This document shows, piece by piece, positions 1 to 59,088 of a DNA stretch of 59,088 bases (the first letter of the stretch is position 1; every line of letters starts with the position of its first letter). Both the position numbers and the translations under genes were made by a program. Origin of the DNA: Dactylosporangium siamense (GTDB lineage Bacteria > Actinomycetota > Actinomycetes > Mycobacteriales > Micromonosporaceae); contig NZ_BONQ01000157.1 in NCBI RefSeq assembly GCF_016862795.1, positions 1 through 59,088 on the forward strand, read 5' to 3'. Under the pieces are notes generated by a model. It was given only the letters and a program-made list of their open reading frames with translations. It did not search any database and was not told where the DNA came from.

Positions 1-58
1 GCGCGTACATCGCCCAGCCGCGCTGGCTTCGACCTGCCCTGTGCTGCTCACACCTTGA

Positions 59-262
59 TCAGCGCCAGGCGCTCCCCGCCAGCAGCGGCCACTGGCGCTC
101 GACGCGCACACGCTGGTGGTCAAGCTCGGCCACAGCCGTTTCGTACTCCGGCCAGACCAACTCCGCCGGCAGACCGCAGCGCAGCGTCCGGACCACCGAC
201 GCGGCGGCGGCCCGCAGGCGCCGTTCGATCACGCCAAGCCGTTCGCCGTTCGCCGCCGTCAT
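59..262 (-). CDS. Small hypothetical protein
   Basis: This is a 67-residue open frame that starts at the ATG at 262. The product is rich in Arg and Ala, looks helical and has no cysteine pattern, signal peptide or membrane segment beyond a single Cys. An in-frame upstream start would add 25 residues of low-complexity sequence, so the internal ATG is preferred, although no convincing ribosome binding site precedes it. I recognise no family. The opposite strand is also open here, so even the coding strand is uncertain. Confidence 0.3.
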   Translation of the reverse strand: MTAANGERLGVIERRLRAAAASVVRTLRCGLPAELVWPEYETAVAELDHQRVRVERQWPLLAGSAWR

Positions 263-438
263 GATCCGGCACGATAGCTGGCCGCCCAATCCGGGTCCCG
301 CTGCCCGCCACCTGACCGGGCAGCACCTGTCCGCCACGACATGGTCGCCGTCGACCGCGACGGTGAAGTGCGCAGCGACAAGGTCAAGTGTTCGTCACTC
401 ATTCCGGTAGGGGATGCTGGTCACAGAGCGATAGACTG

Positions 439-906
439 ATGTCCGTGTCCTTTGCCTGGACGTTCGCGATCTTCATGTTCGTGCTCTCGATGCTCGCGAT
501 CACGCGATTCTGGGTTCCGGAGAGATGGCGCGGCCGTGAGCGCCAATACACGGCGCTGACGGCGGGAATCGGTGCAGTCTTCGCGGCGGCCGCGGTGCTC
601 GGCTGGTCCGGCTGGCTCATGACGTTGCTGGGTGCCGGGATGTTGGTGCTGTCTGTCCTCGCGGTCACGCGTATCTGGACGCCGCCGAGACTTCGCGGAT
701 TCGAATTGCCCCTCGCGGTGCTGTCGGTCGGGTTCGCTGTGGTTCTCATACCCGCCGGTGTGTACCTGCAGACCGGCGATGAGATGCACGGCGCGGTGCC
801 GACCCTGCTGCTCACCGGCCTCGCCGTCACCGTCGCGGGCCGGGTCTTCCTGGTGCGTCGTGAGCGGCGACTGCGTCGGCTGAATGGCACCAACCCGCTC
901 GCGTGA
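439..906 (+). CDS. Multi-pass membrane protein with internal duplication
   Basis: This encodes a 155-residue integral membrane protein with about five hydrophobic helices and an Arg-rich cytoplasmic tail (RRERRLRRL). I chose the ATG at 439 because a GTG upstream at 388 would add a hydrophilic, non-conserved leader. Two segments are near repeats of one another: 'VLSMLAITRFWVPERWRGRE' early on and 'VLSVLAVTRIWTPPRLRGFE' about 60 residues later. This suggests the protein arose by duplication of a helix-loop unit. No catalytic or transport signature is visible and I cannot name a family. It stands alone, with no operon partner. Confidence 0.6.
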   Translation: MSVSFAWTFAIFMFVLSMLAITRFWVPERWRGRERQYTALTAGIGAVFAAAAVLGWSGWLMTLLGAGMLVLSVLAVTRIWTPPRLRGFELPLAVLSVGFAVVLIPAGVYLQTGDEMHGAVPTLLLTGLAVTVAGRVFLVRRERRLRRLNGTNPLA

Positions 907-1035
907 CGCTCTGCGGGATCCAGGTTCCCTAGGACCTAACTGATCCGTCGCCGTGGGTCCTGTAGCCAGCGGCTCGCGGCGCTGGAAGCAGTCGCCCGGG
1001 CGACGGGGGTCGCTACGCGCTGCCGGGCACTGCTG

Positions 1036-1446
1036 GTGGACGGGCGTTTCTGGTACCCGCGCTTCCCCCGGCTGCGCCATCTCGTCCCCACAGAAGTGCT
1101 CCTTGCCTGGCCCGAGTTCCATCTCGACCAGCAGTGGGTGTCCACGACCGAACTGTTCGGCTCTGTCGAGCAACTCAGTGCCAGCGGTGGCGGCTTCACC
1201 AACCGCGGCGGGGAGACGCTCTTTGATGCGGTGACACGCACCGCCGTGGACTGGGACGGCGTCACCAGCACACCCGGCACCTGCTCGGCATGTGACCTGT
1301 CCGCGGCGGTCCTTGCCGACCTCGGCCATTTCGGCTCCCGGGATCAGCTGTTCGCGAGACACGGCCAAACCATGTGTTGGGGAGCCCGGACCCTCACCGA
1401 CCCGATCCTGAACCGCTGGACGGCGGGGCACGATCAGCGACGCTGA
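1036..1446 (+). CDS. Hypothetical protein, possibly 5'-truncated
   Basis: This is a 136-residue frame with a GTG start at 1036. It has coding-like composition, with many Trp, His and Gln codons that shadow frames rarely show, and one Cys-x-x-Cys pair (CSAC) in the C-terminal third. The same frame is open and coding-like back to 940 ('QRLAALEAVARATGVATRCR') but has no start codon there. The gene may therefore have lost its 5' end, or may use an unrecognised start. I do not recognise the family. Confidence 0.4.
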   Translation: MDGRFWYPRFPRLRHLVPTEVLLAWPEFHLDQQWVSTTELFGSVEQLSASGGGFTNRGGETLFDAVTRTAVDWDGVTSTPGTCSACDLSAAVLADLGHFGSRDQLFARHGQTMCWGARTLTDPILNRWTAGHDQRR

Positions 1447-1530
1447 CGTCGATGGACGATGCCGCGAGCAGCGATCCTGGTGGCCGGGCGTTCCGCTCGC
1501 GGCCGATGAGCGTGCGGCTCGTACGACATA

Positions 1531-2223
1531 ATGCGGCACATGGATCTTGCCGGATTCTGGGCGCTCATTGAGCGCTCAACGCAGGAGAACACCGATCCGA
1601 TCGAGCGAGGCGACTGGCTCGCAGCGGCGCTGACCGGGCTCGCGGACGAAGAACTGATCGACTTCCAGGACCATCTCGACGCCCAGACAGATAGGGTGAG
1701 CGGCTGGTTGATGTGGCACGCGGCCAGCCTGATCCAGGATGGGTGCGGCGATGACGGCTTCAGCGGGTTCCGCGCGTGGCTGGTCGGCCTTGGTCCCGCC
1801 GTGGTCGACCGTGTTGCCGACGACCCTGACCGGCTCGCTGACCAACCAGAGGTGCAGCGCCTGGCCGGCCGGCACCCGCGCACGTGGGCGGAACAGGAAT
1901 GGCCTTACTGGGAGGAATTGGAGTTCGTTGCCGTCCATGAGTACGAACGCCGGCACGGTGACAGCGCGAGTATCTACCACGCGCAGACGTCCCGGCCGAC
2001 CACCGCCGAGCCACTGCTGCGGCCCGTCGAGGAAGAACGCTGGGATCACCACGATCCGGCAGAGTCCCATCAGCGGCTGCCGCGACTCGCCGCCATGTTT
2101 CCACAGTCCGGTCCGTCCCAGGCCACGCAACTCTCCCTCATGCAAGCGAAGGAGGGAGAGTCCGCAGAGTCCGGCCGAACTTTGGCCGACTTCTTCCGCA
2201 GGACACCGCCCAGGACTCCGTGA
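1531..2223 (+). CDS. DUF4240 domain protein
   Basis: This encodes a 230-residue soluble protein whose first ~140 residues fit the DUF4240 pattern: an N-terminal 'FWALIERS' helix, a 'LADEELIDFQDHLD' segment, a Trp-rich middle and 'EFVAVHEYERRHG' at the end of the domain. DUF4240 proteins have no established function and often occur near immunity-like or regulatory genes. Two starts are possible (ATG 1531 and ATG 1540), and neither has a strong ribosome binding site. The C-terminal ~80 residues are hydrophilic and low in conserved motifs. The gene lies 83 bp upstream of a P-loop phosphotransferase on the same strand. Confidence 0.65.
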   Translation: MRHMDLAGFWALIERSTQENTDPIERGDWLAAALTGLADEELIDFQDHLDAQTDRVSGWLMWHAASLIQDGCGDDGFSGFRAWLVGLGPAVVDRVADDPDRLADQPEVQRLAGRHPRTWAEQEWPYWEELEFVAVHEYERRHGDSASIYHAQTSRPTTAEPLLRPVEEERWDHHDPAESHQRLPRLAAMFPQSGPSQATQLSLMQAKEGESAESGRTLADFFRRTPPRTP

Positions 2224-2306
2224 CGAACGAGCACTCACGCCGCCGTGCAAGCGCGTGACCCGCAGTTGCCACGTGAGAGATCCGGTCAGCCGAAAGGATC
2301 ACGTTC

Positions 2307-2957
2307 ATGACCGAGCCGCAGGACAACCAGCACGGACAGATCATCTTCCTCAACGGCACCTCCAGCGCCGGCAAAACCACCCTCGCGCAAGCAATCCAGG
2401 AAGAAAGCCAACAGCCGTACCTGCTCGCGGGCATCGATTCCTTCTTCGCGATGGTGCCCGAAAAGTGGGGCGGCGGCCGGGCAGGCCCACTCAGCCGCGA
2501 CGGGTTCTACTACGACGAATCCGAGATCGACCACGACGGGTCGCCGCTGACCGTCATCCGCTACGGCGGCACCGGACGGCGAATGTTACGGGCCATGCAC
2601 GCATCCATCGCGGCGCTCACCGTGGCCGGCAACAACCTCATCATCGACGAAATGCTCCTGGCACCTGAGCTCCTCACCGACTGGTTGGACACGCTGGCCG
2701 GATTGGACGTGCTCTTCGTCGGCGTGCACTGCCCGTTAGCAGTACTCGAGAACCGCGAGCGCGAACGGGGCCGCCGCAGCCGCCCCGGCCTGGCCCGCGG
2801 ACATCTCCGCGCCGCCCACTCCCACGGGCACTACGACCTTGAGGTCGACACCAGCACCGCCCCAGCCGCCGAACTCGCCAAGGCCGTGCTCACACACCGC
2901 GAAACCGGGCCAGCGCCCACAGCCTTCACCGCACTACGACAGGATCCCCACCACTGA
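2307..2957 (+). CDS. Chloramphenicol phosphotransferase-like P-loop protein
   Basis: This 216-residue cytoplasmic protein has a clear Walker A motif near the N-terminus (GTSSAGKT, residues about 17-24), followed by 'AGIDSFF'. It has the overall length and order of the CPT family (chloramphenicol 3-O-phosphotransferase and related small-molecule kinases). Family members phosphorylate a hydroxyl group using ATP. The real substrate cannot be read from sequence; drug inactivation is one possibility. A good Shine-Dalgarno (GAAAGGA) precedes the ATG. Two leucines are encoded by the rare TTA codon, which in streptomycetes makes translation depend on the bldA tRNA. Confidence 0.7.
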   Translation: MTEPQDNQHGQIIFLNGTSSAGKTTLAQAIQEESQQPYLLAGIDSFFAMVPEKWGGGRAGPLSRDGFYYDESEIDHDGSPLTVIRYGGTGRRMLRAMHASIAALTVAGNNLIIDEMLLAPELLTDWLDTLAGLDVLFVGVHCPLAVLENRERERGRRSRPGLARGHLRAAHSHGHYDLEVDTSTAPAAELAKAVLTHRETGPAPTAFTALRQDPHH

Positions 2958-3173
2958 CCAGCTGCCCAGGAACACTGGCTCACGACCTCCGGCAGCGACA
3001 TCACCGGTCGTGGAACCGTGAGCCCTGACGCCCGAGTCTGTGCGCCCCGCCCGCCGCACCATCAGGCAGAGAAGCGCTGCGCATCGTGTGCGCTGACCCA
3101 TCGTTTCGGGACAGCGGGTTGGCCGACAGGCACGTATGCTGCCGCAGCCAACCGGATCGCATCAAGGAGCCCA

Positions 3174-4094
3174 GTGAACAGCGCTCATCCCTTCAGGCGG
3201 CTTCTGCTGTCCGCTGCCGCGGTCGTCGCCGGTGGCATCGCGTCAGTCGGCCTCGTCGGTCCGAGCCCCGCCGTGGCGGCAGCCCTCCCCGACCTGCGGG
3301 TCACCATCATTGTCGCTCCGGTCAAGGCGACCTACGCCGTCGGTGACGCCATCACTACCACGTTCACCATCGTGAACGTGGGTGCGGCCACCGCCAAGAA
3401 CGCGCGTATTCAAGGCGGTAGCGAGAAAGGCGTCGACCGCAAGACCGATCCACCGAGCGATCAGTTCGACCTCGCGCCAGGCTCGAGCCGCTCTATCGTC
3501 TGGGCCGGCACGGTCGACCAAGCCGCGGCCAAGCAAGGCTTCGCAAACGGCGGTTGGTCGGTCACCAACGACGCGGGCGAGGCCAACCCCGACGACAACA
3601 CGGGCAAGTTCCACATCGACGTGCCCGGCGCCTCGGGCGTGCTCAGCGGCAAGGTCTTCGTGGACGTCAAGGGCGACTTCGACAACAGCCAGCCCGGCCT
3701 CGCCGGCGTCACCGTCACCGTCACCGACACCGCGGGCAAGACCGCCGGCACAGCCAAGACGGGCACAGACGGCACGTTCACCATGACGCTCCCGGCCGGC
3801 GTGTACCTGTTGAGCGTCGCCGGCTGGAAGATCGAAGGCGAGAACTCCCCAAACGCGCAGGTACTCGGCGACCAGACGGCGCGCCTCTTCCTTCCCCTGG
3901 TGCCCGGCGGCCACCAGGCCGAGCCCACCCACACCGCCGCCCCTGCGCCGTCCAGCAGCTCAGTCCCTGGGCTCCCGGTCACCGGCAGCCAAACCGGTCT
4001 GACGCTTATCGCCGGCGCCACCGTGATTGTCGTCGGCGCTGTCGCATTCTTCGCGGGCCGGCGCCGGCGCCGCCGGTTCGTCCTCCCGGATTGA
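3174..4094 (+). CDS. Cell-wall-anchored LPXTG-type surface protein
   Basis: This is a 306-residue secreted protein. The GTG at 3174 is preceded by AAGGAG and directly yields a signal peptide (Arg-Arg followed by a hydrophobic stretch ending 'SPAVAA'). A CARDB-like beta domain ('DLRVTIIVAPVKATYAVGD') is followed by an SdrD/Cna-B-like repeat ('GVLSGKVFVDVKGDFDN...LAGVTVTVTDTAG'). A Ser/Pro/Thr-rich spacer then leads to an LPVTG motif, a hydrophobic helix and an RRRRRR tail. This is the classic sortase substrate layout, so the protein should be linked covalently to peptidoglycan. No sortase gene is in the window. Confidence 0.8.
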   Translation: MNSAHPFRRLLLSAAAVVAGGIASVGLVGPSPAVAAALPDLRVTIIVAPVKATYAVGDAITTTFTIVNVGAATAKNARIQGGSEKGVDRKTDPPSDQFDLAPGSSRSIVWAGTVDQAAAKQGFANGGWSVTNDAGEANPDDNTGKFHIDVPGASGVLSGKVFVDVKGDFDNSQPGLAGVTVTVTDTAGKTAGTAKTGTDGTFTMTLPAGVYLLSVAGWKIEGENSPNAQVLGDQTARLFLPLVPGGHQAEPTHTAAPAPSSSSVPGLPVTGSQTGLTLIAGATVIVVGAVAFFAGRRRRRRFVLPD

Positions 4095-4101
4095 CGTCCC
4101 T

Positions 4102-4145
4102 GAGGTGCGGAGATCCCGGTCAGGCGACCCGGCACTCCGCACCTC
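4102..4145. terminator. Intrinsic terminator between convergent genes
   Basis: A perfect 11-bp stem (gaggtgcggag at 4102-4112 and ctccgcacctc at 4135-4145) with a 22-nt loop lies between the surface protein and the convergent AraC gene. There is no U-tract, as is usual in GC-rich actinomycetes, so it may act in both directions. Confidence 0.6.
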
Positions 4146-4183
4146 CACACCCGCCCCGCCTCGGAGAGGCCGGCGGACGGGAA

Positions 4184-5098
4184 TTACCTTCGCGAGTGCT
4201 GGCGGTACTGGCCAGGGGCCAAGCCTTGCTCACGTTTGAACGCCTTGGCGAAGGCGAATTCGGAGGCGTATCCGGCGCTCTGCGCTATGGTCTGCACCGC
4301 TTTGTCAGTGTCGCGCAGCACTTGCGCGGCCAAGGTCATCCGCCACCAGGTCAGGTAGCCGAGCGGTGGTTTGCCGACCAGTGAGGTGAACCGGCGGGAG
4401 AAGGCTGCCCGCGACAGCCCGGCCTGCGCGCCCAGCGCTTCGACTGTCCACTGCCGGGCGGGTTCCTGGTGGATCAGGCGCAGCGCCGCGGTGATCGCGG
4501 GATCGGCCAGCGTCGCGGCCCAACCGGTGGCCGGGCCGCCCTCGGTCCGGTCGGCGAGCCAGGCCCGCAGGATGTAGAGCAGCATCATGTCCAGCAGCGC
4601 CGAAACGACGGCTTCGGTGCCGTGGCCGGGGTGGGCGATCTCGTCGCCGAGCAGGTTGACGGCAGCGTGCAGCGGCGAGCGGTTGCCGAGGCGAGCCGGG
4701 AGGTGAATCACCTCGGGCAGTTCCTGGAACAGTGGATGCGGCCGAGTCTGGTCGAGCGTGTAGGCGCCGCACAACAGGATCGTGGCGGCGCCTTCGCCGT
4801 CGTCGGCGCTCGGCGCCACCTCCGGCAGGGCGGCCGAGGGCGCGCCCGCCAGCGGCCTGGACAGGCTGTCGGCCAGCGCGTGCCCACAACCGTGCGGCAG
4901 GCACACCACATCGCCCGGGCCCAGCGCGATCGGCGCACCCTCCGACGGGATCAGCCAGCACGTCCCTTCCAGCACCACGTGAAAGCCGGCCCCCGAGAAC
5001 GGCTCGGCCCGCACTCCCCACGGGACACGTTTGCGGATCTCGGCGGAATGTGGCCGCCCCGTGCGCATGACGCGGATGGCGTCACTGAGTACGTCCAT
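4184..5098 (-). CDS. AraC-family regulator with N-terminal cupin
   Basis: This 304-residue transcription factor has an N-terminal cupin_6-type sensing domain (about residues 10-180, with 'GPGDVVCLPHGCGHALAD' and the metal-ligand-like PHGCGH). A C-terminal AraC double helix-turn-helix follows (about 205-300, with 'LGAQAGLSRAAFSRRF' and 'QSAGYASEFAFAKAFKRE'). Such proteins usually control a neighbouring gene in response to a small electrophile or oxidant. It is transcribed divergently from the Ohr/OsmC gene at 5237 across a 138-bp gap, which suggests it regulates that gene. The start is inferred; no strong ribosome binding site is seen. Confidence 0.85.
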   Translation of the reverse strand: MDVLSDAIRVMRTGRPHSAEIRKRVPWGVRAEPFSGAGFHVVLEGTCWLIPSEGAPIALGPGDVVCLPHGCGHALADSLSRPLAGAPSAALPEVAPSADDGEGAATILLCGAYTLDQTRPHPLFQELPEVIHLPARLGNRSPLHAAVNLLGDEIAHPGHGTEAVVSALLDMMLLYILRAWLADRTEGGPATGWAATLADPAITAALRLIHQEPARQWTVEALGAQAGLSRAAFSRRFTSLVGKPPLGYLTWWRMTLAAQVLRDTDKAVQTIAQSAGYASEFAFAKAFKREQGLAPGQYRQHSRR

Positions 5099-5236
5099 CG
5101 CCAGATCGTATCGCCCAACGGCACCGATCGAGACGATCAGACATGTATCGAAGACCTAGAACCATGGAGAGCGGTCTTTGATCTCCATACGGTGAATGCG
5201 GTCAACGTTTCGGTCTGTCTACCAGAGGGGCAAGAC

Positions 5237-5647
5237 ATGAGCCACTACACCGCCGTCGCGACCGCCACCGGCCGCGACGGCCGCGCCTTCAGCTCGGACG
5301 GCAAGTTGGACGTCACGCTCGCCCTCCAGAAGGAGTTGGGCGGCACCGGCGACGGCACCAACCCCGAACAGTTGTTCGCGGCCGGCTACGCCGCCTGCTT
5401 CGCCACCTCGATGCAGCTGGTGGCGCAGAAGAAGAAGATCGACGTCTCCGGCATGTCGGTCACCGCTGAGGTCGGCCTCGTCCCGAACGGGCAGGGCGGC
5501 TTCCGTCTCGAAGTCGTCCTGCGGACGAAGCTGCCGGAGAGCCTGCCGCGGGAAGCCGGTCGCGAGCTCATCGAGGCCACTCACCAGGTATGCCCGTACT
5601 CCCACGCCACCCGCGGCAACATCCCAGTCGAACTGCTCGCCGGGTAA
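5237..5647 (+). CDS. ohr: Organic hydroperoxide resistance protein (Ohr/OsmC)
   Basis: This 136-residue OsmC-fold thiol peroxidase reduces organic hydroperoxides with two conserved cysteines. These are visible in 'AAGYAACFATSM' (peroxidatic Cys) and 'VCPYSHATRGN' (resolving Cys). The length is normal for Ohr. AGAGGGG precedes the ATG. The divergent AraC/cupin regulator is its probable controller, in place of the usual MarR-type OhrR, which is absent here. Confidence 0.9.
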   Translation: MSHYTAVATATGRDGRAFSSDGKLDVTLALQKELGGTGDGTNPEQLFAAGYAACFATSMQLVAQKKKIDVSGMSVTAEVGLVPNGQGGFRLEVVLRTKLPESLPREAGRELIEATHQVCPYSHATRGNIPVELLAG

Positions 5648-5687
5648 CCGCCGCCGCCGGAGTCCCAGATGCAGGTCGCGTCGTTGG

Positions 5688-5747
5688 CCCTGCCGACAAG
5701 AGCCCTGCCGACAAGAGCCGTGCCGGCAAGAGCCGTGCCGACCGGGC
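5688..5747. repeat. 15-bp tandem repeat
   Basis: There are about four tandem copies of a 15-bp unit (ccctgccgacaagag). Copies one and two are identical, the third has two changes and the fourth is degenerate. It lies in the intergenic gap between the convergent ohr and phzF-like genes. No gene is evident in this stretch. Confidence 0.75.
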
Positions 5748-5783
5748 CCTGCCGCGTCCGCCGGTCACGATCGTGGCATCCGC

Positions 5784-6674
5784 TCATCGCCAGGGAAGGT
5801 GGCCCGACGGCGCCGGTGCACGGAGATCGATGGGCGGGCCGACGTCGACCACTGCGCCGATGCTGGCGACGATGCCGGATCCAGTACGTGTCGCGCTGGC
5901 GAGAATCGACGACGGCCTCCGGAGCGTGTCGCCCTGCTGAACCTCGATTTCGCCACTGCCGGACGTGTCGAGCAGGTGGGCGGCAAGGCAGCCGACACTG
6001 TTGGCGTTCGCGATGTCCTCGTTGACGCCGATCGCGGGGGCGAACATGCGGGCCGCGGCCGTTCTTGCGGTCGGCGCCAGCACGTAGGCGAAGCAGCCGA
6101 GATACCCGAACCGGCGACACTCGGTTGCCAGCCGATCGAAGTCGGGCTGCATGGACAGCAGCGTCAGGTGATCCCGGACGGGGACGAGCAGTCGTGGCGT
6201 GCCGGGCGAGGCGACCCGCACGTCGGCGGCGATGTCCGCTCGTTGCAGGTCGAGGGCCGCGATGATTCCGCCGGCAGTGGCGTCGGCGTGGTCCGCCAGG
6301 GCGATGACGCCCTGGTCGAACCAGACTTCGATGCCGTTGTGGCGGCGGATGGCGGTCGTGGCGAAGGTGCGGCCTGCGGTGCGCAGGCTGCCGTGGTGCT
6401 CGGTGGCGCCGCTGCGGTGCAGCAGGACGGCTTGCGCGGCGATGATGCCATGGCCGCAGTTCGTGAGCTCCCCGGCGCTGGTGAAGAAGCGCACCGTCGG
6501 CGCGTCGGCTGTGCCGGTGTCGATGAACGCGGTGTGGGAGGTGCCGGTCCTACGGGCGATGGCGTGACGGTCGTCGTCGGTGAGTGTGGCGTCGTCGATC
6601 ACGACCGCGGTGGGGCTGCCGCCTTCCCCATCGCGGGTGCAGGCGTTCACCACGGCCATCGGTGGGCCGGCCAT
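5784..6674 (-). CDS. PhzF-family isomerase/epimerase
   Basis: This 296-residue protein is of the PhzF/diaminopimelate-epimerase fold. The N-terminal 'NACTRDGEGGSPTAVV' and 'FTSAGELTNCGHGIIAAQAVL' match the family, and the second contains the Cys-Gly-His-Gly loop. The C-terminal 'SVGCLAAHLL' and 'QGDTLRRPS' correspond to the second half-site. Family members isomerise small carboxylated substrates; the specific substrate is unknown. Its ATG overlaps the stop codon of the truncated carboxymuconolactone-decarboxylase-like gene (ATGA), so the two should be translationally coupled. It is the last gene of an HxlR-led operon. Confidence 0.85.
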   Translation of the reverse strand: MAGPPMAVVNACTRDGEGGSPTAVVIDDATLTDDDRHAIARRTGTSHTAFIDTGTADAPTVRFFTSAGELTNCGHGIIAAQAVLLHRSGATEHHGSLRTAGRTFATTAIRRHNGIEVWFDQGVIALADHADATAGGIIAALDLQRADIAADVRVASPGTPRLLVPVRDHLTLLSMQPDFDRLATECRRFGYLGCFAYVLAPTARTAAARMFAPAIGVNEDIANANSVGCLAAHLLDTSGSGEIEVQQGDTLRRPSSILASATRTGSGIVASIGAVVDVGPPIDLRAPAPSGHLPWR

Positions 6675-6841
6675 CAGGCGGCCGTGACACGGTTGGCGAA
6701 GACCAGCACGTGGGCGCCCCACTCGTATTCGCAGCCGCGGCGCGCACAGGTTCGCAGGATGACGATCTCCCGCTCGCGGAGTGTCAGGGACAGGAAGCGG
6801 CCGGGTTCGTATCCGCCCCACTGGCTCATCGCGACGGTCAT
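6674..6841 (-). pseudogene. Truncated carboxymuconolactone decarboxylase-like remnant
   Basis: This is a 55-residue frame. Its core, 'TLREREIVILRTCARRGCEYEWGAH', matches the helix of the AhpD/carboxymuconolactone decarboxylase family that precedes the catalytic site. It stops at 'VFANRVTAA', before the second half of the domain, whereas complete members have about 130-190 residues. It overlaps both neighbours by ATGA junctions, upstream with the HxlR gene and downstream with phzF. The deletion therefore left translational coupling intact. It could be translated as a micro-protein, but enzymatic activity is unlikely. Confidence 0.6.
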
Positions 6842-7185
6842 CAGTCCCTGCCGTCCTCGCTCAGGGCCGAGGCCCACGCGTCGGACCAGCGGGCGAGCGG
6901 GCGCAACGCCTGGAACACGCCCCGGCCCAGATCGGTGAGCGCGTAGGCCGCGTCCGGCTGCTGGGCGACGAGCCGGGCGTCAAGGAGTTCGGTCAGCCGT
7001 TGCCGTAGGACGCTGGAGGACATGTCGTCGCAGCGCTGCCGCAGCGCGCGGAACCCGATCGGCCCGTGCTGCAGCTCCCAGACGATGCGCAGGTTCCAGC
7101 GGCGGCCGAGGAGGTCGAGGGCGGCCATGAGGGGTCGTCCGGTGCTCGATCCGCGTACGGGCCGGCCCGGCCTGGGTACCGTCAT
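6841..7185 (-). CDS. HxlR-family winged-helix regulator
   Basis: This 114-residue DNA-binding protein has the HxlR signature: 'LDLLGRRWNLRIVWEL', 'GPIGFRALRQRC', then 'SSSVLRQRLTELLDARLV' and 'YALTDLGRGV'. It is the promoter-proximal gene of the operon with the carboxymuconolactone decarboxylase remnant and phzF, and is divergent from an EthD-like gene at 7293. HxlR proteins commonly respond to quinones, aldehydes or other electrophiles and bind the divergent promoter. That fits an operon with isomerase and EthD-like partners. Confidence 0.88.
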   Translation of the reverse strand: MTVPRPGRPVRGSSTGRPLMAALDLLGRRWNLRIVWELQHGPIGFRALRQRCDDMSSSVLRQRLTELLDARLVAQQPDAAYALTDLGRGVFQALRPLARWSDAWASALSEDGRD

Positions 7186-7292
7186 CGCCTGTGCCGCCCC
7201 TCTTGATGCTTCGATCTTCGATACAGTAGCGTCCGGGGAGTTGATTCGATTTCCGAAGCGGCGGGGTGGCTTTCCCGTAGACGGAGGTTGTC
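7186..7292. promoter_or_regulatory. Divergent promoter region HxlR operon / EthD gene
   Basis: This 107-bp gap between divergent genes holds a short tandem repeat, cttcgat-cttcgat, at about 7206-7219, just ahead of 'acagtag'. It is a reasonable operator candidate for the HxlR protein. The assignment is inference; no consensus is available for comparison. Confidence 0.35.
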
Positions 7293-7604
7293 ATGCACAA
7301 GCTGGTTGTCCTGTATCCCGAACCCGCCGATCCCGACCACTTCCGCGACTACTACGTGACCAACCACCTCCCGCTGGTCACGCGCCTGCCCGGCCTGCTC
7401 GCGTGGCGCTACAGCTTCGACGTGGCAACGACGCGGGGTCAGACGCCGTACTTCGCGGTCTTCGAAGCCGAGTTCGCTGACGCCGCGGCAATGACCGCGG
7501 CGAGGGCGTCTCCGCAGGGCCGGCAGGTGACCGCCGATGTCGCCAACTATGCCACCGGCGGTGTGGTCGTCATCGACTATCCGGTGCGACACGGCACCGG
7601 CTGA
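7293..7604 (+). CDS. EthD-family dimeric alpha/beta-barrel protein
   Basis: This 103-residue protein has the EthD pattern: 'KLVVLYPEPADPDHFRDYY', then 'NHLPLVTRLPGL', and a C-terminal strand 'GGVVVIDYPV'. EthD-like proteins are small ferredoxin-fold dimers that support oxidative degradation or tailoring reactions on hydrophobic substrates. A strong ribosome binding site (ACGGAGG) precedes the ATG. Its divergent placement beside the HxlR regulator suggests shared control with the phzF operon. Confidence 0.85.
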   Translation: MHKLVVLYPEPADPDHFRDYYVTNHLPLVTRLPGLLAWRYSFDVATTRGQTPYFAVFEAEFADAAAMTAARASPQGRQVTADVANYATGGVVVIDYPVRHGTG

Positions 7605-7756
7605 TTCCCTATCGGAGATCGGGTGTCGAGGCCCGGCTTGATCGGTCCGGACCCGGACTCGCGGCGGGCCGGCTGTCCAGGCCTGTCCAGGATCGAGGGC
7701 CGTGCGGCGAGGTCTTGGCAACAATGAGCCCTCCACAGGTAGTTCGGAGGGAAAAC

Positions 7757-7918
7757 GTGACGCTGATTGGCGCTTCGCCCTGCAAGATGTGCGGAGGTGG
7801 GCCGACCGTGAACGTGACGTTCAAGTCGGCCGTGGTGATCCTGATCGCCGTTCAGATGTCGACCCGGGTCGTCGGGACGTTCGTCCGCTCCCCCGGGCGC
7901 CGCTTCGGATGGCATTGA
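7757..7918 (+). CDS. Putative 53-residue protein with a CxxC motif
   Basis: This short frame starts at GTG 7757, directly behind a strong ribosome binding site (GGAGGG at 7746-7751). The product has a Cys-Lys-Met-Cys pair followed by Gly-Gly-Gly and then a moderately hydrophobic segment ('FKSAVVILIAVQM'). That could be a zinc- or iron-binding knuckle attached to a short helix. I know no family. The ribosome binding site and the CxxC are the only positive evidence. Confidence 0.4.
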   Translation: MTLIGASPCKMCGGGPTVNVTFKSAVVILIAVQMSTRVVGTFVRSPGRRFGWH

Positions 7919-8098
7919 TAGCGGGGGCAGGTTAGCCGTCCGGCAGGCGCGTGCGAGCAGCACCGACCGTGGTCCAGGTGCCGCAGCGAAAGGCGGCACG
8001 CTCTCTCCCGATGCGGTGCGGATGGCGTCGGAACGCACATGCTGCCGACCGACGAGAGGGCCGGCCGGCAGCATGACTACCTCAGTGAGCCTGATGGG

Positions 8099-8563
8099 TT
8101 ACTGACCGGGCCGGGGCACGTCGCCGCGCCACTCACCGCTCTGGCTGCCGCGCTGCTCAATGAATTCCTTGAACCGCTTGGTGTCGGCCTTCACCTGCAG
8201 GCTGTCGGCGCCGACAGCGGCGCCGGCCTTCTCCACGATCCCTTCCGGTTCCCAGTCCAGTTGAACGGTGACCCGGGTCTCGGTGTCGCTGAGCCGGTGG
8301 AATGTGACCACGCCGGCATGGCGGGTGTCCCCACCGACACTCTTCCAGGCGATCCGCTCGTCCGGATGCTGCTCAGTGATCTCCGCGTCGAACTCTCGCT
8401 GCACACCCCCGACCTTCGTCACCCAGTGCGTGTGCGTGTCATCGAGCTGGCGGATCGCATCGACCCCGGACATGAACTGCGGAAACGACTCGAACTGCGT
8501 CCACTGGTCATACGCGGTGCGCACCGGCACGCGCACGTCGACGGTTTCGGTCACAGTGCTCAT
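8099..8563 (-). CDS. SRPBCC-family polyketide cyclase/dehydrase-like protein
   Basis: This is a 154-residue START/Bet v1-fold protein (SRPBCC superfamily). It opens with 'ETVDVRVPVRTAYDQWTQFESFPQFM' and contains the family's 'ITEQHPDERIAWKS' and 'GVVTFHRLSDTETRVTVQLDW' strands. Stress-associated actinobacterial members of this type are common beside sigma-factor and OsmC genes. The ligand is unknown. The ATG at 8563 has a perfect AAGGAGG ribosome binding site, and an alternative start 72 bp upstream is disfavoured. Confidence 0.88.
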   Translation of the reverse strand: MSTVTETVDVRVPVRTAYDQWTQFESFPQFMSGVDAIRQLDDTHTHWVTKVGGVQREFDAEITEQHPDERIAWKSVGGDTRHAGVVTFHRLSDTETRVTVQLDWEPEGIVEKAGAAVGADSLQVKADTKRFKEFIEQRGSQSGEWRGDVPRPGQ

Positions 8564-8800
8564 AGCGTCCTCCTTGACGTCGTACCGAACACCTCCCCGG
8601 CGGATGCCTGCAGAAACGTCAGCTATGTCACCCACCGATGCTGCATCCGCAGCGCCGCCGTAACCGGAACGCGCTCGGACACGACCGCGACCCGGACGAG
8701 CGAAGCGTCTGCCGCCGGGCCGAAGACGCGGTCGCGCCGGCCCAGTCCGACAACGCTGTCCGCCTCCGACACGCCGGCATAGACCAGAAGGTCAGGTTCG

Positions 8801-9543
8801 ATGTTCATCGTTCCCACGTTCCCTGCTTCGGTGTCACCGTTGCCCACCGCCAAAGTGAGCCGGCTGACTCGGACGAAGCCGGGTTCGCGGGCGGAGACCG
8901 ACGCGGTCGCTTTGTCGCTGCTGGCCGTGCTGGCCGATCTGCCGGCTGACAGCCCGGACCGGCCCAGGGTCCGCAGCCGGCTGATCGAGCTGTATGTGCC
9001 GATCGCCTAGTACCTGGCGCAGCGGTTCCGCAACCGCGGCGAGCCGATCGAGGATCTCATCCAGGTCGCCTGTGTGGGCCTGATGCGGGCAGTGGACGGC
9101 TTCGACGCGTCTCGGGGCACCGCGTTCCCCTCCTACGCCGTACCGATGATCACCGGCATGTTGAAGTGGCACTTCCGCGACAAGTGCTGGGACGTGCGCT
9201 CGACGCCACCGAGGAAGCGATCATCGAAGCGCTCGAAGCCGGATCGGCCTACCGGGCGCTGTCCTTGGATGCGCCGGCGAAGGGCGACGACCAGACCGGC
9301 ACCGAGCTGGGGTCCATGATCGGGCAAGCCGATGCCGACGTGGAGCTGGCCGAGGCGCGCGAAGCGCTGCGCCCGTTTCTCGCGCAACTGCCGGGCCGGG
9401 AGCAGAAGATTGTCACGATGCGACTCTTCGGTGGCTGCACCCAATCACAGATCGCCGCACAGCTCGGAATGTCACAGATGCACGTTTCCCGGCTGTTGGC
9501 CGCAGCGCTGGCCAGATTGCGCGCTGGCCTCCTCGCCGACTGA
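8801..9543 (+). pseudogene. SigB-class sigma factor pseudogene
   Basis: This is a degraded copy of a SigB/SigF-like sigma factor. Frame one reads through 'LLAVLADLPADSPDRPRVRSRLIELY' and then hits TAG at 9008-9010, where the intact paralogue (26854-27711) has Arg in 'LARYLAQRF'. Region 2 continues ('YLAQRFRNRGEPIEDLIQV...') up to 'FRDKCWDVR' near 9198. About 35 codons that would encode the start of region 3 are missing and the frame shifts. Region 4 then resumes ('ATEEAIIEALEAG...QSQIAAQLGMSQMHVSRLL') and ends at 9543. With one nonsense codon plus a frameshifting deletion, no functional sigma factor is expected. Confidence 0.88.
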
Positions 9544-9635
9544 GTGAAAGACCCGCATCGAGCTGCGCGCCGCACGGCTCCGTGGGGCGTGCGGAGGCGC
9601 CGAGCGCACGGGCTGCGAGAACGGGCCGTTGCTGT

Positions 9636-10676
9636 TCAGGCGCCGAGCGCACCGACGAGCAAGCGGCCGCTGGAGGGCATCTGATCCCGCAGGGAGCTTT
9701 CCCCTGCGGTCCAGCGGCCCAGAACGTGCTCGCTGAACCGCGCGTCGAGGGCGAGCGCGCACGCCGCGCCGAACAGCACTGTCGGGGCCTGGTCCGGTTC
9801 TTCCGCGCAGAACGACCCGCACAGGTCGTGCGCCGCGATCTGCTCGTGCACCGCGTCCGCCTCGACGTGTTCGTCGTAGAAGCGGGTCGCGTCGGCGTTG
9901 CCGCCGAGCCGGCGCAGGCCGTTGCCGTAGCGGCGGTTCGGCAGTGACGAGGTCATCTCGAACACGGCGAGATGTCCGAGAATCGCCCCGCGCAGCCGGC
10001 GGTGCAGGCCGAACAGTGACATGAGGTTGTTGGTGGCGAGGGTGACGGCGGGTACGGCGTCGAGGTAGGAGCCGTAGGTGTCGTCCAGGCCCAGCTCGCG
10101 CATCGTGACGCGGAACAGCTCGGCGTGCATGCGGGGCAGCCGGCCACCGCCGTACTCGTCGGCTTGGATCTCCACAAGCGCGGCCTTCGCCGGGCCGGCC
10201 AGCCGGGGAATCGCCCAGGTGTGCGGGTCGGCCTCGCGCTGGTGGTAGACGGACCGGTGCGTGACGAACTCGCGGAACTGCTCGATCGTCGCTCGGCGGG
10301 CGAGGAACTTGGACAGCGACGGCCCTTCGTCCTGCTCGACGAGTGCCGTCAGTGCTGCCGGCACGGCACGGGCCGACAGTGGGGAGGACATCGGCACCAG
10401 GCGCCGCAGCTCGGACTCGAAGCGGTCCTCCGCGGTGCGGCGCAGCGCCAAAAGGCTGGGATCCCACTCCCACCGGTCGTCGACGTCGTCGAAGCCTCGG
10501 TAGTGCAGTTCGTAGCACAGGTGCAGGGTGAGCTGCAGGTCTTCGTCGGTGAACGGGTCACCGCCAGCGGCCAGATCACGGCCGAGGCCGACAGGCAGGT
10601 CACGTGCGGCCCCGGTCAGCGTCCGCACCAGCCTGGCGGAAACCGGACCTCGAGGGGTGGGGAGCAGCATAGTCAT
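9636..10676 (-). CDS. Iron-containing redox enzyme (haem-oxygenase-like di-iron fold)
   Basis: This 346-residue protein belongs to the iron-containing redox enzyme family (HDO-like, haem-oxygenase fold). The helices carry candidate metal ligands in 'EQFREFVTHRSVYHQREADPH', 'EIQADEYGGG', 'MHAELFRVTMRELGLD' and 'FYDEHVEADAVHEQ'. Members oxidise small amines or fatty acids or act in tailoring reactions; the substrate here is unknown. The divergent CDGSH iron-sulfur gene at 10829 is a natural redox partner. The 5' end of this gene is part of a 70-bp segment repeated at 14071-14140. Confidence 0.85.
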   Translation of the reverse strand: MTMLLPTPRGPVSARLVRTLTGAARDLPVGLGRDLAAGGDPFTDEDLQLTLHLCYELHYRGFDDVDDRWEWDPSLLALRRTAEDRFESELRRLVPMSSPLSARAVPAALTALVEQDEGPSLSKFLARRATIEQFREFVTHRSVYHQREADPHTWAIPRLAGPAKAALVEIQADEYGGGRLPRMHAELFRVTMRELGLDDTYGSYLDAVPAVTLATNNLMSLFGLHRRLRGAILGHLAVFEMTSSLPNRRYGNGLRRLGGNADATRFYDEHVEADAVHEQIAAHDLCGSFCAEEPDQAPTVLFGAACALALDARFSEHVLGRWTAGESSLRDQMPSSGRLLVGALGA

Positions 10677-10748
10677 GGAGTTCCCTTATTCGGGCTGGTT
10701 AGACAGCATCTCTCGGGGAAACCGCTGGGCTCCGAGTTCACCACCGTC
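10631..10748. repeat. Duplicated junction, copy 1
   Basis: Positions 10631-10700 match 14071-14140 in the same orientation at 58 of 70 bases. This covers the start codon region of the redox enzyme gene and its upstream sequence. Further right, 10734-10748 (gagttcaccaccgtc) equals 14252-14266, which lies inside the methyltransferase gene. Copy 1 is therefore a complete redox-enzyme start joined to a remnant of a methyltransferase start. Confidence 0.75.
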
Positions 10749-10828
10749 GGTGGTGGGGGCAGCGCTAGCCTCGAACATGCCCGCTGGACACCACGCCGCA
10801 GTTTGCTCTACCGGTCAGCGGGCACCCC

Positions 10829-11071
10829 ATGGGCATGGATGATCGCTCCGCCTCCGTCACCGTCTGCGAGGACGGGCCGCTGCTGCTGCGTGGCCCGTTC
10901 ACGCTCCGCACGCAGGACGGCGCAGTCGTGGACCCCGGCCGCGCCACCGTCGCGCTGTGCCGCTGCGGCCGCTCCGCGATCAAACCGTTCTGCGACGGCA
11001 CCCACAAGGCGGTCGGGTTTCAGGCGCCCAGCGCACCGACCGGCGAGCGCCCCCTGTCCAGCGAGGACTGA
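10829..11071 (+). CDS. CDGSH iron-sulfur domain protein
   Basis: This 80-residue protein has the zinc-finger-like [2Fe-2S] CDGSH motif in the form 'LCRCGRSAIKPFCDGTHK' (residues about 44-61). The three Cys and one His coordinate the cluster. Members serve as small redox or Fe-S transfer proteins. ATG 10829 and ATG 10835 are both possible starts, with no strong ribosome binding site for either. It is divergent from the iron-containing redox enzyme, and the pairing suggests electron supply to it. Confidence 0.85.
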   Translation: MGMDDRSASVTVCEDGPLLLRGPFTLRTQDGAVVDPGRATVALCRCGRSAIKPFCDGTHKAVGFQAPSAPTGERPLSSED

Positions 11072-11116
11072 CCGGCCTTCCAACGCTGCAGCACGTGCCC
11101 GGCGAAGGCGTGCATG

Positions 11117-11548
11117 TCAGAAGGCGTACCGGATGCGGCAGTACGGGGTGCGCTCGCCGATCAGCGCACGCAGCGCGGCGACGTAGCCGCCCTTGGCGCC
11201 GGTGCGGTACCGCACGTTGACGAAACCCGTTCTCGGAGCGTTTCACCTGTTGCAGGTCGGGGCGCCAGATCAGCTCCTCGGCCTTCGGGTGCCAGCCGAG
11301 GTTCACCTCGTGCAGGGCCCGGTTGTGGGTAAGACCCGCGCGGTCAGGGACTTCTTGACCCCCAGCACGAGCGCCTCACGCTTGATCCGCACCCAGCGGT
11401 TGACGTTGGTCTCGTCGCCGTAGAGCTCGGGGATGCGATTGTGGCTCTCGACCTCGACCAGGTGCGCGTCGGGGAACCGGGCCGGCACCTCCCGGCCGCG
11501 GGGCAGCTCCGCGGCGGCGGGCTCGACGTAGATGCGGCGGATGTCCAC
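11117..11548 (-). pseudogene. Spore-photolyase-family radical SAM pseudogene
   Basis: The N-terminal part is intact from a GTG at 11548: 'IRRIYVEPAAAELPRGREV', 'SHNRIPELYGDE' and 'WVRIKREALVLGVKKSL' are typical of spore photoproduct lyase-like proteins. The frame then jumps straight to C-terminal sequence in another frame ('HEVNLGWHPKAEELIWRPDL', 'KRSENGF'). A second shift leads to 'VRYRTGAKGGYVAALRALIG' and the natural end at 11117. The whole central radical SAM core with its CxxxCxxC cluster motif is deleted. A family member is about 330 residues, and fewer than 150 remain. Confidence 0.8.
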
Positions 11549-11759
11549 TGCCCGTGCAGGGCATCACCGGTGGGGTCAGCGGCGAAGACGATGCCGTCGT
11601 GCGGCGCGATCGCTTCACGGGACAGGCCCGCCAGTCGCATCAGCGGACCGACCAGACGCAGCACTCCGCTGCCCCGGGCCCGGACCGTACCGACGTTTCG
11701 GGAGGCATGCACGCCGCCCCGGTCTGTGCAGGCGACAGCGCGACGCGGCCAGCGGCGGC
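11549..11759. other. Intergenic remnant region
   Basis: This gap holds no complete gene. On the minus strand a coding-like fragment ('MRLAGLSREAIAPHDGIVFA') runs into the spore-photolyase pseudogene out of frame, which suggests further decayed coding sequence. I cannot assign it to a family. Confidence 0.35.
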
Positions 11760-11784
11760 GTTTCCGCCGCTCACCGCCGGGTAG
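11760..11784 (+). promoter_or_regulatory. SigB-type promoter candidate for alcohol dehydrogenase
   Basis: GTTT at 11760-11763 and GGGTAG at 11779-11784 are separated by 15 bases. This matches the SigB-class pattern GNNT-N14-16-GGGTAY except for the last base. It lies 47 bp upstream of the GTG start of the dehydrogenase. Confidence 0.45.
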
Positions 11785-11831
11785 CCGACAGAGGAGCGGC
11801 GACTTGACTGCGTCGAAGTCGGAGGAGTGCA

Positions 11832-13013
11832 GTGAAAGCGGTTGTGTGGCACGGCAAGCGGGACGTCCGAGTCGACACGGTGCCGGACCCGGTCATTCAG
11901 GAGTCCAACGACATCATCATCCGTGTGACGTCCAGCGGAATCTGCGGTTCGGACCTGCACCTGTACGAGGTGCTCGGCCCGTTCATGGAGAAGGGCGACA
12001 TCCTCGGGCACGAGCCGATGGGCGTCGTGGAAGCGGTCGGCTCCGCGATCACCCACCTGCGGGTCGGCGACCGGGTCGTCATCCCGTTCAACATCTCCTG
12101 CGGGCACTGTTACATGTGCGACCAGGGACTGATGACGCAGTGCGAGACGACACAGGTGCGCGCTGAGGGCAAGGGCGCGGCGCTGTTCGGCTACACCCGC
12201 CTCTACGGGCAGGTGCCGGGCGGTCAGGCGGAGTACCTGCGGGTGCCACAGGCGCAGTTCGGGCCCGTCAAGGTGCCGGACGGCCCGCCGGACGACCGGT
12301 TCGTGTACCTCTCCGATGTGCTACCGACGGCGTGGCAGGCGGTGCAGTACGCTGCGGTCCCAGACGGCGGGACCCTTGCGGTCCTCGGCCTCGGCCCGAT
12401 CGGCGACATGGCCACCCGGGTCGCCAAGCACCTGGGATACCGCGTGATCGGCGTCGACCTCGTGTCCGAACGCATGCAACGGGCCCGCGCCAACGGCGTC
12501 GAGGTCCTCGATCTCACCGCGCACAACGACGTTGCCGAGTCGATCCGAGACCTGACCGGTGGCCGCGGCGCGGACTCCGTCATCGACGCCGTCGGCATGG
12601 AGGCACACGGCTCCCCTGCCGGCAAGCTCGCACAGACGATCGCGGGCCTGCTGCCAGACGCGGCCGCGGCGAAGCTGAGCGAGAAGGCCGGCGTGGACCG
12701 GCTCGGCGCTCTGCACCTCGCCATCGACGCGGTCCGCCGCGGCGGCACGATCTCCCTGTCCGGCGTCTATGGCGGCAACGCCGACCCGATGCCGATGATG
12801 GAGATGTTCGACAAGCAGATCCAGCTGCGCATGGGCCAGGCGAACGTCAAGCGTTGGGTCGACGACATCCTGCCGCTGCTCACCGGCGACACCGACCCGC
12901 TCGGCGTAGACACCTTCGCGACTCACCGAGTGCCGCTGGACGGGGCGCCGGAGGCCTACCAGAACTTCCAGGAAAAGAAGGACGGCACCGTCAAGGTGCT
13001 CCTGCGGCCATAG
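11832..13013 (+). CDS. Zinc-dependent alcohol dehydrogenase
   Basis: This 393-residue medium-chain dehydrogenase is of the formaldehyde/glutathione-independent type. The catalytic-zinc segment 'SSGICGSDLHLYEV...GHEPMGVVEAVG' and the structural-zinc loop 'NISCGHCYMCDQGLMTQCE' are present. The NAD-binding motif is 'LAVLGLGPIGDMATRVA' and the C-terminal region holds 'GGTISLSGVYGG'. It should oxidise a small alcohol or hydrated aldehyde with NAD. A GGAGGAG ribosome binding site precedes the GTG, and an SigB-like promoter lies upstream. A perfect hairpin follows the stop codon. Confidence 0.9.
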   Translation: MKAVVWHGKRDVRVDTVPDPVIQESNDIIIRVTSSGICGSDLHLYEVLGPFMEKGDILGHEPMGVVEAVGSAITHLRVGDRVVIPFNISCGHCYMCDQGLMTQCETTQVRAEGKGAALFGYTRLYGQVPGGQAEYLRVPQAQFGPVKVPDGPPDDRFVYLSDVLPTAWQAVQYAAVPDGGTLAVLGLGPIGDMATRVAKHLGYRVIGVDLVSERMQRARANGVEVLDLTAHNDVAESIRDLTGGRGADSVIDAVGMEAHGSPAGKLAQTIAGLLPDAAAAKLSEKAGVDRLGALHLAIDAVRRGGTISLSGVYGGNADPMPMMEMFDKQIQLRMGQANVKRWVDDILPLLTGDTDPLGVDTFATHRVPLDGAPEAYQNFQEKKDGTVKVLLRP

Positions 13014-13037
13014 CCGTTCCATTTGGACGGCCGATAC

Positions 13038-13066
13038 CCGGCAGGCGCTGCTGCAGCGCCTGCCGG
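13038..13066 (+). terminator. Terminator after alcohol dehydrogenase
   Basis: A perfect 13-bp stem (13038-13050 with 13054-13066, sequence ccggcaggcgctg and its complement) has a 3-nt loop and begins 25 bp after the dehydrogenase stop codon. There is no U-tract. Confidence 0.7.
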
Positions 13067-13384
13067 ACGCTGTGGTCCTTGGACGGTGCCCTCGTCATTG
13101 CTTCAAAGCCCTGCTCGGAGAGCGAGCCGCTGTCGGGCAGGCCGTCGGCGATGAGGGCGATGGCGCTCCAGCGGTCGATGAAGTCGCCGCGAGGGCCGAC
13201 CCGCAGGCTGCCCGGACCGGCTCGGGGATCCGGATGCCGAACGCGACGTACGGGTACTTTGACCTTGCGTCGATTTTTGCGTCGAATCTACCAGCGGCAG
13301 CAAGATGTGGAAGGAAAGGACCATCAGCTGCCAGGATCTCCCGCAGCACCAGGCTCGCCGTCAGCCTCACTGAAGAGGTGCTAC
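13067..13384. other. Intergenic region with a startless minus-strand frame
   Basis: No complete gene is seen. On the minus strand a coding-like frame ('GDFIDRWSAIALIADG...SLSEQGFEAMTRAPSKDH') runs from about 13290 to 13000 without a start codon and crosses the terminator. It is probably a gene remnant of unknown family. A GGAT-N16-GGGTAC sequence ending at 13257 on the plus strand could be an SigB-type promoter for the gene at 13385. Confidence 0.35.
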
Positions 13385-13996
13385 ATGGACCTGCAGGACA
13401 CCTCCGACCAGACACCGCTGCAACAGATCACTCAACGCGTCAGCCAGCAACTACACGGCCGGGGGATCCTTGCTCCAGACTGGCTTGTTCAGGCGATCGT
13501 CGAACAGCAGCTCGCCGCCAGCCCCTCAGCGGCAATGGACGTGAACAACCTCGACGCCGCCGCCACCGCGGCGCTGTCGACGACGATCGCGGAAACCGTC
13601 ATCACGGAAGTGGCCGACGGCCCGTCCACGCAGGAGTCCATTGCCGACCCCGCGGTGCTGGACTTCGATGAAGCCGGTCGGCTCATCACGGCGCTCGGCG
13701 TGACGACCCACTGCGCGTTGATCAACGCGAACCAACTGCAGCCGGCGCTGGGGGCGATCTTGGGCCGTACGGCGAGCTGCATGATGACCATCGGCTCAGC
13801 TGTTCAGGATGCGTATCGCGCCGGCGACTCGGCACTCCTGCTTCCAGCGGGGGCACTGGAGCTTGCCCGCCAAGCACTGTCCAGCTCGCTGACCGAACTG
13901 CATGCCGGCCGATGGACCGTCGTCGGCGGCGAGGACGCTCGTACCGCGGTGCTGGTCGTTCTGCAGGACACACTGTCCCGGCTCATAACAACCTGA
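13385..13996 (+). CDS. Hypothetical protein
   Basis: This is a 203-residue soluble protein of unknown family. The ATG at 13385 follows 'gaagagg'. The N-terminal 60 residues are amphipathic and Gln-rich ('QTPLQQITQRVSQQLHGRG', 'LVQAIVEQQLAA'). The C-terminal half has hydrophobic helices around 'LGRTASCMMTIGSAVQDAYRAGDSALLL' and 'RTAVLVVLQDTLSRLI'. No catalytic pattern is recognisable. It sits in the 3.4-kb segment between the two copies of the duplicated junction and may have arrived with that rearrangement. Confidence 0.6.
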   Translation: MDLQDTSDQTPLQQITQRVSQQLHGRGILAPDWLVQAIVEQQLAASPSAAMDVNNLDAAATAALSTTIAETVITEVADGPSTQESIADPAVLDFDEAGRLITALGVTTHCALINANQLQPALGAILGRTASCMMTIGSAVQDAYRAGDSALLLPAGALELARQALSSSLTELHAGRWTVVGGEDARTAVLVVLQDTLSRLITT

Positions 13997-14070
13997 GCCG
14001 ACGATTGCTGCAGCGCCATGCGCTACGCATCGACACCATCGCACACGACCCGTAGGTGCTGTCACCACCA

Positions 14071-14140
14071 GTCCGGCGGAATTCGGACCTCGGGGGCTGG
14101 CGAGGAGCATGGCGATGGAGTTCCCTCATTCGGGCTGGTT
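14071..14140. repeat. Duplicated junction, copy 2
   Basis: This is the direct repeat of 10631-10700 (58 of 70 identical). Read on the minus strand it still encodes a start resembling that of the redox enzyme ('MLLASPRGPNSAGLV' against 'MLLPTPRGPVSARLV'), but the rest of that gene is absent. It lies immediately upstream of the methyltransferase gene. Copy 2 is thus a remnant redox-enzyme start joined to a complete methyltransferase. Confidence 0.75.
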
Positions 14141-14170
14141 AGGCGATGTGCGTGTGGGAAACCCGAGGCC

Positions 14171-15127
14171 ATGACCGCCGCCACCGAGACGCTGTCGCAG
14201 CGCGACACCGCCCTGCGGCAGTTGGGCGTCGCGTTGAAGTCCGCCGGCTACGAGTTCACCACCGTCACACCCGCCACACACGAGCGGATCAACCACCGTC
14301 CCGGCAACGACCGCGCCGGCAGCCTGCGCGACGTGCTCGGCTGGAGCCGCCCGTTCGATGCCGGTCTGCTGCCTGACGACATCGTGACGCTCATGGACGC
14401 CGCAGGCGTGCTGGGACGCGACGGCGACGTGTGGCGCAGCCTGGTCCGGTGCTCCACCTACGGCGGAGAGCTGTTCTTCCACTCGGCGTTTCCGCCGTCG
14501 GCGCCGGAATCGGTGTTCTTCGGGCCCGATACGCACCGCACGGCCGACGCCGCCCTCGCGCACCTGCGTGCACTGCCGCGCCAGCCGCGCCGGGTGGTGG
14601 AGGTGGGCTGCGGGTCGGGTGCGGTGGCGGTGACGATCGCCAAGCACGCCCCGCAGGCGGAGGTCGTCGCGGTCGACATCAACCCGGCTGCCGTGCGGTT
14701 CGCCCGGATCAACGCGGCGATCGCCGGCACCCGGCGGGTCGAGGTCCGGCACAGCGACCTGCTGGACGGCGTTGACGGCACCTTCGACCTGATCGTGTCC
14801 AACCCGCCGTTCATGATCGACCCCGAGGGCCGGATCTATCGCGATGGCGGCGGCCCGCACGGCCACGACCTTCCGCTGTCGATCCTCGGCGCGGCCGTGC
14901 TGCGGCTGGCGGCGGGCGGCTCGCTGGTGCTGTTCAGCGGCACCGGCATCGTCGACGGCGAGGACCCGCTGCTGGCGACGGCCGCGCACCGGCTGGCCGA
15001 CACGGACCTGCGCTGGACGTACCGGGAAATCGATCCGGATGTCTACAGCGAGAACCTGGACAGTCCCGCCTACGCACACGCGGAACGCATCGCGCTCGCC
15101 GTGCTCACCGCGACCCGGCCCTCCTGA
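14171..15127 (+). CDS. Class I SAM-dependent methyltransferase (PrmC/MTS-like)
   Basis: This 318-residue methyltransferase has a ~120-residue N-terminal extension. The SAM-binding motif I is 'VVEVGCGSGAVAVTIAKH', the acidic loop is 'VVAVDINPAAV', and the catalytic motif is 'DLIVSNPPFMI'. The NPPF signature is typical of enzymes that methylate an amide, amino or exocyclic nitrogen (HemK/PrmC, RsmC). The substrate is unknown. The next gene, a carboxylate-amine ligase, follows after 11 bp, so the two form an operon. The upstream sequence carries the copy of the redox-enzyme start region. Confidence 0.85.
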   Translation: MTAATETLSQRDTALRQLGVALKSAGYEFTTVTPATHERINHRPGNDRAGSLRDVLGWSRPFDAGLLPDDIVTLMDAAGVLGRDGDVWRSLVRCSTYGGELFFHSAFPPSAPESVFFGPDTHRTADAALAHLRALPRQPRRVVEVGCGSGAVAVTIAKHAPQAEVVAVDINPAAVRFARINAAIAGTRRVEVRHSDLLDGVDGTFDLIVSNPPFMIDPEGRIYRDGGGPHGHDLPLSILGAAVLRLAAGGSLVLFSGTGIVDGEDPLLATAAHRLADTDLRWTYREIDPDVYSENLDSPAYAHAERIALAVLTATRPS

Positions 15128-15138
15128 AAGGCGCATCG

Positions 15139-16272
15139 ATGTCACTGACCGCATCCGGTCCGGCGGCCGTCGCCGGCACCATCGCCCAGCAGCGGCTCAC
15201 CGTGGGGGTCGAGGAGGAGTTCCTGCTGCTGGACGCCGGCACCGGCCAGAACACGCCACGGGCGGACGACGCCCGGGCAGCGCTCATCGACGAGGCGCGC
15301 GCGCTGAGCCGGGTCGAGTTCCGGCGCAGCATGATGGAGATGGTCACGCCCGTGTGCACGTCCCTGCCCCAGCTACGCAGGCACCTCGCCGGCAACCGGT
15401 CCGCCGCCGCGGCCGCCGCCGCGTCGGTGGGCGCCGCGCTGGTGCCGGTGGGCGCCACCCCGGTCGGCGAGCCGGACCGCACCGTCGAGGACACCCCGCG
15501 CTTCCACGCCATCTCCCGGCACTACGGCCCCATCGCCCACGACCCCGCGCTGTGCGGCTGCCACGTCCACGTCGGCGTCCCCGACCCGGAAACAGCCGTG
15601 CAGGTCTGCAACCATCTGCGCCCGTGGCTGCCGGTCGTGCAGGCGCTCTCGGCCAACTCCCCGTTCCACGCGGGCGCGGACACCTGCCACGGCAGTTGGC
15701 GCAGCATCCAGATGGAGCGCTGGCCGAGTCTGGGGCCGTCGCCGTTCCTGGAGTCGGTCCAGCACTACGAGCGGACCGTGGCGGAGCTCGTCGCCTCCGG
15801 CGCGATGCTCGACGCGACGATGGTGCTGTGGTGGGCGCGGCCGTCGAGTCGCTACCCGACCGTGGAGGTCAGGGTTGCCGATGTCTGCCCCACCGTTGAG
15901 GACACCGTCCTCATCGCCGGTCTGGTCCGGGGACTGGTCGCCACCACGCTCACCGACATCGCGGCGGGCCGGCCGGCGCCGCGGGTACCCAACCACCTGC
16001 TCCGGGCGGCGCACTGGGGCGCGGCGCACAGCGGCCTGGACGGCACCCTGATGGACGTGCGACGGCGGGCGGCGCGACCGGCCTGGGAGATGGTCGACGA
16101 GCTGCTCGCCACCGTCGAGGCGGCGCTGGTACACCACGGCGACCGGGACGTCATCGCCGGTGAGCTGACCCGGCTGCGGGTCGAGGGCAACGGCGCGACC
16201 CGTCAGCGGCGGACGTTCGAGCGGGCCGGCGACCTGCCGGCGGTGCTGCGGGAGCTGGCCGTGCGGGCCTGA
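15139..16272 (+). CDS. Carboxylate-amine ligase, GCS2/YbdK family
   Basis: This is a 377-residue ATP-dependent ligase of the glutamate-cysteine ligase type 2 family. The family features are 'TVGVEEEFLLLD', 'RRSMMEMVTPVC', 'LCGCHVHVGVPD' and 'NSPFHAGADTCHGSWRS'. Such enzymes join an amino acid carboxylate to an amine. Gamma-glutamylcysteine formation has been shown for some, but most actinobacterial members have unknown substrates. It is probably cotranscribed with the preceding methyltransferase. It converges on the HSP regulator gene with only 13 bp between the stops. Confidence 0.9.
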   Translation: MSLTASGPAAVAGTIAQQRLTVGVEEEFLLLDAGTGQNTPRADDARAALIDEARALSRVEFRRSMMEMVTPVCTSLPQLRRHLAGNRSAAAAAAASVGAALVPVGATPVGEPDRTVEDTPRFHAISRHYGPIAHDPALCGCHVHVGVPDPETAVQVCNHLRPWLPVVQALSANSPFHAGADTCHGSWRSIQMERWPSLGPSPFLESVQHYERTVAELVASGAMLDATMVLWWARPSSRYPTVEVRVADVCPTVEDTVLIAGLVRGLVATTLTDIAAGRPAPRVPNHLLRAAHWGAAHSGLDGTLMDVRRRAARPAWEMVDELLATVEAALVHHGDRDVIAGELTRLRVEGNGATRQRRTFERAGDLPAVLRELAVRA

Positions 16273-16285
16273 CGGCGCCGGCGTT

Positions 16286-16900
16286 CTACTGCCTGTCGCG
16301 GCGTTGCTGGGTGTGGCGGAGCACCTCGTCGGTGCTGGCGGTGACCTGGTCGATCCGCTGCGCCAGCGCGGAGTGTCCGCCGAGGTGCTGCCGGACGGCG
16401 ACGAGCAGGGCCGGTAGCGCGGTCGCGTCGGGGTCGGCGAGGGCGCGGTGCAGCCGGTCGAGGTCGGCGGTGGCGCCGGCGGGCGCGTTGCGCAGTGCGG
16501 CGACCTGCCCGGCAAGGCTGCGCAGGTCCGCGGTGTTGTCGGCGGTCCACTGCGCGACGGCGCGCACGCCGGCCCGATGGTCCCGCTCAGCGCGGACCCT
16601 GTCCTCGCGGGTCCCCGCTCCGTTGCCGGCGGTGGGCGCGGCCCTGAGGTAGCGCCGTTCGGCGGCCTGTCGGCTGGCCACGCCAAGCGCGGGGGCGAGG
16701 GTCTGCCAGCTGACCCCGGCCCGCCGGGCAGCAGCAATGAGGTCGGGCTCGATGGCCGCGAGCTGCTCCTGGACCGACCGGAGCAGCACCAGCGCCTCGA
16801 GGACGGCGTCGGCATCCACCGCCGTGCCGTCGTCGGCGCACCGCTCGGCCACCGCCGTGATTGCCGCGACGGCCGTGCTCAGCGCGTCCCGTCCAGCCAT
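16286..16900 (-). CDS. HSP18-type transcriptional regulator
   Basis: This 204-residue protein matches the actinobacterial 'HSP18 transcriptional regulator' type. It has an N-terminal helical part ending in a helix-turn-helix-like 'AAARRAGVSWQTLAPALGVA' with 'SRQAAERRYLR', then a long, mostly helical C-terminal region. GGAGGT precedes the ATG at 16900. It is divergent from the Hsp20 gene at 17024. The gap contains repeated GTCATCG half-sites, the expected operator, so it probably represses or activates hsp20 and itself in response to heat stress. Confidence 0.75.
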   Translation of the reverse strand: MAGRDALSTAVAAITAVAERCADDGTAVDADAVLEALVLLRSVQEQLAAIEPDLIAAARRAGVSWQTLAPALGVASRQAAERRYLRAAPTAGNGAGTREDRVRAERDHRAGVRAVAQWTADNTADLRSLAGQVAALRNAPAGATADLDRLHRALADPDATALPALLVAVRQHLGGHSALAQRIDQVTASTDEVLRHTQQRRDRQ

Positions 16901-16918
16901 ACGGACCTCCGCTCTCCA

Positions 16919-16965
16919 TGACGTCATCGTTTCGTTGACTTCGCGCTTGTCATCGTTCCGATGAC
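16919..16965. promoter_or_regulatory. Operator cluster between HSP regulator and hsp20
   Basis: Three related elements occur. TGACGTCA (16919-16926) is a perfect palindrome. GTCATCGTTTCG (16923-16934) is followed by a second copy of the half-site in GTCATCG-TTC-CGATGAC (16949-16965), a perfect inverted repeat with a 3-base spacer. TTGACT at 16935-16940 could be a -35 element for hsp20. This arrangement suggests that two dimers of the divergent regulator bind over the promoters. Confidence 0.65.
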
Positions 16966-17023
16966 GTGTTACAACAAACCTATCGCGCATTGACCGACCA
17001 GTCGAGACCCAGGAGGTAGTCCA

Positions 17024-17470
17024 ATGTTGGTGCGCAGCGAACCCTTCACCGAGGTCAACCGGCTTGCCCAGCAGCTGTTCGGCGCCCCGTCGACCGGCAC
17101 GTGGTCCCGCCCGACGGCCATGCCCGCGGATGCCTACCGCAACGGCGACGAGTTCGTGATCGTGTTCGACCTGCCCGGGGTGGACAAGGACGCGATCGAC
17201 ATCGACATCGAGCGCAACGTGCTGACCGTCCGCGCGGAACGACGGCCCATCGATCTCGGCGAGCAGGCCCAGGCGGCCCTGACCGAGCGACCGTTCGGCG
17301 TCTTCTCCCGGCAGATGTTCCTCGGCGACGCCCTGGACACCGATCGCATCGACGCGACGTACCAGAACGGCGTCCTGGCCCTGCGGATCCCCATCGCCGA
17401 GAAGGCGAAGCCTCGCAAGATCACCGTCGGTGGCCACGCCGAGCAGGGGCACAAGCTCCTCGACAGCTGA
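17024..17470 (+). CDS. Small heat-shock protein, Hsp20/alpha-crystallin family
   Basis: This 148-residue ATP-independent holdase chaperone has an alpha-crystallin domain at about residues 35-135. The signatures are '[20 protein letters not shown]', '[15 protein letters not shown]' and '[20 protein letters not shown]'. An excellent ribosome binding site (AGGAGGT) precedes the ATG. The divergent HSP18-type regulator and the GTCATCG operators upstream indicate heat- or stress-induced expression. Confidence 0.95.
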
Positions 17471-17501
17471 CAGCACCCGCAGCATGACAAGGTGGTGACC
17501 C

Positions 17502-17675
17502 GTGATGCACACCGGACTGTCGCCGGAGTGGGACCGCAGGTTCGACGAGGCGTTCACCGACCTCGTCAGCCACGACGATGATCTCGTCCGCACCGAGTTC
17601 ACCGGCCTGATCCAGCGGTCGTGGCCAACCTGCTCGGACCCTGCCGACACCACCGGCATCCGCCAGGAGCGGTAA
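17502..17675 (+). CDS. Small acidic protein downstream of hsp20
   Basis: This 57-residue frame (GTG 17502, or ATG 17505) follows hsp20 after 31 bp, with AAGGTGGTG upstream as a plausible ribosome binding site. The product is acidic and amphipathic ('PEWDRRFDEAFTDLVSHDDD', 'VRTEFTGLI'), like a short helical hairpin. It may be cotranscribed with hsp20. I know no family, and the evidence is its position, ribosome binding site and composition only. Confidence 0.45.
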   Translation: MMHTGLSPEWDRRFDEAFTDLVSHDDDLVRTEFTGLIQRSWPTCSDPADTTGIRQER

Positions 17676-17771
17676 CGCATCCGAGGTGACCTTCAACGGC
17701 GAGGCGCGTGTCCCCAGCCGTCGATCGTCACCTCGGCACGGTCCTGACCGCAGCGCAAGCATTGAGCGTCA

Positions 17772-17801
17772 GCCGTCCCACGCCTCGCGGCGTGGGACGG
17801 C
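17772..17801. terminator. Terminator between hsp20 unit and catalase
   Basis: A perfect 13-bp stem (gccgtcccacgcc at 17772-17784 and its complement at 17789-17801) with a tcgc loop lies 15 bp beyond the catalase stop codon. It probably terminates transcription from both convergent units. Confidence 0.7.
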
Positions 17802-17815
17802 CGGATGTGCGCGTC

Positions 17816-20119
17816 TCAGGCGACGGAGGCCGGGAACCGGTCCCAGACCCGATGCGCGCCCATGAGCTGCTGCAACTGGGTGAAGACGTCCGCCGCGTTG
17901 TCGGCCACAACCACACCGGGCGTGCCGTCGACACCGGCGGCGGTCAGGACGGCCGAGCTCGCGCCGTATGCACCGATCGCCTTGGCGTGCCGCCACGCTT
18001 CCTCGACCATCAGCAGCACCCGCGGGTCGATCGCCGCAGACCCCTTCGTGCCGGCCTTCGCGTCGCGAGCCGGGATCGCGTCGGGGGCCGGCACCGGCGC
18101 CCCGGCGAGCAGCACTGCGTCGAACTCGACCGACCGGGCGGTGGCAAACGTCCGCTGCACCGGCAGGCCGCCGACGAGCCCGCCGTGCGGGGCGATCAGC
18201 AGCGGCACCATGCCCGCGGCGAACACCGCCTCGCGCAACGCACCGAGCCCGTCCAGGTCGCCGTCCGGGTCGATGACGACGCCGACCGTCCGGCCGTCTC
18301 CCGGCCACACCTCGCCGATCTGTGACAGGGCGGGACTCGGCGTGACGTCGGCCAGCGGCACGGTCGGCTCCGGCGCCGGCAGGCCCAGCCCTGCCGCGAC
18401 CTGCGCGCACAGCACAGGGTCGATGTTGGCCAGGGACAGCAGCTGCCGCTCCTTGATCGCCTGCTCGTAACACTTGCCGAGCTCGAAGGTGTACGCCCGG
18501 ATGATGTGCTCCCGCTCCACCGGCGACATGCTCAGCCAGAACAGGCGCACCTGGCTGTAGTGGTCCTCGAAGGACACGGGGCTGGCCCGCACCTTGCTCG
18601 CCTCGGCCACCGTCACCGGGACGTCGAGGAACGCCTGGTCGGCGTCCCCGGCGACCGAGGGGTTGCCGCCGTCGAGGGAGTTCGGCCGGTACGGTGCGAC
18701 GCCCGCGTGGATCGCCTGCTGGTGGAACCCGTCGCGGAGCATGTCGTTGACGGCGGCGTGCGGCCGGTTGATCGGAATCTGCGAGAAGTTCGGCCCGGCG
18801 AGGCGGGTGAGCTGCGTGTCGACGTAGGAGAACAGCCGCGTCTGCAACAGCGGGTCGTTCGTGACGTCGATGCCGGGCGGCAGGTTGCCGAGGTGGAACG
18901 CGACCTGTTCGACCTCGGCGAAGAAGTTCGTCGGCGTGCGGTTCAGCGTCATCTTCCCGATCGGCTGCACCGGCGCCAGCTCCTCGGGCACGATCTTCGT
19001 CGGGTCGAGCAGGTCGATGCCTTCGAACGTCTCGTCCGGGGTGTCGGGCAGCACCTGGATGCCCAGTTCCCACACCGGGTACGCGCCGGCCTCGATCGCG
19101 TCGTACAGGTCGCGGCGGTGGAAGTCCGGGTCCATGCCGCTGAGCAGCTGCGCCTCCTCCCAGTCCAGGGAGTGCACGCCCAGCTTCGGCTTCCAGTGGA
19201 ACTTGGCCAGCACCGTGTCCCCGGCCTCGTTGACCAGACGGAAGGTGTGGACGCCGAAGCCCTCCATCGTCCGAAACGAACGCGGGATGCCCCGATCGGA
19301 CATGTTCCAGATCGTGTGGTGCTGCGCCTCGGTGTGCAGCGACACGAAGTCCCAGAACGTGTCGTGGGCGCTCTGTGCCTGCGGGATCTCCCGGTCCGGG
19401 TGCGGCTTGCCCGCGTGGATGATGTCGGGGAACTTGATCCCGTCCTGGATGAAGAAGACCGGCATGTTGTTGCCGACGAGGTCGAACGTCCCTTCGTCGG
19501 TGTAGAACTTCGTCGCGAAGCCACGCGTGTCGCGGACCGTGTCGGCCGACCCACGCGACCCCAGCACGGTGGAGAACCGGACGAAGACGTCGGTCTGCTT
19601 GCCCTTCTTCAGGAATCCCGCCCGCGTCACACCGTCGGCGGTGCCGTACCCCTCGAACACACCGTGCGCACCGGCACCACGGGCGTGCACAACCCGCTCG
19701 GGGATGCGCTCGTGGTCGAAGTGCGTGATCTTCTCGCGGAGGTGGTGGTCCTGCAGCAGGATCGGCCCGCGCGGACCGGCCTTCAACGAATGGTCGGTGT
19801 CGCGCAACCGCGCGCCCTGCGACGTCGTCAGGTACTTCCCCTGCTGACCGTTGGCGTCGGCGCGCGCACCGGTCGGCGCACCCGTCGGCGTGCGGGTCTG
19901 CGGCGTCCCCTGCTCCGGCCTCGGCGGCAACGGATCACGGGGCTCGGTCGGCTCGGCGACTGACGGCGTGCCACTGCCCGGCGAGCCCGGCACGTCGGGC
20001 GTGAGCAGCTCCGCCACTTTCTCAGCGGCGCTTCCGACCGCCTTCTTGACCGCTGCTGCGGACTTCTTCGCGGCTTTGGCGGGCTTGCTGGCGGCCTTGC
20101 CGGGATTGTCGCGGGCCAT
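17816..20119 (-). CDS. katE: Large-subunit catalase (KatE/HPII type) with Lys/Ala-rich N-terminus
   Basis: This is a 767-residue clade II haem catalase. The core has the distal His region ('ERIPERVVHARGAGAHGVFEGY'), the Asn region ('FDLVGNNMPVFFIQD') and the proximal haem-ligand Tyr region ('LLQTRLFSYVDTQLTRLAGP'). The C-terminal ~150 residues form the flavodoxin/class I amidotransferase-like domain of large catalases ('VGVVIDPDGDLDGL', 'GPHGGLVGG'-like loops). The first ~35 residues are a histone-H1-like tail ('KAASKPAKAAKKSAAAVKK'). GGAGGT precedes the ATG at 20119, and a perfect SigB-type promoter lies 45 bp upstream. The role is detoxification of hydrogen peroxide in stationary or stressed cells. 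Confidence 0.95.
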   Translation of the reverse strand: MARDNPGKAASKPAKAAKKSAAAVKKAVGSAAEKVAELLTPDVPGSPGSGTPSVAEPTEPRDPLPPRPEQGTPQTRTPTGAPTGARADANGQQGKYLTTSQGARLRDTDHSLKAGPRGPILLQDHHLREKITHFDHERIPERVVHARGAGAHGVFEGYGTADGVTRAGFLKKGKQTDVFVRFSTVLGSRGSADTVRDTRGFATKFYTDEGTFDLVGNNMPVFFIQDGIKFPDIIHAGKPHPDREIPQAQSAHDTFWDFVSLHTEAQHHTIWNMSDRGIPRSFRTMEGFGVHTFRLVNEAGDTVLAKFHWKPKLGVHSLDWEEAQLLSGMDPDFHRRDLYDAIEAGAYPVWELGIQVLPDTPDETFEGIDLLDPTKIVPEELAPVQPIGKMTLNRTPTNFFAEVEQVAFHLGNLPPGIDVTNDPLLQTRLFSYVDTQLTRLAGPNFSQIPINRPHAAVNDMLRDGFHQQAIHAGVAPYRPNSLDGGNPSVAGDADQAFLDVPVTVAEASKVRASPVSFEDHYSQVRLFWLSMSPVEREHIIRAYTFELGKCYEQAIKERQLLSLANIDPVLCAQVAAGLGLPAPEPTVPLADVTPSPALSQIGEVWPGDGRTVGVVIDPDGDLDGLGALREAVFAAGMVPLLIAPHGGLVGGLPVQRTFATARSVEFDAVLLAGAPVPAPDAIPARDAKAGTKGSAAIDPRVLLMVEEAWRHAKAIGAYGASSAVLTAAGVDGTPGVVVADNAADVFTQLQQLMGAHRVWDRFPASVA

Positions 20120-20163
20120 CGTCTGAGAACCTCCACGCGGCGGAAACATGCAGGTCCTCCGCC

Positions 20164-20188
20164 GTACCCTGGGTGAAGTGCCACAAAC
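20164..20188 (-). promoter_or_regulatory. SigB-type promoter of the catalase gene
   Basis: On the minus strand GTTT (20188-20185) and GGGTAC (20169-20164) are separated by exactly 15 bases. This is a perfect match to GNNT-N14-16-GGGTAY of SigB-class sigma factors. It is 45 bp upstream of the catalase start. Confidence 0.7.
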
Positions 20189-20372
20189 GCAACCTCCGAC
20201 AGGAGTGTTTCGGCAGGTCACCACGGAGCGTACCGAGTGCCAGGCGTCGAGCCGGACTGGCGGATGTCCGCCGAGCGCCACCGTGGGTTCGGGAGTACGG
20301 TTGGCGATAGTTCGGACATGAGCCTGTGGCGGACGACGCCCGACGAAGCGCTCCATGGTGACGAGGAGTCCT

Positions 20373-20801
20373 ATGTCCAGCTATCAGGTGCAGCACTCGC
20401 TGATCCGCGAGGCGCACAGCAGCCAGGAACCAGAACTGGGGTTGACGACCCTGTCTACCGGGCCGCTGACCGAGGTCGAGGCCGTCGGCATCGTCGACTA
20501 CGGCAGTGCGTCTACGCTGACCCGGCTGGTCGACCGGCTCCTTGCCGAGTATGCACCGCGATGGCTGGTCCTGGACCTCGCCGGGGTCTGCCTGCTCGAC
20601 GCGGCCGGTATCACGACGCTGCTGCGGTTGCGGGACGGTTGCGCCGCCCAGGGCAGCCGACTGATCCTGCGCAACCCCTCACCGAGGACCTGCAAAGTCC
20701 TGGACATCACCAACACCGCGGGTCAGTTCGACATCCGGACAGTCTCCGCCTCTGTGCCGGCCTCCTCGTCGGATGGCGCCTGTGCGTCAACGGGGCCGTG
20801 A
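20373..20801 (+). CDS. STAS-domain anti-sigma factor antagonist-like protein
   Basis: This is a 142-residue STAS-domain protein of the anti-sigma-antagonist type. The core is 'PRWLVLDLAGVCLLDAAGIT'. The usual phospho-acceptor serine of the D-S-S-G loop is replaced ('LDAAG'), so control by serine phosphorylation is unlikely. The ATG at 20373 is preferred because GAGGAG lies just upstream; an earlier ATG at 20355 adds only six residues. It probably binds an RsbW-like anti-sigma kinase and so frees a SigB-class sigma factor. It converges on a decayed SpoIIE-type phosphatase gene. Confidence 0.8.
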   Translation: MSSYQVQHSLIREAHSSQEPELGLTTLSTGPLTEVEAVGIVDYGSASTLTRLVDRLLAEYAPRWLVLDLAGVCLLDAAGITTLLRLRDGCAAQGSRLILRNPSPRTCKVLDITNTAGQFDIRTVSASVPASSSDGACASTGP

Positions 20802-20861
20802 CGTCGGTGCTGATGTCCAGCAGCAGCAGCGAACCCGCTGGGACCGGCTCGCCGCGCCAGG

Positions 20862-21521
20862 TCAGATCGCGCACGACGCGGGCACCGGCGAACGGGTAGA
20901 AGCGGCGCCGACGGCGGACATAGGTCCAGTGAGGACGCGGCCGCCGAAGGCTCGGTTACCGGGGGGGGCGGGCGTACCATCGCGGGCCCGCAGCATCAGC
21001 GTGACTTCGTCCGCTGGAGGGCCGTCGTAGCGTGCCAGCGCGGCATGGCACAGCCGCCGCAGCGCTTCCGGCGCCGGCAGCTGCCCGGCGTCGCGCTCGA
21101 CGAGGTCGACGAGCCCGGCGTCGGTGAGCATGCCGCCGCGCTGATCCCGGGTCTCGGTGACGCCGTCGGTGTACAGCAGCAGCCGGTCTCCGCGTTCCAG
21201 GCTCTCCTCGGCGACCTCAATCTGTGGATCGTCCACGCCCAGCGGCATGCGCCAGCCGCCACCGAGGCTGCGTGCCACCTTGCCGTGCCGGATCAGCAGC
21301 GGCGGCGGGTGCCCGGCGTTGATGTAGCGCAACCGGCCCCCGTGTCCAGATCCAGGTCGCCGAGCACTGCGGTGGTGAACCGCAGCTCCGGCAGGTGCGT
21401 CTCGAGCGGCCACGAACTCATCCGGTTGCGCGAGGCTCTCCCGCTGCAACAGGTCCGCTACAGCGGCGCGCCACGGCCAGCCGCCGTCAGGTGCCATGAC
21501 GGCGTCGCTGAGCGGTTTCAC
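20862..21521 (-). pseudogene. Decayed SpoIIE-type PP2C phosphatase
   Basis: The C-terminal half of a SpoIIE/RsbU-type phosphatase is readable: 'LRYINAGHPPPLLIRHGK', 'LERGDRLLLYTDGVTETRD' and 'GPPADEVTLMLRARDG'. The preceding strand ('ETHLPELRFTTAVLGDLDLD') is in a different frame, broken at a run of Gs near 21342. Sequence further upstream ('MKPLSDAVMAPDGGWPWRAA') is in yet another frame, and the remainder of the catalytic and sensor domains is absent. The frame also overruns the normal C-terminus. No active phosphatase is expected. It abuts the SDR gene. Confidence 0.75.
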
Positions 21522-22324
21522 TGCCCGGAGCCGGGCTCGGCCATCTTGCGGTGCATCTCGGCCTTCGCCGGGTCCGTCAGCACCTTGCCGGCGACGGCCT
21601 GGACCTTGTTCTTGAACGAGCCGGCGACCACATGGTCGTCGCCCTTCATGAGCGCCTCGAAGCCCTGCTCGGCGACCTTCGCCGGGTCGTCCTTCGAACC
21701 GGCGCCGACCTTCGTGTCCATCATGTCGGCGCGCTCGAAGAAGTTCGTGTCGGTCGGGCCGGGCATCAATGCGGTCACCGTGACGCCGGTGTCCTTGAGC
21801 TCGTTGCGGACCGCCTCGGAGAACGACTGCACAAACGACTTCGACGCGTTGTACACCGCCTGGTAGGAGCCCGGCATGGTCGACGCGATCGACGAGGTGA
21901 ACAGGACCTTCCCCGAGCCGCGACGGACCATGTCCGGCAGCACCCGCTTGGCGAGGTGCACGGTGGAGGTGACATTCACATCGATGATGTTGAGCTCGTC
22001 GCGCAGGTCGGTGTCGCGGGTGAAGTCGCCGCCGGCGCCACGGCCGGCGTTGATGGCGATCGCCTCGACCGGACGCCCGGTCTGCGCGATGTCCTGGTAC
22101 AGCCGCTCAACACCGTCGTAGGTGGCCAGGTCGACCTGACAGGTCTGCACCTCCGCGCCGCCGTCGCGGCGCAGGTCCGCACCGGCCCGCTCGATGCCCC
22201 CGTCCTCGGCCGCGATCAGCAGGTCGAAGCCGTGCTCGACGAACTGCCGCGCCAGCTCGTAACCGATGCCGCTGCTGGCACCGGTGACAACGGCCAGCGG
22301 ACGCTCTGTGCTCGGTGCGCTCAT
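21518..22324 (-). CDS. Short-chain dehydrogenase/reductase (SDR)
   Basis: This is a 268-residue classical SDR. The cofactor motif is 'VVTGASSGIGYELARQF' (about residues 12-28), the structural motif is 'INAGRGAGG' and the catalytic tetrad region is 'LFTSSIASTMPGSYQAVYNASKSF' (Ser, Tyr-x-x-x-Lys). Substrate and cofactor preference are unknown. The ATG at 22324 has GAGAGGAA upstream, and an in-frame extension to 22435 looks non-coding. An SigB-like promoter (GTTT-N15-GGGTAG) precedes it, in line with a general-stress role. Confidence 0.9.
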   Translation of the reverse strand: MSAPSTERPLAVVTGASSGIGYELARQFVEHGFDLLIAAEDGGIERAGADLRRDGGAEVQTCQVDLATYDGVERLYQDIAQTGRPVEAIAINAGRGAGGDFTRDTDLRDELNIIDVNVTSTVHLAKRVLPDMVRRGSGKVLFTSSIASTMPGSYQAVYNASKSFVQSFSEAVRNELKDTGVTVTALMPGPTDTNFFERADMMDTKVGAGSKDDPAKVAEQGFEALMKGDDHVVAGSFKNKVQAVAGKVLTDPAKAEMHRKMAEPGSGQ

Positions 22325-22406
22325 GGTGCTGCGTTCCTCTCCATGGGATGCCTCCGGATCGGCCCGGCCGGTACTGCCGCCGCGACGTCGGGGTGGTACC
22401 CGACGG

Positions 22407-22431
22407 CTACCCGCGCCGATCACCCGAAAAC
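22407..22431 (-). promoter_or_regulatory. SigB-type promoter candidate of the SDR gene
   Basis: On the minus strand GTTT (22431-22428) and GGGTAG (22412-22407) are spaced by 15 bases, 83 bp upstream of the SDR start. Only the last base departs from GGGTAY. Confidence 0.45.
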
Positions 22432-22449
22432 ACACCCGCGTCGTGCGCG

Positions 22450-22848
22450 TCAGGTCCGCAGCCGCCGTGGGTCCACGGAGCGCTCCGGAAAGCGGCGCAG
22501 GAACTCGTCCTCCAGCTCTGCGGTGCGCTCGTCGTGGTGCTCCAGTGCCTGCGGCGAGCCGTGCCGGAATGTGTCGTCGCGGGTCTCGTGCAGGTGGCCG
22601 AGCTCACGGGACAGGTCCTCGTCGGACAGGGCCCCGGCCGGCACGCCGACCCCGTCGTCGCCTCGCCCGGTCACCGCCAGGGCGTCCACGGCCTCGTCGT
22701 AGGTGTACTCGCCCTCCGGCAGCGACTCCAGCCGCCCCACCACCGCCGCCGATGCTTCGGCCACGATCGCCTGCCGCTGGATCTCACCGGACGTCAATCG
22801 GTCCCGCCCGGTGTACAGCACGTCGAGCAGCTTCTCAGTTTCACCCAT
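22450..22848 (-). CDS. DUF6158-type protein
   Basis: This is a 132-residue hydrophilic protein. The C-terminal 60 residues fit the DUF6158 pattern ('GALSDEDLSRELGHLHETRDDTFRHGSPQALEHH', then 'RTAELEDEFLRRFPERSVDPRRLR'; shown in parts). That region looks like two long helices with conserved His, Arg and Glu. The N-terminal half ('TEKLLDVLYTGRDRLTSGE') is less characteristic. The function is unknown; such proteins are common in actinobacterial stress islands. It lies between the SDR and EEP-hydrolase genes on the same strand. Confidence 0.65.
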   Translation of the reverse strand: MGETEKLLDVLYTGRDRLTSGEIQRQAIVAEASAAVVGRLESLPEGEYTYDEAVDALAVTGRGDDGVGVPAGALSDEDLSRELGHLHETRDDTFRHGSPQALEHHDERTAELEDEFLRRFPERSVDPRRLRT

Positions 22849-22960
22849 GATGGAGGCCTACCCGCCACCCGCCGCGTGGAACATCTCCGGCGCACCGCTG
22901 TCCACGACCGATCGGCCTTGGTGAACCGCCCTTTTGGTGTCGTGTTCTACCCGGCGCGTC

Positions 22961-23815
22961 TCAGCGCAGCCAGGCACCTGGCGGATGCTCGGGTGCCGCC
23001 AGATCGGCGACCACCCCGAAATGGTCGCTTGCCCAGACGTCGTCGACCGGCTCGTCGAAGGCGAGCCGGCATCCGACGACGTCCAGCGTCGGGCCGTGGA
23101 TGCCGCAGCGGACCATGACGTAGTCGATGCGACGGCCGAGCTCCAGCGACATCTCGCCCGCCCGTTCCAGCGGGTTCGACGGCGTGAACGTGTGCCCCGG
23201 ATCGTCGGGGTGGATCGCCGCCCAGGCATCGCGATACGCCACGCTGCTGCCGTGCAGGGACTGCTTGCCGGTCCAGAACCGCACGCTGGCGGCGTCGGGT
23301 GTGTCGTCGAAGTCGCCGGCCAGCACCACGTGCCGTTCCCGACCGGCGAACTGCTGTTCCACGAACCGGGCGCAGGCCACCGCCTGTAACTCCCGTTCGT
23401 GGGCGTAGCCGACCTGGTATGCCGGTTTGTGGTGGACGAACAGCAGCGGCCCGACCGGCGCCGGCGCCTCGACCTCGGCGACCACCGCCGCGCACCACGG
23501 CAGGTCCACCCGGTCGGTGACGTGCAGATCCAGCTCACCTACCGTGCCGACCGGCCACCGGCTCGCGAAGGCGGCGCCGACGCCGTCAGCGGAGCGCCCG
23601 GAATGCCGGACGATGTGATAGCCGGGGCCGAGCAGGTCGAGCGCCTGGTCGTAACCGTTGCCCCAGACCGTCTCCTGCAACGCGATCAGATCGGGTCTCA
23701 GATCCGCGAGACCGGCCCGCAGCACCGGGCGGCGACGCTCCCAGTCTCCGTGATCCGGCGACAGCAGATTGACCGTCATGACCCTGAAATGAGCTGGATT
23801 CACACCGCGCGGCAT
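22961..23815 (-). CDS. Endonuclease/exonuclease/phosphatase (EEP) family hydrolase
   Basis: This 284-residue protein has the EEP catalytic signatures. They are 'RVMTVNLLSPD' (metal-ligand Asn), 'PDLIALQETV' (Glu), 'HVVLAGDFDDTPD' (Asp and Asp/Asn pair), 'RRIDYVMVR' (Asp) and 'WASDHFGVVADL' (Ser-Asp-His). Members cleave phosphodiester or phosphomonoester bonds in nucleic acids or lipids; the substrate is not predictable. The ATG at 23815 follows AAGGAAACC. This start region is one copy of a 58-bp element found again at 26202. A promoter of the form GTGT-N16-GGGTAC lies 71 bp upstream. Confidence 0.85.
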   Translation of the reverse strand: MPRGVNPAHFRVMTVNLLSPDHGDWERRRPVLRAGLADLRPDLIALQETVWGNGYDQALDLLGPGYHIVRHSGRSADGVGAAFASRWPVGTVGELDLHVTDRVDLPWCAAVVAEVEAPAPVGPLLFVHHKPAYQVGYAHERELQAVACARFVEQQFAGRERHVVLAGDFDDTPDAASVRFWTGKQSLHGSSVAYRDAWAAIHPDDPGHTFTPSNPLERAGEMSLELGRRIDYVMVRCGIHGPTLDVVGCRLAFDEPVDDVWASDHFGVVADLAAPEHPPGAWLR

Positions 23816-23850
23816 GCAGGTTTCCTTCCGCAAGGACCCGACCGGCATCG
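23793..23850. repeat. 58-bp dispersed element, copy 1
   Basis: This segment matches 26202-26260 at 52 of 59 aligned positions. It covers the ribosome binding site and first codons of the EEP-hydrolase gene (minus strand). It has a small hairpin-like core around gcatgc and a conserved 'ggtttcc.tccgcaaggacc' block. Its nature is unknown. Confidence 0.65.
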
Positions 23851-23885
23851 TCGGCCGCCATGGCGCCGGAGGTCGTGCCCCACGC

Positions 23886-23911
23886 GTACCCGCGCACGTC
23901 ACCCGAGACAC
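23886..23911 (-). promoter_or_regulatory. SigB-type promoter candidate of the EEP hydrolase
   Basis: On the minus strand GTGT (23911-23908) and GGGTAC (23891-23886) are separated by 16 bases, 71 bp upstream of the ATG. This fits GNNT-N14-16-GGGTAY. Confidence 0.4.
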
Positions 23912-23956
23912 CACCCCACGCCGGGGATGCGGCAAGCAGACATTCGAGCGACATCC

Positions 23957-23981
23957 GGTTGGCGGTCCCGCCGTGGGGTAC
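23957..23981 (+). promoter_or_regulatory. SigB-type promoter of the STAS-sigma fusion gene
   Basis: GGTT at 23957-23960 and GGGTAC at 23976-23981 are spaced by 15 bases and lie 32 bp upstream of the GTG start at 24014. A promoter of this type in front of a SigB-class gene suggests positive autoregulation. Confidence 0.6.
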
Positions 23982-24013
23982 CGAGGCCTCGACGTTCGAG
24001 GGGAGGCCCGCGC

Positions 24014-25177
24014 GTGACAACAACAGCTAGCTCAGGCGTTCGCTCTGCCATAGATCTGACCATCGCGCTGTCGTCCGGGCGCGGCCAGGACCTCGTCGAG
24101 TTGACCGGCGTCCTCGACTATTCCTCTCTGCCCTACCTGCGACACGTCGTGTTCGAGCTGCTGGACGAGCGACGGTTCCGGATCACCATCGACGTGTCCC
24201 AGCTCCGGATCCTCGACGCATCCTCGATCAATGTCATCCTGTACCTGCGCGAACGGTCCCAGCGACTGGGCGGTGACCTGCAGCTGACCGGCGCGACCGG
24301 CACGGTGCTGACCGCGCTGGAGATCACCGGCGTCGCCAAGGAGCTGGACGCCTACACCACGTGCGACTGGCCGGTGCCGCAACGGCAACGGCAGGTCGTC
24401 GACCTTGCCTCGCTCCGGCTCAGCCACGGCCAGTGGCCTGCCGGCGCCACCGAACTGCTGACCCACCTGCACACGATGGAGCCCGGCGACCCAGCACGTC
24501 ACCGCGCCCGCAACGCGATCATCGAGCTGTGCCTGCCGACCGCCCACCGGCTGGCGCGACGCTACGGCGGCATCGGCGAAGCGGCCGCCGACCTGCGGCA
24601 GGTCGCGGCACTGGGCCTGGTCAAGGCCGTCGACGGTTTCGACCCTGCGCGCGGCTTCGAGTTCGCCACCTATGCGACACCGACGGTTCTCGGCGAGATC
24701 AAACGCCACTTCCGCGACCGGACCTCCGGCATCCGGATGCCCCGACGGCTCCAGGAACTGCGGATGTCCGTCAACGCCGCCCGTGACGAGCTCACCCACA
24801 CGCTCAGACGTTCGCCGACCGTCGCCGATCTTGCCGCGTACCTCGACGTCGCCGACGACCGGATCATCGAGATGCTCGGCGCCTGTCAGTCCAGCCGTCC
24901 GCTGTCGCTGGACGTGCCCGCCGGCTCCGACGACGACGCGACACTGCTGGAGGTCATCGGCGGCGACGACCCGGAGTTCGACGCCGTCGAGCACCGGCAG
25001 GCGCTGCGTGTGCTGATCGCGCGTCTGCCCCCGCGGGAACGACAGATCCTGAGCCTGCGTTTCTACGGCAACCTCACCCAGTCTCAGATCGCGGAGCAGG
25101 TCGGCCTGTCGCAGATGCACGTGTCCCGCCTGCTGCGGCAATCATTGGAGTCCTTGCGCCGACGCCTGAGCGACTGA
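24014..25177 (+). CDS. SigB-class sigma factor with fused N-terminal STAS domain
   Basis: This is a 387-residue protein. Residues about 12-115 form a STAS (anti-sigma-antagonist) domain with 'FRITIDVSQLRILDASSINVILYL', where the phospho-loop Asp-Ala-Ser-Ser keeps serines. Residues about 150-387 are a complete SigB/SigF-like sigma factor. Region 2 has 'ARRYGGIGEAAADLRQVAALGLVKAVDGFD', region 3 'MPRRLQELRMSVNAARDEL' and region 4 'LPPRERQILSLRF' with the recognition helix 'QSQIAEQVGLSQMHVSRLL'. The GTG at 24014 has GGGGAGG upstream; the frame is open further 5' but overlaps the divergent EEP gene. A fused antagonist could relieve the anti-sigma factor in cis. Confidence 0.85.
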   Translation: MTTTASSGVRSAIDLTIALSSGRGQDLVELTGVLDYSSLPYLRHVVFELLDERRFRITIDVSQLRILDASSINVILYLRERSQRLGGDLQLTGATGTVLTALEITGVAKELDAYTTCDWPVPQRQRQVVDLASLRLSHGQWPAGATELLTHLHTMEPGDPARHRARNAIIELCLPTAHRLARRYGGIGEAAADLRQVAALGLVKAVDGFDPARGFEFATYATPTVLGEIKRHFRDRTSGIRMPRRLQELRMSVNAARDELTHTLRRSPTVADLAAYLDVADDRIIEMLGACQSSRPLSLDVPAGSDDDATLLEVIGGDDPEFDAVEHRQALRVLIARLPPRERQILSLRFYGNLTQSQIAEQVGLSQMHVSRLLRQSLESLRRRLSD

Positions 25178-25196
25178 CGTCTCCTGCCACACCGCG

Positions 25197-25949
25197 CTAT
25201 GGGCGCAGGGTGCACCAGACGATCTTGCCGTCCGATGTGACCGTGGCGCCCCAGGCAACCGTCAAAGCCTCCACGATCACCAGCCCCCTTCCACCGCCCC
25301 CTGCAACATCTGGCACAGCCAGACGCGGCATCGTCGCGGACCGGTCCCGGACCGCCAGATGCAGATACCGCCGACGCAACGACACCCACGCGGTGACCGG
25401 GGCCGAACCGTGCACCACCGCGTTGACCACCAGTTCGGTGACCACCAGCTCGGCGTTACCGCTCAGCGCGCCCAAGCCGTGCCGCAGACAGAACACCCGC
25501 ACCACATCGCGAGCCTCTGCCAGACTGCCGGCTCCGCCGAGGACGTCCCAGCGCACCCGCACCGGCCCGCTCCCCCGACCTGCGAGCGCCTCCGCCTCGA
25601 CCCGGTCGACGGTAAGCGGCACGTGCCGGCCGATCGCCAGCTCATCGAGCTGACGCGCCAGCGCGGGCGTCGCCGAGTGGTGGATGAGCGTGGCTCCCGG
25701 CCACGCCGCGGCCGCACGTGCCAGCGACAGAAAGACGGTCAGCGCGATCGGGTCGGCGTCAGCGACACCGGCCAGATCGATGAGCACGGCCGCCGGCTCC
25801 TCCGCCAATGCCTTCAGTACAGCCTGCCTGAGCACCGGGGCGGTGAGCGGGTCGAGTCTTCCACGCACGGCCACATGCGCCAGCGGTGTCGTGTGGGTCA
25901 CTTCGCAGACAAGACGGTCGCCGGACACCGCCCGACTGTAGTGCTGCAT
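25197..25949 (-). CDS. STAS domain fused to GHKL (RsbW-like) ATPase
   Basis: This is a 250-residue two-domain regulator. Residues about 12-110 are a STAS domain ('PAAVLIDLAGVADADPIALT') in which the phospho-serine position is Asp-Ala-Asp-Pro, possibly a permanent phospho-mimic. Residues about 130-250 are an anti-sigma HATPase_c domain with the N box 'ELVVTELVVNAVVHG', a weak G1 box ('AVRDRS') and the G2 box 'GGGGRGLVIVEALTVAWG'. GGGAGG precedes the ATG. It converges on the STAS-sigma fusion with a 19-bp gap, so the two are natural partners in a partner-switching network. Confidence 0.8.
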   Translation of the reverse strand: MQHYSRAVSGDRLVCEVTHTTPLAHVAVRGRLDPLTAPVLRQAVLKALAEEPAAVLIDLAGVADADPIALTVFLSLARAAAAWPGATLIHHSATPALARQLDELAIGRHVPLTVDRVEAEALAGRGSGPVRVRWDVLGGAGSLAEARDVVRVFCLRHGLGALSGNAELVVTELVVNAVVHGSAPVTAWVSLRRRYLHLAVRDRSATMPRLAVPDVAGGGGRGLVIVEALTVAWGATVTSDGKIVWCTLRP

Positions 25950-26201
25950 GCTCAACGGCCTCCCGGGTCGGCCTCGGTCCGACGACATCGAGGCGCCATC
26001 CGCCGGCGGGGGCAAGCTCCGCCCGGCAGCGTCAAGCAAGGCGGCGGCGCAGTGACCTCGTGCGCAGATCGGTTGCCCGCCATTGGATACCCGCAAACAG
26101 CAATTCCGTGCTCTGGGTTTCTGGACCGAGGCAAGCGCTTCGAGCACACGACGAGCACCACGTCCCGACGCCAGAGAGAGGGCAGACAACCTCACTCTTC
26201 C
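25950..26201. other. Gene-free region
   Basis: This lies between the STAS-ATPase start and the repeat element next to the response regulator. Open frames here look like shadows. I see no promoter of the SigB type in it, although ATACCC at 26085-26090 gives GGGTAT on the minus strand without a matching upstream box. Confidence 0.4.
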
Positions 26202-26260
26202 GCTGGACTCACACCGCCCGCCATGCGGGTTTCCGTCCGCAAGGACCACGACCGGCGTCG
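26202..26260. repeat. 58-bp dispersed element, copy 2
   Basis: This matches 23793-23850 at 52 of 59 positions. Here the element sits directly after the stop codon of the response regulator. Read on the minus strand it contains a perfect hairpin, CCCGC-ATG-GCGGG, preceded by GGACGGAAA and followed by CGGTGTGAGTCCAGC. It could be part of a structured RNA or a mobile palindromic element; the class is unknown. Confidence 0.6.
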
Positions 26261-26261
26261 C

Positions 26262-26714
26262 TCAGTTTGTGGCTGCGCCGGGAAGGCGGACGGTGTTGAT
26301 CCAGAACTGGTTGATCTGGCGCACGATCGCGACGAACTCCTGATAGTCGGCCGGCTTGGTGACGTAGGCATTGCCGTGGGTGTCGTAGCAGGCGATGACG
26401 TCTTCGATCAAGCTGGAGGTGGTGAGGACGACGACGGGGATGCTGGCGACGGTCGCGTCGGCCTTGATGGTACGCAGAACCTGGCGACCGTCGACGCGGG
26501 GAAGATTGAGGTCGAGCAGGATGAGGTCCGGGCGGGGCGCATCGGTGTAGTCGCCGCGCTGGTACAGGAAATCGAGGGCCTGTTCGCCGTCGCGTGCGAC
26601 GTGCAGGTCGCTGTCCAGGACGTCGTCGCCGAACGCTTCGCGGGCCATGAGCTCGTCGCCAGGGTCGTCTTCGACGAGCAGAATCTGCGCGGTGAGTGGC
26701 TGACCGATGGTCAC
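26262..26714 (-). CDS. Single-domain response regulator (Rcp/CheY-like)
   Basis: This 150-residue receiver domain has no output domain. The acidic pair is 'ILLVEDDPGDELMAREAF', the phospho-acceptor Asp is in 'DLILLDLNLPRVDG', the Thr is in 'VVVLTTSSLIED' and the Lys is in 'AYVTKPADYQEF'. The extra loop and 'TKP' with 'FWINTV' at the end are typical of Rcp-type regulators paired with phytochrome-like or hybrid sensor kinases. No kinase is present in the window. The GTG at 26714 is favoured by GAAGGG 6 bases upstream. Confidence 0.85.
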   Translation of the reverse strand: MTIGQPLTAQILLVEDDPGDELMAREAFGDDVLDSDLHVARDGEQALDFLYQRGDYTDAPRPDLILLDLNLPRVDGRQVLRTIKADATVASIPVVVLTTSSLIEDVIACYDTHGNAYVTKPADYQEFVAIVRQINQFWINTVRLPGAATN

Positions 26715-26853
26715 GGGGGTCCCTTCATCGAACATGCCGCGTGGGCGCGCCGGCTGCGCGTTGAACGATGGAGAGAGGTCAGCTGCGGTGACTGGTTTCG
26801 AGCCGGCGCAACTGTACGCCCGACACTGTCAGCCAATAGGGGTGGGAATCTGG

Positions 26854-27711
26854 TCAGTCGTCCGAGAGGCGGCGGCGCAGGGTGTTGAGGGTGGCGCGGA
26901 GAATCCGGGAGACGTGCATCTGGGAGATGCCGAGCTCGGCGGCGATCTGCGATTGGTTGTAGTTGCCGAAGAACCGCATCGTGACGATGACCCGCTCCCG
27001 CTCCGGAAGCGCGGCCAGCATTGGCTTCAGCGCCTCGCGGGCCTCGACGTGCTCGAGGCCCGGGTCGGCGCAGCCGAGGCGGGCGCCGAGGCTGGTGTGC
27101 TCGCGGTCGCTGTCTTCGCTGCCGGCGGGGGCGTCCAGGGACAGGGTGCGGTATGCGTGGGCGGCGTCGAGACCTTCGATGACGTCTTCCTCGGTGCAGC
27201 CGAGCCTGGTGGCGAGGTCCGCCACCGTCGGGGATCGGCCGAGGGATTGGGTGAGGTCGTCGGTGACGCGGCTGATCCGCAGCCGGAGCTCCTGGGTGCG
27301 GCGCGGGACCCGCATGTCCCAGCAGCGGTCGCGGAAGTGCCGTTTGAGCTCGCCGGTGATCGTCGGGATGGCGTACGCGGTGAACCCGACCCCGTGGGCG
27401 GCGTCGAATCCGTCCACCGCCTTGACCAGCCCGACGCCGGCGACCTGGACCAGGTCGTCGACGGGTTCACCGCGGTTGCGGAACCGCTGGGCGAGGTAGC
27501 GGGCAAGCGGCAGGTACAGCTCGATGATCCGGGCGCGGATGCGGGTCCGGTCCGGGCTGCCGGTGGGCAGGTCGGCGAGCAGGGACAGCAGCGACATGGC
27601 GACCGCATTGGTTGCCGCCCGGTCCGCGGCCCGGCGGTGGGTCACCGTCGCTGGATCGTCGGTTGCGGCGGCGCCTGTGGCGTCTGCATGGATGGTCGTG
27701 GTCATGGTCAT
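26854..27711 (-). CDS. SigB/SigF-class RNA polymerase sigma factor
   Basis: This is a 285-residue alternative sigma factor of the general-stress group. Region 2 reads 'LARYLAQRFRNRGEPVDDLVQVAGVGLVKAVDGFD' (shown as one motif span), region 3 'VPRRTQELRLRISRV', and region 4 'LPERERVIVTMRFFGNY' with recognition helix 'QSQIAAELGISQMHVSRIL'. Residues 1-45 are an Ala/Thr-rich leader. GAGGGG lies upstream of the ATG at 27711. It is the intact paralogue of the pseudogene at 8801-9543 and is likely to be controlled by the nearby STAS and RsbW-like proteins. Confidence 0.92.
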   Translation of the reverse strand: MTMTTTIHADATGAAATDDPATVTHRRAADRAATNAVAMSLLSLLADLPTGSPDRTRIRARIIELYLPLARYLAQRFRNRGEPVDDLVQVAGVGLVKAVDGFDAAHGVGFTAYAIPTITGELKRHFRDRCWDMRVPRRTQELRLRISRVTDDLTQSLGRSPTVADLATRLGCTEEDVIEGLDAAHAYRTLSLDAPAGSEDSDREHTSLGARLGCADPGLEHVEAREALKPMLAALPERERVIVTMRFFGNYNQSQIAAELGISQMHVSRILRATLNTLRRRLSDD

Positions 27712-28034
27712 GGTCAGCAACCCCTCGGAGGGTGTTTGTAGTGCTGTTCCTGAACTGCAGGGATGTTGCGGCAAGGAACAGCGGGTCAGCGGTGAGCGCG
27801 GCATGCGTCGAAAAGGCGCGGGCGGTGCCTGCGCGGCGTGCACGCCGGCATAGGTGCGCTGACCTAGCCGGGGTATTGAGTGCCGCTGCGCGGTGCCCGT
27901 GGACGGTCCGTGCTGGCCGCCGTTGCTGGACGACCTGACCTACCTCGCATCGTAGGCCCGCCCGGGCGCCGGCGCCAGCCGACGCGGTGCCTATCCCGAC
28001 GACGCGCATGGGCGATGACCTGCGAAGGATCGAT
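27712..28034. other. Divergent intergenic region without a gene
   Basis: About 320 bp lie between the sigma factor and the DUF3618 gene. Frames here lack coding character. GGGTAT on the plus strand near 27876 has no good upstream GNNT box at 14-16 bases. No conserved RNA or repeat is recognised. Confidence 0.4.
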
Positions 28035-28060
28035 GTTTACTTTCCGCACAGCAAGGGAAT
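28035..28060 (+). promoter_or_regulatory. SigB-like promoter candidate of the DUF3618 operon
   Basis: GTTT at 28035-28038 and GGGAAT at 28055-28060 are separated by 16 bases. The -10 element differs from GGGTAT at one position. It lies 37 bp upstream of the ATG at 28098. Confidence 0.4.
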
Positions 28061-28097
28061 GGGCAGCGGAAGTGATCGACGCGAAAGGATGGATGGC

Positions 28098-28475
28098 ATG
28101 GCCCCGACGACGGCTGATCCGCAACAGTTGCGGGCCGAGATCGCGCGTACCCGCGTCGCGCTCGGCGAGACTGTCGAAGCCCTTGCGGCGAAGGTCGATG
28201 TCAAGGCTCGCGCGAAGGACGCCGCGGCCGGGCTGGCACATCGCGCGCAGGCGAGGACCGTTGCCGCCGCCGGACGCCTGCGTGACCAGGCATCGTCCGC
28301 TGCCACCACCGTGGCCGAGCGCGCCGCCACGACAACCGGGCCGCTCGTCGTGGCGGCCCGCGACCCGCACGGGTGGCGGCGGTTGCGCCGGCCAGTTCCC
28401 GCCGCCGTGCTGAGCACCGCGGTGACCGTCGCCGTCGCGCTGGTCGTGTTCGGCGTGAGGGGGCGGCGCCGGTGA
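28098..28475 (+). CDS. DUF3618 membrane-associated protein
   Basis: This is a 125-residue protein. The N-terminal 'DPQQLRAEIARTRVALGETVEALAAKVDVKARAKD' region (shown as one span, residues about 6-40) is the DUF3618 amphipathic helix. A long Ala/Arg helix and a C-terminal transmembrane helix ('AAVLSTAVTVAVALVVFGV') follow. Function is unknown; such proteins are typical of actinobacterial stress and envelope loci. The ATG at 28098 gives good spacing to GAAAGGA. Its stop overlaps the start of the DUF4235 gene (GTGA), so the two are coupled. Confidence 0.8.
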   Translation: MAPTTADPQQLRAEIARTRVALGETVEALAAKVDVKARAKDAAAGLAHRAQARTVAAAGRLRDQASSAATTVAERAATTTGPLVVAARDPHGWRRLRRPVPAAVLSTAVTVAVALVVFGVRGRRR

Positions 28476-28744
28476 GCGGCCTCGCTGGGAAGCTTGCGTA
28501 CAAGCCGGTCGGGTTGCTGCTCGGTGTCGCCGCCGGCGCGGCGGCCGGGGCGCTGTTCAAGCAGGCGTGGCGGCTGGCCGGCCACGACGACGACGCACCG
28601 AACGCCACCGATGAGGACCGCGGCTGGGGCGAGATCCTCGCTGCGGCCGCTCTGCAGGGCGCGATCTTCGCCATCGTCAAGGCGGCCGTCGACCGGGGCG
28701 GCGCGGTTGCGGTACGCCGCACAACCGGCTACTGGCCCACCTGA
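28472..28744 (+). CDS. DUF4235 membrane protein
   Basis: This 90-residue protein has two hydrophobic segments ('VGLLLGVAAGAAAGALF' and 'ILAAAALQGAIFAIVKAAV') and 'YKPVG', 'FKQAWRLAG' and 'VDRGGA' motifs characteristic of DUF4235. It starts at GTG 28472, overlapping the DUF3618 stop codon. Both proteins commonly occur together and are presumed to act at the membrane in stress tolerance. No catalytic residues are visible. Confidence 0.8.
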   Translation: MSGLAGKLAYKPVGLLLGVAAGAAAGALFKQAWRLAGHDDDAPNATDEDRGWGEILAAAALQGAIFAIVKAAVDRGGAVAVRRTTGYWPT

Positions 28745-28863
28745 GGGCCCGCTCTGCGGTCAGCCCTAAACGCGCAGCCGAGCACAGGTCCACCTGCCGT
28801 ACCGCAGCGAACGTCCTACGGACGTGCCAGCACCGCCACGACCGTCTCGAACGCTGCAACGCA
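28745..28863. other. Intergenic region before the minisatellite
   Basis: No gene is seen between the DUF4235 stop and the 9-bp tandem repeat. The region after the repeat up to 29051 likewise contains only shadow frames. Confidence 0.4.
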
Positions 28864-28926
28864 GGGAACGCAGGGAACGCAGGGAACGCAGGGAACGCAG
28901 GGAACGCAGGGAACGCAGGGAACGCA
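28864..28926. repeat. 9-bp minisatellite, seven perfect copies
   Basis: Seven uninterrupted, identical copies of gggaacgca run from 28864 to 28926, with a partial copy (aacgca) directly before. The perfect identity indicates recent expansion or active slippage. It lies in a gene-free stretch between two convergent units. There are no spacers, so it is not a CRISPR array. Confidence 0.9.
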
Positions 28927-29051
28927 CCGACACAGCATGATGTCCAAACAGGGGCGGAGCCGGACCTGAGCTGCACGTGGCTCCGAACTTCTCACTGACA
29001 TCCGGGCCGTGGCCGGGCACGTGTCCGCGTTTGCCCACGGGTGCGGGTGGG

Positions 29052-29663
29052 TCAAGCCGACGGCTCGTAAGGCTGAGCGGCCAGCAGCCGGGCGAGATGG
29101 GCGGCGTTGGCGGCAAGGGTCTTCGTCGCGGCGCCGGTGGTGTCGGGCTTCGGCCCCGCCTGGTCGTAGTCGACCTTCTGCATCGCCTCACCGACCCAGT
29201 ACGTGCCGCCGGCGGCCGGGATGGTGAAGCCGACATCGTTGAGCGCCTGGAACACCTCGGCGGTCACGTGGTGGGCGCCGTCCTCGTTGCCCACCACCGC
29301 GACCGCCGCGACCTTGCCGTAGGTGAGCAGGCGGCCCTGGTCGTCGGTCTCGGACAGCTCGGCGTCGAGCCGTTCGAGGACCACCTTGCACACCGACGCC
29401 GGCTGGCCCATCCAGATCGGGGTGGCGATGACCAGGATCTGCGTGCCGAGGAGCTTGGCGCGGATCTGTGGCCAGGCGTCGCCGTCGCCCTCGTCCGTGG
29501 AGACGCCGAACCGCACGTCGTGGTCGACGACGCGGATCACCTCGCCGTCGACGTCGTGGTCGGCGAGGGCGGCCAGGACTTCCCGGCCGAGCAGTTCGGA
29601 ACTGGACGGGGCGGGAGACTTCTTCAGCGAACAGACCAGGACCAGGGCACGCAACGAAGGCAT
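29052..29663 (-). CDS. Flavodoxin-fold NAD(P)H:FMN reductase-like protein
   Basis: This 203-residue protein has a flavodoxin-like fold. The phosphate loop is 'LVLVCSLKKSPAPSSSELLG', the flavin ring region is 'LVIATPIWMGQPASVCKVVLERLDA' (part), and later 'VAVVGNEDGAHHVTAEVFQAL' and 'GFTIPAAGGTYWVG'. It should reduce FMN or quinones with NAD(P)H, a common general-stress function. A GGTT-N15-GGGTAC promoter ends only 10 bp before the ATG, so the transcript would have a very short leader containing AGGTGAG. Confidence 0.85.
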   Translation of the reverse strand: MPSLRALVLVCSLKKSPAPSSSELLGREVLAALADHDVDGEVIRVVDHDVRFGVSTDEGDGDAWPQIRAKLLGTQILVIATPIWMGQPASVCKVVLERLDAELSETDDQGRLLTYGKVAAVAVVGNEDGAHHVTAEVFQALNDVGFTIPAAGGTYWVGEAMQKVDYDQAGPKPDTTGAATKTLAANAAHLARLLAAQPYEPSA

Positions 29664-29673
29664 GATCTCACCT

Positions 29674-29698
29674 GTACCCGCGGCATCAGCTGCGAACC
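29674..29698 (-). promoter_or_regulatory. SigB-type promoter of the FMN reductase gene
   Basis: On the minus strand GGTT (29698-29695) and GGGTAC (29679-29674) are spaced by 15 bases. The -10 box ends 10 bp before the ATG at 29663, leaving a leader of only a few bases. Confidence 0.5.
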
Positions 29699-29707
29699 CC
29701 CGCTGGG

Positions 29708-30445
29708 TCACCCTTCGATACCGGTCGAGCTGTGCGAGGCACCTACGGGCTTCGACTCCGGTGAGCCGCGCTGCCGTAGGTAGATCGACAGGATCGCCAT
29801 GGACGCCACCGCGAGCAGCTCCGACTGCCAGTTCTGCAGGGTGCGGCTCCAGAAGTCCGCGTTGAGCAGGTACTGGCTCCAGCTGAGCGGGTCCTGCCGG
29901 TCCGCCAGCTGCCGCTCGTTGAACGCCGCGGCGCCGGCGATCGACTGGGCCAGCCACGACAGCACGAAGATGACGCCCATGACGAGCCCGAGCGAGTTCG
30001 ACAGCAGCACCCGCCGCCAGCCGCCGTCCGTGCGGGCCCACGCCGGCGAGTCCTGGCGGGCGTACCTGCCGACCAGCTGGTCCTCGTCGGACTCAAGGCC
30101 GGCCTCCTCGGGCTTCTTCGACTCCGGCGAGCCGCGCTGGATGAGCCAGACGGTCAGCACGATGTAGAGGAAGAACTGCAGGTACTCCGACTGCCAGTTC
30201 TCCGCGACGTCGGCGGCGAACGATGCCGATGTCAGATAGCGGGTCAGGGAGATCGGCGGCAGTCCGTCGGTGATCTGCTCAGCGTTGAAGGCGGCGTGCC
30301 CTGCCAGCGCCTGCCCCACGAGCGCCAGCAGGAACAGTGCACCGAAGACCAGACCGAGGGCATGTCCGGTCAGCCGGCGCCACAGCCGGGTTCGTGTCGT
30401 GCCAGCGTCGGCGGCGGGTGTCTCGATTCGAGGTGGGGCGGTCAC
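29708..30445 (-). CDS. DUF6766-type membrane protein with tandem duplication
   Basis: This is a 245-residue integral membrane protein built from two similar halves. Each half has two hydrophobic helices, an 'AAFN' motif after the first helix, a 'W(Q/S)...YL' segment, 'NWQSE' before the second helix, and ends in 'QRGSPESK'. It fits the DUF6766 type, function unknown. The start GTG at 30445 overlaps the stop of the 27-residue peptide gene (GTGA). Together with the lipoprotein upstream it forms a tightly packed three-gene operon. Confidence 0.75.
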   Translation of the reverse strand: MTAPPRIETPAADAGTTRTRLWRRLTGHALGLVFGALFLLALVGQALAGHAAFNAEQITDGLPPISLTRYLTSASFAADVAENWQSEYLQFFLYIVLTVWLIQRGSPESKKPEEAGLESDEDQLVGRYARQDSPAWARTDGGWRRVLLSNSLGLVMGVIFVLSWLAQSIAGAAAFNERQLADRQDPLSWSQYLLNADFWSRTLQNWQSELLAVASMAILSIYLRQRGSPESKPVGASHSSTGIEG

Positions 30446-30525
30446 CGGTGCATCAACCCGATCGTGATGAGGTACGCCAGCCCGACGGCGATGACGCCGA
30501 GGCACAGGATGAACATGACACGCAC
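30442..30525 (-). CDS. 27-residue single-helix membrane peptide
   Basis: This tiny gene has a GTG start at 30525 behind AGGGAGG and encodes one hydrophobic helix ('VMFILCLGVIAVGLAYLITI') with short charged ends. It begins one base after the lipoprotein stop codon and its own stop overlaps the DUF6766 start. This spacing argues that it is translated. It may be a small subunit or stabiliser of the DUF6766 membrane protein, much as KdpF accompanies KdpA; that comparison is only an analogy. Confidence 0.65.
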   Translation of the reverse strand: MRVMFILCLGVIAVGLAYLITIGLMHR

Positions 30526-30526
30526 G

Positions 30527-30949
30527 TCAGCCTCCCTGTACAGCGCAGTCGTACGGACGGTCACCCTGCGGCCGGCAGCCGGCATCAGCGACCCGCCAAC
30601 CGCCAGGGAACATCGCGAGGAACAGCGTGCCGTCACCGTCGGGCGCCTCGACCGCGACCTGGGCATGCTGCCCGTACACCTCGACGCGGGTGACCGCGCC
30701 CGGGTCCGGCAGGCCCTCGTCGCCGATCGCCTCGGGACATGGCCTACCGGCGGCCTGCTCGACCGCGTGTGCGGTGTCCGGGGCGAGCAGGGCGCAGGCG
30801 GCGGCACCATCGCCGTCTCGAGCGGCGCTGAGCAATTGGTTGGCGGTGGCGGCAGCGGTGTCCGCGCGGGCGTCGCCGCCGCAGCCCGAAAGGGCGAGCG
30901 CGCTCAGCAGCCCCACAGCGGCGAGGGGAAGCGTTCGCAGGTAGTCCAC
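30527..30949 (-). CDS. Secreted lipoprotein, family unknown
   Basis: This 140-residue lipoprotein (GTG 30949; a TTG at 30970 is possible) has a hydrophobic signal ending in the lipobox L-S-G-C. The mature part has four further Cys ('ACALLAPDTAHAVEQAAGRPCPE', 'ADAGCRPQGDRPYDCAVQ') and a central beta region ('VTRVEVYGQHAQVAVEAPDG'), resembling small extracytoplasmic ligand-binding folds. It should be anchored at the outer face of the membrane. It is the first gene of the operon with the membrane peptide and the DUF6766 protein. Confidence 0.75.
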   Translation of the reverse strand: MDYLRTLPLAAVGLLSALALSGCGGDARADTAAATANQLLSAARDGDGAAACALLAPDTAHAVEQAAGRPCPEAIGDEGLPDPGAVTRVEVYGQHAQVAVEAPDGDGTLFLAMFPGGWRVADAGCRPQGDRPYDCAVQGG

Positions 30950-31009
30950 ATGGAACGGGATTCCCCGCAAAACCCGAGGTCATGCATCGGCCGGGCACAA
31001 ACTCCACCC

Positions 31010-31035
31010 ATATCGACACTCATAAGTGTTGATAT
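31010..31035. promoter_or_regulatory. Palindromic operator between divergent units
   Basis: The inverted repeat atatcgacact-cata-agtgttgatat has arms matching at 10 of 11 positions. It lies between the divergent lipoprotein operon and the glycosidase pseudogene. Its size suits a LacI- or GntR-type repressor, as expected upstream of a glycan-degradation gene. No such regulator is encoded nearby. Confidence 0.6.
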
Positions 31036-31091
31036 GCGATGATTTCTGCGCGAACGTTGCCGTATTGCTTCGCAATCCGCCAGGAGAGGCG

Positions 31092-31914
31092 TTGACTTTG
31101 CGTGCCGAATCGCCAGATCCACCAAATCCGAACACATTGAGCCGTCGAGGGCTCCTCGGCGCCGCAGTTGCCGGGAGTGCCGCCGTGGCGATGCCGTGGG
31201 CGGCCGGCCCGGCCCGGGCCGCGGGTCAAGGTCGTCGACGCGGCCAACGCCGACATCGGTTACCCCACCGATCCGCAGTACCTCGAAGGTCCGTGGATGA
31301 CGAAACGCGACGGCCGCTGGTACCTGTTCCACGCCGCCTACTACGGCCCCGCCGCGAACCAGGGGTACTGGACCAACGTCGCCTACGCCGACAGCCCGCT
31401 CGGCCCGTTCACCAAGGACCCGCACGCGAAGCTGTTCTTCGGTGGGCACGTCAACGCCTTCGACGGCCCCGACGGGCGGACCTGGCTCAGCTATCGCGGC
31501 GAGAACCCGCAGTATCCGAGCACCATCGGCGGCCCCAACGTCGACCCCGTCGACATCGACGCCGGCCGGGTCCTGCCGCGCGGCAACACGCTCGGCCCGA
31601 TCACCTTCCCGTACCAGGTCACCGAACGGTTCAGCACCCACACCGACAGCGCCTGGGTCCGCAACGGCGGGACCTGGTCCGCGGCGTCCGGCCGGCACTG
31701 GACCCAGCTGGCGACCGCACCGGTGACCGTGGTGCCCGGCACCGCGTACCACCTGAAGGTCGTCGCCTCCGGCAGCCTCATCCGGGTCTACGTGACCGAC
31801 ATGACCACCCGAAGCTGACGTCACCGACGGGACCTTCGGCAGTGGCCTGATCGGCGTGCCTACGTTCAACGCCACCGCCACGTTCGACAACGTCACCGCG
31901 GGGGGTGCGGCATG
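31092..31914 (+). pseudogene. Tat-exported glycoside hydrolase (GH43-like) pseudogene
   Basis: A TTG start behind AGGAGAGG opens a Tat signal peptide ('LSRRGLLGAAVAGSAAVAMP' to 'ARA'). The frame is lost near 31225, and the sequence continues in another frame with beta-propeller hydrolase motifs ('EGPWMTKRDGRWYLFHAAYY', 'SPLGPFTKDP', 'GGHVNAFDGPDGRTWLSYRG'). The first blades with the catalytic Asp are missing. A C-terminal concanavalin-like part follows ('HTDSAWVRNGGTWSA'), then a second frameshift near 31818 before 'GLIGVPTFNATATFDNVT' and the end at 31914. At least two frameshifts plus an internal deletion make it non-functional. Confidence 0.8.
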
Positions 31915-32080
31915 AGGTCCCGCGTGGCCGCCGTCCTGATCGTGCTCGGCGCGCTGCTCGTCGCGCCGCCCGCGGCCCGCGCCGCGGTCATCGACGCCAG
32001 ACCGTTCACCGCCCCGGTCGGCACCCGGCACTGGTGTCCGCGACTTCATGTCGGTCCCGATCACCTTCACCCGGCGCTGA
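31912..32080 (+). pseudogene. Truncated secreted-protein gene
   Basis: An ATG at 31912 overlaps the stop of the glycosidase pseudogene (ATGA) and encodes a clear signal peptide ('RVAAVLIVLGALLVAPPAARA'), then only ~18 residues of mature sequence. The frame then runs antisense into the MarR gene. In another frame 'VRDFMSVPITFTRR' ends in TGA at 32080, which may be the tail of the same original gene after a large deletion. It appears to be the second, equally decayed gene of the glycan operon. Confidence 0.55.
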
Positions 32081-32498
32081 AGTGCTGTTCGATGCGGCTC
32101 AGCAGGGCGGCGCAGCGGCGGACGTCGTCGAGGTCGGCGCCGACGGCCTCGGCGAGCTCGCGGGACCAGGCGGCGCGCAGCGTGCGCAGGTTGGCGGCGG
32201 CGCGGTCGGTCGGGTGCACGGCGACGCCGCGGCCGGCGGTGGCGCGGCGGGAGATCATGCCCTTGTCCTCGAGGGCGCGCAGGGCGGTGCTGACGTTGGT
32301 GCGCTGCAGCTGGGTGCGGCGGGCGATCTCGCTCGGGGCGGCGCCCGGGAAGAGGTCCACGACCCGCATCACGTGCCGCTCGGTGTCGGTCATCGGCACC
32401 ACGCCGGGACCTTCGGGGGTGCGGGCCCGCACGAGCCGGCCGACGTTGAGGATCAGGTGCGCGAGGTCGGCGAGATCGGCGTCGGTGTCGTGGGTCAC
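32067..32498 (-). CDS. MarR-family regulator
   Basis: This 143-residue winged-helix protein has a recognition region 'APSEIARRTQLQRTNVSTAL' with the wing 'LEDKGMISRRATAGRGVAVH' and flanking dimerisation helices. The GTG at 32498 is chosen from conservation; an upstream extension overlaps the divergent MFS gene. It is divergent from a Bcr/CflA-type drug exporter with a 35-bp gap. The usual role of such a pair is repression of the exporter, relieved by its substrate. Confidence 0.85.
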   Translation of the reverse strand: MTHDTDADLADLAHLILNVGRLVRARTPEGPGVVPMTDTERHVMRVVDLFPGAAPSEIARRTQLQRTNVSTALRALEDKGMISRRATAGRGVAVHPTDRAAANLRTLRAAWSRELAEAVGADLDDVRRCAALLSRIEQHFSAG

Positions 32499-32533
32499 CG
32501 CGTCATCGTAGTGGATTATGGCAGCATAGTTAT

Positions 32534-33739
32534 GTGACGATAACCAAGGTGGAGCCCGTGCCACGCCTGCAGCGGGCGCGGCTGGCCGTGGTGCTCGGCT
32601 CGCTCGCGGCGTTCGGCCCACTCACCATCGACATGTACCTCCCGGCGATGCCGGGCATGGCCCGCGACCTGCACACCAACACGCCGATGGTGCAGCTGAC
32701 CCTGACCGTCTTCGTGATCGGCCTCGCCGTCGGCCAGGTCGTCGCCGGGCCGCTGTCCGACACGTGGGGACGCCGCCGGCCCCTTCTCGCGGGCCTGGCC
32801 CTGTACGTCGCCGGCTCTCTGTGGTGCGCGCTCGCCCCCGACGTCGGCTGGCTGATCGCCGGCCGGGCCGTGCAGTCGCTCGGCGCCGCGACCAGCGTCG
32901 TGCTGTCCCGCGCGATCGTCCGGGACCTCTTCGAGGGCACCGCCATGACCCGCTTCTTCTCCACCCTCATGCTCGTCAACGGCGCCGCCCCGATCCTGGC
33001 ACCCGTCATCGGCGGCCAGCTCCTCGCCGTCGCGAGCTGGCCGGCGCTCTTCCTCGTCCTGGCGGCCTTCGGCGGCGTCCTGTCGCTGGTCGTCGCCCTT
33101 GCCCTGCCTGAGTCGCTGCCCGCCGAGCGCCGCCGCGCCGGCTTCCGCGACACGTTCGGCGCGTTCCGGGTGCTCGTCACCGACCGGCAGTACCTGCGCT
33201 ACGTCCTGACGGCGGCCCTGATGTTCGCCGCCGTGTTCGCCTACATCTCCGGCTCGTCGTTCGTCCTGCAGGACGTGCACGGGCTGAGCCCCCAGCAGTT
33301 CAGCCTCGTCTTCGGCGCGAACGGTCTCGGCATCGTGCTGTTCGGGCAGCTCAACGGCGTCCTCGTCGGCCGCGTCGCGGGCGAGCACGCGCTGCTGCGC
33401 ACCGGCCTCGGGGTCGCGGTCGCCGGCGCCGCCGGGGTCCTGCTCTGCGCCACGGCGGACCTGCCACTGCCGCTGCTGCTCGCCTGCCTGTTCGTCGTGG
33501 TGTCGATGCTCGGCCTGGTCCTCGCGAACGCCACCTCCCTCGCTCTGGCCGGGCACGCCCGGTCGGCGGGCGCGGCGTCGTCGCTGCAGGGGCTGCTGCA
33601 GTTCCTCGTCGCCGGTCTCGCCGCCTCCGCGATGGGCCTCGCCGGGCAGTCCACCGCCGTGCCGATGGCCGCGACGATGGCCGTCTGTGCCGCCGCGGCA
33701 CTCGCCGTCCTGATGGTGATGCGAGCCAGGCGACCTTAG
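32534..33739 (+). CDS. MFS drug exporter, Bcr/CflA type
   Basis: This is a 401-residue 12-helix major facilitator. The start 'LGSLAAFGPLTIDMYLPAMP' and 'GQVVAGPLSDTWGRRRPLL' (motif A) place it in the Bcr/CflA (DHA1) drug:H+ antiporter group, with 'RAIVRDLFEGTAMTRFFS' after helix 4. GTG 32534 overlaps an out-of-frame ATG, and no ribosome binding site is obvious, so translation may be leaderless. The divergent MarR gene is the likely regulator. It could export a drug or the product of the adjoining cluster. Its stop overlaps the convergent mqnB stop. Confidence 0.9.
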   Translation: MTITKVEPVPRLQRARLAVVLGSLAAFGPLTIDMYLPAMPGMARDLHTNTPMVQLTLTVFVIGLAVGQVVAGPLSDTWGRRRPLLAGLALYVAGSLWCALAPDVGWLIAGRAVQSLGAATSVVLSRAIVRDLFEGTAMTRFFSTLMLVNGAAPILAPVIGGQLLAVASWPALFLVLAAFGGVLSLVVALALPESLPAERRRAGFRDTFGAFRVLVTDRQYLRYVLTAALMFAAVFAYISGSSFVLQDVHGLSPQQFSLVFGANGLGIVLFGQLNGVLVGRVAGEHALLRTGLGVAVAGAAGVLLCATADLPLPLLLACLFVVVSMLGLVLANATSLALAGHARSAGAASSLQGLLQFLVAGLAASAMGLAGQSTAVPMAATMAVCAAAALAVLMVMRARRP

Positions 33740-34482
33740 GAAGCCGTCGCCAGGACTGCGAACGCGTCGCGGAGCGCACCCAGGGCCTGCGGGATCCGCC
33801 AGGCGGACCGGTCCCGCGGACCGACCTCGTTGGAGACGGCCCGCAGCTCGCCGAACGGCGTCCCGGCCGCGGACGCGGCGACCGCCACGCCGAAGCCTTC
33901 CATGCCTTCCGCCGTCGCGTCGTGTACCCGCCGGCGCAGCGCATCGGTCCGCGCGGCCGACCCGGTCGCGGTGCTGACGGTCACCACCGGCCCGACGGCC
34001 GCCGACGGCAAAGCCTGCCGCAGCAGCCGCAACAGCAGCGGATCGACGGCGTGACGGCTGCGGCCGAACCCGAGACGCTCCAGGTCGATGAAGCCGTCGC
34101 CGTCCTCGGCGCCGAGGTCCCCCGCCGCGCTGAGGCTGCCCAGGATGAGACCGCCGATGTCGGCCCTGCCGGGAAACGCGCCGCCGATCCCGGCGGACAG
34201 CACGGCGTCGAACGGCGAGCCCTCGCACTCCGCGCGCGTCAGCACCCGCGCGGTGGCCGCGGCGGCGTCGGCCGGACCGACCCCGCCGGCGACGACCAGC
34301 ACCGAATCCGGCCCGACCGCACCGACCCGCGGCTGGTCGTCCGGGGCGAGACCGAGGCCGGTGAGGACCGCCGCGCGCTCCGGCTCGACCGCGGTGACGA
34401 TCAGCACCCGCCGGAAGCCGGGCAGCCCCGGCAACGCGGAGAGGCCGGTCCCGGCGGGCCGGGCCGCGGCCGCCGGGTTCAC
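33736..34482 (-). CDS. mqnB: Futalosine hydrolase
   Basis: This 248-residue nucleoside hydrolase is of the MTA/SAH nucleosidase fold. It has 'VLIVTAVEPERAAVL' at the start, 'DAVLSAGIGGAFPGRADIGG', 'TAEGMEGFGVAVAA' and 'LRAVSNEVGPRDRSAWRI', all typical of futalosine hydrolases. MqnB removes the purine base from (amino)futalosine to give dehypoxanthine futalosine in the alternative menaquinone pathway. Its GTG overlaps the HAD gene stop (GTGA), so it is the last cistron of the PKS/FAAL/HAD operon. That is an unusual setting for a menaquinone gene. Confidence 0.85.
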   Translation of the reverse strand: MNPAAAARPAGTGLSALPGLPGFRRVLIVTAVEPERAAVLTGLGLAPDDQPRVGAVGPDSVLVVAGGVGPADAAAATARVLTRAECEGSPFDAVLSAGIGGAFPGRADIGGLILGSLSAAGDLGAEDGDGFIDLERLGFGRSRHAVDPLLLRLLRQALPSAAVGPVVTVSTATGSAARTDALRRRVHDATAEGMEGFGVAVAASAAGTPFGELRAVSNEVGPRDRSAWRIPQALGALRDAFAVLATAS

Positions 34483-35222
34483 CGCACGGCCTGCACGAGG
34501 TCGAGGACCGGGGCGAGGCCACGATCACCGGTGCGGTGCTCCGCCGGCAGGATGTAGCAGCGCAGCCCGGCGGCGGACGCGCCGCCGTCGCGGACCGGGT
34601 TGTCGCCGACCATGAGGGTCGCCCGCGGGTCCGCGCCCAGATCAGCGCACGCCTTGCGGAACAGCTCCGGGTCGGGCTTCTCCCGGCCGGCCTCGAAGGA
34701 CAGCGCGTAGGTGTCGACGAGGTCGCCGAGCCCGGCGCGGTCGACGTGCACGCGGATGTCCCAGCCGATGTCGCTGACGACACCGACCCGCACGCCGCGC
34801 TCCCGCAGCCCGCGCAGCACGGCGCCGGTGTCCTGGTAGGGCACCCATGAGTCGGCGTGCACGACCCTGGCCTGCGCCGCGGCCTCGTGCCCGCGCAGGA
34901 ACGGCACCGCGGCGAACCAGGCGAGCATCGCATCGCGGTGCCGGTCCGCGGTCAGGTCGCGGCCGACCTGCACGGCGAGGACCTCCGGCAGCTGGTAGGC
35001 GGCTGCCAGGTCGGCCTCGACCGCGGCGAGCGCGGCCGGGTCGTCGAGCTCGTCGGTGCGGCCGGTGTCGGCGGCGATCCGTCGCAGCCACACCGCCACG
35101 TCGATCATGTGGAAGATCGTGTTGGCGAAGTCGAAGAGCACCGCCTGCACCGGTGGCACCGGATCCGCCGAGGAGGCCGGGTCGCAGGCATACGCGGAGG
35201 GCGTGTCGAACAGGGTGCGCAT
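34479..35222 (-). CDS. HAD-superfamily hydrolase
   Basis: This 247-residue haloacid-dehalogenase-like protein has motif I altered to 'VLFDFANTIF' (D-x-A in place of D-x-D), motif II 'GVVSDIG', motif III Lys in 'GREKPDPELF' and motif IV 'LMVGDNPVRDGGAS'. The second motif-I Asp, usually the acid/base, is Ala, so phosphatase activity may be weak or the chemistry different. The ATG at 35222 is chosen; an in-frame GTG at 35246 would overlap the FAAL stop. It lies between the acyl-AMP ligase and mqnB in one operon. Confidence 0.8.
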   Translation of the reverse strand: MRTLFDTPSAYACDPASSADPVPPVQAVLFDFANTIFHMIDVAVWLRRIAADTGRTDELDDPAALAAVEADLAAAYQLPEVLAVQVGRDLTADRHRDAMLAWFAAVPFLRGHEAAAQARVVHADSWVPYQDTGAVLRGLRERGVRVGVVSDIGWDIRVHVDRAGLGDLVDTYALSFEAGREKPDPELFRKACADLGADPRATLMVGDNPVRDGGASAAGLRCYILPAEHRTGDRGLAPVLDLVQAVR

Positions 35223-35239
35223 CGCCACCACGCTACCGG

Positions 35240-36999
35240 TCACCACGCCTTGGGCCCACCGTCGGGCAGCAGGTCCCGGCTCCGTTTGCGCTGGACCTTG
35301 CCGCTGGTGGTGCGGGGCAGGCCGCCGGGGCGCAGCAGCGTCACCGACGCGACGTGCAGCTGGTGCTCGTCGGCGACGGCCCGGCGGACCGCGGCGACGA
35401 CGTCGTCGTACGCGACACCAGCGCCGCCGGCGGAGCGGTCGACGGAGCGGTCGACGCGGACCTGGCGGGCGGTCTCGGCGACGACGCCGAGCTGCCCGTC
35501 GTCGCCGAACGGGAACGCCGCCACGGCGTCGGCGGCGATCGCCGGGTGCGCGGCGGCGACGGTGCGTTCGATGTCGGTCGGGTAGTGGTTGCGGCCGTCG
35601 ACGATGATCAGGTCGTCGAGGCGGCCGAGGACGAACAGCTGCGCGTCGCGGACGAAGCCGAGGTCCCCGGTCCGCAGGTAGGTGGTGTCGGGCCGGTCCG
35701 CGAGCCGGCCGCCGAAGCGGGCCTCGGTCGCCTCCGGCTGCCGCCAGTAGCCGCCGGAGACGCTGTCGCCGGCGACCCAGATCTCACCGACCTGCTCCGC
35801 TGCCGCGGGTACCCCTGCGGCGACGATCCGCACGTCGAGGTTGGCGGGGATCCGGCCGCAGGCAACGATCTGCCGCGACGGGTGTCCCGGTCGTGCCGCG
35901 ACGACCTCGCCGCGCTCCGCGAGGGCCTCGGCGTCCAGGTCGGCAAGGCGGGCGTCGTCAGGGTTGCGGGCGCCGCTGACATACACGACCGCCTCGGCCA
36001 GACCGTAGCAGGGCCGCATGGTGTCGGCGCTGAACCCGGCGCCGGCGAACGCGTCCATGAAGCGGGTGAGGGTGCTGTGCCGCACGGGTTCGGCGCCGTT
36101 GAGCGCGATCCTCCACCCGCGCAGGTCAAGCCGGGCCTTCTGCTCCTCGGTGAGCTTGGCGACGCACAGCTCGTAGGCGAAGTTCGGCGCCGAGGAGACC
36201 CAGCCACGGTAGCGGCTGACCGCGTCCAGCCACACGAACGGGCGCATGAGCAACGCCATCGGCGGCAGCAGCACGACCCGGCCGCCGGCGTGCAGGGCGC
36301 CGATCAGCTGGGCGAGACCCATGTCGTGGAAGATCGGCAGCCAGCTCACGACGCTGAACTCGTCCGGCGGGCAGCTCCGCGCGTCGACGAGGACCTCGAT
36401 GGCGGCGGCGTTGGCCAGCACGTTGGCGTGGCTGAGCACGACACCCTTCGGCGCGCTGGTGGAGCCGGACGTGTACTGCAGGAATGCCGGGTCCTGCGAC
36501 CGCACGCCCGGGTCGCGCCACAGCACGGCGAGACCCGCCGGCACGTCGGCGACGACGATCGGCTCGACGCTGCCGAGGTCCGCGACCAGCGACGACTCCG
36601 CGTGCTGTGCGGTGGTGAGCACCACGGCAGGGTCGGCGTCCTTGACGATCCCGTCGAGCCGGCCGAGGGTCCGTTTCCCGCTGTGGATCGCGTCGGGCGC
36701 CGGTGACGGCACCGCGACGAGCCCGGCGTAGGCGCAGGCGAAGAACGCGACGACGAAGTCGGCGCCGTTGGGCAGCATGAGCATCGCCCGGTCCCCCGGC
36801 GACGCCGTCTGCTGCAACAGCGCCGCGGTGTCCCGGACCCGCCGGTCCAGCTCGGCGTAGGTGAGGGTGGTGACCTCCTCGCCGTGGCTGTCCAGCTCGA
36901 CGCAGGCGGGCCGGTCCGGCCGGACCCCGGCGTGGTGGCGCAGCAGGTCGCCGAGCGTGCGGACACCCTCGATCACCTGGACGGGGTGCCGGTCGGGCG

Positions 37000-37003
<4 letters not shown>
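35240..37003 (-). CDS. Fatty acyl-AMP ligase (FAAL)
   Basis: This 587-residue ANL-superfamily enzyme has the P-loop 'FLQYTSGSTSAPKGVVLSH' (residues about 174-192). The FAAL-type 'VSWLPIFHDMGLAQLIG', 'CYGLAEAVVYVSG' and 'YLRTGDLGFVRDAQLFVLGR' follow, and the C-terminal 'LPRTTSGKVQRKR' carries the catalytic Lys. FAALs activate a fatty acid as acyl-AMP and load it directly on an ACP, here probably the N-terminal ACP of the upstream PKS. The GTG start overlaps the PKS stop (GTGA), supporting a stoichiometric pair. No ACP is fused. Confidence 0.92.
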
Positions 37004-42051
<5,048 letters not shown>

Positions 42052-42063
42052 GCCACGCCTCCC

Positions 42064-42081
42064 ATGCTCGGTACCGAGCAT
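42064..42081. promoter_or_regulatory. Perfect 18-bp palindrome in the PKS leader
   Basis: ATGCTCGGTACCGAGCAT is fully self-complementary and ends 13 bp before the PKS start codon, between its ribosome binding site and the promoter. It is a candidate operator or an mRNA hairpin controlling the operon. Confidence 0.6.
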
Positions 42082-42093
42082 CGGCGATCACGG

Positions 42094-42109
42094 TTAGGAC
42101 ATTCCTTAG
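42094..42109. promoter_or_regulatory. Possible PAS-LuxR (PimM-like) site upstream of PKS
   Basis: TTAGGACATTCCTTAG, read on the minus strand, agrees with the published PimM-type consensus CTVGGGAWWTCCCBAG at 12 of 16 positions. It is flanked by the 8-bp inverted repeat atcggcga (42080-42087) and tcgccgat (42111-42118). It lies in the divergent PKS/rhomboid promoter region. Confidence 0.35.
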
Positions 42110-42160
42110 TTCGCCGATCATGCCGAGAGGAGCGAGCGCGCGACCGGTAGCGTAGGGGCA

Positions 42161-42895
42161 GTGACAACCGTCGAACCTCGCCGCCCAGCGGGCCTGCCGA
42201 TCGCCACCGTGATCTTCACGTTGATCACCGTGCTCGGTGCCGCGGCCCAGGTCAACGATCCCGGCGTCCTGACCCGCTTCCGCCGGGACTACCCCGCGTT
42301 GCACGACGGGGAGTGGTGGCGGTGGTTCACGCCGCTGCTGGTGCAGTCCGCCGGGTGGGGGCAGATCCTGTTCAACATCGGGTCGCTGATCGTCGTCGGG
42401 GTCATCGCCGAGCGCCGGTTCGGCACGTTGCGCTGGCTGGTGCTGTACGTCGGGATCGGCCTGGCCGGTGAGGCCTTCGGCGAGCGGCTCGACCCGACCG
42501 GCGCCGGCAACTCCCTCGCCGTCTGCGGCCTCGCCGGCGCCCTGGCGACGCTGCTGGTGCTGCGTCCCGGCGCGGCGACCCGCCCGCACGCGTTCGTCGT
42601 GCCGTACTACGTGGCGTGCGTGGCCGGGCTCGGCTTCGGCGGGATCCTCGGCGCGACCATCGCCCCGACCGCCGTACTGGTGATCATGAGCGTGCTGCTG
42701 CGCCAGGACACCTACACCGGGGTCGCGTTCTTTGCCGGGGTCGCCTCGCTGGTCGCCGCGGGCGCGCTCGCGGCACGGCCGGACCAGCACGGCATCGGCC
42801 TGGTCTGCGGCGCGGTCGCCGGGCTGCTGCTGTTCCCGCCGCGGCACCGCGCCGGGCGGGTCGGCCCGGAGTGGCCGGTGCCCGCGCGCCGCTGA
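42161..42895 (+). CDS. Rhomboid-family intramembrane serine protease
   Basis: This 244-residue polytopic membrane protein has 6 to 7 helices. 'RRDYPALHDGEWWRWFTPLLVQ' is the rhomboid L1 region, 'GAGNSLAVCGLAGAL' places Ser where the catalytic G-x-S-G serine sits (the following Gly is Leu), and 'DQHGIGLVCGAVAGL' supplies the His of the dyad. It should cleave membrane proteins within the bilayer, though the altered active-site loop leaves activity uncertain. GTG 42161 follows AGGGG. It is divergent from the PKS operon and its link to the cluster is unknown. Confidence 0.85.
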   Translation: MTTVEPRRPAGLPIATVIFTLITVLGAAAQVNDPGVLTRFRRDYPALHDGEWWRWFTPLLVQSAGWGQILFNIGSLIVVGVIAERRFGTLRWLVLYVGIGLAGEAFGERLDPTGAGNSLAVCGLAGALATLLVLRPGAATRPHAFVVPYYVACVAGLGFGGILGATIAPTAVLVIMSVLLRQDTYTGVAFFAGVASLVAAGALAARPDQHGIGLVCGAVAGLLLFPPRHRAGRVGPEWPVPARR

Positions 42896-42910
42896 CCGCT
42901 GGATCGCGAA

Positions 42911-42937
42911 GGCCCGGCACCCTGGGGGTGCCGGGCC
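42911..42937. terminator. Bidirectional terminator between rhomboid and PPTase genes
   Basis: A perfect 12-bp GC stem (ggcccggcaccc at 42911-42922 and its complement at 42926-42937) with a 3-nt loop lies between convergent stops, followed on the plus strand by 'gttcatct'. Confidence 0.8.
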
Positions 42938-42950
42938 GTTCATCTGTCTG

Positions 42951-43676
42951 TCAGGCTGCGTACGCCGGCTGCCGGGCCGGGACCGCGATGCCGGTGAGCA
43001 CCAGGCCGCGGCCGACGAGCCAGCGGCCGCCGAAACCGCCGACCTCGACCCCGCCGACGACCGGGCCGGGCACCAGCAGCCACGCGTGGAACGTCTCGCG
43101 CTGCGCGGAGATCGTGACGGTGGCCTCGGTGAAGTCCAGCCAGCGGCCGGTCAGCGGATACCAGGCCTTGAACACCGACTCCTTGATGCTGAACAGCAGC
43201 CGGTCCCAGTGCACCCCGGGCCGCTGCGCGGCCAGCTGCCGCAGGTGCCGGCGCTCCTCGGCGAGCGTGATGCTGTCCAGGACCCCGTCGGGCAGCGGCT
43301 CGTGCGGCTCGGCGTCGATGCCGATGGTGGTGAGCTGCCCGGCACGGGCGATGGCCGCGGCCCGGTAGCCGGCGCAGTGGGTGATGGTGCCGACGATGCC
43401 GTCGGGCCACAGCGGCTCCCGGCGCGGCCCGGACGGGATCGCGACCGGTCCGATCCCGAGCCGGCCGAGCGCCTCCCGGGCGCAGCGGCGGGCCGTCATG
43501 AACTCCGCCCGACGCTTCGCGACCGCGTTGCCGAGCGCCGCGAGCTCCTGCGGGAACAGCGGCGCCGGCAGCGCGTCGTCGAAGGCCTCGACGACGGCCG
43601 TGCCGGCCGGCAGGAGCCGGCCGAGCAGGGTCAGCGCACCCGCGTCCGCCGCCGGGCCGGCCGTCGTCACGGTCAT
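42951..43676 (-). CDS. 4'-phosphopantetheinyl transferase (Sfp/EntD type)
   Basis: This 241-residue PPTase transfers phosphopantetheine from CoA to the Ser of ACP domains. The family motifs are 'GIVGTITHCAGYRAAAIA', 'IGIDAEPHEPLPDGV' (Mg-binding Asp and Glu) and 'LLFSIKESVFKAWYPLTG' (catalytic Glu and Lys). It is the most likely activator of the PKS carrier domains in this region. Its ATG overlaps the ferredoxin stop (ATGA), and it is the last gene of the operon that begins with the aryl-acid ligase. Confidence 0.92.
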   Translation of the reverse strand: MTVTTAGPAADAGALTLLGRLLPAGTAVVEAFDDALPAPLFPQELAALGNAVAKRRAEFMTARRCAREALGRLGIGPVAIPSGPRREPLWPDGIVGTITHCAGYRAAAIARAGQLTTIGIDAEPHEPLPDGVLDSITLAEERRHLRQLAAQRPGVHWDRLLFSIKESVFKAWYPLTGRWLDFTEATVTISAQRETFHAWLLVPGPVVGGVEVGGFGGRWLVGRGLVLTGIAVPARQPAYAA

Positions 43677-43978
43677 GCCGTCGGCGCTTCCGGTCCGTAC
43701 ACCTCCACGCCGTCGTGCTGCCGGCGCACGTGGATGCAGTCGCCGGGACACTCGTTCGCGGAGTCGATGACGTCCTGGGCCGCGACCAGCGGCACCAGCA
43801 CGGCCGTGCGGGGCGTGTGCCGCAGCTCCCCGTCGTCGCCCTTGACGTAGGCGAGCCCGTCCACGTCGAGCTCGAAGACATCCGGTGCGTACTGCACACA
43901 GATCCCGTCGCCGGTGCACAGCCCCTGGTCGATCCAGACCTCGAGCTGCTCCTCCTGCGGTGCCGTCGTCGCGGTCAT
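43673..43978 (-). CDS. Ferredoxin, single-cluster type
   Basis: This 101-residue protein has one Fe-S cluster site: 'CTGDGIC' near residue 21, then 'ANECPGDCIHV' near residue 76. The central Cys of the first motif is replaced by Asp, as in actinobacterial [3Fe-4S]/[4Fe-4S] ferredoxins that serve P450 and other enzymes. It has unusual N- and C-terminal extensions of about 15 residues. In this operon it could supply electrons to the radical SAM enzyme MqnE (reductive SAM cleavage) or to a P450 outside the window. Confidence 0.88.
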   Translation of the reverse strand: MTATTAPQEEQLEVWIDQGLCTGDGICVQYAPDVFELDVDGLAYVKGDDGELRHTPRTAVLVPLVAAQDVIDSANECPGDCIHVRRQHDGVEVYGPEAPTA

Positions 43979-44024
43979 CCGCGCTCACCTGCCTCGTCTT
44001 GTCGGTCGATGGCCGGCACGGGGG

Positions 44025-45191
44025 TCAGACCCGCATCGGCTGGGGCGTCTCGCGACGCGCCTGGTCGGGGCCCTCGAACTCGCGGATGATCTCGTAGCGG
44101 GTGTTGCGCTCGACCGGCCGGAAACCGGCGTTGCGGATCAGGTCGAGCAGGCTCTCGCGGGTCATCTTGTCCGGGGTGCCGAACTCGTCGGCGTCGTGGG
44201 TGATCTTGTACTCGACGACCGAGCCGTCGATGTCGTCGGCACCGTGGTTGAGCGCCAGCTCCGCGGTCTGCAGGCCGTGCATCACCCAGAACACCTTGAC
44301 GTGCTGGACGTTGTCGAACAGCAGCCGCGACACCGCGAAGGTCTTGAGCGCCTCGGCGCCGGTCGCCATCGTCGTGCGGGCCATCAGCTTGTTGCGGATC
44401 TTGCCGTCGCGCGAGTCGTGGAAGTCGTGCTGGTACCGCAGCGGGATGAACACGTGGAAGCCGCCGGTCTCGTCCTGCAGCTCCCGCAGGCGCAGCACGT
44501 GGTCGACGCGGTGCTTCGGCTCCTCGATGTGCCCGTACAGCATCGTGCACGGGGTCTTGAGGCCCTTGCTGTGCGCGAGCCGGTGGATGCGCGACCAGTC
44601 CTCCCAGTGGGTGGCGTGATCGACGATGTGCTGGCGGACCTCCCAGTCGAAGATCTCCGCGCCGCCGCCCGTCAGGGACTCCAGACCGGCGTCGATGAGC
44701 TCGTCGAGGACCTCGTCGGCCGACAGCCCGGAGATGCGCTCGAACCAGTGGATCTCCGTCGCGGTGAAGGCCTTGACCGCCACCGTTGACGGCAGGGCCT
44801 CCTTCAGCGCCCGGATCGAGCGCGGGTAGTAGCGCCACGGCAGCGTGGGGTGCAGGCCGTTGACGATGTGCAGCTCGGTGAGCTGCTCGGCCTCCATCGA
44901 CTTCGCCAGCCGGACCGCGTCCTCGATCCGCATCGTGTAGGCGTCCTTCTCCCCCGGCTTGCGCTGGAAGGAGCAGTACGCGCACGACGCCGTGCAGACG
45001 TTCGTCATGTTCAGGTGCCGGTTGACGTTGAAGTGGACCACGTCACCGTTCTTCTTCGTGCGCACGTGGTGCGCCAGTCCGCCGAGCCACGCGAGGTCGT
45101 CGCACGCGTACAGCGCGATGCCGTCCTCGCGGCTGAGCCGCTCTCCGGCGAAGACCTTCGCCTCCAATTCCCGCTTCAGACCTGTGTCCAC
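44025..45191 (-). CDS. mqnE: Aminofutalosine synthase (radical SAM)
   Basis: This is a 388-residue radical SAM enzyme. The cluster motif 'CTASCAYCSFQ' is preceded by 'FNVNRHLNMTNV', and conserved segments include 'TELHIVNGLHP', 'GLESLTGGGAEIFDWEVRQ' and 'TMLYGHIEEP'. The length and the whole sequence agree with streptomycete MqnE rather than MqnC or CofG/CofH. MqnE joins 3-(1-carboxyvinyloxy)benzoate to the adenosyl radical to form aminofutalosine. It sits 41 bp after the ligase gene and 46 bp before the ferredoxin gene, in one operon with a PPTase. Confidence 0.93.
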   Translation of the reverse strand: MDTGLKRELEAKVFAGERLSREDGIALYACDDLAWLGGLAHHVRTKKNGDVVHFNVNRHLNMTNVCTASCAYCSFQRKPGEKDAYTMRIEDAVRLAKSMEAEQLTELHIVNGLHPTLPWRYYPRSIRALKEALPSTVAVKAFTATEIHWFERISGLSADEVLDELIDAGLESLTGGGAEIFDWEVRQHIVDHATHWEDWSRIHRLAHSKGLKTPCTMLYGHIEEPKHRVDHVLRLRELQDETGGFHVFIPLRYQHDFHDSRDGKIRNKLMARTTMATGAEALKTFAVSRLLFDNVQHVKVFWVMHGLQTAELALNHGADDIDGSVVEYKITHDADEFGTPDKMTRESLLDLIRNAGFRPVERNTRYEIIREFEGPDQARRETPQPMRV

Positions 45192-45232
45192 CTACGACTC
45201 CTCATCGACTTGTGTGGGCTTGCGAGCGAGGC

Positions 45233-46312
45233 TCAGTAGAGCCCTTCCGGCGCGGCGGACGTGATCTGCAGCGGCCGCACGTTGGCGACGGCGTCACATG
45301 GCCACGCGTCCCCGGCCCGGAGCCGGACCGCCTGGTCGCGCTCCATGATGTTGGGCAGGAAGAGGTCGTCGTGCAGGACCGTGAGCCGCACCCGGCCGGT
45401 CTCGCCGTAGCCGACCGTCCGCCGCGGGTCCTCCTTGTCGACGACCGCCATCGTGACCTGCGGGTAGTTCGGCAGGTACGGCAGGACGGCGCCGTCGCGC
45501 TCGACCGGCAGGCCCATCGCGCAGCCGAACGTGTTGCCGTACGTCATGCCGATCAGGCCGCCCTGCAGCGCCTCGGCGATCTCGGTGTACATCGACGGGG
45601 TCAGCTGGGTCCCGCCGAGCCCGACGCCCTCCAGCCCGGCGACGAGCTCGGGGCGGCGGGAGATGAGCGCCTGCAGGATCGCCGGCGTCGTCTCCAGGTA
45701 GTGCACCCGGCCGGTCTCCAGCACGTCGGTCATCTGCTCGATGGTGTGCTCGACGTACATGTTCATCTCGACGAGCCGGCTGTCGCGGATCAGCGTCTTG
45801 ATCCACCGCGGGTCGAGGTCCATCGTGTAGACCGTCGAGTCGTACAGCTCGGCGATCTGGTTCGCGCCGCGCCCGACGATGTGCGGGCCGCTCGGGCACG
45901 CGTAGAGCCAGGTGCGGCCCGGTTCGAAGCCGGTGAGCCGCAGCCCCCGCAGGCGCCAGGCGGTGTGGTGCTCGGCCATCGACGCGGTGTGGAAGATGCG
46001 GCACGGCTTGCCGGTGGTGCCGCCGGACTCCCAGATCCGCCCGGCCAGCGGGCGCGGCACGTCGGACGGCACCAGCTGCACCGGGTCGAGGTCCCGCAGC
46101 GTGGCCAGGGAGAACGGCCCGAACTGGGCGAGGTCGTCGTAGCGGGTGATGGCGAGTGGGTCGAACCCGAGGTGCGGCCTGCGGGCCAGCCAATACGGGC
46201 TGCCGGTCGCCGGGTCGAAGTGCCGGCGCACCACGCGCACGGTCCACTCGTCGAGGTCGGCGGCCAACCACGCGTCGGTGAGCGCCGCGGCCGGCTCCAA
46301 AACGGTCGTCAT
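45233..46312 (-). CDS. PaaK/EhpF-like acid adenylating protein lacking the C-terminal domain
   Basis: This is a 359-residue ANL-superfamily protein. The P-loop is 'ESGGTTGKPCRIFH', the A5-like motif is 'GMTYGNTFGCAMGLP' and the A7-like segment is 'GYGETGRVRLTVLHDDLFLP'. It ends soon afterwards, without the small C-terminal subdomain that carries the catalytic Lys, so it is about 70 residues shorter than phenylacetate-CoA ligase. The same truncated layout is known from EhpF, which acts on an aromatic acid in phenazine antibiotic biosynthesis. An aryl acid is therefore the likely substrate (inference). It leads the operon with mqnE. AAGGA precedes the ATG at 46312. Confidence 0.82.
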   Translation of the reverse strand: MTTVLEPAAALTDAWLAADLDEWTVRVVRRHFDPATGSPYWLARRPHLGFDPLAITRYDDLAQFGPFSLATLRDLDPVQLVPSDVPRPLAGRIWESGGTTGKPCRIFHTASMAEHHTAWRLRGLRLTGFEPGRTWLYACPSGPHIVGRGANQIAELYDSTVYTMDLDPRWIKTLIRDSRLVEMNMYVEHTIEQMTDVLETGRVHYLETTPAILQALISRRPELVAGLEGVGLGGTQLTPSMYTEIAEALQGGLIGMTYGNTFGCAMGLPVERDGAVLPYLPNYPQVTMAVVDKEDPRRTVGYGETGRVRLTVLHDDLFLPNIMERDQAVRLRAGDAWPCDAVANVRPLQITSAAPEGLY

Positions 46313-46581
46313 CGATTCGTCCTTCGGGTGCCGGAAGCGATGAGCCCGGCTGGATGCACCGGACACGGGGAACTGCGGCGGTCGATGGCCTGCAGGTCCT
46401 GCCCGGACGGCGACCGACGCACTTGTGCTGCTGGCATCGTGCCGTGGCGGAGATTGGGGAAATCACCACACTTGATCCGCATGCGAAGAGGCCGCCACCA
46501 CGAACCGGGACAAGCCGCGCGTGCGAGCCGTAAGATCCGGCAGCACGATCAATGCGTCTCCCGCCTCCGGGAAGGGGCTCC
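46313..46581. promoter_or_regulatory. Bidirectional promoter region ligase-mqnE operon / mqnD
   Basis: This 269-bp gap separates the divergent ligase operon and the mqnD-regulator run and must hold both promoters. No gene is visible. It contains the PimM-like site at 46454-46469. Confidence 0.6.
46454..46469. promoter_or_regulatory. PAS-LuxR (PimM-like) binding site candidate
   Basis: TTGGGGAAATCACCAC matches the published PimM-type consensus CTVGGGAWWTCCCBAG at 13 of 16 positions (mismatches at 1, 12 and 16). It lies centrally between the divergent ligase-mqnE and mqnD transcripts, and a PAS-LuxR regulator is encoded 9.5 kb away in the same cluster. Confidence 0.5.
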
Positions 46582-47454
46582 ATGGACGACCGGCCGCTGT
46601 CCATCGCGTATTCGCCGTGTCCCAATGACACCTTCGTCTTCCACGCGTGGACGCACGGCGTCCTGCCGGGTGCGCCCGCGACGGCCGTCACCCACGCCGA
46701 CATCGACGTCACCAACCATCTGGCCGGCAGCGACCGGTTCGACGTCATGAAGATCTCCTACGCGGCGCTGCCCGGCTTCCTGGGCCGTTTCGCGCTCGTG
46801 CCCTGCGGCGGGGCCCTCGGCCGGGGCTGCGGCCCGCTGCTGGTCGCCCGCGAGGAGCGCACGGCGGCCGAGCTGGGCCGCTCCGTCGTCGCCGTGCCGA
46901 GCAAGCAGTCCACGGCGTACCTGCTGCTGCGGCTGTGGGCCGAGCGCGGCGTCCCGGGCGGCTTCGGCCGCATCGTCGTCATGCCGTTCCACGAGATCAT
47001 GCCCGCGGTCCGCGACGGCGTGGTCGACGCCGGCCTCATCATCCACGAGGCCCGCTTCACGTATCACACGTACGGCCTGCGGGAGCTGGTCGACCTCGGC
47101 CGGTTCTGGGAGGAGGACACGGGCCTGCCGATCCCGCTCGGAGCGATCGTGGCCCGCCGCGACCTCGGCGCCGGGCGCATCGCCGCGGTCACCGACGCCG
47201 TCCGGGCGTCCGTGCGGCACGCGTGGGTGCACCCCGAAGCGTCGCAGAGCTACATCCGCGAGCACGCGCAGGAGATGGCGCCGGAGGTGACGGCGCAGCA
47301 CATCGCCCTGTATGTCAACGCCTTCACCGAGGACCTCGGCGACGCCGGCCTGGCCGCCGTCCGCGCGCTGCTGGACCGCGCCGCCTCGGCCGGGCTCTGC
47401 CCGGCGGTTCCGCCCGGCGCCCTCGATGCGGTACAACCGTCGCCCGTGCCCTGA
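46582..47454 (+). CDS. mqnD: 1,4-dihydroxy-6-naphthoate synthase
   Basis: This 290-residue periplasmic-binding-protein-fold enzyme is of the MqnA/MqnD family. 'IAYSPCPNDTFVFHAWTHG' at the N-terminus is the MqnD signature, followed by 'DVMKISYAALPGFLGRF', 'VAVPSKQSTAYLLLRLW' and 'DAGLIIHEARFTYHTYGL'. MqnD converts cyclic dehypoxanthine futalosine to 1,4-dihydroxy-6-naphthoate, an aromatic carboxylic acid. GAAGGGG precedes the ATG at 46582. It leads a plus-strand run that continues into regulator genes, which links it to the cluster. Confidence 0.92.
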   Translation: MDDRPLSIAYSPCPNDTFVFHAWTHGVLPGAPATAVTHADIDVTNHLAGSDRFDVMKISYAALPGFLGRFALVPCGGALGRGCGPLLVAREERTAAELGRSVVAVPSKQSTAYLLLRLWAERGVPGGFGRIVVMPFHEIMPAVRDGVVDAGLIIHEARFTYHTYGLRELVDLGRFWEEDTGLPIPLGAIVARRDLGAGRIAAVTDAVRASVRHAWVHPEASQSYIREHAQEMAPEVTAQHIALYVNAFTEDLGDAGLAAVRALLDRAASAGLCPAVPPGALDAVQPSPVP

Positions 47455-47494
47455 AGCAGTCCAGCTCCACCCGACCCCGGAGGTACACCCGCCC

Positions 47495-47881
47495 ATGAAG
47501 GCTTCCCCGTCCGCCGTGCGCCCGCTCAGCATCGTCGCCGCCGCCGTCCTCGCCCTGATCGTCTGGTTCATCGCCCGTCAGGTCGCCGGCGACCTGGTCG
47601 TCAAGTCCGGCGGCAGCACCCAGACGGTCGGCGTGGCCTCGGTCATCCTGAGCGTCGTCGTCGTCGGCCTCCTCGGCTGGGGCCTGCTCGCCCTGCTGGA
47701 GCGCATCACCGCGAAGGGCCGCACGATCTGGACCGTCATCGCGGTCATCTTCCTGCTGCTGTCGCTGCTCGCGCCGCTCGGCGGCCTCGACACCGGCACG
47801 AAGGTCTCCCTCGCGCTGCTGCACCTGCTGGTCGGAGCCGTGATCATCACCGGGTTCACCCGGACGCCGGCGCGCACCTGA
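47495..47881 (+). CDS. Four-helix membrane protein (DUF6069-like)
   Basis: This 128-residue integral membrane protein has four hydrophobic helices starting with 'LSIVAAAVLALIVWFIARQV' and ending with 'LLHLLVGAVIITGFTRTPA', which fits the DUF6069 type. The function is unknown. CGGAGGT precedes the ATG at 47495. It lies 40 bp after mqnD and 53 bp before the first LAL regulator, so all three are probably cotranscribed. Confidence 0.75.
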   Translation: MKASPSAVRPLSIVAAAVLALIVWFIARQVAGDLVVKSGGSTQTVGVASVILSVVVVGLLGWGLLALLERITAKGRTIWTVIAVIFLLLSLLAPLGGLDTGTKVSLALLHLLVGAVIITGFTRTPART

Positions 47882-47934
47882 CCGAGGCCGACCGGCAGGG
47901 ACACCGCACCGACCGTACGGATGGGACACCCCTC

Positions 47935-50595
47935 ATGACACCGCAGGCCGCCGAACCGGACCGCAGCACCGGCACCACGCCGGCCCGCGACGGCCGGCCG
48001 GTGCTGCCGGACGTCGAGGCCGTCGCGGTGGTCCTGATCACCGGGGCGAGCGGCACGGGCAAGACCACACTGCTGCGGACACCGGCCGGGCCGGGCGTGA
48101 CGGTGCTGTCCGCGACCTGCACGGAGGCCGGCGCCGCGGTGGACTTCACCGCGGCCCGGCAGCTGCTGCCCGCCCAGCCGCGCAGCGGCACCCAGGTCGT
48201 GGCCGCCGACGGCGGCCACCGCACCGTGCTCCACCTGTACCGGCGCGCGCTGGGCCTGCTGCAGTTCGGCCCGGTCCGGCTCGTCGTCGAGGACGCCCAC
48301 TGGTGCGACGCGGCGACCCTGCGCTGGCTGCACTACCTGCTGCGGCGCTGCACCAACCGGCCGCTGCAGGTGGTGCTCGCCGTCGAACCCCGCGAGCACC
48401 CGGCGCTCAACACCCTCTTCGCCGACATCCTCGGCACCCCGCGGCAGCTGATCCTCGACCTCGACGCGCCGGAGCACGCCGGCACCGAGCCGCGCATCGA
48501 CCGGCTGCGCCGCTTCCTGAGCCGCCAGCCGAACCTGCTGCGGGTCGCCGTCGCCACCGCCGTGCTGCAGCGGACCGACGCCGAACTGGTCGGCGCGCTC
48601 GCCGGGCTCCCGCCGCAACTCGCCGTCGCGCGGCTCTCAACGCTGCGCAACACCGGCATCGTGACCGGCGAGGCGGACCAGCCGGTGCCGCCGGCCGTGG
48701 CCGCGGAGCTGCTCGGCCTGCTCGCCGCCGATGAGCTGCAGCAGCTGTGCCGCCGGGCCGCGTTCATGCTCAACGACGCCGACGCGCCCGTGCAACGCCT
48801 CGCCGAGGTGCTGCTGGAGCTGCGCGACCTCGACGAACCCTGGATGCTGGAGCGCCTCCGCGACGCGGCCACCCGCGCCTACCGGCACGACGCACCGGCG
48901 GCGGTCCGCATCTGGACGCGGCTGCTGGCCGCGCAGCCGCAGTCGCCGGACGCCGCCGTCGACCTCGCCGTCGCGCTGCTCAACGTCGACCCGACCGCCG
49001 CGCTCGTGCACGCCCGGCAGGCGCTGCCGCGCTCCGGCGACGCCCGCACGAAGGCCAGGGCCGTGGTCTGCGTGGGGCTCGCCGCGCTCGTCACCGGCCG
49101 GGAGCCGACCGCGCCCTACCTGCTGCACGACGCCATGGAGACGCTGCGGCGCACCGCCGGCAGCGCCCCCTCGCTGCGGGACCGCATCCAGCTCGCGACC
49201 GTCGACTCGACCCTCGCCGCCAACGCCGTCATCGGCGGCACCACCTACCACACCGTCCGCTCACGCATCGGCGAGGCACCGGCCAGCGTCGCCGGCGCCT
49301 CCTCCACCCACCGGATGCTCGCCGTGCACGCGCTCACCACCGCCTACGAGGGCCTCGAGGTCCAACAGGCGGCCCGGTACGCCCGGCTCGTGCTGGACCG
49401 TCCGGTGATGGGCGACAGCTGGGCGCCGCTGATGGCGACCCGGGTGCTGCTGATGACCGACAACACCGCCGGGGCCCTGACCGCGGCGAGCCGGCTGGCC
49501 CTGCACCACCGCGACCGCGGCGAACCCTGCGCCGAAGCGGTCGCCCGGGCGACCTGGGCGCACGTGCTGCTGGAGGTCGGCGAGCTGGACGCCGCCTGGA
49601 CCGAGGCGACGACGGCGCTGCGCCTGGCAGGGGACGGCGACTGGGGCGCCGCGACCTGGTCCGCGCACACGATCATCTCGCTGATCAACAGCTCGCAGGC
49701 GCGGATCCTCGCGGCCGAGGCGGGCCTGGAGGCGATCCACGAACGCGGCTCCGAACTGCCGCTCTGGGAGCAGGTGCAGGCCGTCGGGGCGACGGCCCAC
49801 GCCGCCTACTGGGCGCAGGACTACGACCGGGCGCTGCAACGGCTGCGGGTCTGCGGGCAGGTCATCGAGGAGGCCGGGGTATGCAGCCCGGCCTTCAGCA
49901 GCTGGTGGCTCGACGAGATCATCCTGCTGGGGCTGCGCGGCCGCCGCAGCGAGGCGCACCTGCGCCTCGAGCAGGCCGAGGAGCAGTGCCGGCGGTGGCG
50001 GACCCCGCGGACGGCGGGCATGGCCCTGCTTGCCAGGGCCTCGCTCACCGAGCAGGGCGCCAAGGTCGAGCTGCTGCTCGGTGCCCTCGCCGAGCTGGAG
50101 CACTCACCGGCGCCGCTGCACCAGGTGAAGGCGCAGCTGATGCTCGGCCGGACGCTGACGGAGCTGGGCGACCGCACCGCCGCCCGCCGGCACCTGCGGG
50201 ACGGGATGGTGCTGTCCAACCGGCTCGGCTACATGATGCTCGCCGCGCACTGCCGCAACGTGCTCAGCTCCGCCGGCGGGCGCACCGGCACCGAGCTCGC
50301 CGCGTGCGGTGAGCTGTCCAGCAGCGAACGGGCCGTCGCGCGGCTGGCGGCCGGCGGCGCGACCAACCGGCAGATCTCCGAGGAGCTGTTCATCTCCGTG
50401 CGGACCGTCGAGTTCCACCTCACCAACGCCTACCGGCGGCTAGGGATCCGCCGCAGGGACGCCCTGGCCGGCATCGTCGAGCCGATGCCGCTGACCCGGC
50501 GGGCCACCGCCCCGTCCCGGCGGGCCACCGCCCCGCCCCGGCCCGGCGGCCCTGCCTCGGGGTCCGCCGCCGGACCGGCCGAGGCGACGTCATGA
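47935..50595 (+). CDS. LuxR-family LAL regulator 1 (P-loop + TPR-like + HTH)
   Basis: This is an 886-residue LAL-type regulator. The Walker A motif is 'ITGASGTGKTTLL' (residues about 35-47), a Walker B-like segment is 'RLVVEDAHWCDAATLRWL', a long helical repeat middle follows, and the C-terminal LuxR helix-turn-helix contains 'ATNRQISEELFISVRTVEF'. LALs are pathway activators of macrolide and polyene clusters. The stop codon overlaps the start of the next LAL gene (ATGA). A Pro/Ala-rich tail of about 45 residues follows the HTH. Confidence 0.9.
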   Translation: MTPQAAEPDRSTGTTPARDGRPVLPDVEAVAVVLITGASGTGKTTLLRTPAGPGVTVLSATCTEAGAAVDFTAARQLLPAQPRSGTQVVAADGGHRTVLHLYRRALGLLQFGPVRLVVEDAHWCDAATLRWLHYLLRRCTNRPLQVVLAVEPREHPALNTLFADILGTPRQLILDLDAPEHAGTEPRIDRLRRFLSRQPNLLRVAVATAVLQRTDAELVGALAGLPPQLAVARLSTLRNTGIVTGEADQPVPPAVAAELLGLLAADELQQLCRRAAFMLNDADAPVQRLAEVLLELRDLDEPWMLERLRDAATRAYRHDAPAAVRIWTRLLAAQPQSPDAAVDLAVALLNVDPTAALVHARQALPRSGDARTKARAVVCVGLAALVTGREPTAPYLLHDAMETLRRTAGSAPSLRDRIQLATVDSTLAANAVIGGTTYHTVRSRIGEAPASVAGASSTHRMLAVHALTTAYEGLEVQQAARYARLVLDRPVMGDSWAPLMATRVLLMTDNTAGALTAASRLALHHRDRGEPCAEAVARATWAHVLLEVGELDAAWTEATTALRLAGDGDWGAATWSAHTIISLINSSQARILAAEAGLEAIHERGSELPLWEQVQAVGATAHAAYWAQDYDRALQRLRVCGQVIEEAGVCSPAFSSWWLDEIILLGLRGRRSEAHLRLEQAEEQCRRWRTPRTAGMALLARASLTEQGAKVELLLGALAELEHSPAPLHQVKAQLMLGRTLTELGDRTAARRHLRDGMVLSNRLGYMMLAAHCRNVLSSAGGRTGTELAACGELSSSERAVARLAAGGATNRQISEELFISVRTVEFHLTNAYRRLGIRRRDALAGIVEPMPLTRRATAPSRRATAPPRPGGPASGSAAGPAEATS

Positions 50596-52805
50596 CCGAG
50601 CCGGCCCGGGCCGCCGGGACCGCTGCCGCCTGGTGGCGGTCCGTGCCCGCCGCCGCGGGCGGAGGCGCCTTCGACGCCGACGGCGCCTTCGCCGCCCACA
50701 CCGAGGCGCTGCTCGCCGCCGCGGCCGCCGGCGACCCGGCGGCGTTGCTGGCCGCCATGCGCCGCAGCGGCCTGCGCGACCCGGACGTCGACGGGCTCAA
50801 CGCCGCCTGCCGCGAGGTGCGGCGCGACCTCGTCGCCGGGCGGCTCGCCCTGCTGTCCGCCCCGCAGCTGCGCGGGTTGCGGATCCGGGCGCTGCTCGGC
50901 CCCGGAGTGCCCGAACGCCTCGCGGCGGGACTCACCCACGGCCTCCCCGGCTGTTCCGGAATCGACCCCACCGACCCGCTCGTCGCCGACGTCGTGCTCG
51001 CCGCGATGGACGGCGCCGAACGGGCCGCGCTGCGCCGGCACGCCGCCGAGACCGCCAACGACCTGGGCCTGCCGCCCGTCCTCGTCGGCCGGCTGCTGAG
51101 CGCGACCGAGCCCGGCTGGCCCAGCTGGGCGCTGGAGGCGCTGCTGGCCGCCGCCGCGGCCGCCGCGACCGAACGCAACTGGGAGACCGCCGCGACGCTG
51201 TACGACCGGGCACTGCGCGAGCCGATGGACGACACTCTGCGGCTGACGACCTCGCTGGCGCTCGGCGACGCGCAGCTGACCTGCTCCCCGGAGGCCGCCG
51301 ACCGCACGTTCCGCACGGTGCTGCGCACGGCACCGGACGGCGGGGCGCTGACGGTGCGGCTCGCGGCCGCGGACCGGCTCCTGGTCCGCGGCGACGACGA
51401 GACCGCGCGCCGCGCGCTGGCCGCCGCCCATCACCGTACGGCCACCGCACCGCCCTCGCACGCCGGTGAACCCGCGGCGCTCGCGGCGCTGTACTGGCTC
51501 GCGGCCGACCGGGCCGGCACCCCGCCCGAGCTGACCTCCGACCGGGTGCCCGCCCTCGACGGCGCCGCTGCGGACCCCGCCGGGCGCGGGGTCCTGGCCT
51601 GGCGCGAAGCGGTCGCGGGCGACGACCTGGACCGCACCCGCCGGCACGCCCTGGCCGCGCTGGACCCGCCGGCCGGTGCGGTGGTGCCGCCGGCCGTGCA
51701 GGTGGCGGCGGCCCGCGCGCTGATGGTGACCGAGGACTTCGACGCGGCCGAGCACCGCCTCAACGGGCTCGTCGAGGCATCCCGCGGCGCCGGCGGGCAC
51801 GCCGCCCGGCCGCTGGCGGCGCGGGCCGAGCTGTGGCTGCGCACCGGCCACCTCGCCGAGGCCGAACGCGACCTCCACGACCTGCAGCAATGCCTGCCGG
51901 AGCAGTCCTGGCACCCCAGTGCCCTGCCGCGGCTGCGGGCGCTGCAGCTCATGCAGCTGCTCGCCACCGGCCGTAGGGAGCAGGTCGGTGCGGCGCTGGG
52001 CGAGCCGCTGCCGCCGGGCAGCGACCAGGGCGTCGCCTGGGCGTACCTGCTGTACGCCCGGGCCGTCGCCGAGGCCGCCGACGGTCACGTCGACGCCGCC
52101 GTGCGGATGCTGCACGAGTGCGGCCGCCGCTGCCTGTCGGCCGGGCACCGCAACCCGGCCCTGCTGCCCTGGCGGTCCCAGGCGGCGCTGTGGGAGCACG
52201 TCCGCGGCGACGACACCGAAGCTGCCGCGCTGCTGCGGGTGGAGCGGCAGGCCGCCGAGCGGTGGGGAGCCGCCGGCACCGTCACGCTCACCGAGCTGCG
52301 GGCGGCGCTGCTGCACGGCGACGGGGTGAGCAGGGCGGACCGGGCCGTCGTGGCGCTGTGGGCGGCGATGCGGGGCGGCTGGTCGGCCGAGGCGCTGCTG
52401 ACGCTGGAGAGCGCCGCGGCGGGCCGCCCGATGTCCGCGGCGGCCGACGCGGCCGTGCGTGCCGCGGCCCGGATCGGGCCCGGCAGCGGCTGGAGCGTCA
52501 GGGTCGGCGGCACCAGCGCGGCCAAGGCGGCCAGGAGCGTCGCGGTGCCCCGCAACGCCGGCCGCACCGACCGGCGGCCGGTGTCCGGCGGCGACGCCGG
52601 GAACCTGTCCGCGGCCCAGCTGCGGGTCGCGGAGCTGGCGGCGAACGGGCTGCCGAACGCCGCGATCGCCGAGATCCTCGCCATCACCAAGCGCACCGTG
52701 GAACTGCACCTGAGCAACGCGTACCGGAAACTCGGAATTTCCAACAGATCGGAACTTTCCGATGTGCTGTATGGCGCGGCTGGGGAACACTCTCCGGTGT
52801 GCTGA
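50592..52805 (+). CDS. LuxR-family regulator 2, LAL-like but without a P-loop
   Basis: This is a 737-residue protein made of Ala-rich helical repeats with a C-terminal LuxR helix-turn-helix ('LSAAQLRVAELAANGLPNAA' and 'ITKRTVELHLSNAYRKLGIS'). Unlike its neighbours it has no Walker A or B motif, and the N-terminus starts directly with helices, so the ATPase module has been lost. It starts on an ATGA overlap with LAL 1 and overlaps LAL 3 by 7 bases. It may act as a partner of one of the ATPase-bearing LALs. Confidence 0.85.
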   Translation: MTEPARAAGTAAAWWRSVPAAAGGGAFDADGAFAAHTEALLAAAAAGDPAALLAAMRRSGLRDPDVDGLNAACREVRRDLVAGRLALLSAPQLRGLRIRALLGPGVPERLAAGLTHGLPGCSGIDPTDPLVADVVLAAMDGAERAALRRHAAETANDLGLPPVLVGRLLSATEPGWPSWALEALLAAAAAAATERNWETAATLYDRALREPMDDTLRLTTSLALGDAQLTCSPEAADRTFRTVLRTAPDGGALTVRLAAADRLLVRGDDETARRALAAAHHRTATAPPSHAGEPAALAALYWLAADRAGTPPELTSDRVPALDGAAADPAGRGVLAWREAVAGDDLDRTRRHALAALDPPAGAVVPPAVQVAAARALMVTEDFDAAEHRLNGLVEASRGAGGHAARPLAARAELWLRTGHLAEAERDLHDLQQCLPEQSWHPSALPRLRALQLMQLLATGRREQVGAALGEPLPPGSDQGVAWAYLLYARAVAEAADGHVDAAVRMLHECGRRCLSAGHRNPALLPWRSQAALWEHVRGDDTEAAALLRVERQAAERWGAAGTVTLTELRAALLHGDGVSRADRAVVALWAAMRGGWSAEALLTLESAAAGRPMSAAADAAVRAAARIGPGSGWSVRVGGTSAAKAARSVAVPRNAGRTDRRPVSGGDAGNLSAAQLRVAELAANGLPNAAIAEILAITKRTVELHLSNAYRKLGISNRSELSDVLYGAAGEHSPVC

Positions 52806-55540
52806 TCGAGCGGGACCACGAACGTGACATCTGCTGCGCCGCACTGACCCGGCTCCGGGCCGGGCAGGGCGGGGTCCTGGCCATCACCGGTGACCTGGGC
52901 ACAGGCAAGACGGCGCTGCTGGCGCAGGCGGCGGAGCTCGCCCGCGCCGACGGCGTGCCGGTGGTCGCGGCCACCGCGAACCGGGTCGAGCAGGGCCTGC
53001 CGCGGAGTCTGGCGTCCCGGCTGTGGCGGGAGGTCCGCGCGCGCGCCGCAACCGCCTCCACCGCGGCGGGCGGCGCCGGCGCGCTGCTGGTCACCATCGA
53101 CGACCTGCAATGGGCCGACGACGCGAGCCTGGCCTGGCTCAACCGCCTGCACCGCCTCGCCGGCCGGGCGAGCGGGGTGACGGTCCTCGTCGCGCTCTCG
53201 GTCCTGGACGGCGACGCCGGCGGCGAGCGGCCCGAGGTCCGCGCCGCGCTGGCCGACGCCGACCGGACGCTGCGCCCGGCCCGGCTGAGTGTGGCCGGCG
53301 TCGAGCGGCTGCTGACCGACGCCGGCGTGGACCGGTTCGCCGCCGACCGCTGCCACCGGCTCAGCGGCGGCAACCCGTCGGTCGTGCGGGCGATGGCGGC
53401 GGACGCCGCCGGGTGGTCCGCTTCCGCCGGGCCGGCCGGCACCGCCCCGCCCGACGTCACGGGCCAGGCGTACCGGCCGCTGCTGCGGCGGGTGACCGCC
53501 GTCGTCGGGGCGCTGCCCGAGCCGCTGAGCGCGTACCTGCTGCACGGGGTGCTGCTCGGCACCGACGCGGAGGCCGGCCTGGTCGCCCGGCTGGCCGGGC
53601 TCGACGACGTCGACGCCCGCACCGCCGCCCGGGCGCTGCGGGCGATGGGGCTGTACGGCGCCGCCGAGCCGCAGCCGCTGCTGGACGCGGTCGTGCGGCA
53701 CGTCGTCGGCACCACGATCTGCCCGGAGTCCTTCGCGGCCGGTCATCAGCACGCCGCGACGGCGCTCTACCGGGCCGGCGCATCCGCGGAACGGGTCGCC
53801 GCGCACCTGGAGCAGGCCGTCACGCTGGAGCCGTACGCGGCGGGTGTGCTGGCCGACGCCGCCGCGAGCGCACTGGCCCGCCACGACGTGACCGCCGCCG
53901 TGCGGTATCTGCGGGTCGCGCTGCGCGGCCTGCCGCCGCACGGCGCCGAGCGGGCCCAGGCCCTCGTCGAGCTCGCCGTCGCCGAGCGGTGCGGCAACCC
54001 GGCGACGCTGGTGCGCCGCGTCCTGCAGGCGCTGCCGTCGCTGCCGGACGACGACGCGCGGGCCGCCGCGCTGGCCCGGGTCCCGCTGACGGCGCTGCAG
54101 ACCGGTGCGGAGGCCGCGGGCGCGGCGATCGACGACGTCCTGCGCCGTCTGCACCCGGAGCTCGCCGACCCGCCGGCCACGTGGGGTGCGGGGGCGGGGT
54201 CGTGGGGGCCCGGGGCGCTGGCGCAGCGGCTGGAGGCGCGGCTGTGGATGTCCGGCTGGCAGGATCCCAAGGTGCCGGCCGCCGCCGCGGCACGGCTGCG
54301 CGGCCAGGAAACGTTCCCGCGGACGCCCGCGGAGCGGGAGCTGGCGGGGGTGCTGCTGTTCTGCGCGACCATGTCGGCGGACATGACCGCCGCGGAGCTC
54401 GCCCCCCTCGCCCAGCTGCTGTTCGAGTCGCTGCCCGCCGACCACGAGACGCTCACGTCGATCGCGCCGCTGCTCGTGGCCAGCGCCGTCGCGGCCGAGC
54501 GGGTGCCGGCGCTGCAGCCGTGGCTGGTGGAGGCGCGCCTGGAGCACGACGCCGGCCCGTGCCGCCGGGTGTCCGCGCAGGTGTACGCCCAGCTGGCGTT
54601 CCAGCAGCTGCACACCGGGCACCCCGCCGCGGCCGCGGTCAGCGCCGGCAACGCGCTCACCGTGGCACCGGACGGCTTCTGCGACGACGGACTCAGCGTC
54701 GCGATGCTCTTCGCGGTCGCGGCTGCGGTGCCGGACGACCGGCTGCGGCAGCGGGCGGCGGGGCTGTGCCACCCGGAGCTGGCCACCGCCGAGACGGGCA
54801 TGCTGCCGATGGTGAGCAACCTGTTGTACGGCGCGATGCTGTACGACACCGAGCCGCAGGCGGCCCTGGCCGCGCTGACCGAGTGCGAGCAGCAGCTGGA
54901 CACCCACGGCTGGCGCAACCGGGCGCTCTTCCCGACCGGCTCGATGATCGCGCCGCTGCTGCACCGCCTCGGCCGGCCCGGGGAGGCGATCGAGCGCATC
55001 GCGGAGGAGCACCGGCTGGCGGCGGCCTGGGGCTCGCCGGCGGCGACCGGCCGGACGTTACGGATCTGGGCCGAGCTCTGCCGCGGCCGACAGGCGCTGC
55101 GGCTGCTGGACGACGCCGTGGACGTGCTGGAGGGCTCCGCCAACCAGCTGGAGCTGGCCCGCGCCCTGCTGGCCCGGGGCACCCGGCTGCTCGCGGGCGG
55201 CCGGCGCAACGCGGGCGAGGACCTGCGCCGCGGGCGGCAGCTGGCGGCCGCGGCCGGGCTGTCGTGGTTGATGGAGCCGGTCACGGAGGCCCTGCAGGCG
55301 CACCAGGAGCAGCTGGTGCCCGGGTTCAGCTCGTTCACCCCGGCCGAGCGGACCGTCACTGAGCTGGTCACGGCCGGCCTGACGAACCAGGCCATCGCCA
55401 TCCGGCTGGAGGTCTCCCAGCGGGCCGTGGAGAAGCACCTGACCAACTGTTACCGCAAACTCGGGGTCGCCAACCGATCCGCACTAAAGGCGGTACTCAA
55501 CCAGATAGCCACCCAAATGTCCGATGGACGCTTTGAATAG
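52799..55540 (+). CDS. LuxR-family LAL regulator 3
   Basis: This 913-residue LAL regulator has Walker A 'ITGDLGTGKTALL' (residues about 29-41), Walker B 'LLVTIDDLQWADDASLAW' (96-113), a helical middle and the C-terminal HTH 'FTPAERTVTELVTAGLTNQA' with 'VSQRAVEKHLTNCYRKLGV'. The spacing between Walker A and B is shorter than usual, about 60 residues. Leu754 is encoded by the rare TTA codon (55058-55060), a possible bldA control point. The GTG at 52799 is inferred from the position of the P-loop and overlaps the previous gene. Confidence 0.88.
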   Translation: MLIERDHERDICCAALTRLRAGQGGVLAITGDLGTGKTALLAQAAELARADGVPVVAATANRVEQGLPRSLASRLWREVRARAATASTAAGGAGALLVTIDDLQWADDASLAWLNRLHRLAGRASGVTVLVALSVLDGDAGGERPEVRAALADADRTLRPARLSVAGVERLLTDAGVDRFAADRCHRLSGGNPSVVRAMAADAAGWSASAGPAGTAPPDVTGQAYRPLLRRVTAVVGALPEPLSAYLLHGVLLGTDAEAGLVARLAGLDDVDARTAARALRAMGLYGAAEPQPLLDAVVRHVVGTTICPESFAAGHQHAATALYRAGASAERVAAHLEQAVTLEPYAAGVLADAAASALARHDVTAAVRYLRVALRGLPPHGAERAQALVELAVAERCGNPATLVRRVLQALPSLPDDDARAAALARVPLTALQTGAEAAGAAIDDVLRRLHPELADPPATWGAGAGSWGPGALAQRLEARLWMSGWQDPKVPAAAAARLRGQETFPRTPAERELAGVLLFCATMSADMTAAELAPLAQLLFESLPADHETLTSIAPLLVASAVAAERVPALQPWLVEARLEHDAGPCRRVSAQVYAQLAFQQLHTGHPAAAAVSAGNALTVAPDGFCDDGLSVAMLFAVAAAVPDDRLRQRAAGLCHPELATAETGMLPMVSNLLYGAMLYDTEPQAALAALTECEQQLDTHGWRNRALFPTGSMIAPLLHRLGRPGEAIERIAEEHRLAAAWGSPAATGRTLRIWAELCRGRQALRLLDDAVDVLEGSANQLELARALLARGTRLLAGGRRNAGEDLRRGRQLAAAAGLSWLMEPVTEALQAHQEQLVPGFSSFTPAERTVTELVTAGLTNQAIAIRLEVSQRAVEKHLTNCYRKLGVANRSALKAVLNQIATQMSDGRFE

Positions 55541-56012
55541 TTTCGTTCGCGTCCGAACAGGGCGTAGATCACCAGCGGTAATAGGTGCGCCACTGAAAGC
55601 GTTCGTGGATACGCCGCGGGGGCCCTGGATCCTCAAGGCAATGCTCAAATTTTCCGCAAGATCGATATCGGACGGTACGTATACCTTGACGATCACATGT
55701 GGGGCGGAACCGGACTTCGGTCCGGATTCCGTTGCGCTGGGTGGCCGTACCACACCGTCAGGCAGGTCGGGGCGGTCACCCACACCCACTCTGAGCTGGG
55801 GTAACATCCTTTGGACAGTGCCCCTGCGGAAACCTTGGCCACCCTGCGTCCCCATCTGGCCACGCCGCGCCGCCGACTACGGTCCACCACACCGAACTAG
55901 GCGCACACCTACCACAGTCTTTGGTGCCCGATTTGCTCGCGTTGACGCTCGCGGAAAGCCATGCAAGGCTCCCGATGCGATCACAAATTTGGAGCATTTG
56001 GGAGACGTGTCG
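55541..56012. other. Long leader region upstream of the PAS-LuxR gene
   Basis: This 472-bp stretch has lower GC than its surroundings and no convincing gene. A frame open from 55524 through to the PAS-LuxR start has non-coding composition. It probably contains the promoter and control elements of the PAS-LuxR gene. I see no clear terminator for LAL 3 here. Confidence 0.5.
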
Positions 56013-56783
56013 ATGCTTCTGGTCAGTAACTCGAAGGCAGACGTACGAGACGCAACTCAGTCCGGTCCGCTCCAGAGGCAAAACAGGATTGAAACACTGT
56101 CGGAACAATGCTGCTCATTTCCGCAGCCTCATCCGGCGGCTCTCGTCGGTGCCAGTGAATACGGCGAGCTGTTTCTTTCCATTGTCGAACGGACCGGGGT
56201 CGGCCTCGCCGTCCTCAATCCACAACTGCGTATCCAGCACACGAACTCCGCATTGCTCGAGCACTGCGGTCAGCCGCGCTTCGACCTGCACGGATTCGAC
56301 TTTCCCGAGCTGTTGCACCCCAGCGTGCGCCAGCACATGCGCCGTCAGTTCGAGAGGCTTCTCACCAGCCGCGGCGGCCGTTTCGTAGAGCACCTCGCCG
56401 CCCTGTGGGCGACCCGCACCGCCTTCACCGGATCCCTCACCGGAATGGCCGTGCAGGGCGACGCCGGGCAGCTCAAGACAATCGTCGTCCTGGTCGCACC
56501 CGACCAGGGCGAAGATGACCGTCGGGTACTCATCAGCCCGAACAAGATCCTGACCGAGATCAATGCGAAGATTCTCGAGGGGGTGGCCACCGGTGTCCCC
56601 ACCGTGCAACTGGCCGCAAAGCTGTATCTGAGCCGGCAGGGCATCGAGTATCACGTCAGCAACATGCTGCGGCAGTTCAAGGTGCCGAATCGGGCGGCCC
56701 TGGTGTCCAAGGCGTACTCCATGGGCCTCTTCGGGGTCGGCTCGTGGCCGCCGAAGGTGCTCAGCGACTACGTACGGCGCTGA
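56013..56783 (+). CDS. PAS-LuxR pathway regulator (PimM/NysRIV/AmphRIV-like)
   Basis: This 256-residue regulator has an N-terminal PAS domain (about 50-160: 'LFLSIVERTGVGLAVLNPQL', 'NSALLEHCGQP', 'LLHPSVRQHMRRQFERLL') and a C-terminal LuxR helix-turn-helix (about 190-250: 'ILEGVATGVPTVQLAAKLYL', 'SRQGIEYHVSNMLRQFKV'). This architecture is that of the PAS-LuxR activators found in polyene macrolide clusters. The ATG at 56013 with GGGAG upstream is preferred over the open frame further 5'. With three LAL-type genes before it, the set resembles the NysRI-RIV/AmphRI-RIV arrangement. Confidence 0.9.
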   Translation: MLLVSNSKADVRDATQSGPLQRQNRIETLSEQCCSFPQPHPAALVGASEYGELFLSIVERTGVGLAVLNPQLRIQHTNSALLEHCGQPRFDLHGFDFPELLHPSVRQHMRRQFERLLTSRGGRFVEHLAALWATRTAFTGSLTGMAVQGDAGQLKTIVVLVAPDQGEDDRRVLISPNKILTEINAKILEGVATGVPTVQLAAKLYLSRQGIEYHVSNMLRQFKVPNRAALVSKAYSMGLFGVGSWPPKVLSDYVRR

Positions 56784-56808
56784 ACGCGGGCGCACAGCAC
56801 ACGCACGA

Positions 56809-56838
56809 GGTGGCCGGGACCCAAGGGACCCGGCCACC
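56809..56838. terminator. Terminator after the PAS-LuxR gene
   Basis: A perfect 10-bp stem (ggtggccggg at 56809-56818 and cccggccacc at 56829-56838) closes a 10-nt loop, 26 bp after the stop codon. Confidence 0.7.
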
Positions 56839-56844
56839 TGCATG

Positions 56845-56928
56845 TGCGGGCAACACCCCGGCGGGTGCGGGCAGCACCCCGGAGACTGCGGGCCGCACGC
56901 CCCGGGGTGCGGCCCGCACACCGCAGTT
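56845..56928. repeat. Four 21-bp tandem repeats with a strong hairpin
   Basis: Four consecutive 21-bp units begin with tgcgg (starts at 56845, 56866, 56887 and 56908) and are 60-85% alike. The third and fourth units form a perfect 12-bp stem (56887-56898 with 56907-56918), likely a terminator for the convergent PKS gene. The 21-bp period is a multiple of three, but both strands lack a start with a ribosome binding site. Confidence 0.65.
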
Positions 56929-56944
56929 CGCGGCTCGCCGCCCG

Positions 56945-59088
56945 TCAGGTCAGGCCCAGCTCGCGGTCGATCAGGTCGAACATCTCGTCGTCGTCGGCCT
57001 CGGCCAGACCGTCCCCACCCTCGACCGGCCCGTCGTCCCAGCGGCGCAGCAGGCTGCGCAGCCGCTCAGCCACCTGCCGGCGGGTGCCGGGGTCGGCGTC
57101 GCCGGCCGGCAGCGCCGCGGCGAGGGCGTCCAGCGCCGCGAGCGGGTCGCCGGCCACGTCCGGGACCAGGGCCGTGTTGAGGTGCCGGGCGAGCGCGGCC
57201 GGCGTCGGGTGGTCGAACACCACCGTCACCGGCAGCCGCAGCCCCGTCAGGGCGGTGAGCTTGTTGCGCAGGTCGACCGCGGTCAGCGAGTCGAAGCCCA
57301 GTTCCCGGAACGGCCGCGACGCGGTGACCGCCTCCGGGGTGGCGTGCCCGAGGGTGCCGGCGGCGTGGCTGCGGACCAGGTGCACCAGCTCCCGCTGCCG
57401 CTCGTCGTCGGCGAGCCCGCGCAGACGCTGCGCCGGCTCCGGGTGCCCGGCACCCGGCTCCTCCTCGGCTCCGGCCCCCGCCACCGGCCGCGCCTCGGGC
57501 AGCTCGTCGAGCAGCGGACGGTGCCTGGCCATCGAATACAGGGCGCCGAAGCGGGCCCAGTCGACCCGGGCCACGACGAGCGCGGCCTCGCCGTGCTCGA
57601 CCGCGTCCCGCAGCGCCGCGACCGCGTGCGCCGGGTCCATGCCGAGGATCCCGTGCTCCGCGAGCCGGTCGGCCTCGCCCGCGTCGACCATCCCGCCGAC
57701 CTCCCACGCGCCCCACGCCACGCAGGTCGCGGCCTGGCCGCGGTCCCGGCGGTGCCGGGCGAGCGCCTCCAGGTAGGCGTTGCCCGCCGCGTACGCCGCC
57801 TGGCCCAGGTTGCCCCAGACCCCGGCGCCGGAGGAGAACATGACGAACGCGTCCAGCGGCACCGCGGCGAGCAGCGCGTCGAGGTGCATCGCCCCGGCCG
57901 CCTTGCCGCGCAGGACCGCGGCCATGTCCGCGAGGTCCGTGCCGGACAGCGGGCGCTCGTGGCCGGGCACCCCGGCCGCGTGCACCACCGCGGTCAGCGG
58001 CGACCCCGCCGGCAGGTCCGCCAGCAGGCGGCGCACCTGCTCGCGGTCGCCGACGTCGCAGGCCACCACGGTCGCCTCGGCGCCGAGCGCGGCGAGCTCC
58101 GCGACGAGCTCCGCGACGCCGGGCGCCGCCATCCCGCGACGGCTGGTCAGCACCAGGCGGGTCGCGCCGGCACCGGCGAGCCAGCGGGCCACGTGCCCGC
58201 CGAGCGATCCGGTGCCGCCGGTCACCAGCACCGTGCCGTGCGGACGCCACGGGCGGTCCGGGCCGCCCGCCGCGCCGAGCCCGGCGGGCAGCGGCGCCCG
58301 GACCAGCCGGCGGCCGAAGACGCCCTCGGGCCGGATCGCGACCTGGTCCTCGTCGCCGATCCCGGCGAGCACGGCGCACAGCCTCGCGGCCGCGGCGGCG
58401 TCGACCGTGGCGGGCAGGTCGACCAGGCCGCCCCAGCCGTCCGGGTCGTCGAGACCCGCGACGATGCCCATCCCCCACACCTGCGCCTGCACCGGGCGGT
58501 GCAGCGCATCGCCGGCGCCGACGGAGACCGCCCCGCCGGTCGCGCACCACAACTTCGCGCCGACGCCGGCGCCGTTCAGCGCCTGCAGCAGCCCGACGTT
58601 GCCGGCCAGACCCGCCGGCAGCTCCGGCACCGTGCGGTGCGGCGCCTCGTCCCAGGCCAGCAGCGACAGCACCCCGTCGACCGGGCCCGCGACGAGCGGG
58701 CGCAGCAGCTCGGCGATCCGGTCGCGGTCGGCCTCCCCCGCGGGGATCCGCAGCAGGTCGGCGTCGGCGCCGTGCGCGGCGAGCGCCGCAAGCACCACAT
58801 CGACGGGACCGTCGACGGTGCCGCCGGTCGACCCGAACGCCACGACCAGCCATCGTCCGGAGAGCGCGGCGCCGGGTTCGTCGAGTGCGTCCCACCGCAC
58901 CGCGTAGCGCAGCTCGTCGACGGCGGCACGCACCCGCGACCCCTCGTGCCAGGTCCGCAGCGCGGGCAGGACCGCGGCGAGCGCGGCGGGATCGGCCGAC
59001 GTCGCACCGGCGAGACCGGACACGTCACCGCGCCGGACCGCGTCCCAGAACCGGTCGTCCGCGGGCGCTCCGCCCGCCGCGGCGGGGG
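56945..59088 (-). CDS. Modular type I PKS, C-terminal end (KR-ACP-docking), partial
   Basis: About 714 residues are visible; the gene enters from beyond the right edge (the first in-window residues include 'DDRFWDAVRRGDV'). A KR structural subdomain is followed by the catalytic KR with 'VLVTGGTGSLGGHVARWLAG', 'SSGAGVWGNLGQAAYAAGNA' and 'WGAWEVGG'. The LDD motif is absent and Trp is present before the catalytic Tyr, so it is A-type, probably A1. The ACP has 'ELGFDSLTAVDLRNKLT'. The tail 'DDDEMFDLIDRELGLT' is a C-terminal docking domain, so another PKS protein should follow in the chain. No thioesterase is present. Confidence 0.95.
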   Translation of the reverse strand, partial: PAAAGGAPADDRFWDAVRRGDVSGLAGATSADPAALAAVLPALRTWHEGSRVRAAVDELRYAVRWDALDEPGAALSGRWLVVAFGSTGGTVDGPVDVVLAALAAHGADADLLRIPAGEADRDRIAELLRPLVAGPVDGVLSLLAWDEAPHRTVPELPAGLAGNVGLLQALNGAGVGAKLWCATGGAVSVGAGDALHRPVQAQVWGMGIVAGLDDPDGWGGLVDLPATVDAAAAARLCAVLAGIGDEDQVAIRPEGVFGRRLVRAPLPAGLGAAGGPDRPWRPHGTVLVTGGTGSLGGHVARWLAGAGATRLVLTSRRGMAAPGVAELVAELAALGAEATVVACDVGDREQVRRLLADLPAGSPLTAVVHAAGVPGHERPLSGTDLADMAAVLRGKAAGAMHLDALLAAVPLDAFVMFSSGAGVWGNLGQAAYAAGNAYLEALARHRRDRGQAATCVAWGAWEVGGMVDAGEADRLAEHGILGMDPAHAVAALRDAVEHGEAALVVARVDWARFGALYSMARHRPLLDELPEARPVAGAGAEEEPGAGHPEPAQRLRGLADDERQRELVHLVRSHAAGTLGHATPEAVTASRPFRELGFDSLTAVDLRNKLTALTGLRLPVTVVFDHPTPAALARHLNTALVPDVAGDPLAALDALAAALPAGDADPGTRRQVAERLRSLLRRWDDGPVEGGDGLAEADDDEMFDLIDRELGLT

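What the first reader, a model, noticed from the sequence alone, without database searches (positions are those of the whole stretch)
33736..47454. Futalosine-pathway enzymes embedded in a PKS/FAAL gene cluster
mqnB is the last cistron of an operon with a PKS-aminotransferase, a FAAL and a HAD protein, and two of its junctions are GTGA overlaps. mqnE lies in an operon with an EhpF-like aryl-acid adenylating protein, a ferredoxin and a PPTase. mqnD heads the run that encodes the cluster regulators. Known family functions put these enzymes at aminofutalosine formation, base removal and 1,4-dihydroxy-6-naphthoate formation. The inference is that an aromatic acid from this pathway is activated and used as a building block of a polyketide or lipid product. 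MqnA and MqnC are missing here and could come from the right of the window or from primary metabolism.
Basis: partly seen in the sequence, partly recalled or inferred. Interest (0 to 1): 0.88.

Follow-up and report, generated by a model that had tools for sequence, protein, structure and literature searches.

The report
Vitamin-K pathway duplicated inside antibiotic cluster
A soil bacterium carries a second full set of the genes that start vitamin K synthesis inside a large antibiotic-type gene cluster, most likely to make a naphthoquinone building block; one such system is already known, and this is a new and more complete variant.

Summary
The window (whole contig C157 of a 12.7-Mb genome, same genus as Dactylosporangium fulvum and D. 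aurantiacum) carries MqnB, MqnE and MqnD in a polyketide cluster with an EhpF-like ligase, ferredoxin, PPTase, FAAL-like ligase, PKS-aminotransferase and regulators. MqnA and MqnC lie on contig C158; two related complete genomes show both contigs to be one cluster, cut inside a PKS gene. Four of seven genomes of the genus have the second set.

Best reading: a dedicated futalosine branch makes 1,4-dihydroxy-6-naphthoate for a naphthoquinone part of a glycosylated polyketide-peptide. The kind is known: the PM100117/118 cluster has MqnA, C, E, D and a ferredoxin. New here: MqnB included, NRPS and a probable beta-amino-acyl unit, and EhpF-like ligase plus AT-like acyltransferases. Eleven of 392 genomes of a Streptomyces-like genus also carry a second MqnE-ferredoxin-MqnA-MqnC cassette; cassette-linked EhpF proteins form one clade; in seven of the eleven, MqnE and/or MqnC look converted by the primary copies, MqnA does not. 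Product and attachment chemistry are inferred.

The parts
33736..34482 (-). MqnB2, futalosine hydrolase, last gene of its operon; left border of the cluster
   Evidence: TIGR03664 over cut-off; 57% to primary copy; the seven queries left of it were not found in the G001, G004, G006 loci
34479..35243 (-). HAD-family hydrolase, role unknown
   Evidence: Pfam; conserved in G001, G004, G006
35240..37003 (-). FAAL-like acyl-AMP ligase (start set at the GTGA overlap)
   Evidence: Pfam AMP-binding; NCBIfam below cut-offs; junction
37000..42081 (-). PKS with KS-AT-ACP and aminotransferase
   Evidence: Pfam; aminotransferase part matches mycosubtilin synthase A 6kfm, E 2e-127
42161..42895 (+). Rhomboid-family protein, conserved at this place
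   Evidence: Pfam; 73-87% in G001, G004, G006
42951..43676 (-). 4'-phosphopantetheinyl transferase (start set at the ATGA overlap)
   Evidence: Pfam; junction
43673..43978 (-). Ferredoxin, 101 aa
   Evidence: sequence; beside MqnE in G001, G004, G006 and in 11 of 11 g103 cassettes
44025..45191 (-). MqnE2, aminofutalosine synthase
   Evidence: TIGR03700 over cut-off; 78% to primary copy
45233..46366 (-). EhpF-like acyl-adenylating protein, proposed naphthoate ligase
   Evidence: EhpF structures 3hgu/3l2k, E 1e-48; clade of cassette-linked relatives
46552..47454 (+). MqnD2, 1,4-dihydroxy-6-naphthoate synthase
   Evidence: PF02621; 2czl; 57% to primary copy
47312..47881 (+). DUF6069 protein (true start probably further right)
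   Evidence: Pfam
47935..55540 (+). Three large LuxR-type regulators (ORFs 47935-50595, 50592-52805, 52118-55540; the third start is probably later)
   Evidence: GerE domains; conserved in G001, G004, G006
55524..56783 (+). PAS-LuxR regulator (start probably later)
   Evidence: Pfam; conserved
56945..59023 (-). C-terminal part of a modular PKS that continues on contig C158
   Evidence: Pfam KR and ACP; C158 holds the N-terminal part, 67-70 bp away in G001 and G004

Best explanation
The region is the left part of a large polyketide-NRPS cluster (at least 84 kb on C157 and C158 here; about 118 kb from MqnB to the last PKS-side AMP-ligase gene in D. fulvum, right border not set) that carries its own complete futalosine branch. 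MqnA2 and MqnC2 (C158) with MqnE2, MqnB2 and MqnD2 (window), helped by a dedicated ferredoxin, would turn chorismate into 1,4-dihydroxy-6-naphthoate (DH6N) apart from the respiratory set. The EhpF-like protein would activate DH6N as acyl-adenylate, one or both AT-like acyltransferases would pass it on, and it would end as a naphthoquinone group of the glycosylated product, as in PM100117/118. Shown by sequence: gene set, duplication, conservation, link with EhpF. Inferred: DH6N as end product, EhpF as its ligase, acyl transfer, place on the product.
For: All five mqn genes duplicated and clustered. Cluster conserved in G001, G004, G006. PM100117 precedent with deletion data. EhpF beside MqnE in 4 of 4 clusters of the genus; EhpF and double MqnC overlap in 4 genomes of 392 (14 EhpF, 11 double MqnC; one-sided Fisher p 0.0003, kinship not corrected) and 8 cassette-linked EhpF form one clade at 86/81. 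An AT-like match in 16 of 16 EhpF loci covered widely enough.
Against: No product or enzyme activity known. EhpF with AT-like partner also occurs in 9 tree rows without a cassette (8 of them checked for AT, 8 with it), and 10 of 14 EhpF genomes of g103 have no second MqnC. G725 lies in the cassette clade without mqn on the 60 kb read. PM100117 is reported without an EhpF gene in its table. Two cassettes with EhpF, G715 and G917, have no MqnD in 140 kb.
Confidence: 0.65

Rival explanations
1. DH6N is loaded by the FAAL-like ligase onto the PKS-aminotransferase, extended once and aminated to a beta-amino-beta-naphthyl propionyl unit; EhpF and AT do something else.
For: MqnB is in the same operon with GTGA overlaps. 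In PM100117 a CoA-ligase-type PKS (GonP8) is proposed to extend the naphthoate, and G917 has such a ligase-PKS next to EhpF.
Against: The aminotransferase part matches mycosubtilin synthase A, which makes a beta-amino fatty acid (recalled); FAAL-type enzymes usually take fatty acids (recalled).
Confidence: 0.2
2. The second set is a spare or extra supply for respiratory menaquinone that happens to sit in the cluster.
For: The enzymes are family members over cut-off; in S. caniferus the outside mqnD copy can partly replace gonM4.
Against: Tight operon links with ligase, PPTase, HAD and PKS in four genomes; the PM100117 precedent. Late menaquinone genes were not seen among the cluster proteins scanned, but were not searched for as such.
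Confidence: 0.05
3. An earlier intermediate (aminofutalosine, dehypoxanthine futalosine or its cyclic form), not DH6N, is the building block.
For: Two related cassettes with EhpF, G715 and G917, have no MqnD within 140 kb.
Against: This cluster keeps MqnD in all four genomes of the genus; the primary MqnD could serve in G715 and G917.
Confidence: 0.05

Closest known systems
PM100117/PM100118 (gon) cluster of Streptomyces caniferus GUA-06-05-006A (PMC4763440: abstract, passages and section 6 seen; PMC5103430: passages seen)
   Same: MqnA, MqnC, ferredoxin, MqnE and MqnD in a type I PKS cluster with deoxysugar and glycosyltransferase genes and LuxR regulators, beside a separate primary set
   Different: Here MqnB is included, there it lies outside the cluster; here 13 KS motifs in D. 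fulvum plus two NRPS proteins against 21 modules and no NRPS in its table; here EhpF-like and AT-like proteins, there GonSL, GonP8, two KSIII and a methyltransferase
EhpF of the phenazine (D-alanylgriseoluteic acid) operon of Enterobacter agglomerans, structures 3hgu and 3l2k
   Same: Same short acyl-adenylating protein family over residues 35-371 of 377
   Different: Distant in sequence; context here is naphthoate genes and AT-like partner, not phenazine
Mycosubtilin synthase A
   Same: Aminotransferase part (6kfm, E 2e-127) in a PKS with KS and AT
   Different: Here the ligase is a separate protein and the acyl substrate is unknown
Primary futalosine set of Streptomyces coelicolor (SCO4506, SCO4327, SCO4550, SCO4326, SCO4494; numbers as in PMC4763440)
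   Same: Same five activities by family; MqnA2 matches SCO4506 (2nxo, E 2e-118)
   Different: Cluster copies are 57-78% identical to this genome's own primary copies and lie with secondary-metabolite genes

Membership tests
Futalosine pathway enzymes | MqnB, MqnE and MqnC over curated cut-off | tested here: met
   TIGR03664 213/124.7, TIGR03700 521/434.55, TIGR03699 462/428
Futalosine pathway enzymes | MqnA and MqnD assigned within PF02621 | tested here: met
   closest structures SCO4506 2nxo for MqnA2 and 2czl for MqnD2; best matches to the matching primary copies; no NCBIfam hit for either
Futalosine pathway enzymes | enzyme activity | not testable with these tools
   needs the bench
PM100117-type naphthoquinone cluster | second MqnA, C, D, E and ferredoxin within a type I PKS cluster, primary set elsewhere | tested here: met
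PM100117-type naphthoquinone cluster | GonSL, GonP8, KSIII pair and GonMT | tested here: inconclusive
   gon sequences were not at hand; no KSIII in the proteins scanned from C157, C158 and G001, but not every ORF was scanned
PM100117-type naphthoquinone cluster | product with a naphthoquinone | not testable with these tools
   no product known
EhpF family | sequence match over nearly the whole chain | tested here: met
   3hgu, residues 35-371 of 377, E 9.2e-49
EhpF family | aryl-acid adenylation | not testable with these tools
   substrate inferred from gene context only
Fatty-acyl-AMP ligase (FAAL) | over a curated FAAL cut-off | tested here: not met
   NF004509 408.6 bits against 775, NF009124 370.1 against 922; hence 'FAAL-like'
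Acyltransferase (PF00698) for the C158 AT-like protein | over Pfam cut-off | tested here: not met
   29.1 against 32.7 bits; but 3im8 at E 6.3e-17; hence 'AT-like'

The most novel reading that the evidence does not exclude
A respiratory-quinone route has become a transferable building-block cassette (MqnE, ferredoxin, MqnA, MqnC, often MqnD and here MqnB) that passed from a Streptomyces-like lineage to Dactylosporangium and serves different product types. EhpF-like ligase with AT-like acyltransferase is a new way to activate and attach the naphthoate. In many hosts the two radical SAM genes are repeatedly overwritten by the respiratory copies while MqnA is not.
Probability: 0.4. Interest if true: 0.75.

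Novelty: new variant of a known kind. Interest (0 to 1): 0.62.

Why it matters
It turns one published case (PM100117) into a recurrent module, present in named culture-collection strains (D. fulvum NRRL B-16292, D. aurantiacum NRRL B-8018) where it can be tested. A second MqnC, or the EhpF/AT clade, becomes a marker for finding naphthoquinone-bearing natural products. If the conversion pattern holds, it is a case of primary metabolism renewing enzymes of a secondary pathway.

Tried and rejected
A classical menaquinone pathway as respiratory source: MenD best 57.8 bits against 244.2; only MenD was searched.

EhpF as a marker of the futalosine pathway in the 201 relatives: the 6 genomes with a close EhpF (58-100% identity) all have MqnE, against 113 of 201 overall, but 5 of the 6 are one genus, so I do not use it. 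NRPS adenylation codes by pattern search were incomplete and unreliable and are not used. No paper on EhpF itself was among the 8 listed of 358; the EhpR paper (PMC3175449, passages only) says that EhpF-O, EhpJ excepted, act after phenazine dicarboxylate. DH6N as starter of the main PKS: its first KS has a cysteine active site and a protein with AMP-binding and PP-binding matches lies beside it in G001; left open, thought less likely. No structure prediction was run.

Novelty statement rests on search listings (open-access PMC; 10 to 30 titles listed per search of up to 2,460 hits). Among the listed papers only PMC4763440 and its sequel PMC5103430 were seen to describe futalosine genes or their naphthoquinone in a gene cluster; PMC6355912 (passages) reports cyphomycin, whose cluster resembles PM100117. 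Other listed papers that hold the word futalosine were not opened. Subscription papers are not covered.
Full report
What is there. The window is the whole contig C157 of a 12.7-Mb draft genome. G004 and G006 are 'same genus', and the lengths and places of their contigs equal those of the named loci L047 (D. fulvum) and L046 (D. aurantiacum). The three futalosine genes are family members and their neighbours are as described. Three junctions of the MqnB operon are GTGA overlaps; EhpF-MqnE-ferredoxin-PPTase are spaced by 41 bp, 46 bp and an ATGA overlap.

The missing genes. The own genome holds four MqnA/D-family genes, five genes of the MqnE/MqnC/CofH kind in six rows, and two MqnB genes over cut-off. 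C87 and C83 hold one full set: MqnE, MqnA, MqnC on C87; MqnB, MqnD on C83. The second MqnA and MqnC lie side by side on C158, with PKS, NRPS, sugar and glycosyltransferase genes. No MenD over cut-off. Identity of cluster to primary copies: B 57, E 78, D 57, C 68, A 61%.

One cluster. In D. fulvum (G004) and G001, both with the region on one contig, all queries from MqnB2 to the third glycosyltransferase lie within 62-63 kb, in one general order apart from a local inversion around MqnA-MqnC. D. aurantiacum (G006) shows the same from MqnB to the edge of the 80 kb fetched, where NRPS2 and AT were not reached. MqnB2 aligned over only 160 of 248 residues in G001. C157 ends and C158 begins inside one PKS gene: the halves map 70 bp (G004) and 67 bp (G001) apart, and both contig ends carry CCCGCCGCGGCGGG. 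None of seven queries left of 33.74 kb was found in the G001, G004 and G006 loci at E 1e-15. Of seven genomes of the genus (G000-G006) four have a second MqnC and MqnE, three have one of each.

Architecture. The D. fulvum PKS genes hold 13 KS motifs; the two NRPS proteins of C158 hold two A and three C domains each; proteins with AMP-binding and PP-binding matches follow in G001. Sugar genes include an RfbH-like protein, epimerase-type proteins, a GFO/IDH/MocA protein and three glycosyltransferases. Two AT-like proteins lie in tandem on C158, one at 35612-36553, the other starting at 35589.

Spread. In 11 of 11, a MqnE, a ferredoxin and a MqnA lie within about 6 kb of the second MqnC. MqnD is in the stretch fetched in 6 of 11; in G699 a MqnD lies about 143 kb and an EhpF about 127 kb from the cassette, so one or two clusters. 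A MqnB-like match is near only the G699 cassette. EhpF at E 1e-100 is in 14 of 392; 4 of these are among the 11. In the EhpF tree (12 of those 14, 6 from the family of the window, 3 outgroup rows) the 8 cassette-linked rows fall in one clade (86/81) with G725, and the 9 rows without a cassette fall outside. An AT-like match was found in 16 of 16 EhpF loci covered widely enough: G000, G001, G004, G005, G053, G642, G667, G668, G699, G715, G725, G728, G735, G803, G917, G925; G006, G722, G838 and G910 were not covered. In G715 it lies some 42 kb from EhpF. G925 and G699 also share RfbH (74-75%) and a glycosyltransferase (61-69%) with this cluster.

History. In the MqnC and MqnE trees the Dactylosporangium cluster copies fall with g103 rows and apart from their own primary copies (100/100); in searches MqnE2 is nearest to g103 outside its genus (up to 88%, against 83% for the next family seen). 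This points to transfer; trees held only these two groups and are rooted at the midpoint. In the MqnA tree 14 of 15 cassette copies form one clade (91/84), with G644 outside on a long branch. In G217, G644, G681, G739, G789, G816 and G818, cassette MqnC and MqnE fall among the primary copies instead. DNA identity to the same genome's primary copy is 95.7-100% over about the coding sequence in 12 of these 14 gene pairs (exceptions G644 MqnE 86.9%, G816 MqnC 89.6%), while MqnA in the same cassettes is 73-76%. In G699, G715, G917 and G001 the MqnE and MqnC values are 78-91%. I read this as gene conversion by the primary copies; re-recruitment of the primary genes is not excluded and no formal test was run.

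Function and comparison. PM100117/118 is the known case (PMC4763440: abstract, passages, section 6; PMC5103430: passages). There gonM1-4 are MqnA, C, E, D with a ferredoxin, mqnB lies outside, and deleting gonM4 lowers product and gives forms without naphthoquinone. The present cluster is the same idea with MqnB added and a different activation and assembly set. For EhpF as ligase: it is beside MqnE in 4 of 4 clusters of the genus, and its cassette-linked relatives form a clade. Against certainty: EhpF and AT also serve clusters without mqn genes, and G917 pairs EhpF with a ligase-PKS like the one proposed for PM100117, so another ligase may take DH6N. The product is unknown.

Noticed in passing
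G217, G644, G681, G739, G789, G816, G818 cassettes (L116-L121, L126-L133) against primary loci L138, L139, L142-L144, L149, L150: Cassette MqnE and MqnC are 95.7-100% identical in DNA to the same genome's primary copy in 12 of 14 pairs, while MqnA between or beside them is 73-76%: looks like gene conversion of the two radical SAM genes.
   Followed up: partly
G005, G053, G642, G667, G668, G728, G735, G803 (EhpF loci without a cassette): EhpF-like and AT-like genes occur together in PKS or deoxysugar surroundings with no mqn genes in the stretch read; the acid they use is unknown.
   Followed up: partly
G715 and G917 (L124-L125, L134-L135 and neighbours): Cassette with MqnE, ferredoxin, MqnA, MqnC and an EhpF-like gene but no MqnD in 140 kb; they may rely on the primary MqnD or use an earlier intermediate.
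   Followed up: partly
window 59072-59088 and left end of C158: The assembly breaks inside a PKS gene at a GC-rich palindrome present at both contig ends.
   Followed up: yes
C158 28885-33299; G004 C1:6216109-6220624; G006 C19:92747-97118: The block epimerase-MqnC-MqnA-glycosyltransferase is turned round relative to its neighbours between species.
   Followed up: no
window 31168-31818: ORF matching only positions 175-267 of 288 of the GH43 profile, perhaps a gene remnant left of the cluster.
   Followed up: no
L183 (G803:C26:78986-80074): EhpF-like reading frame with one TAG stop inside the match.
   Followed up: no
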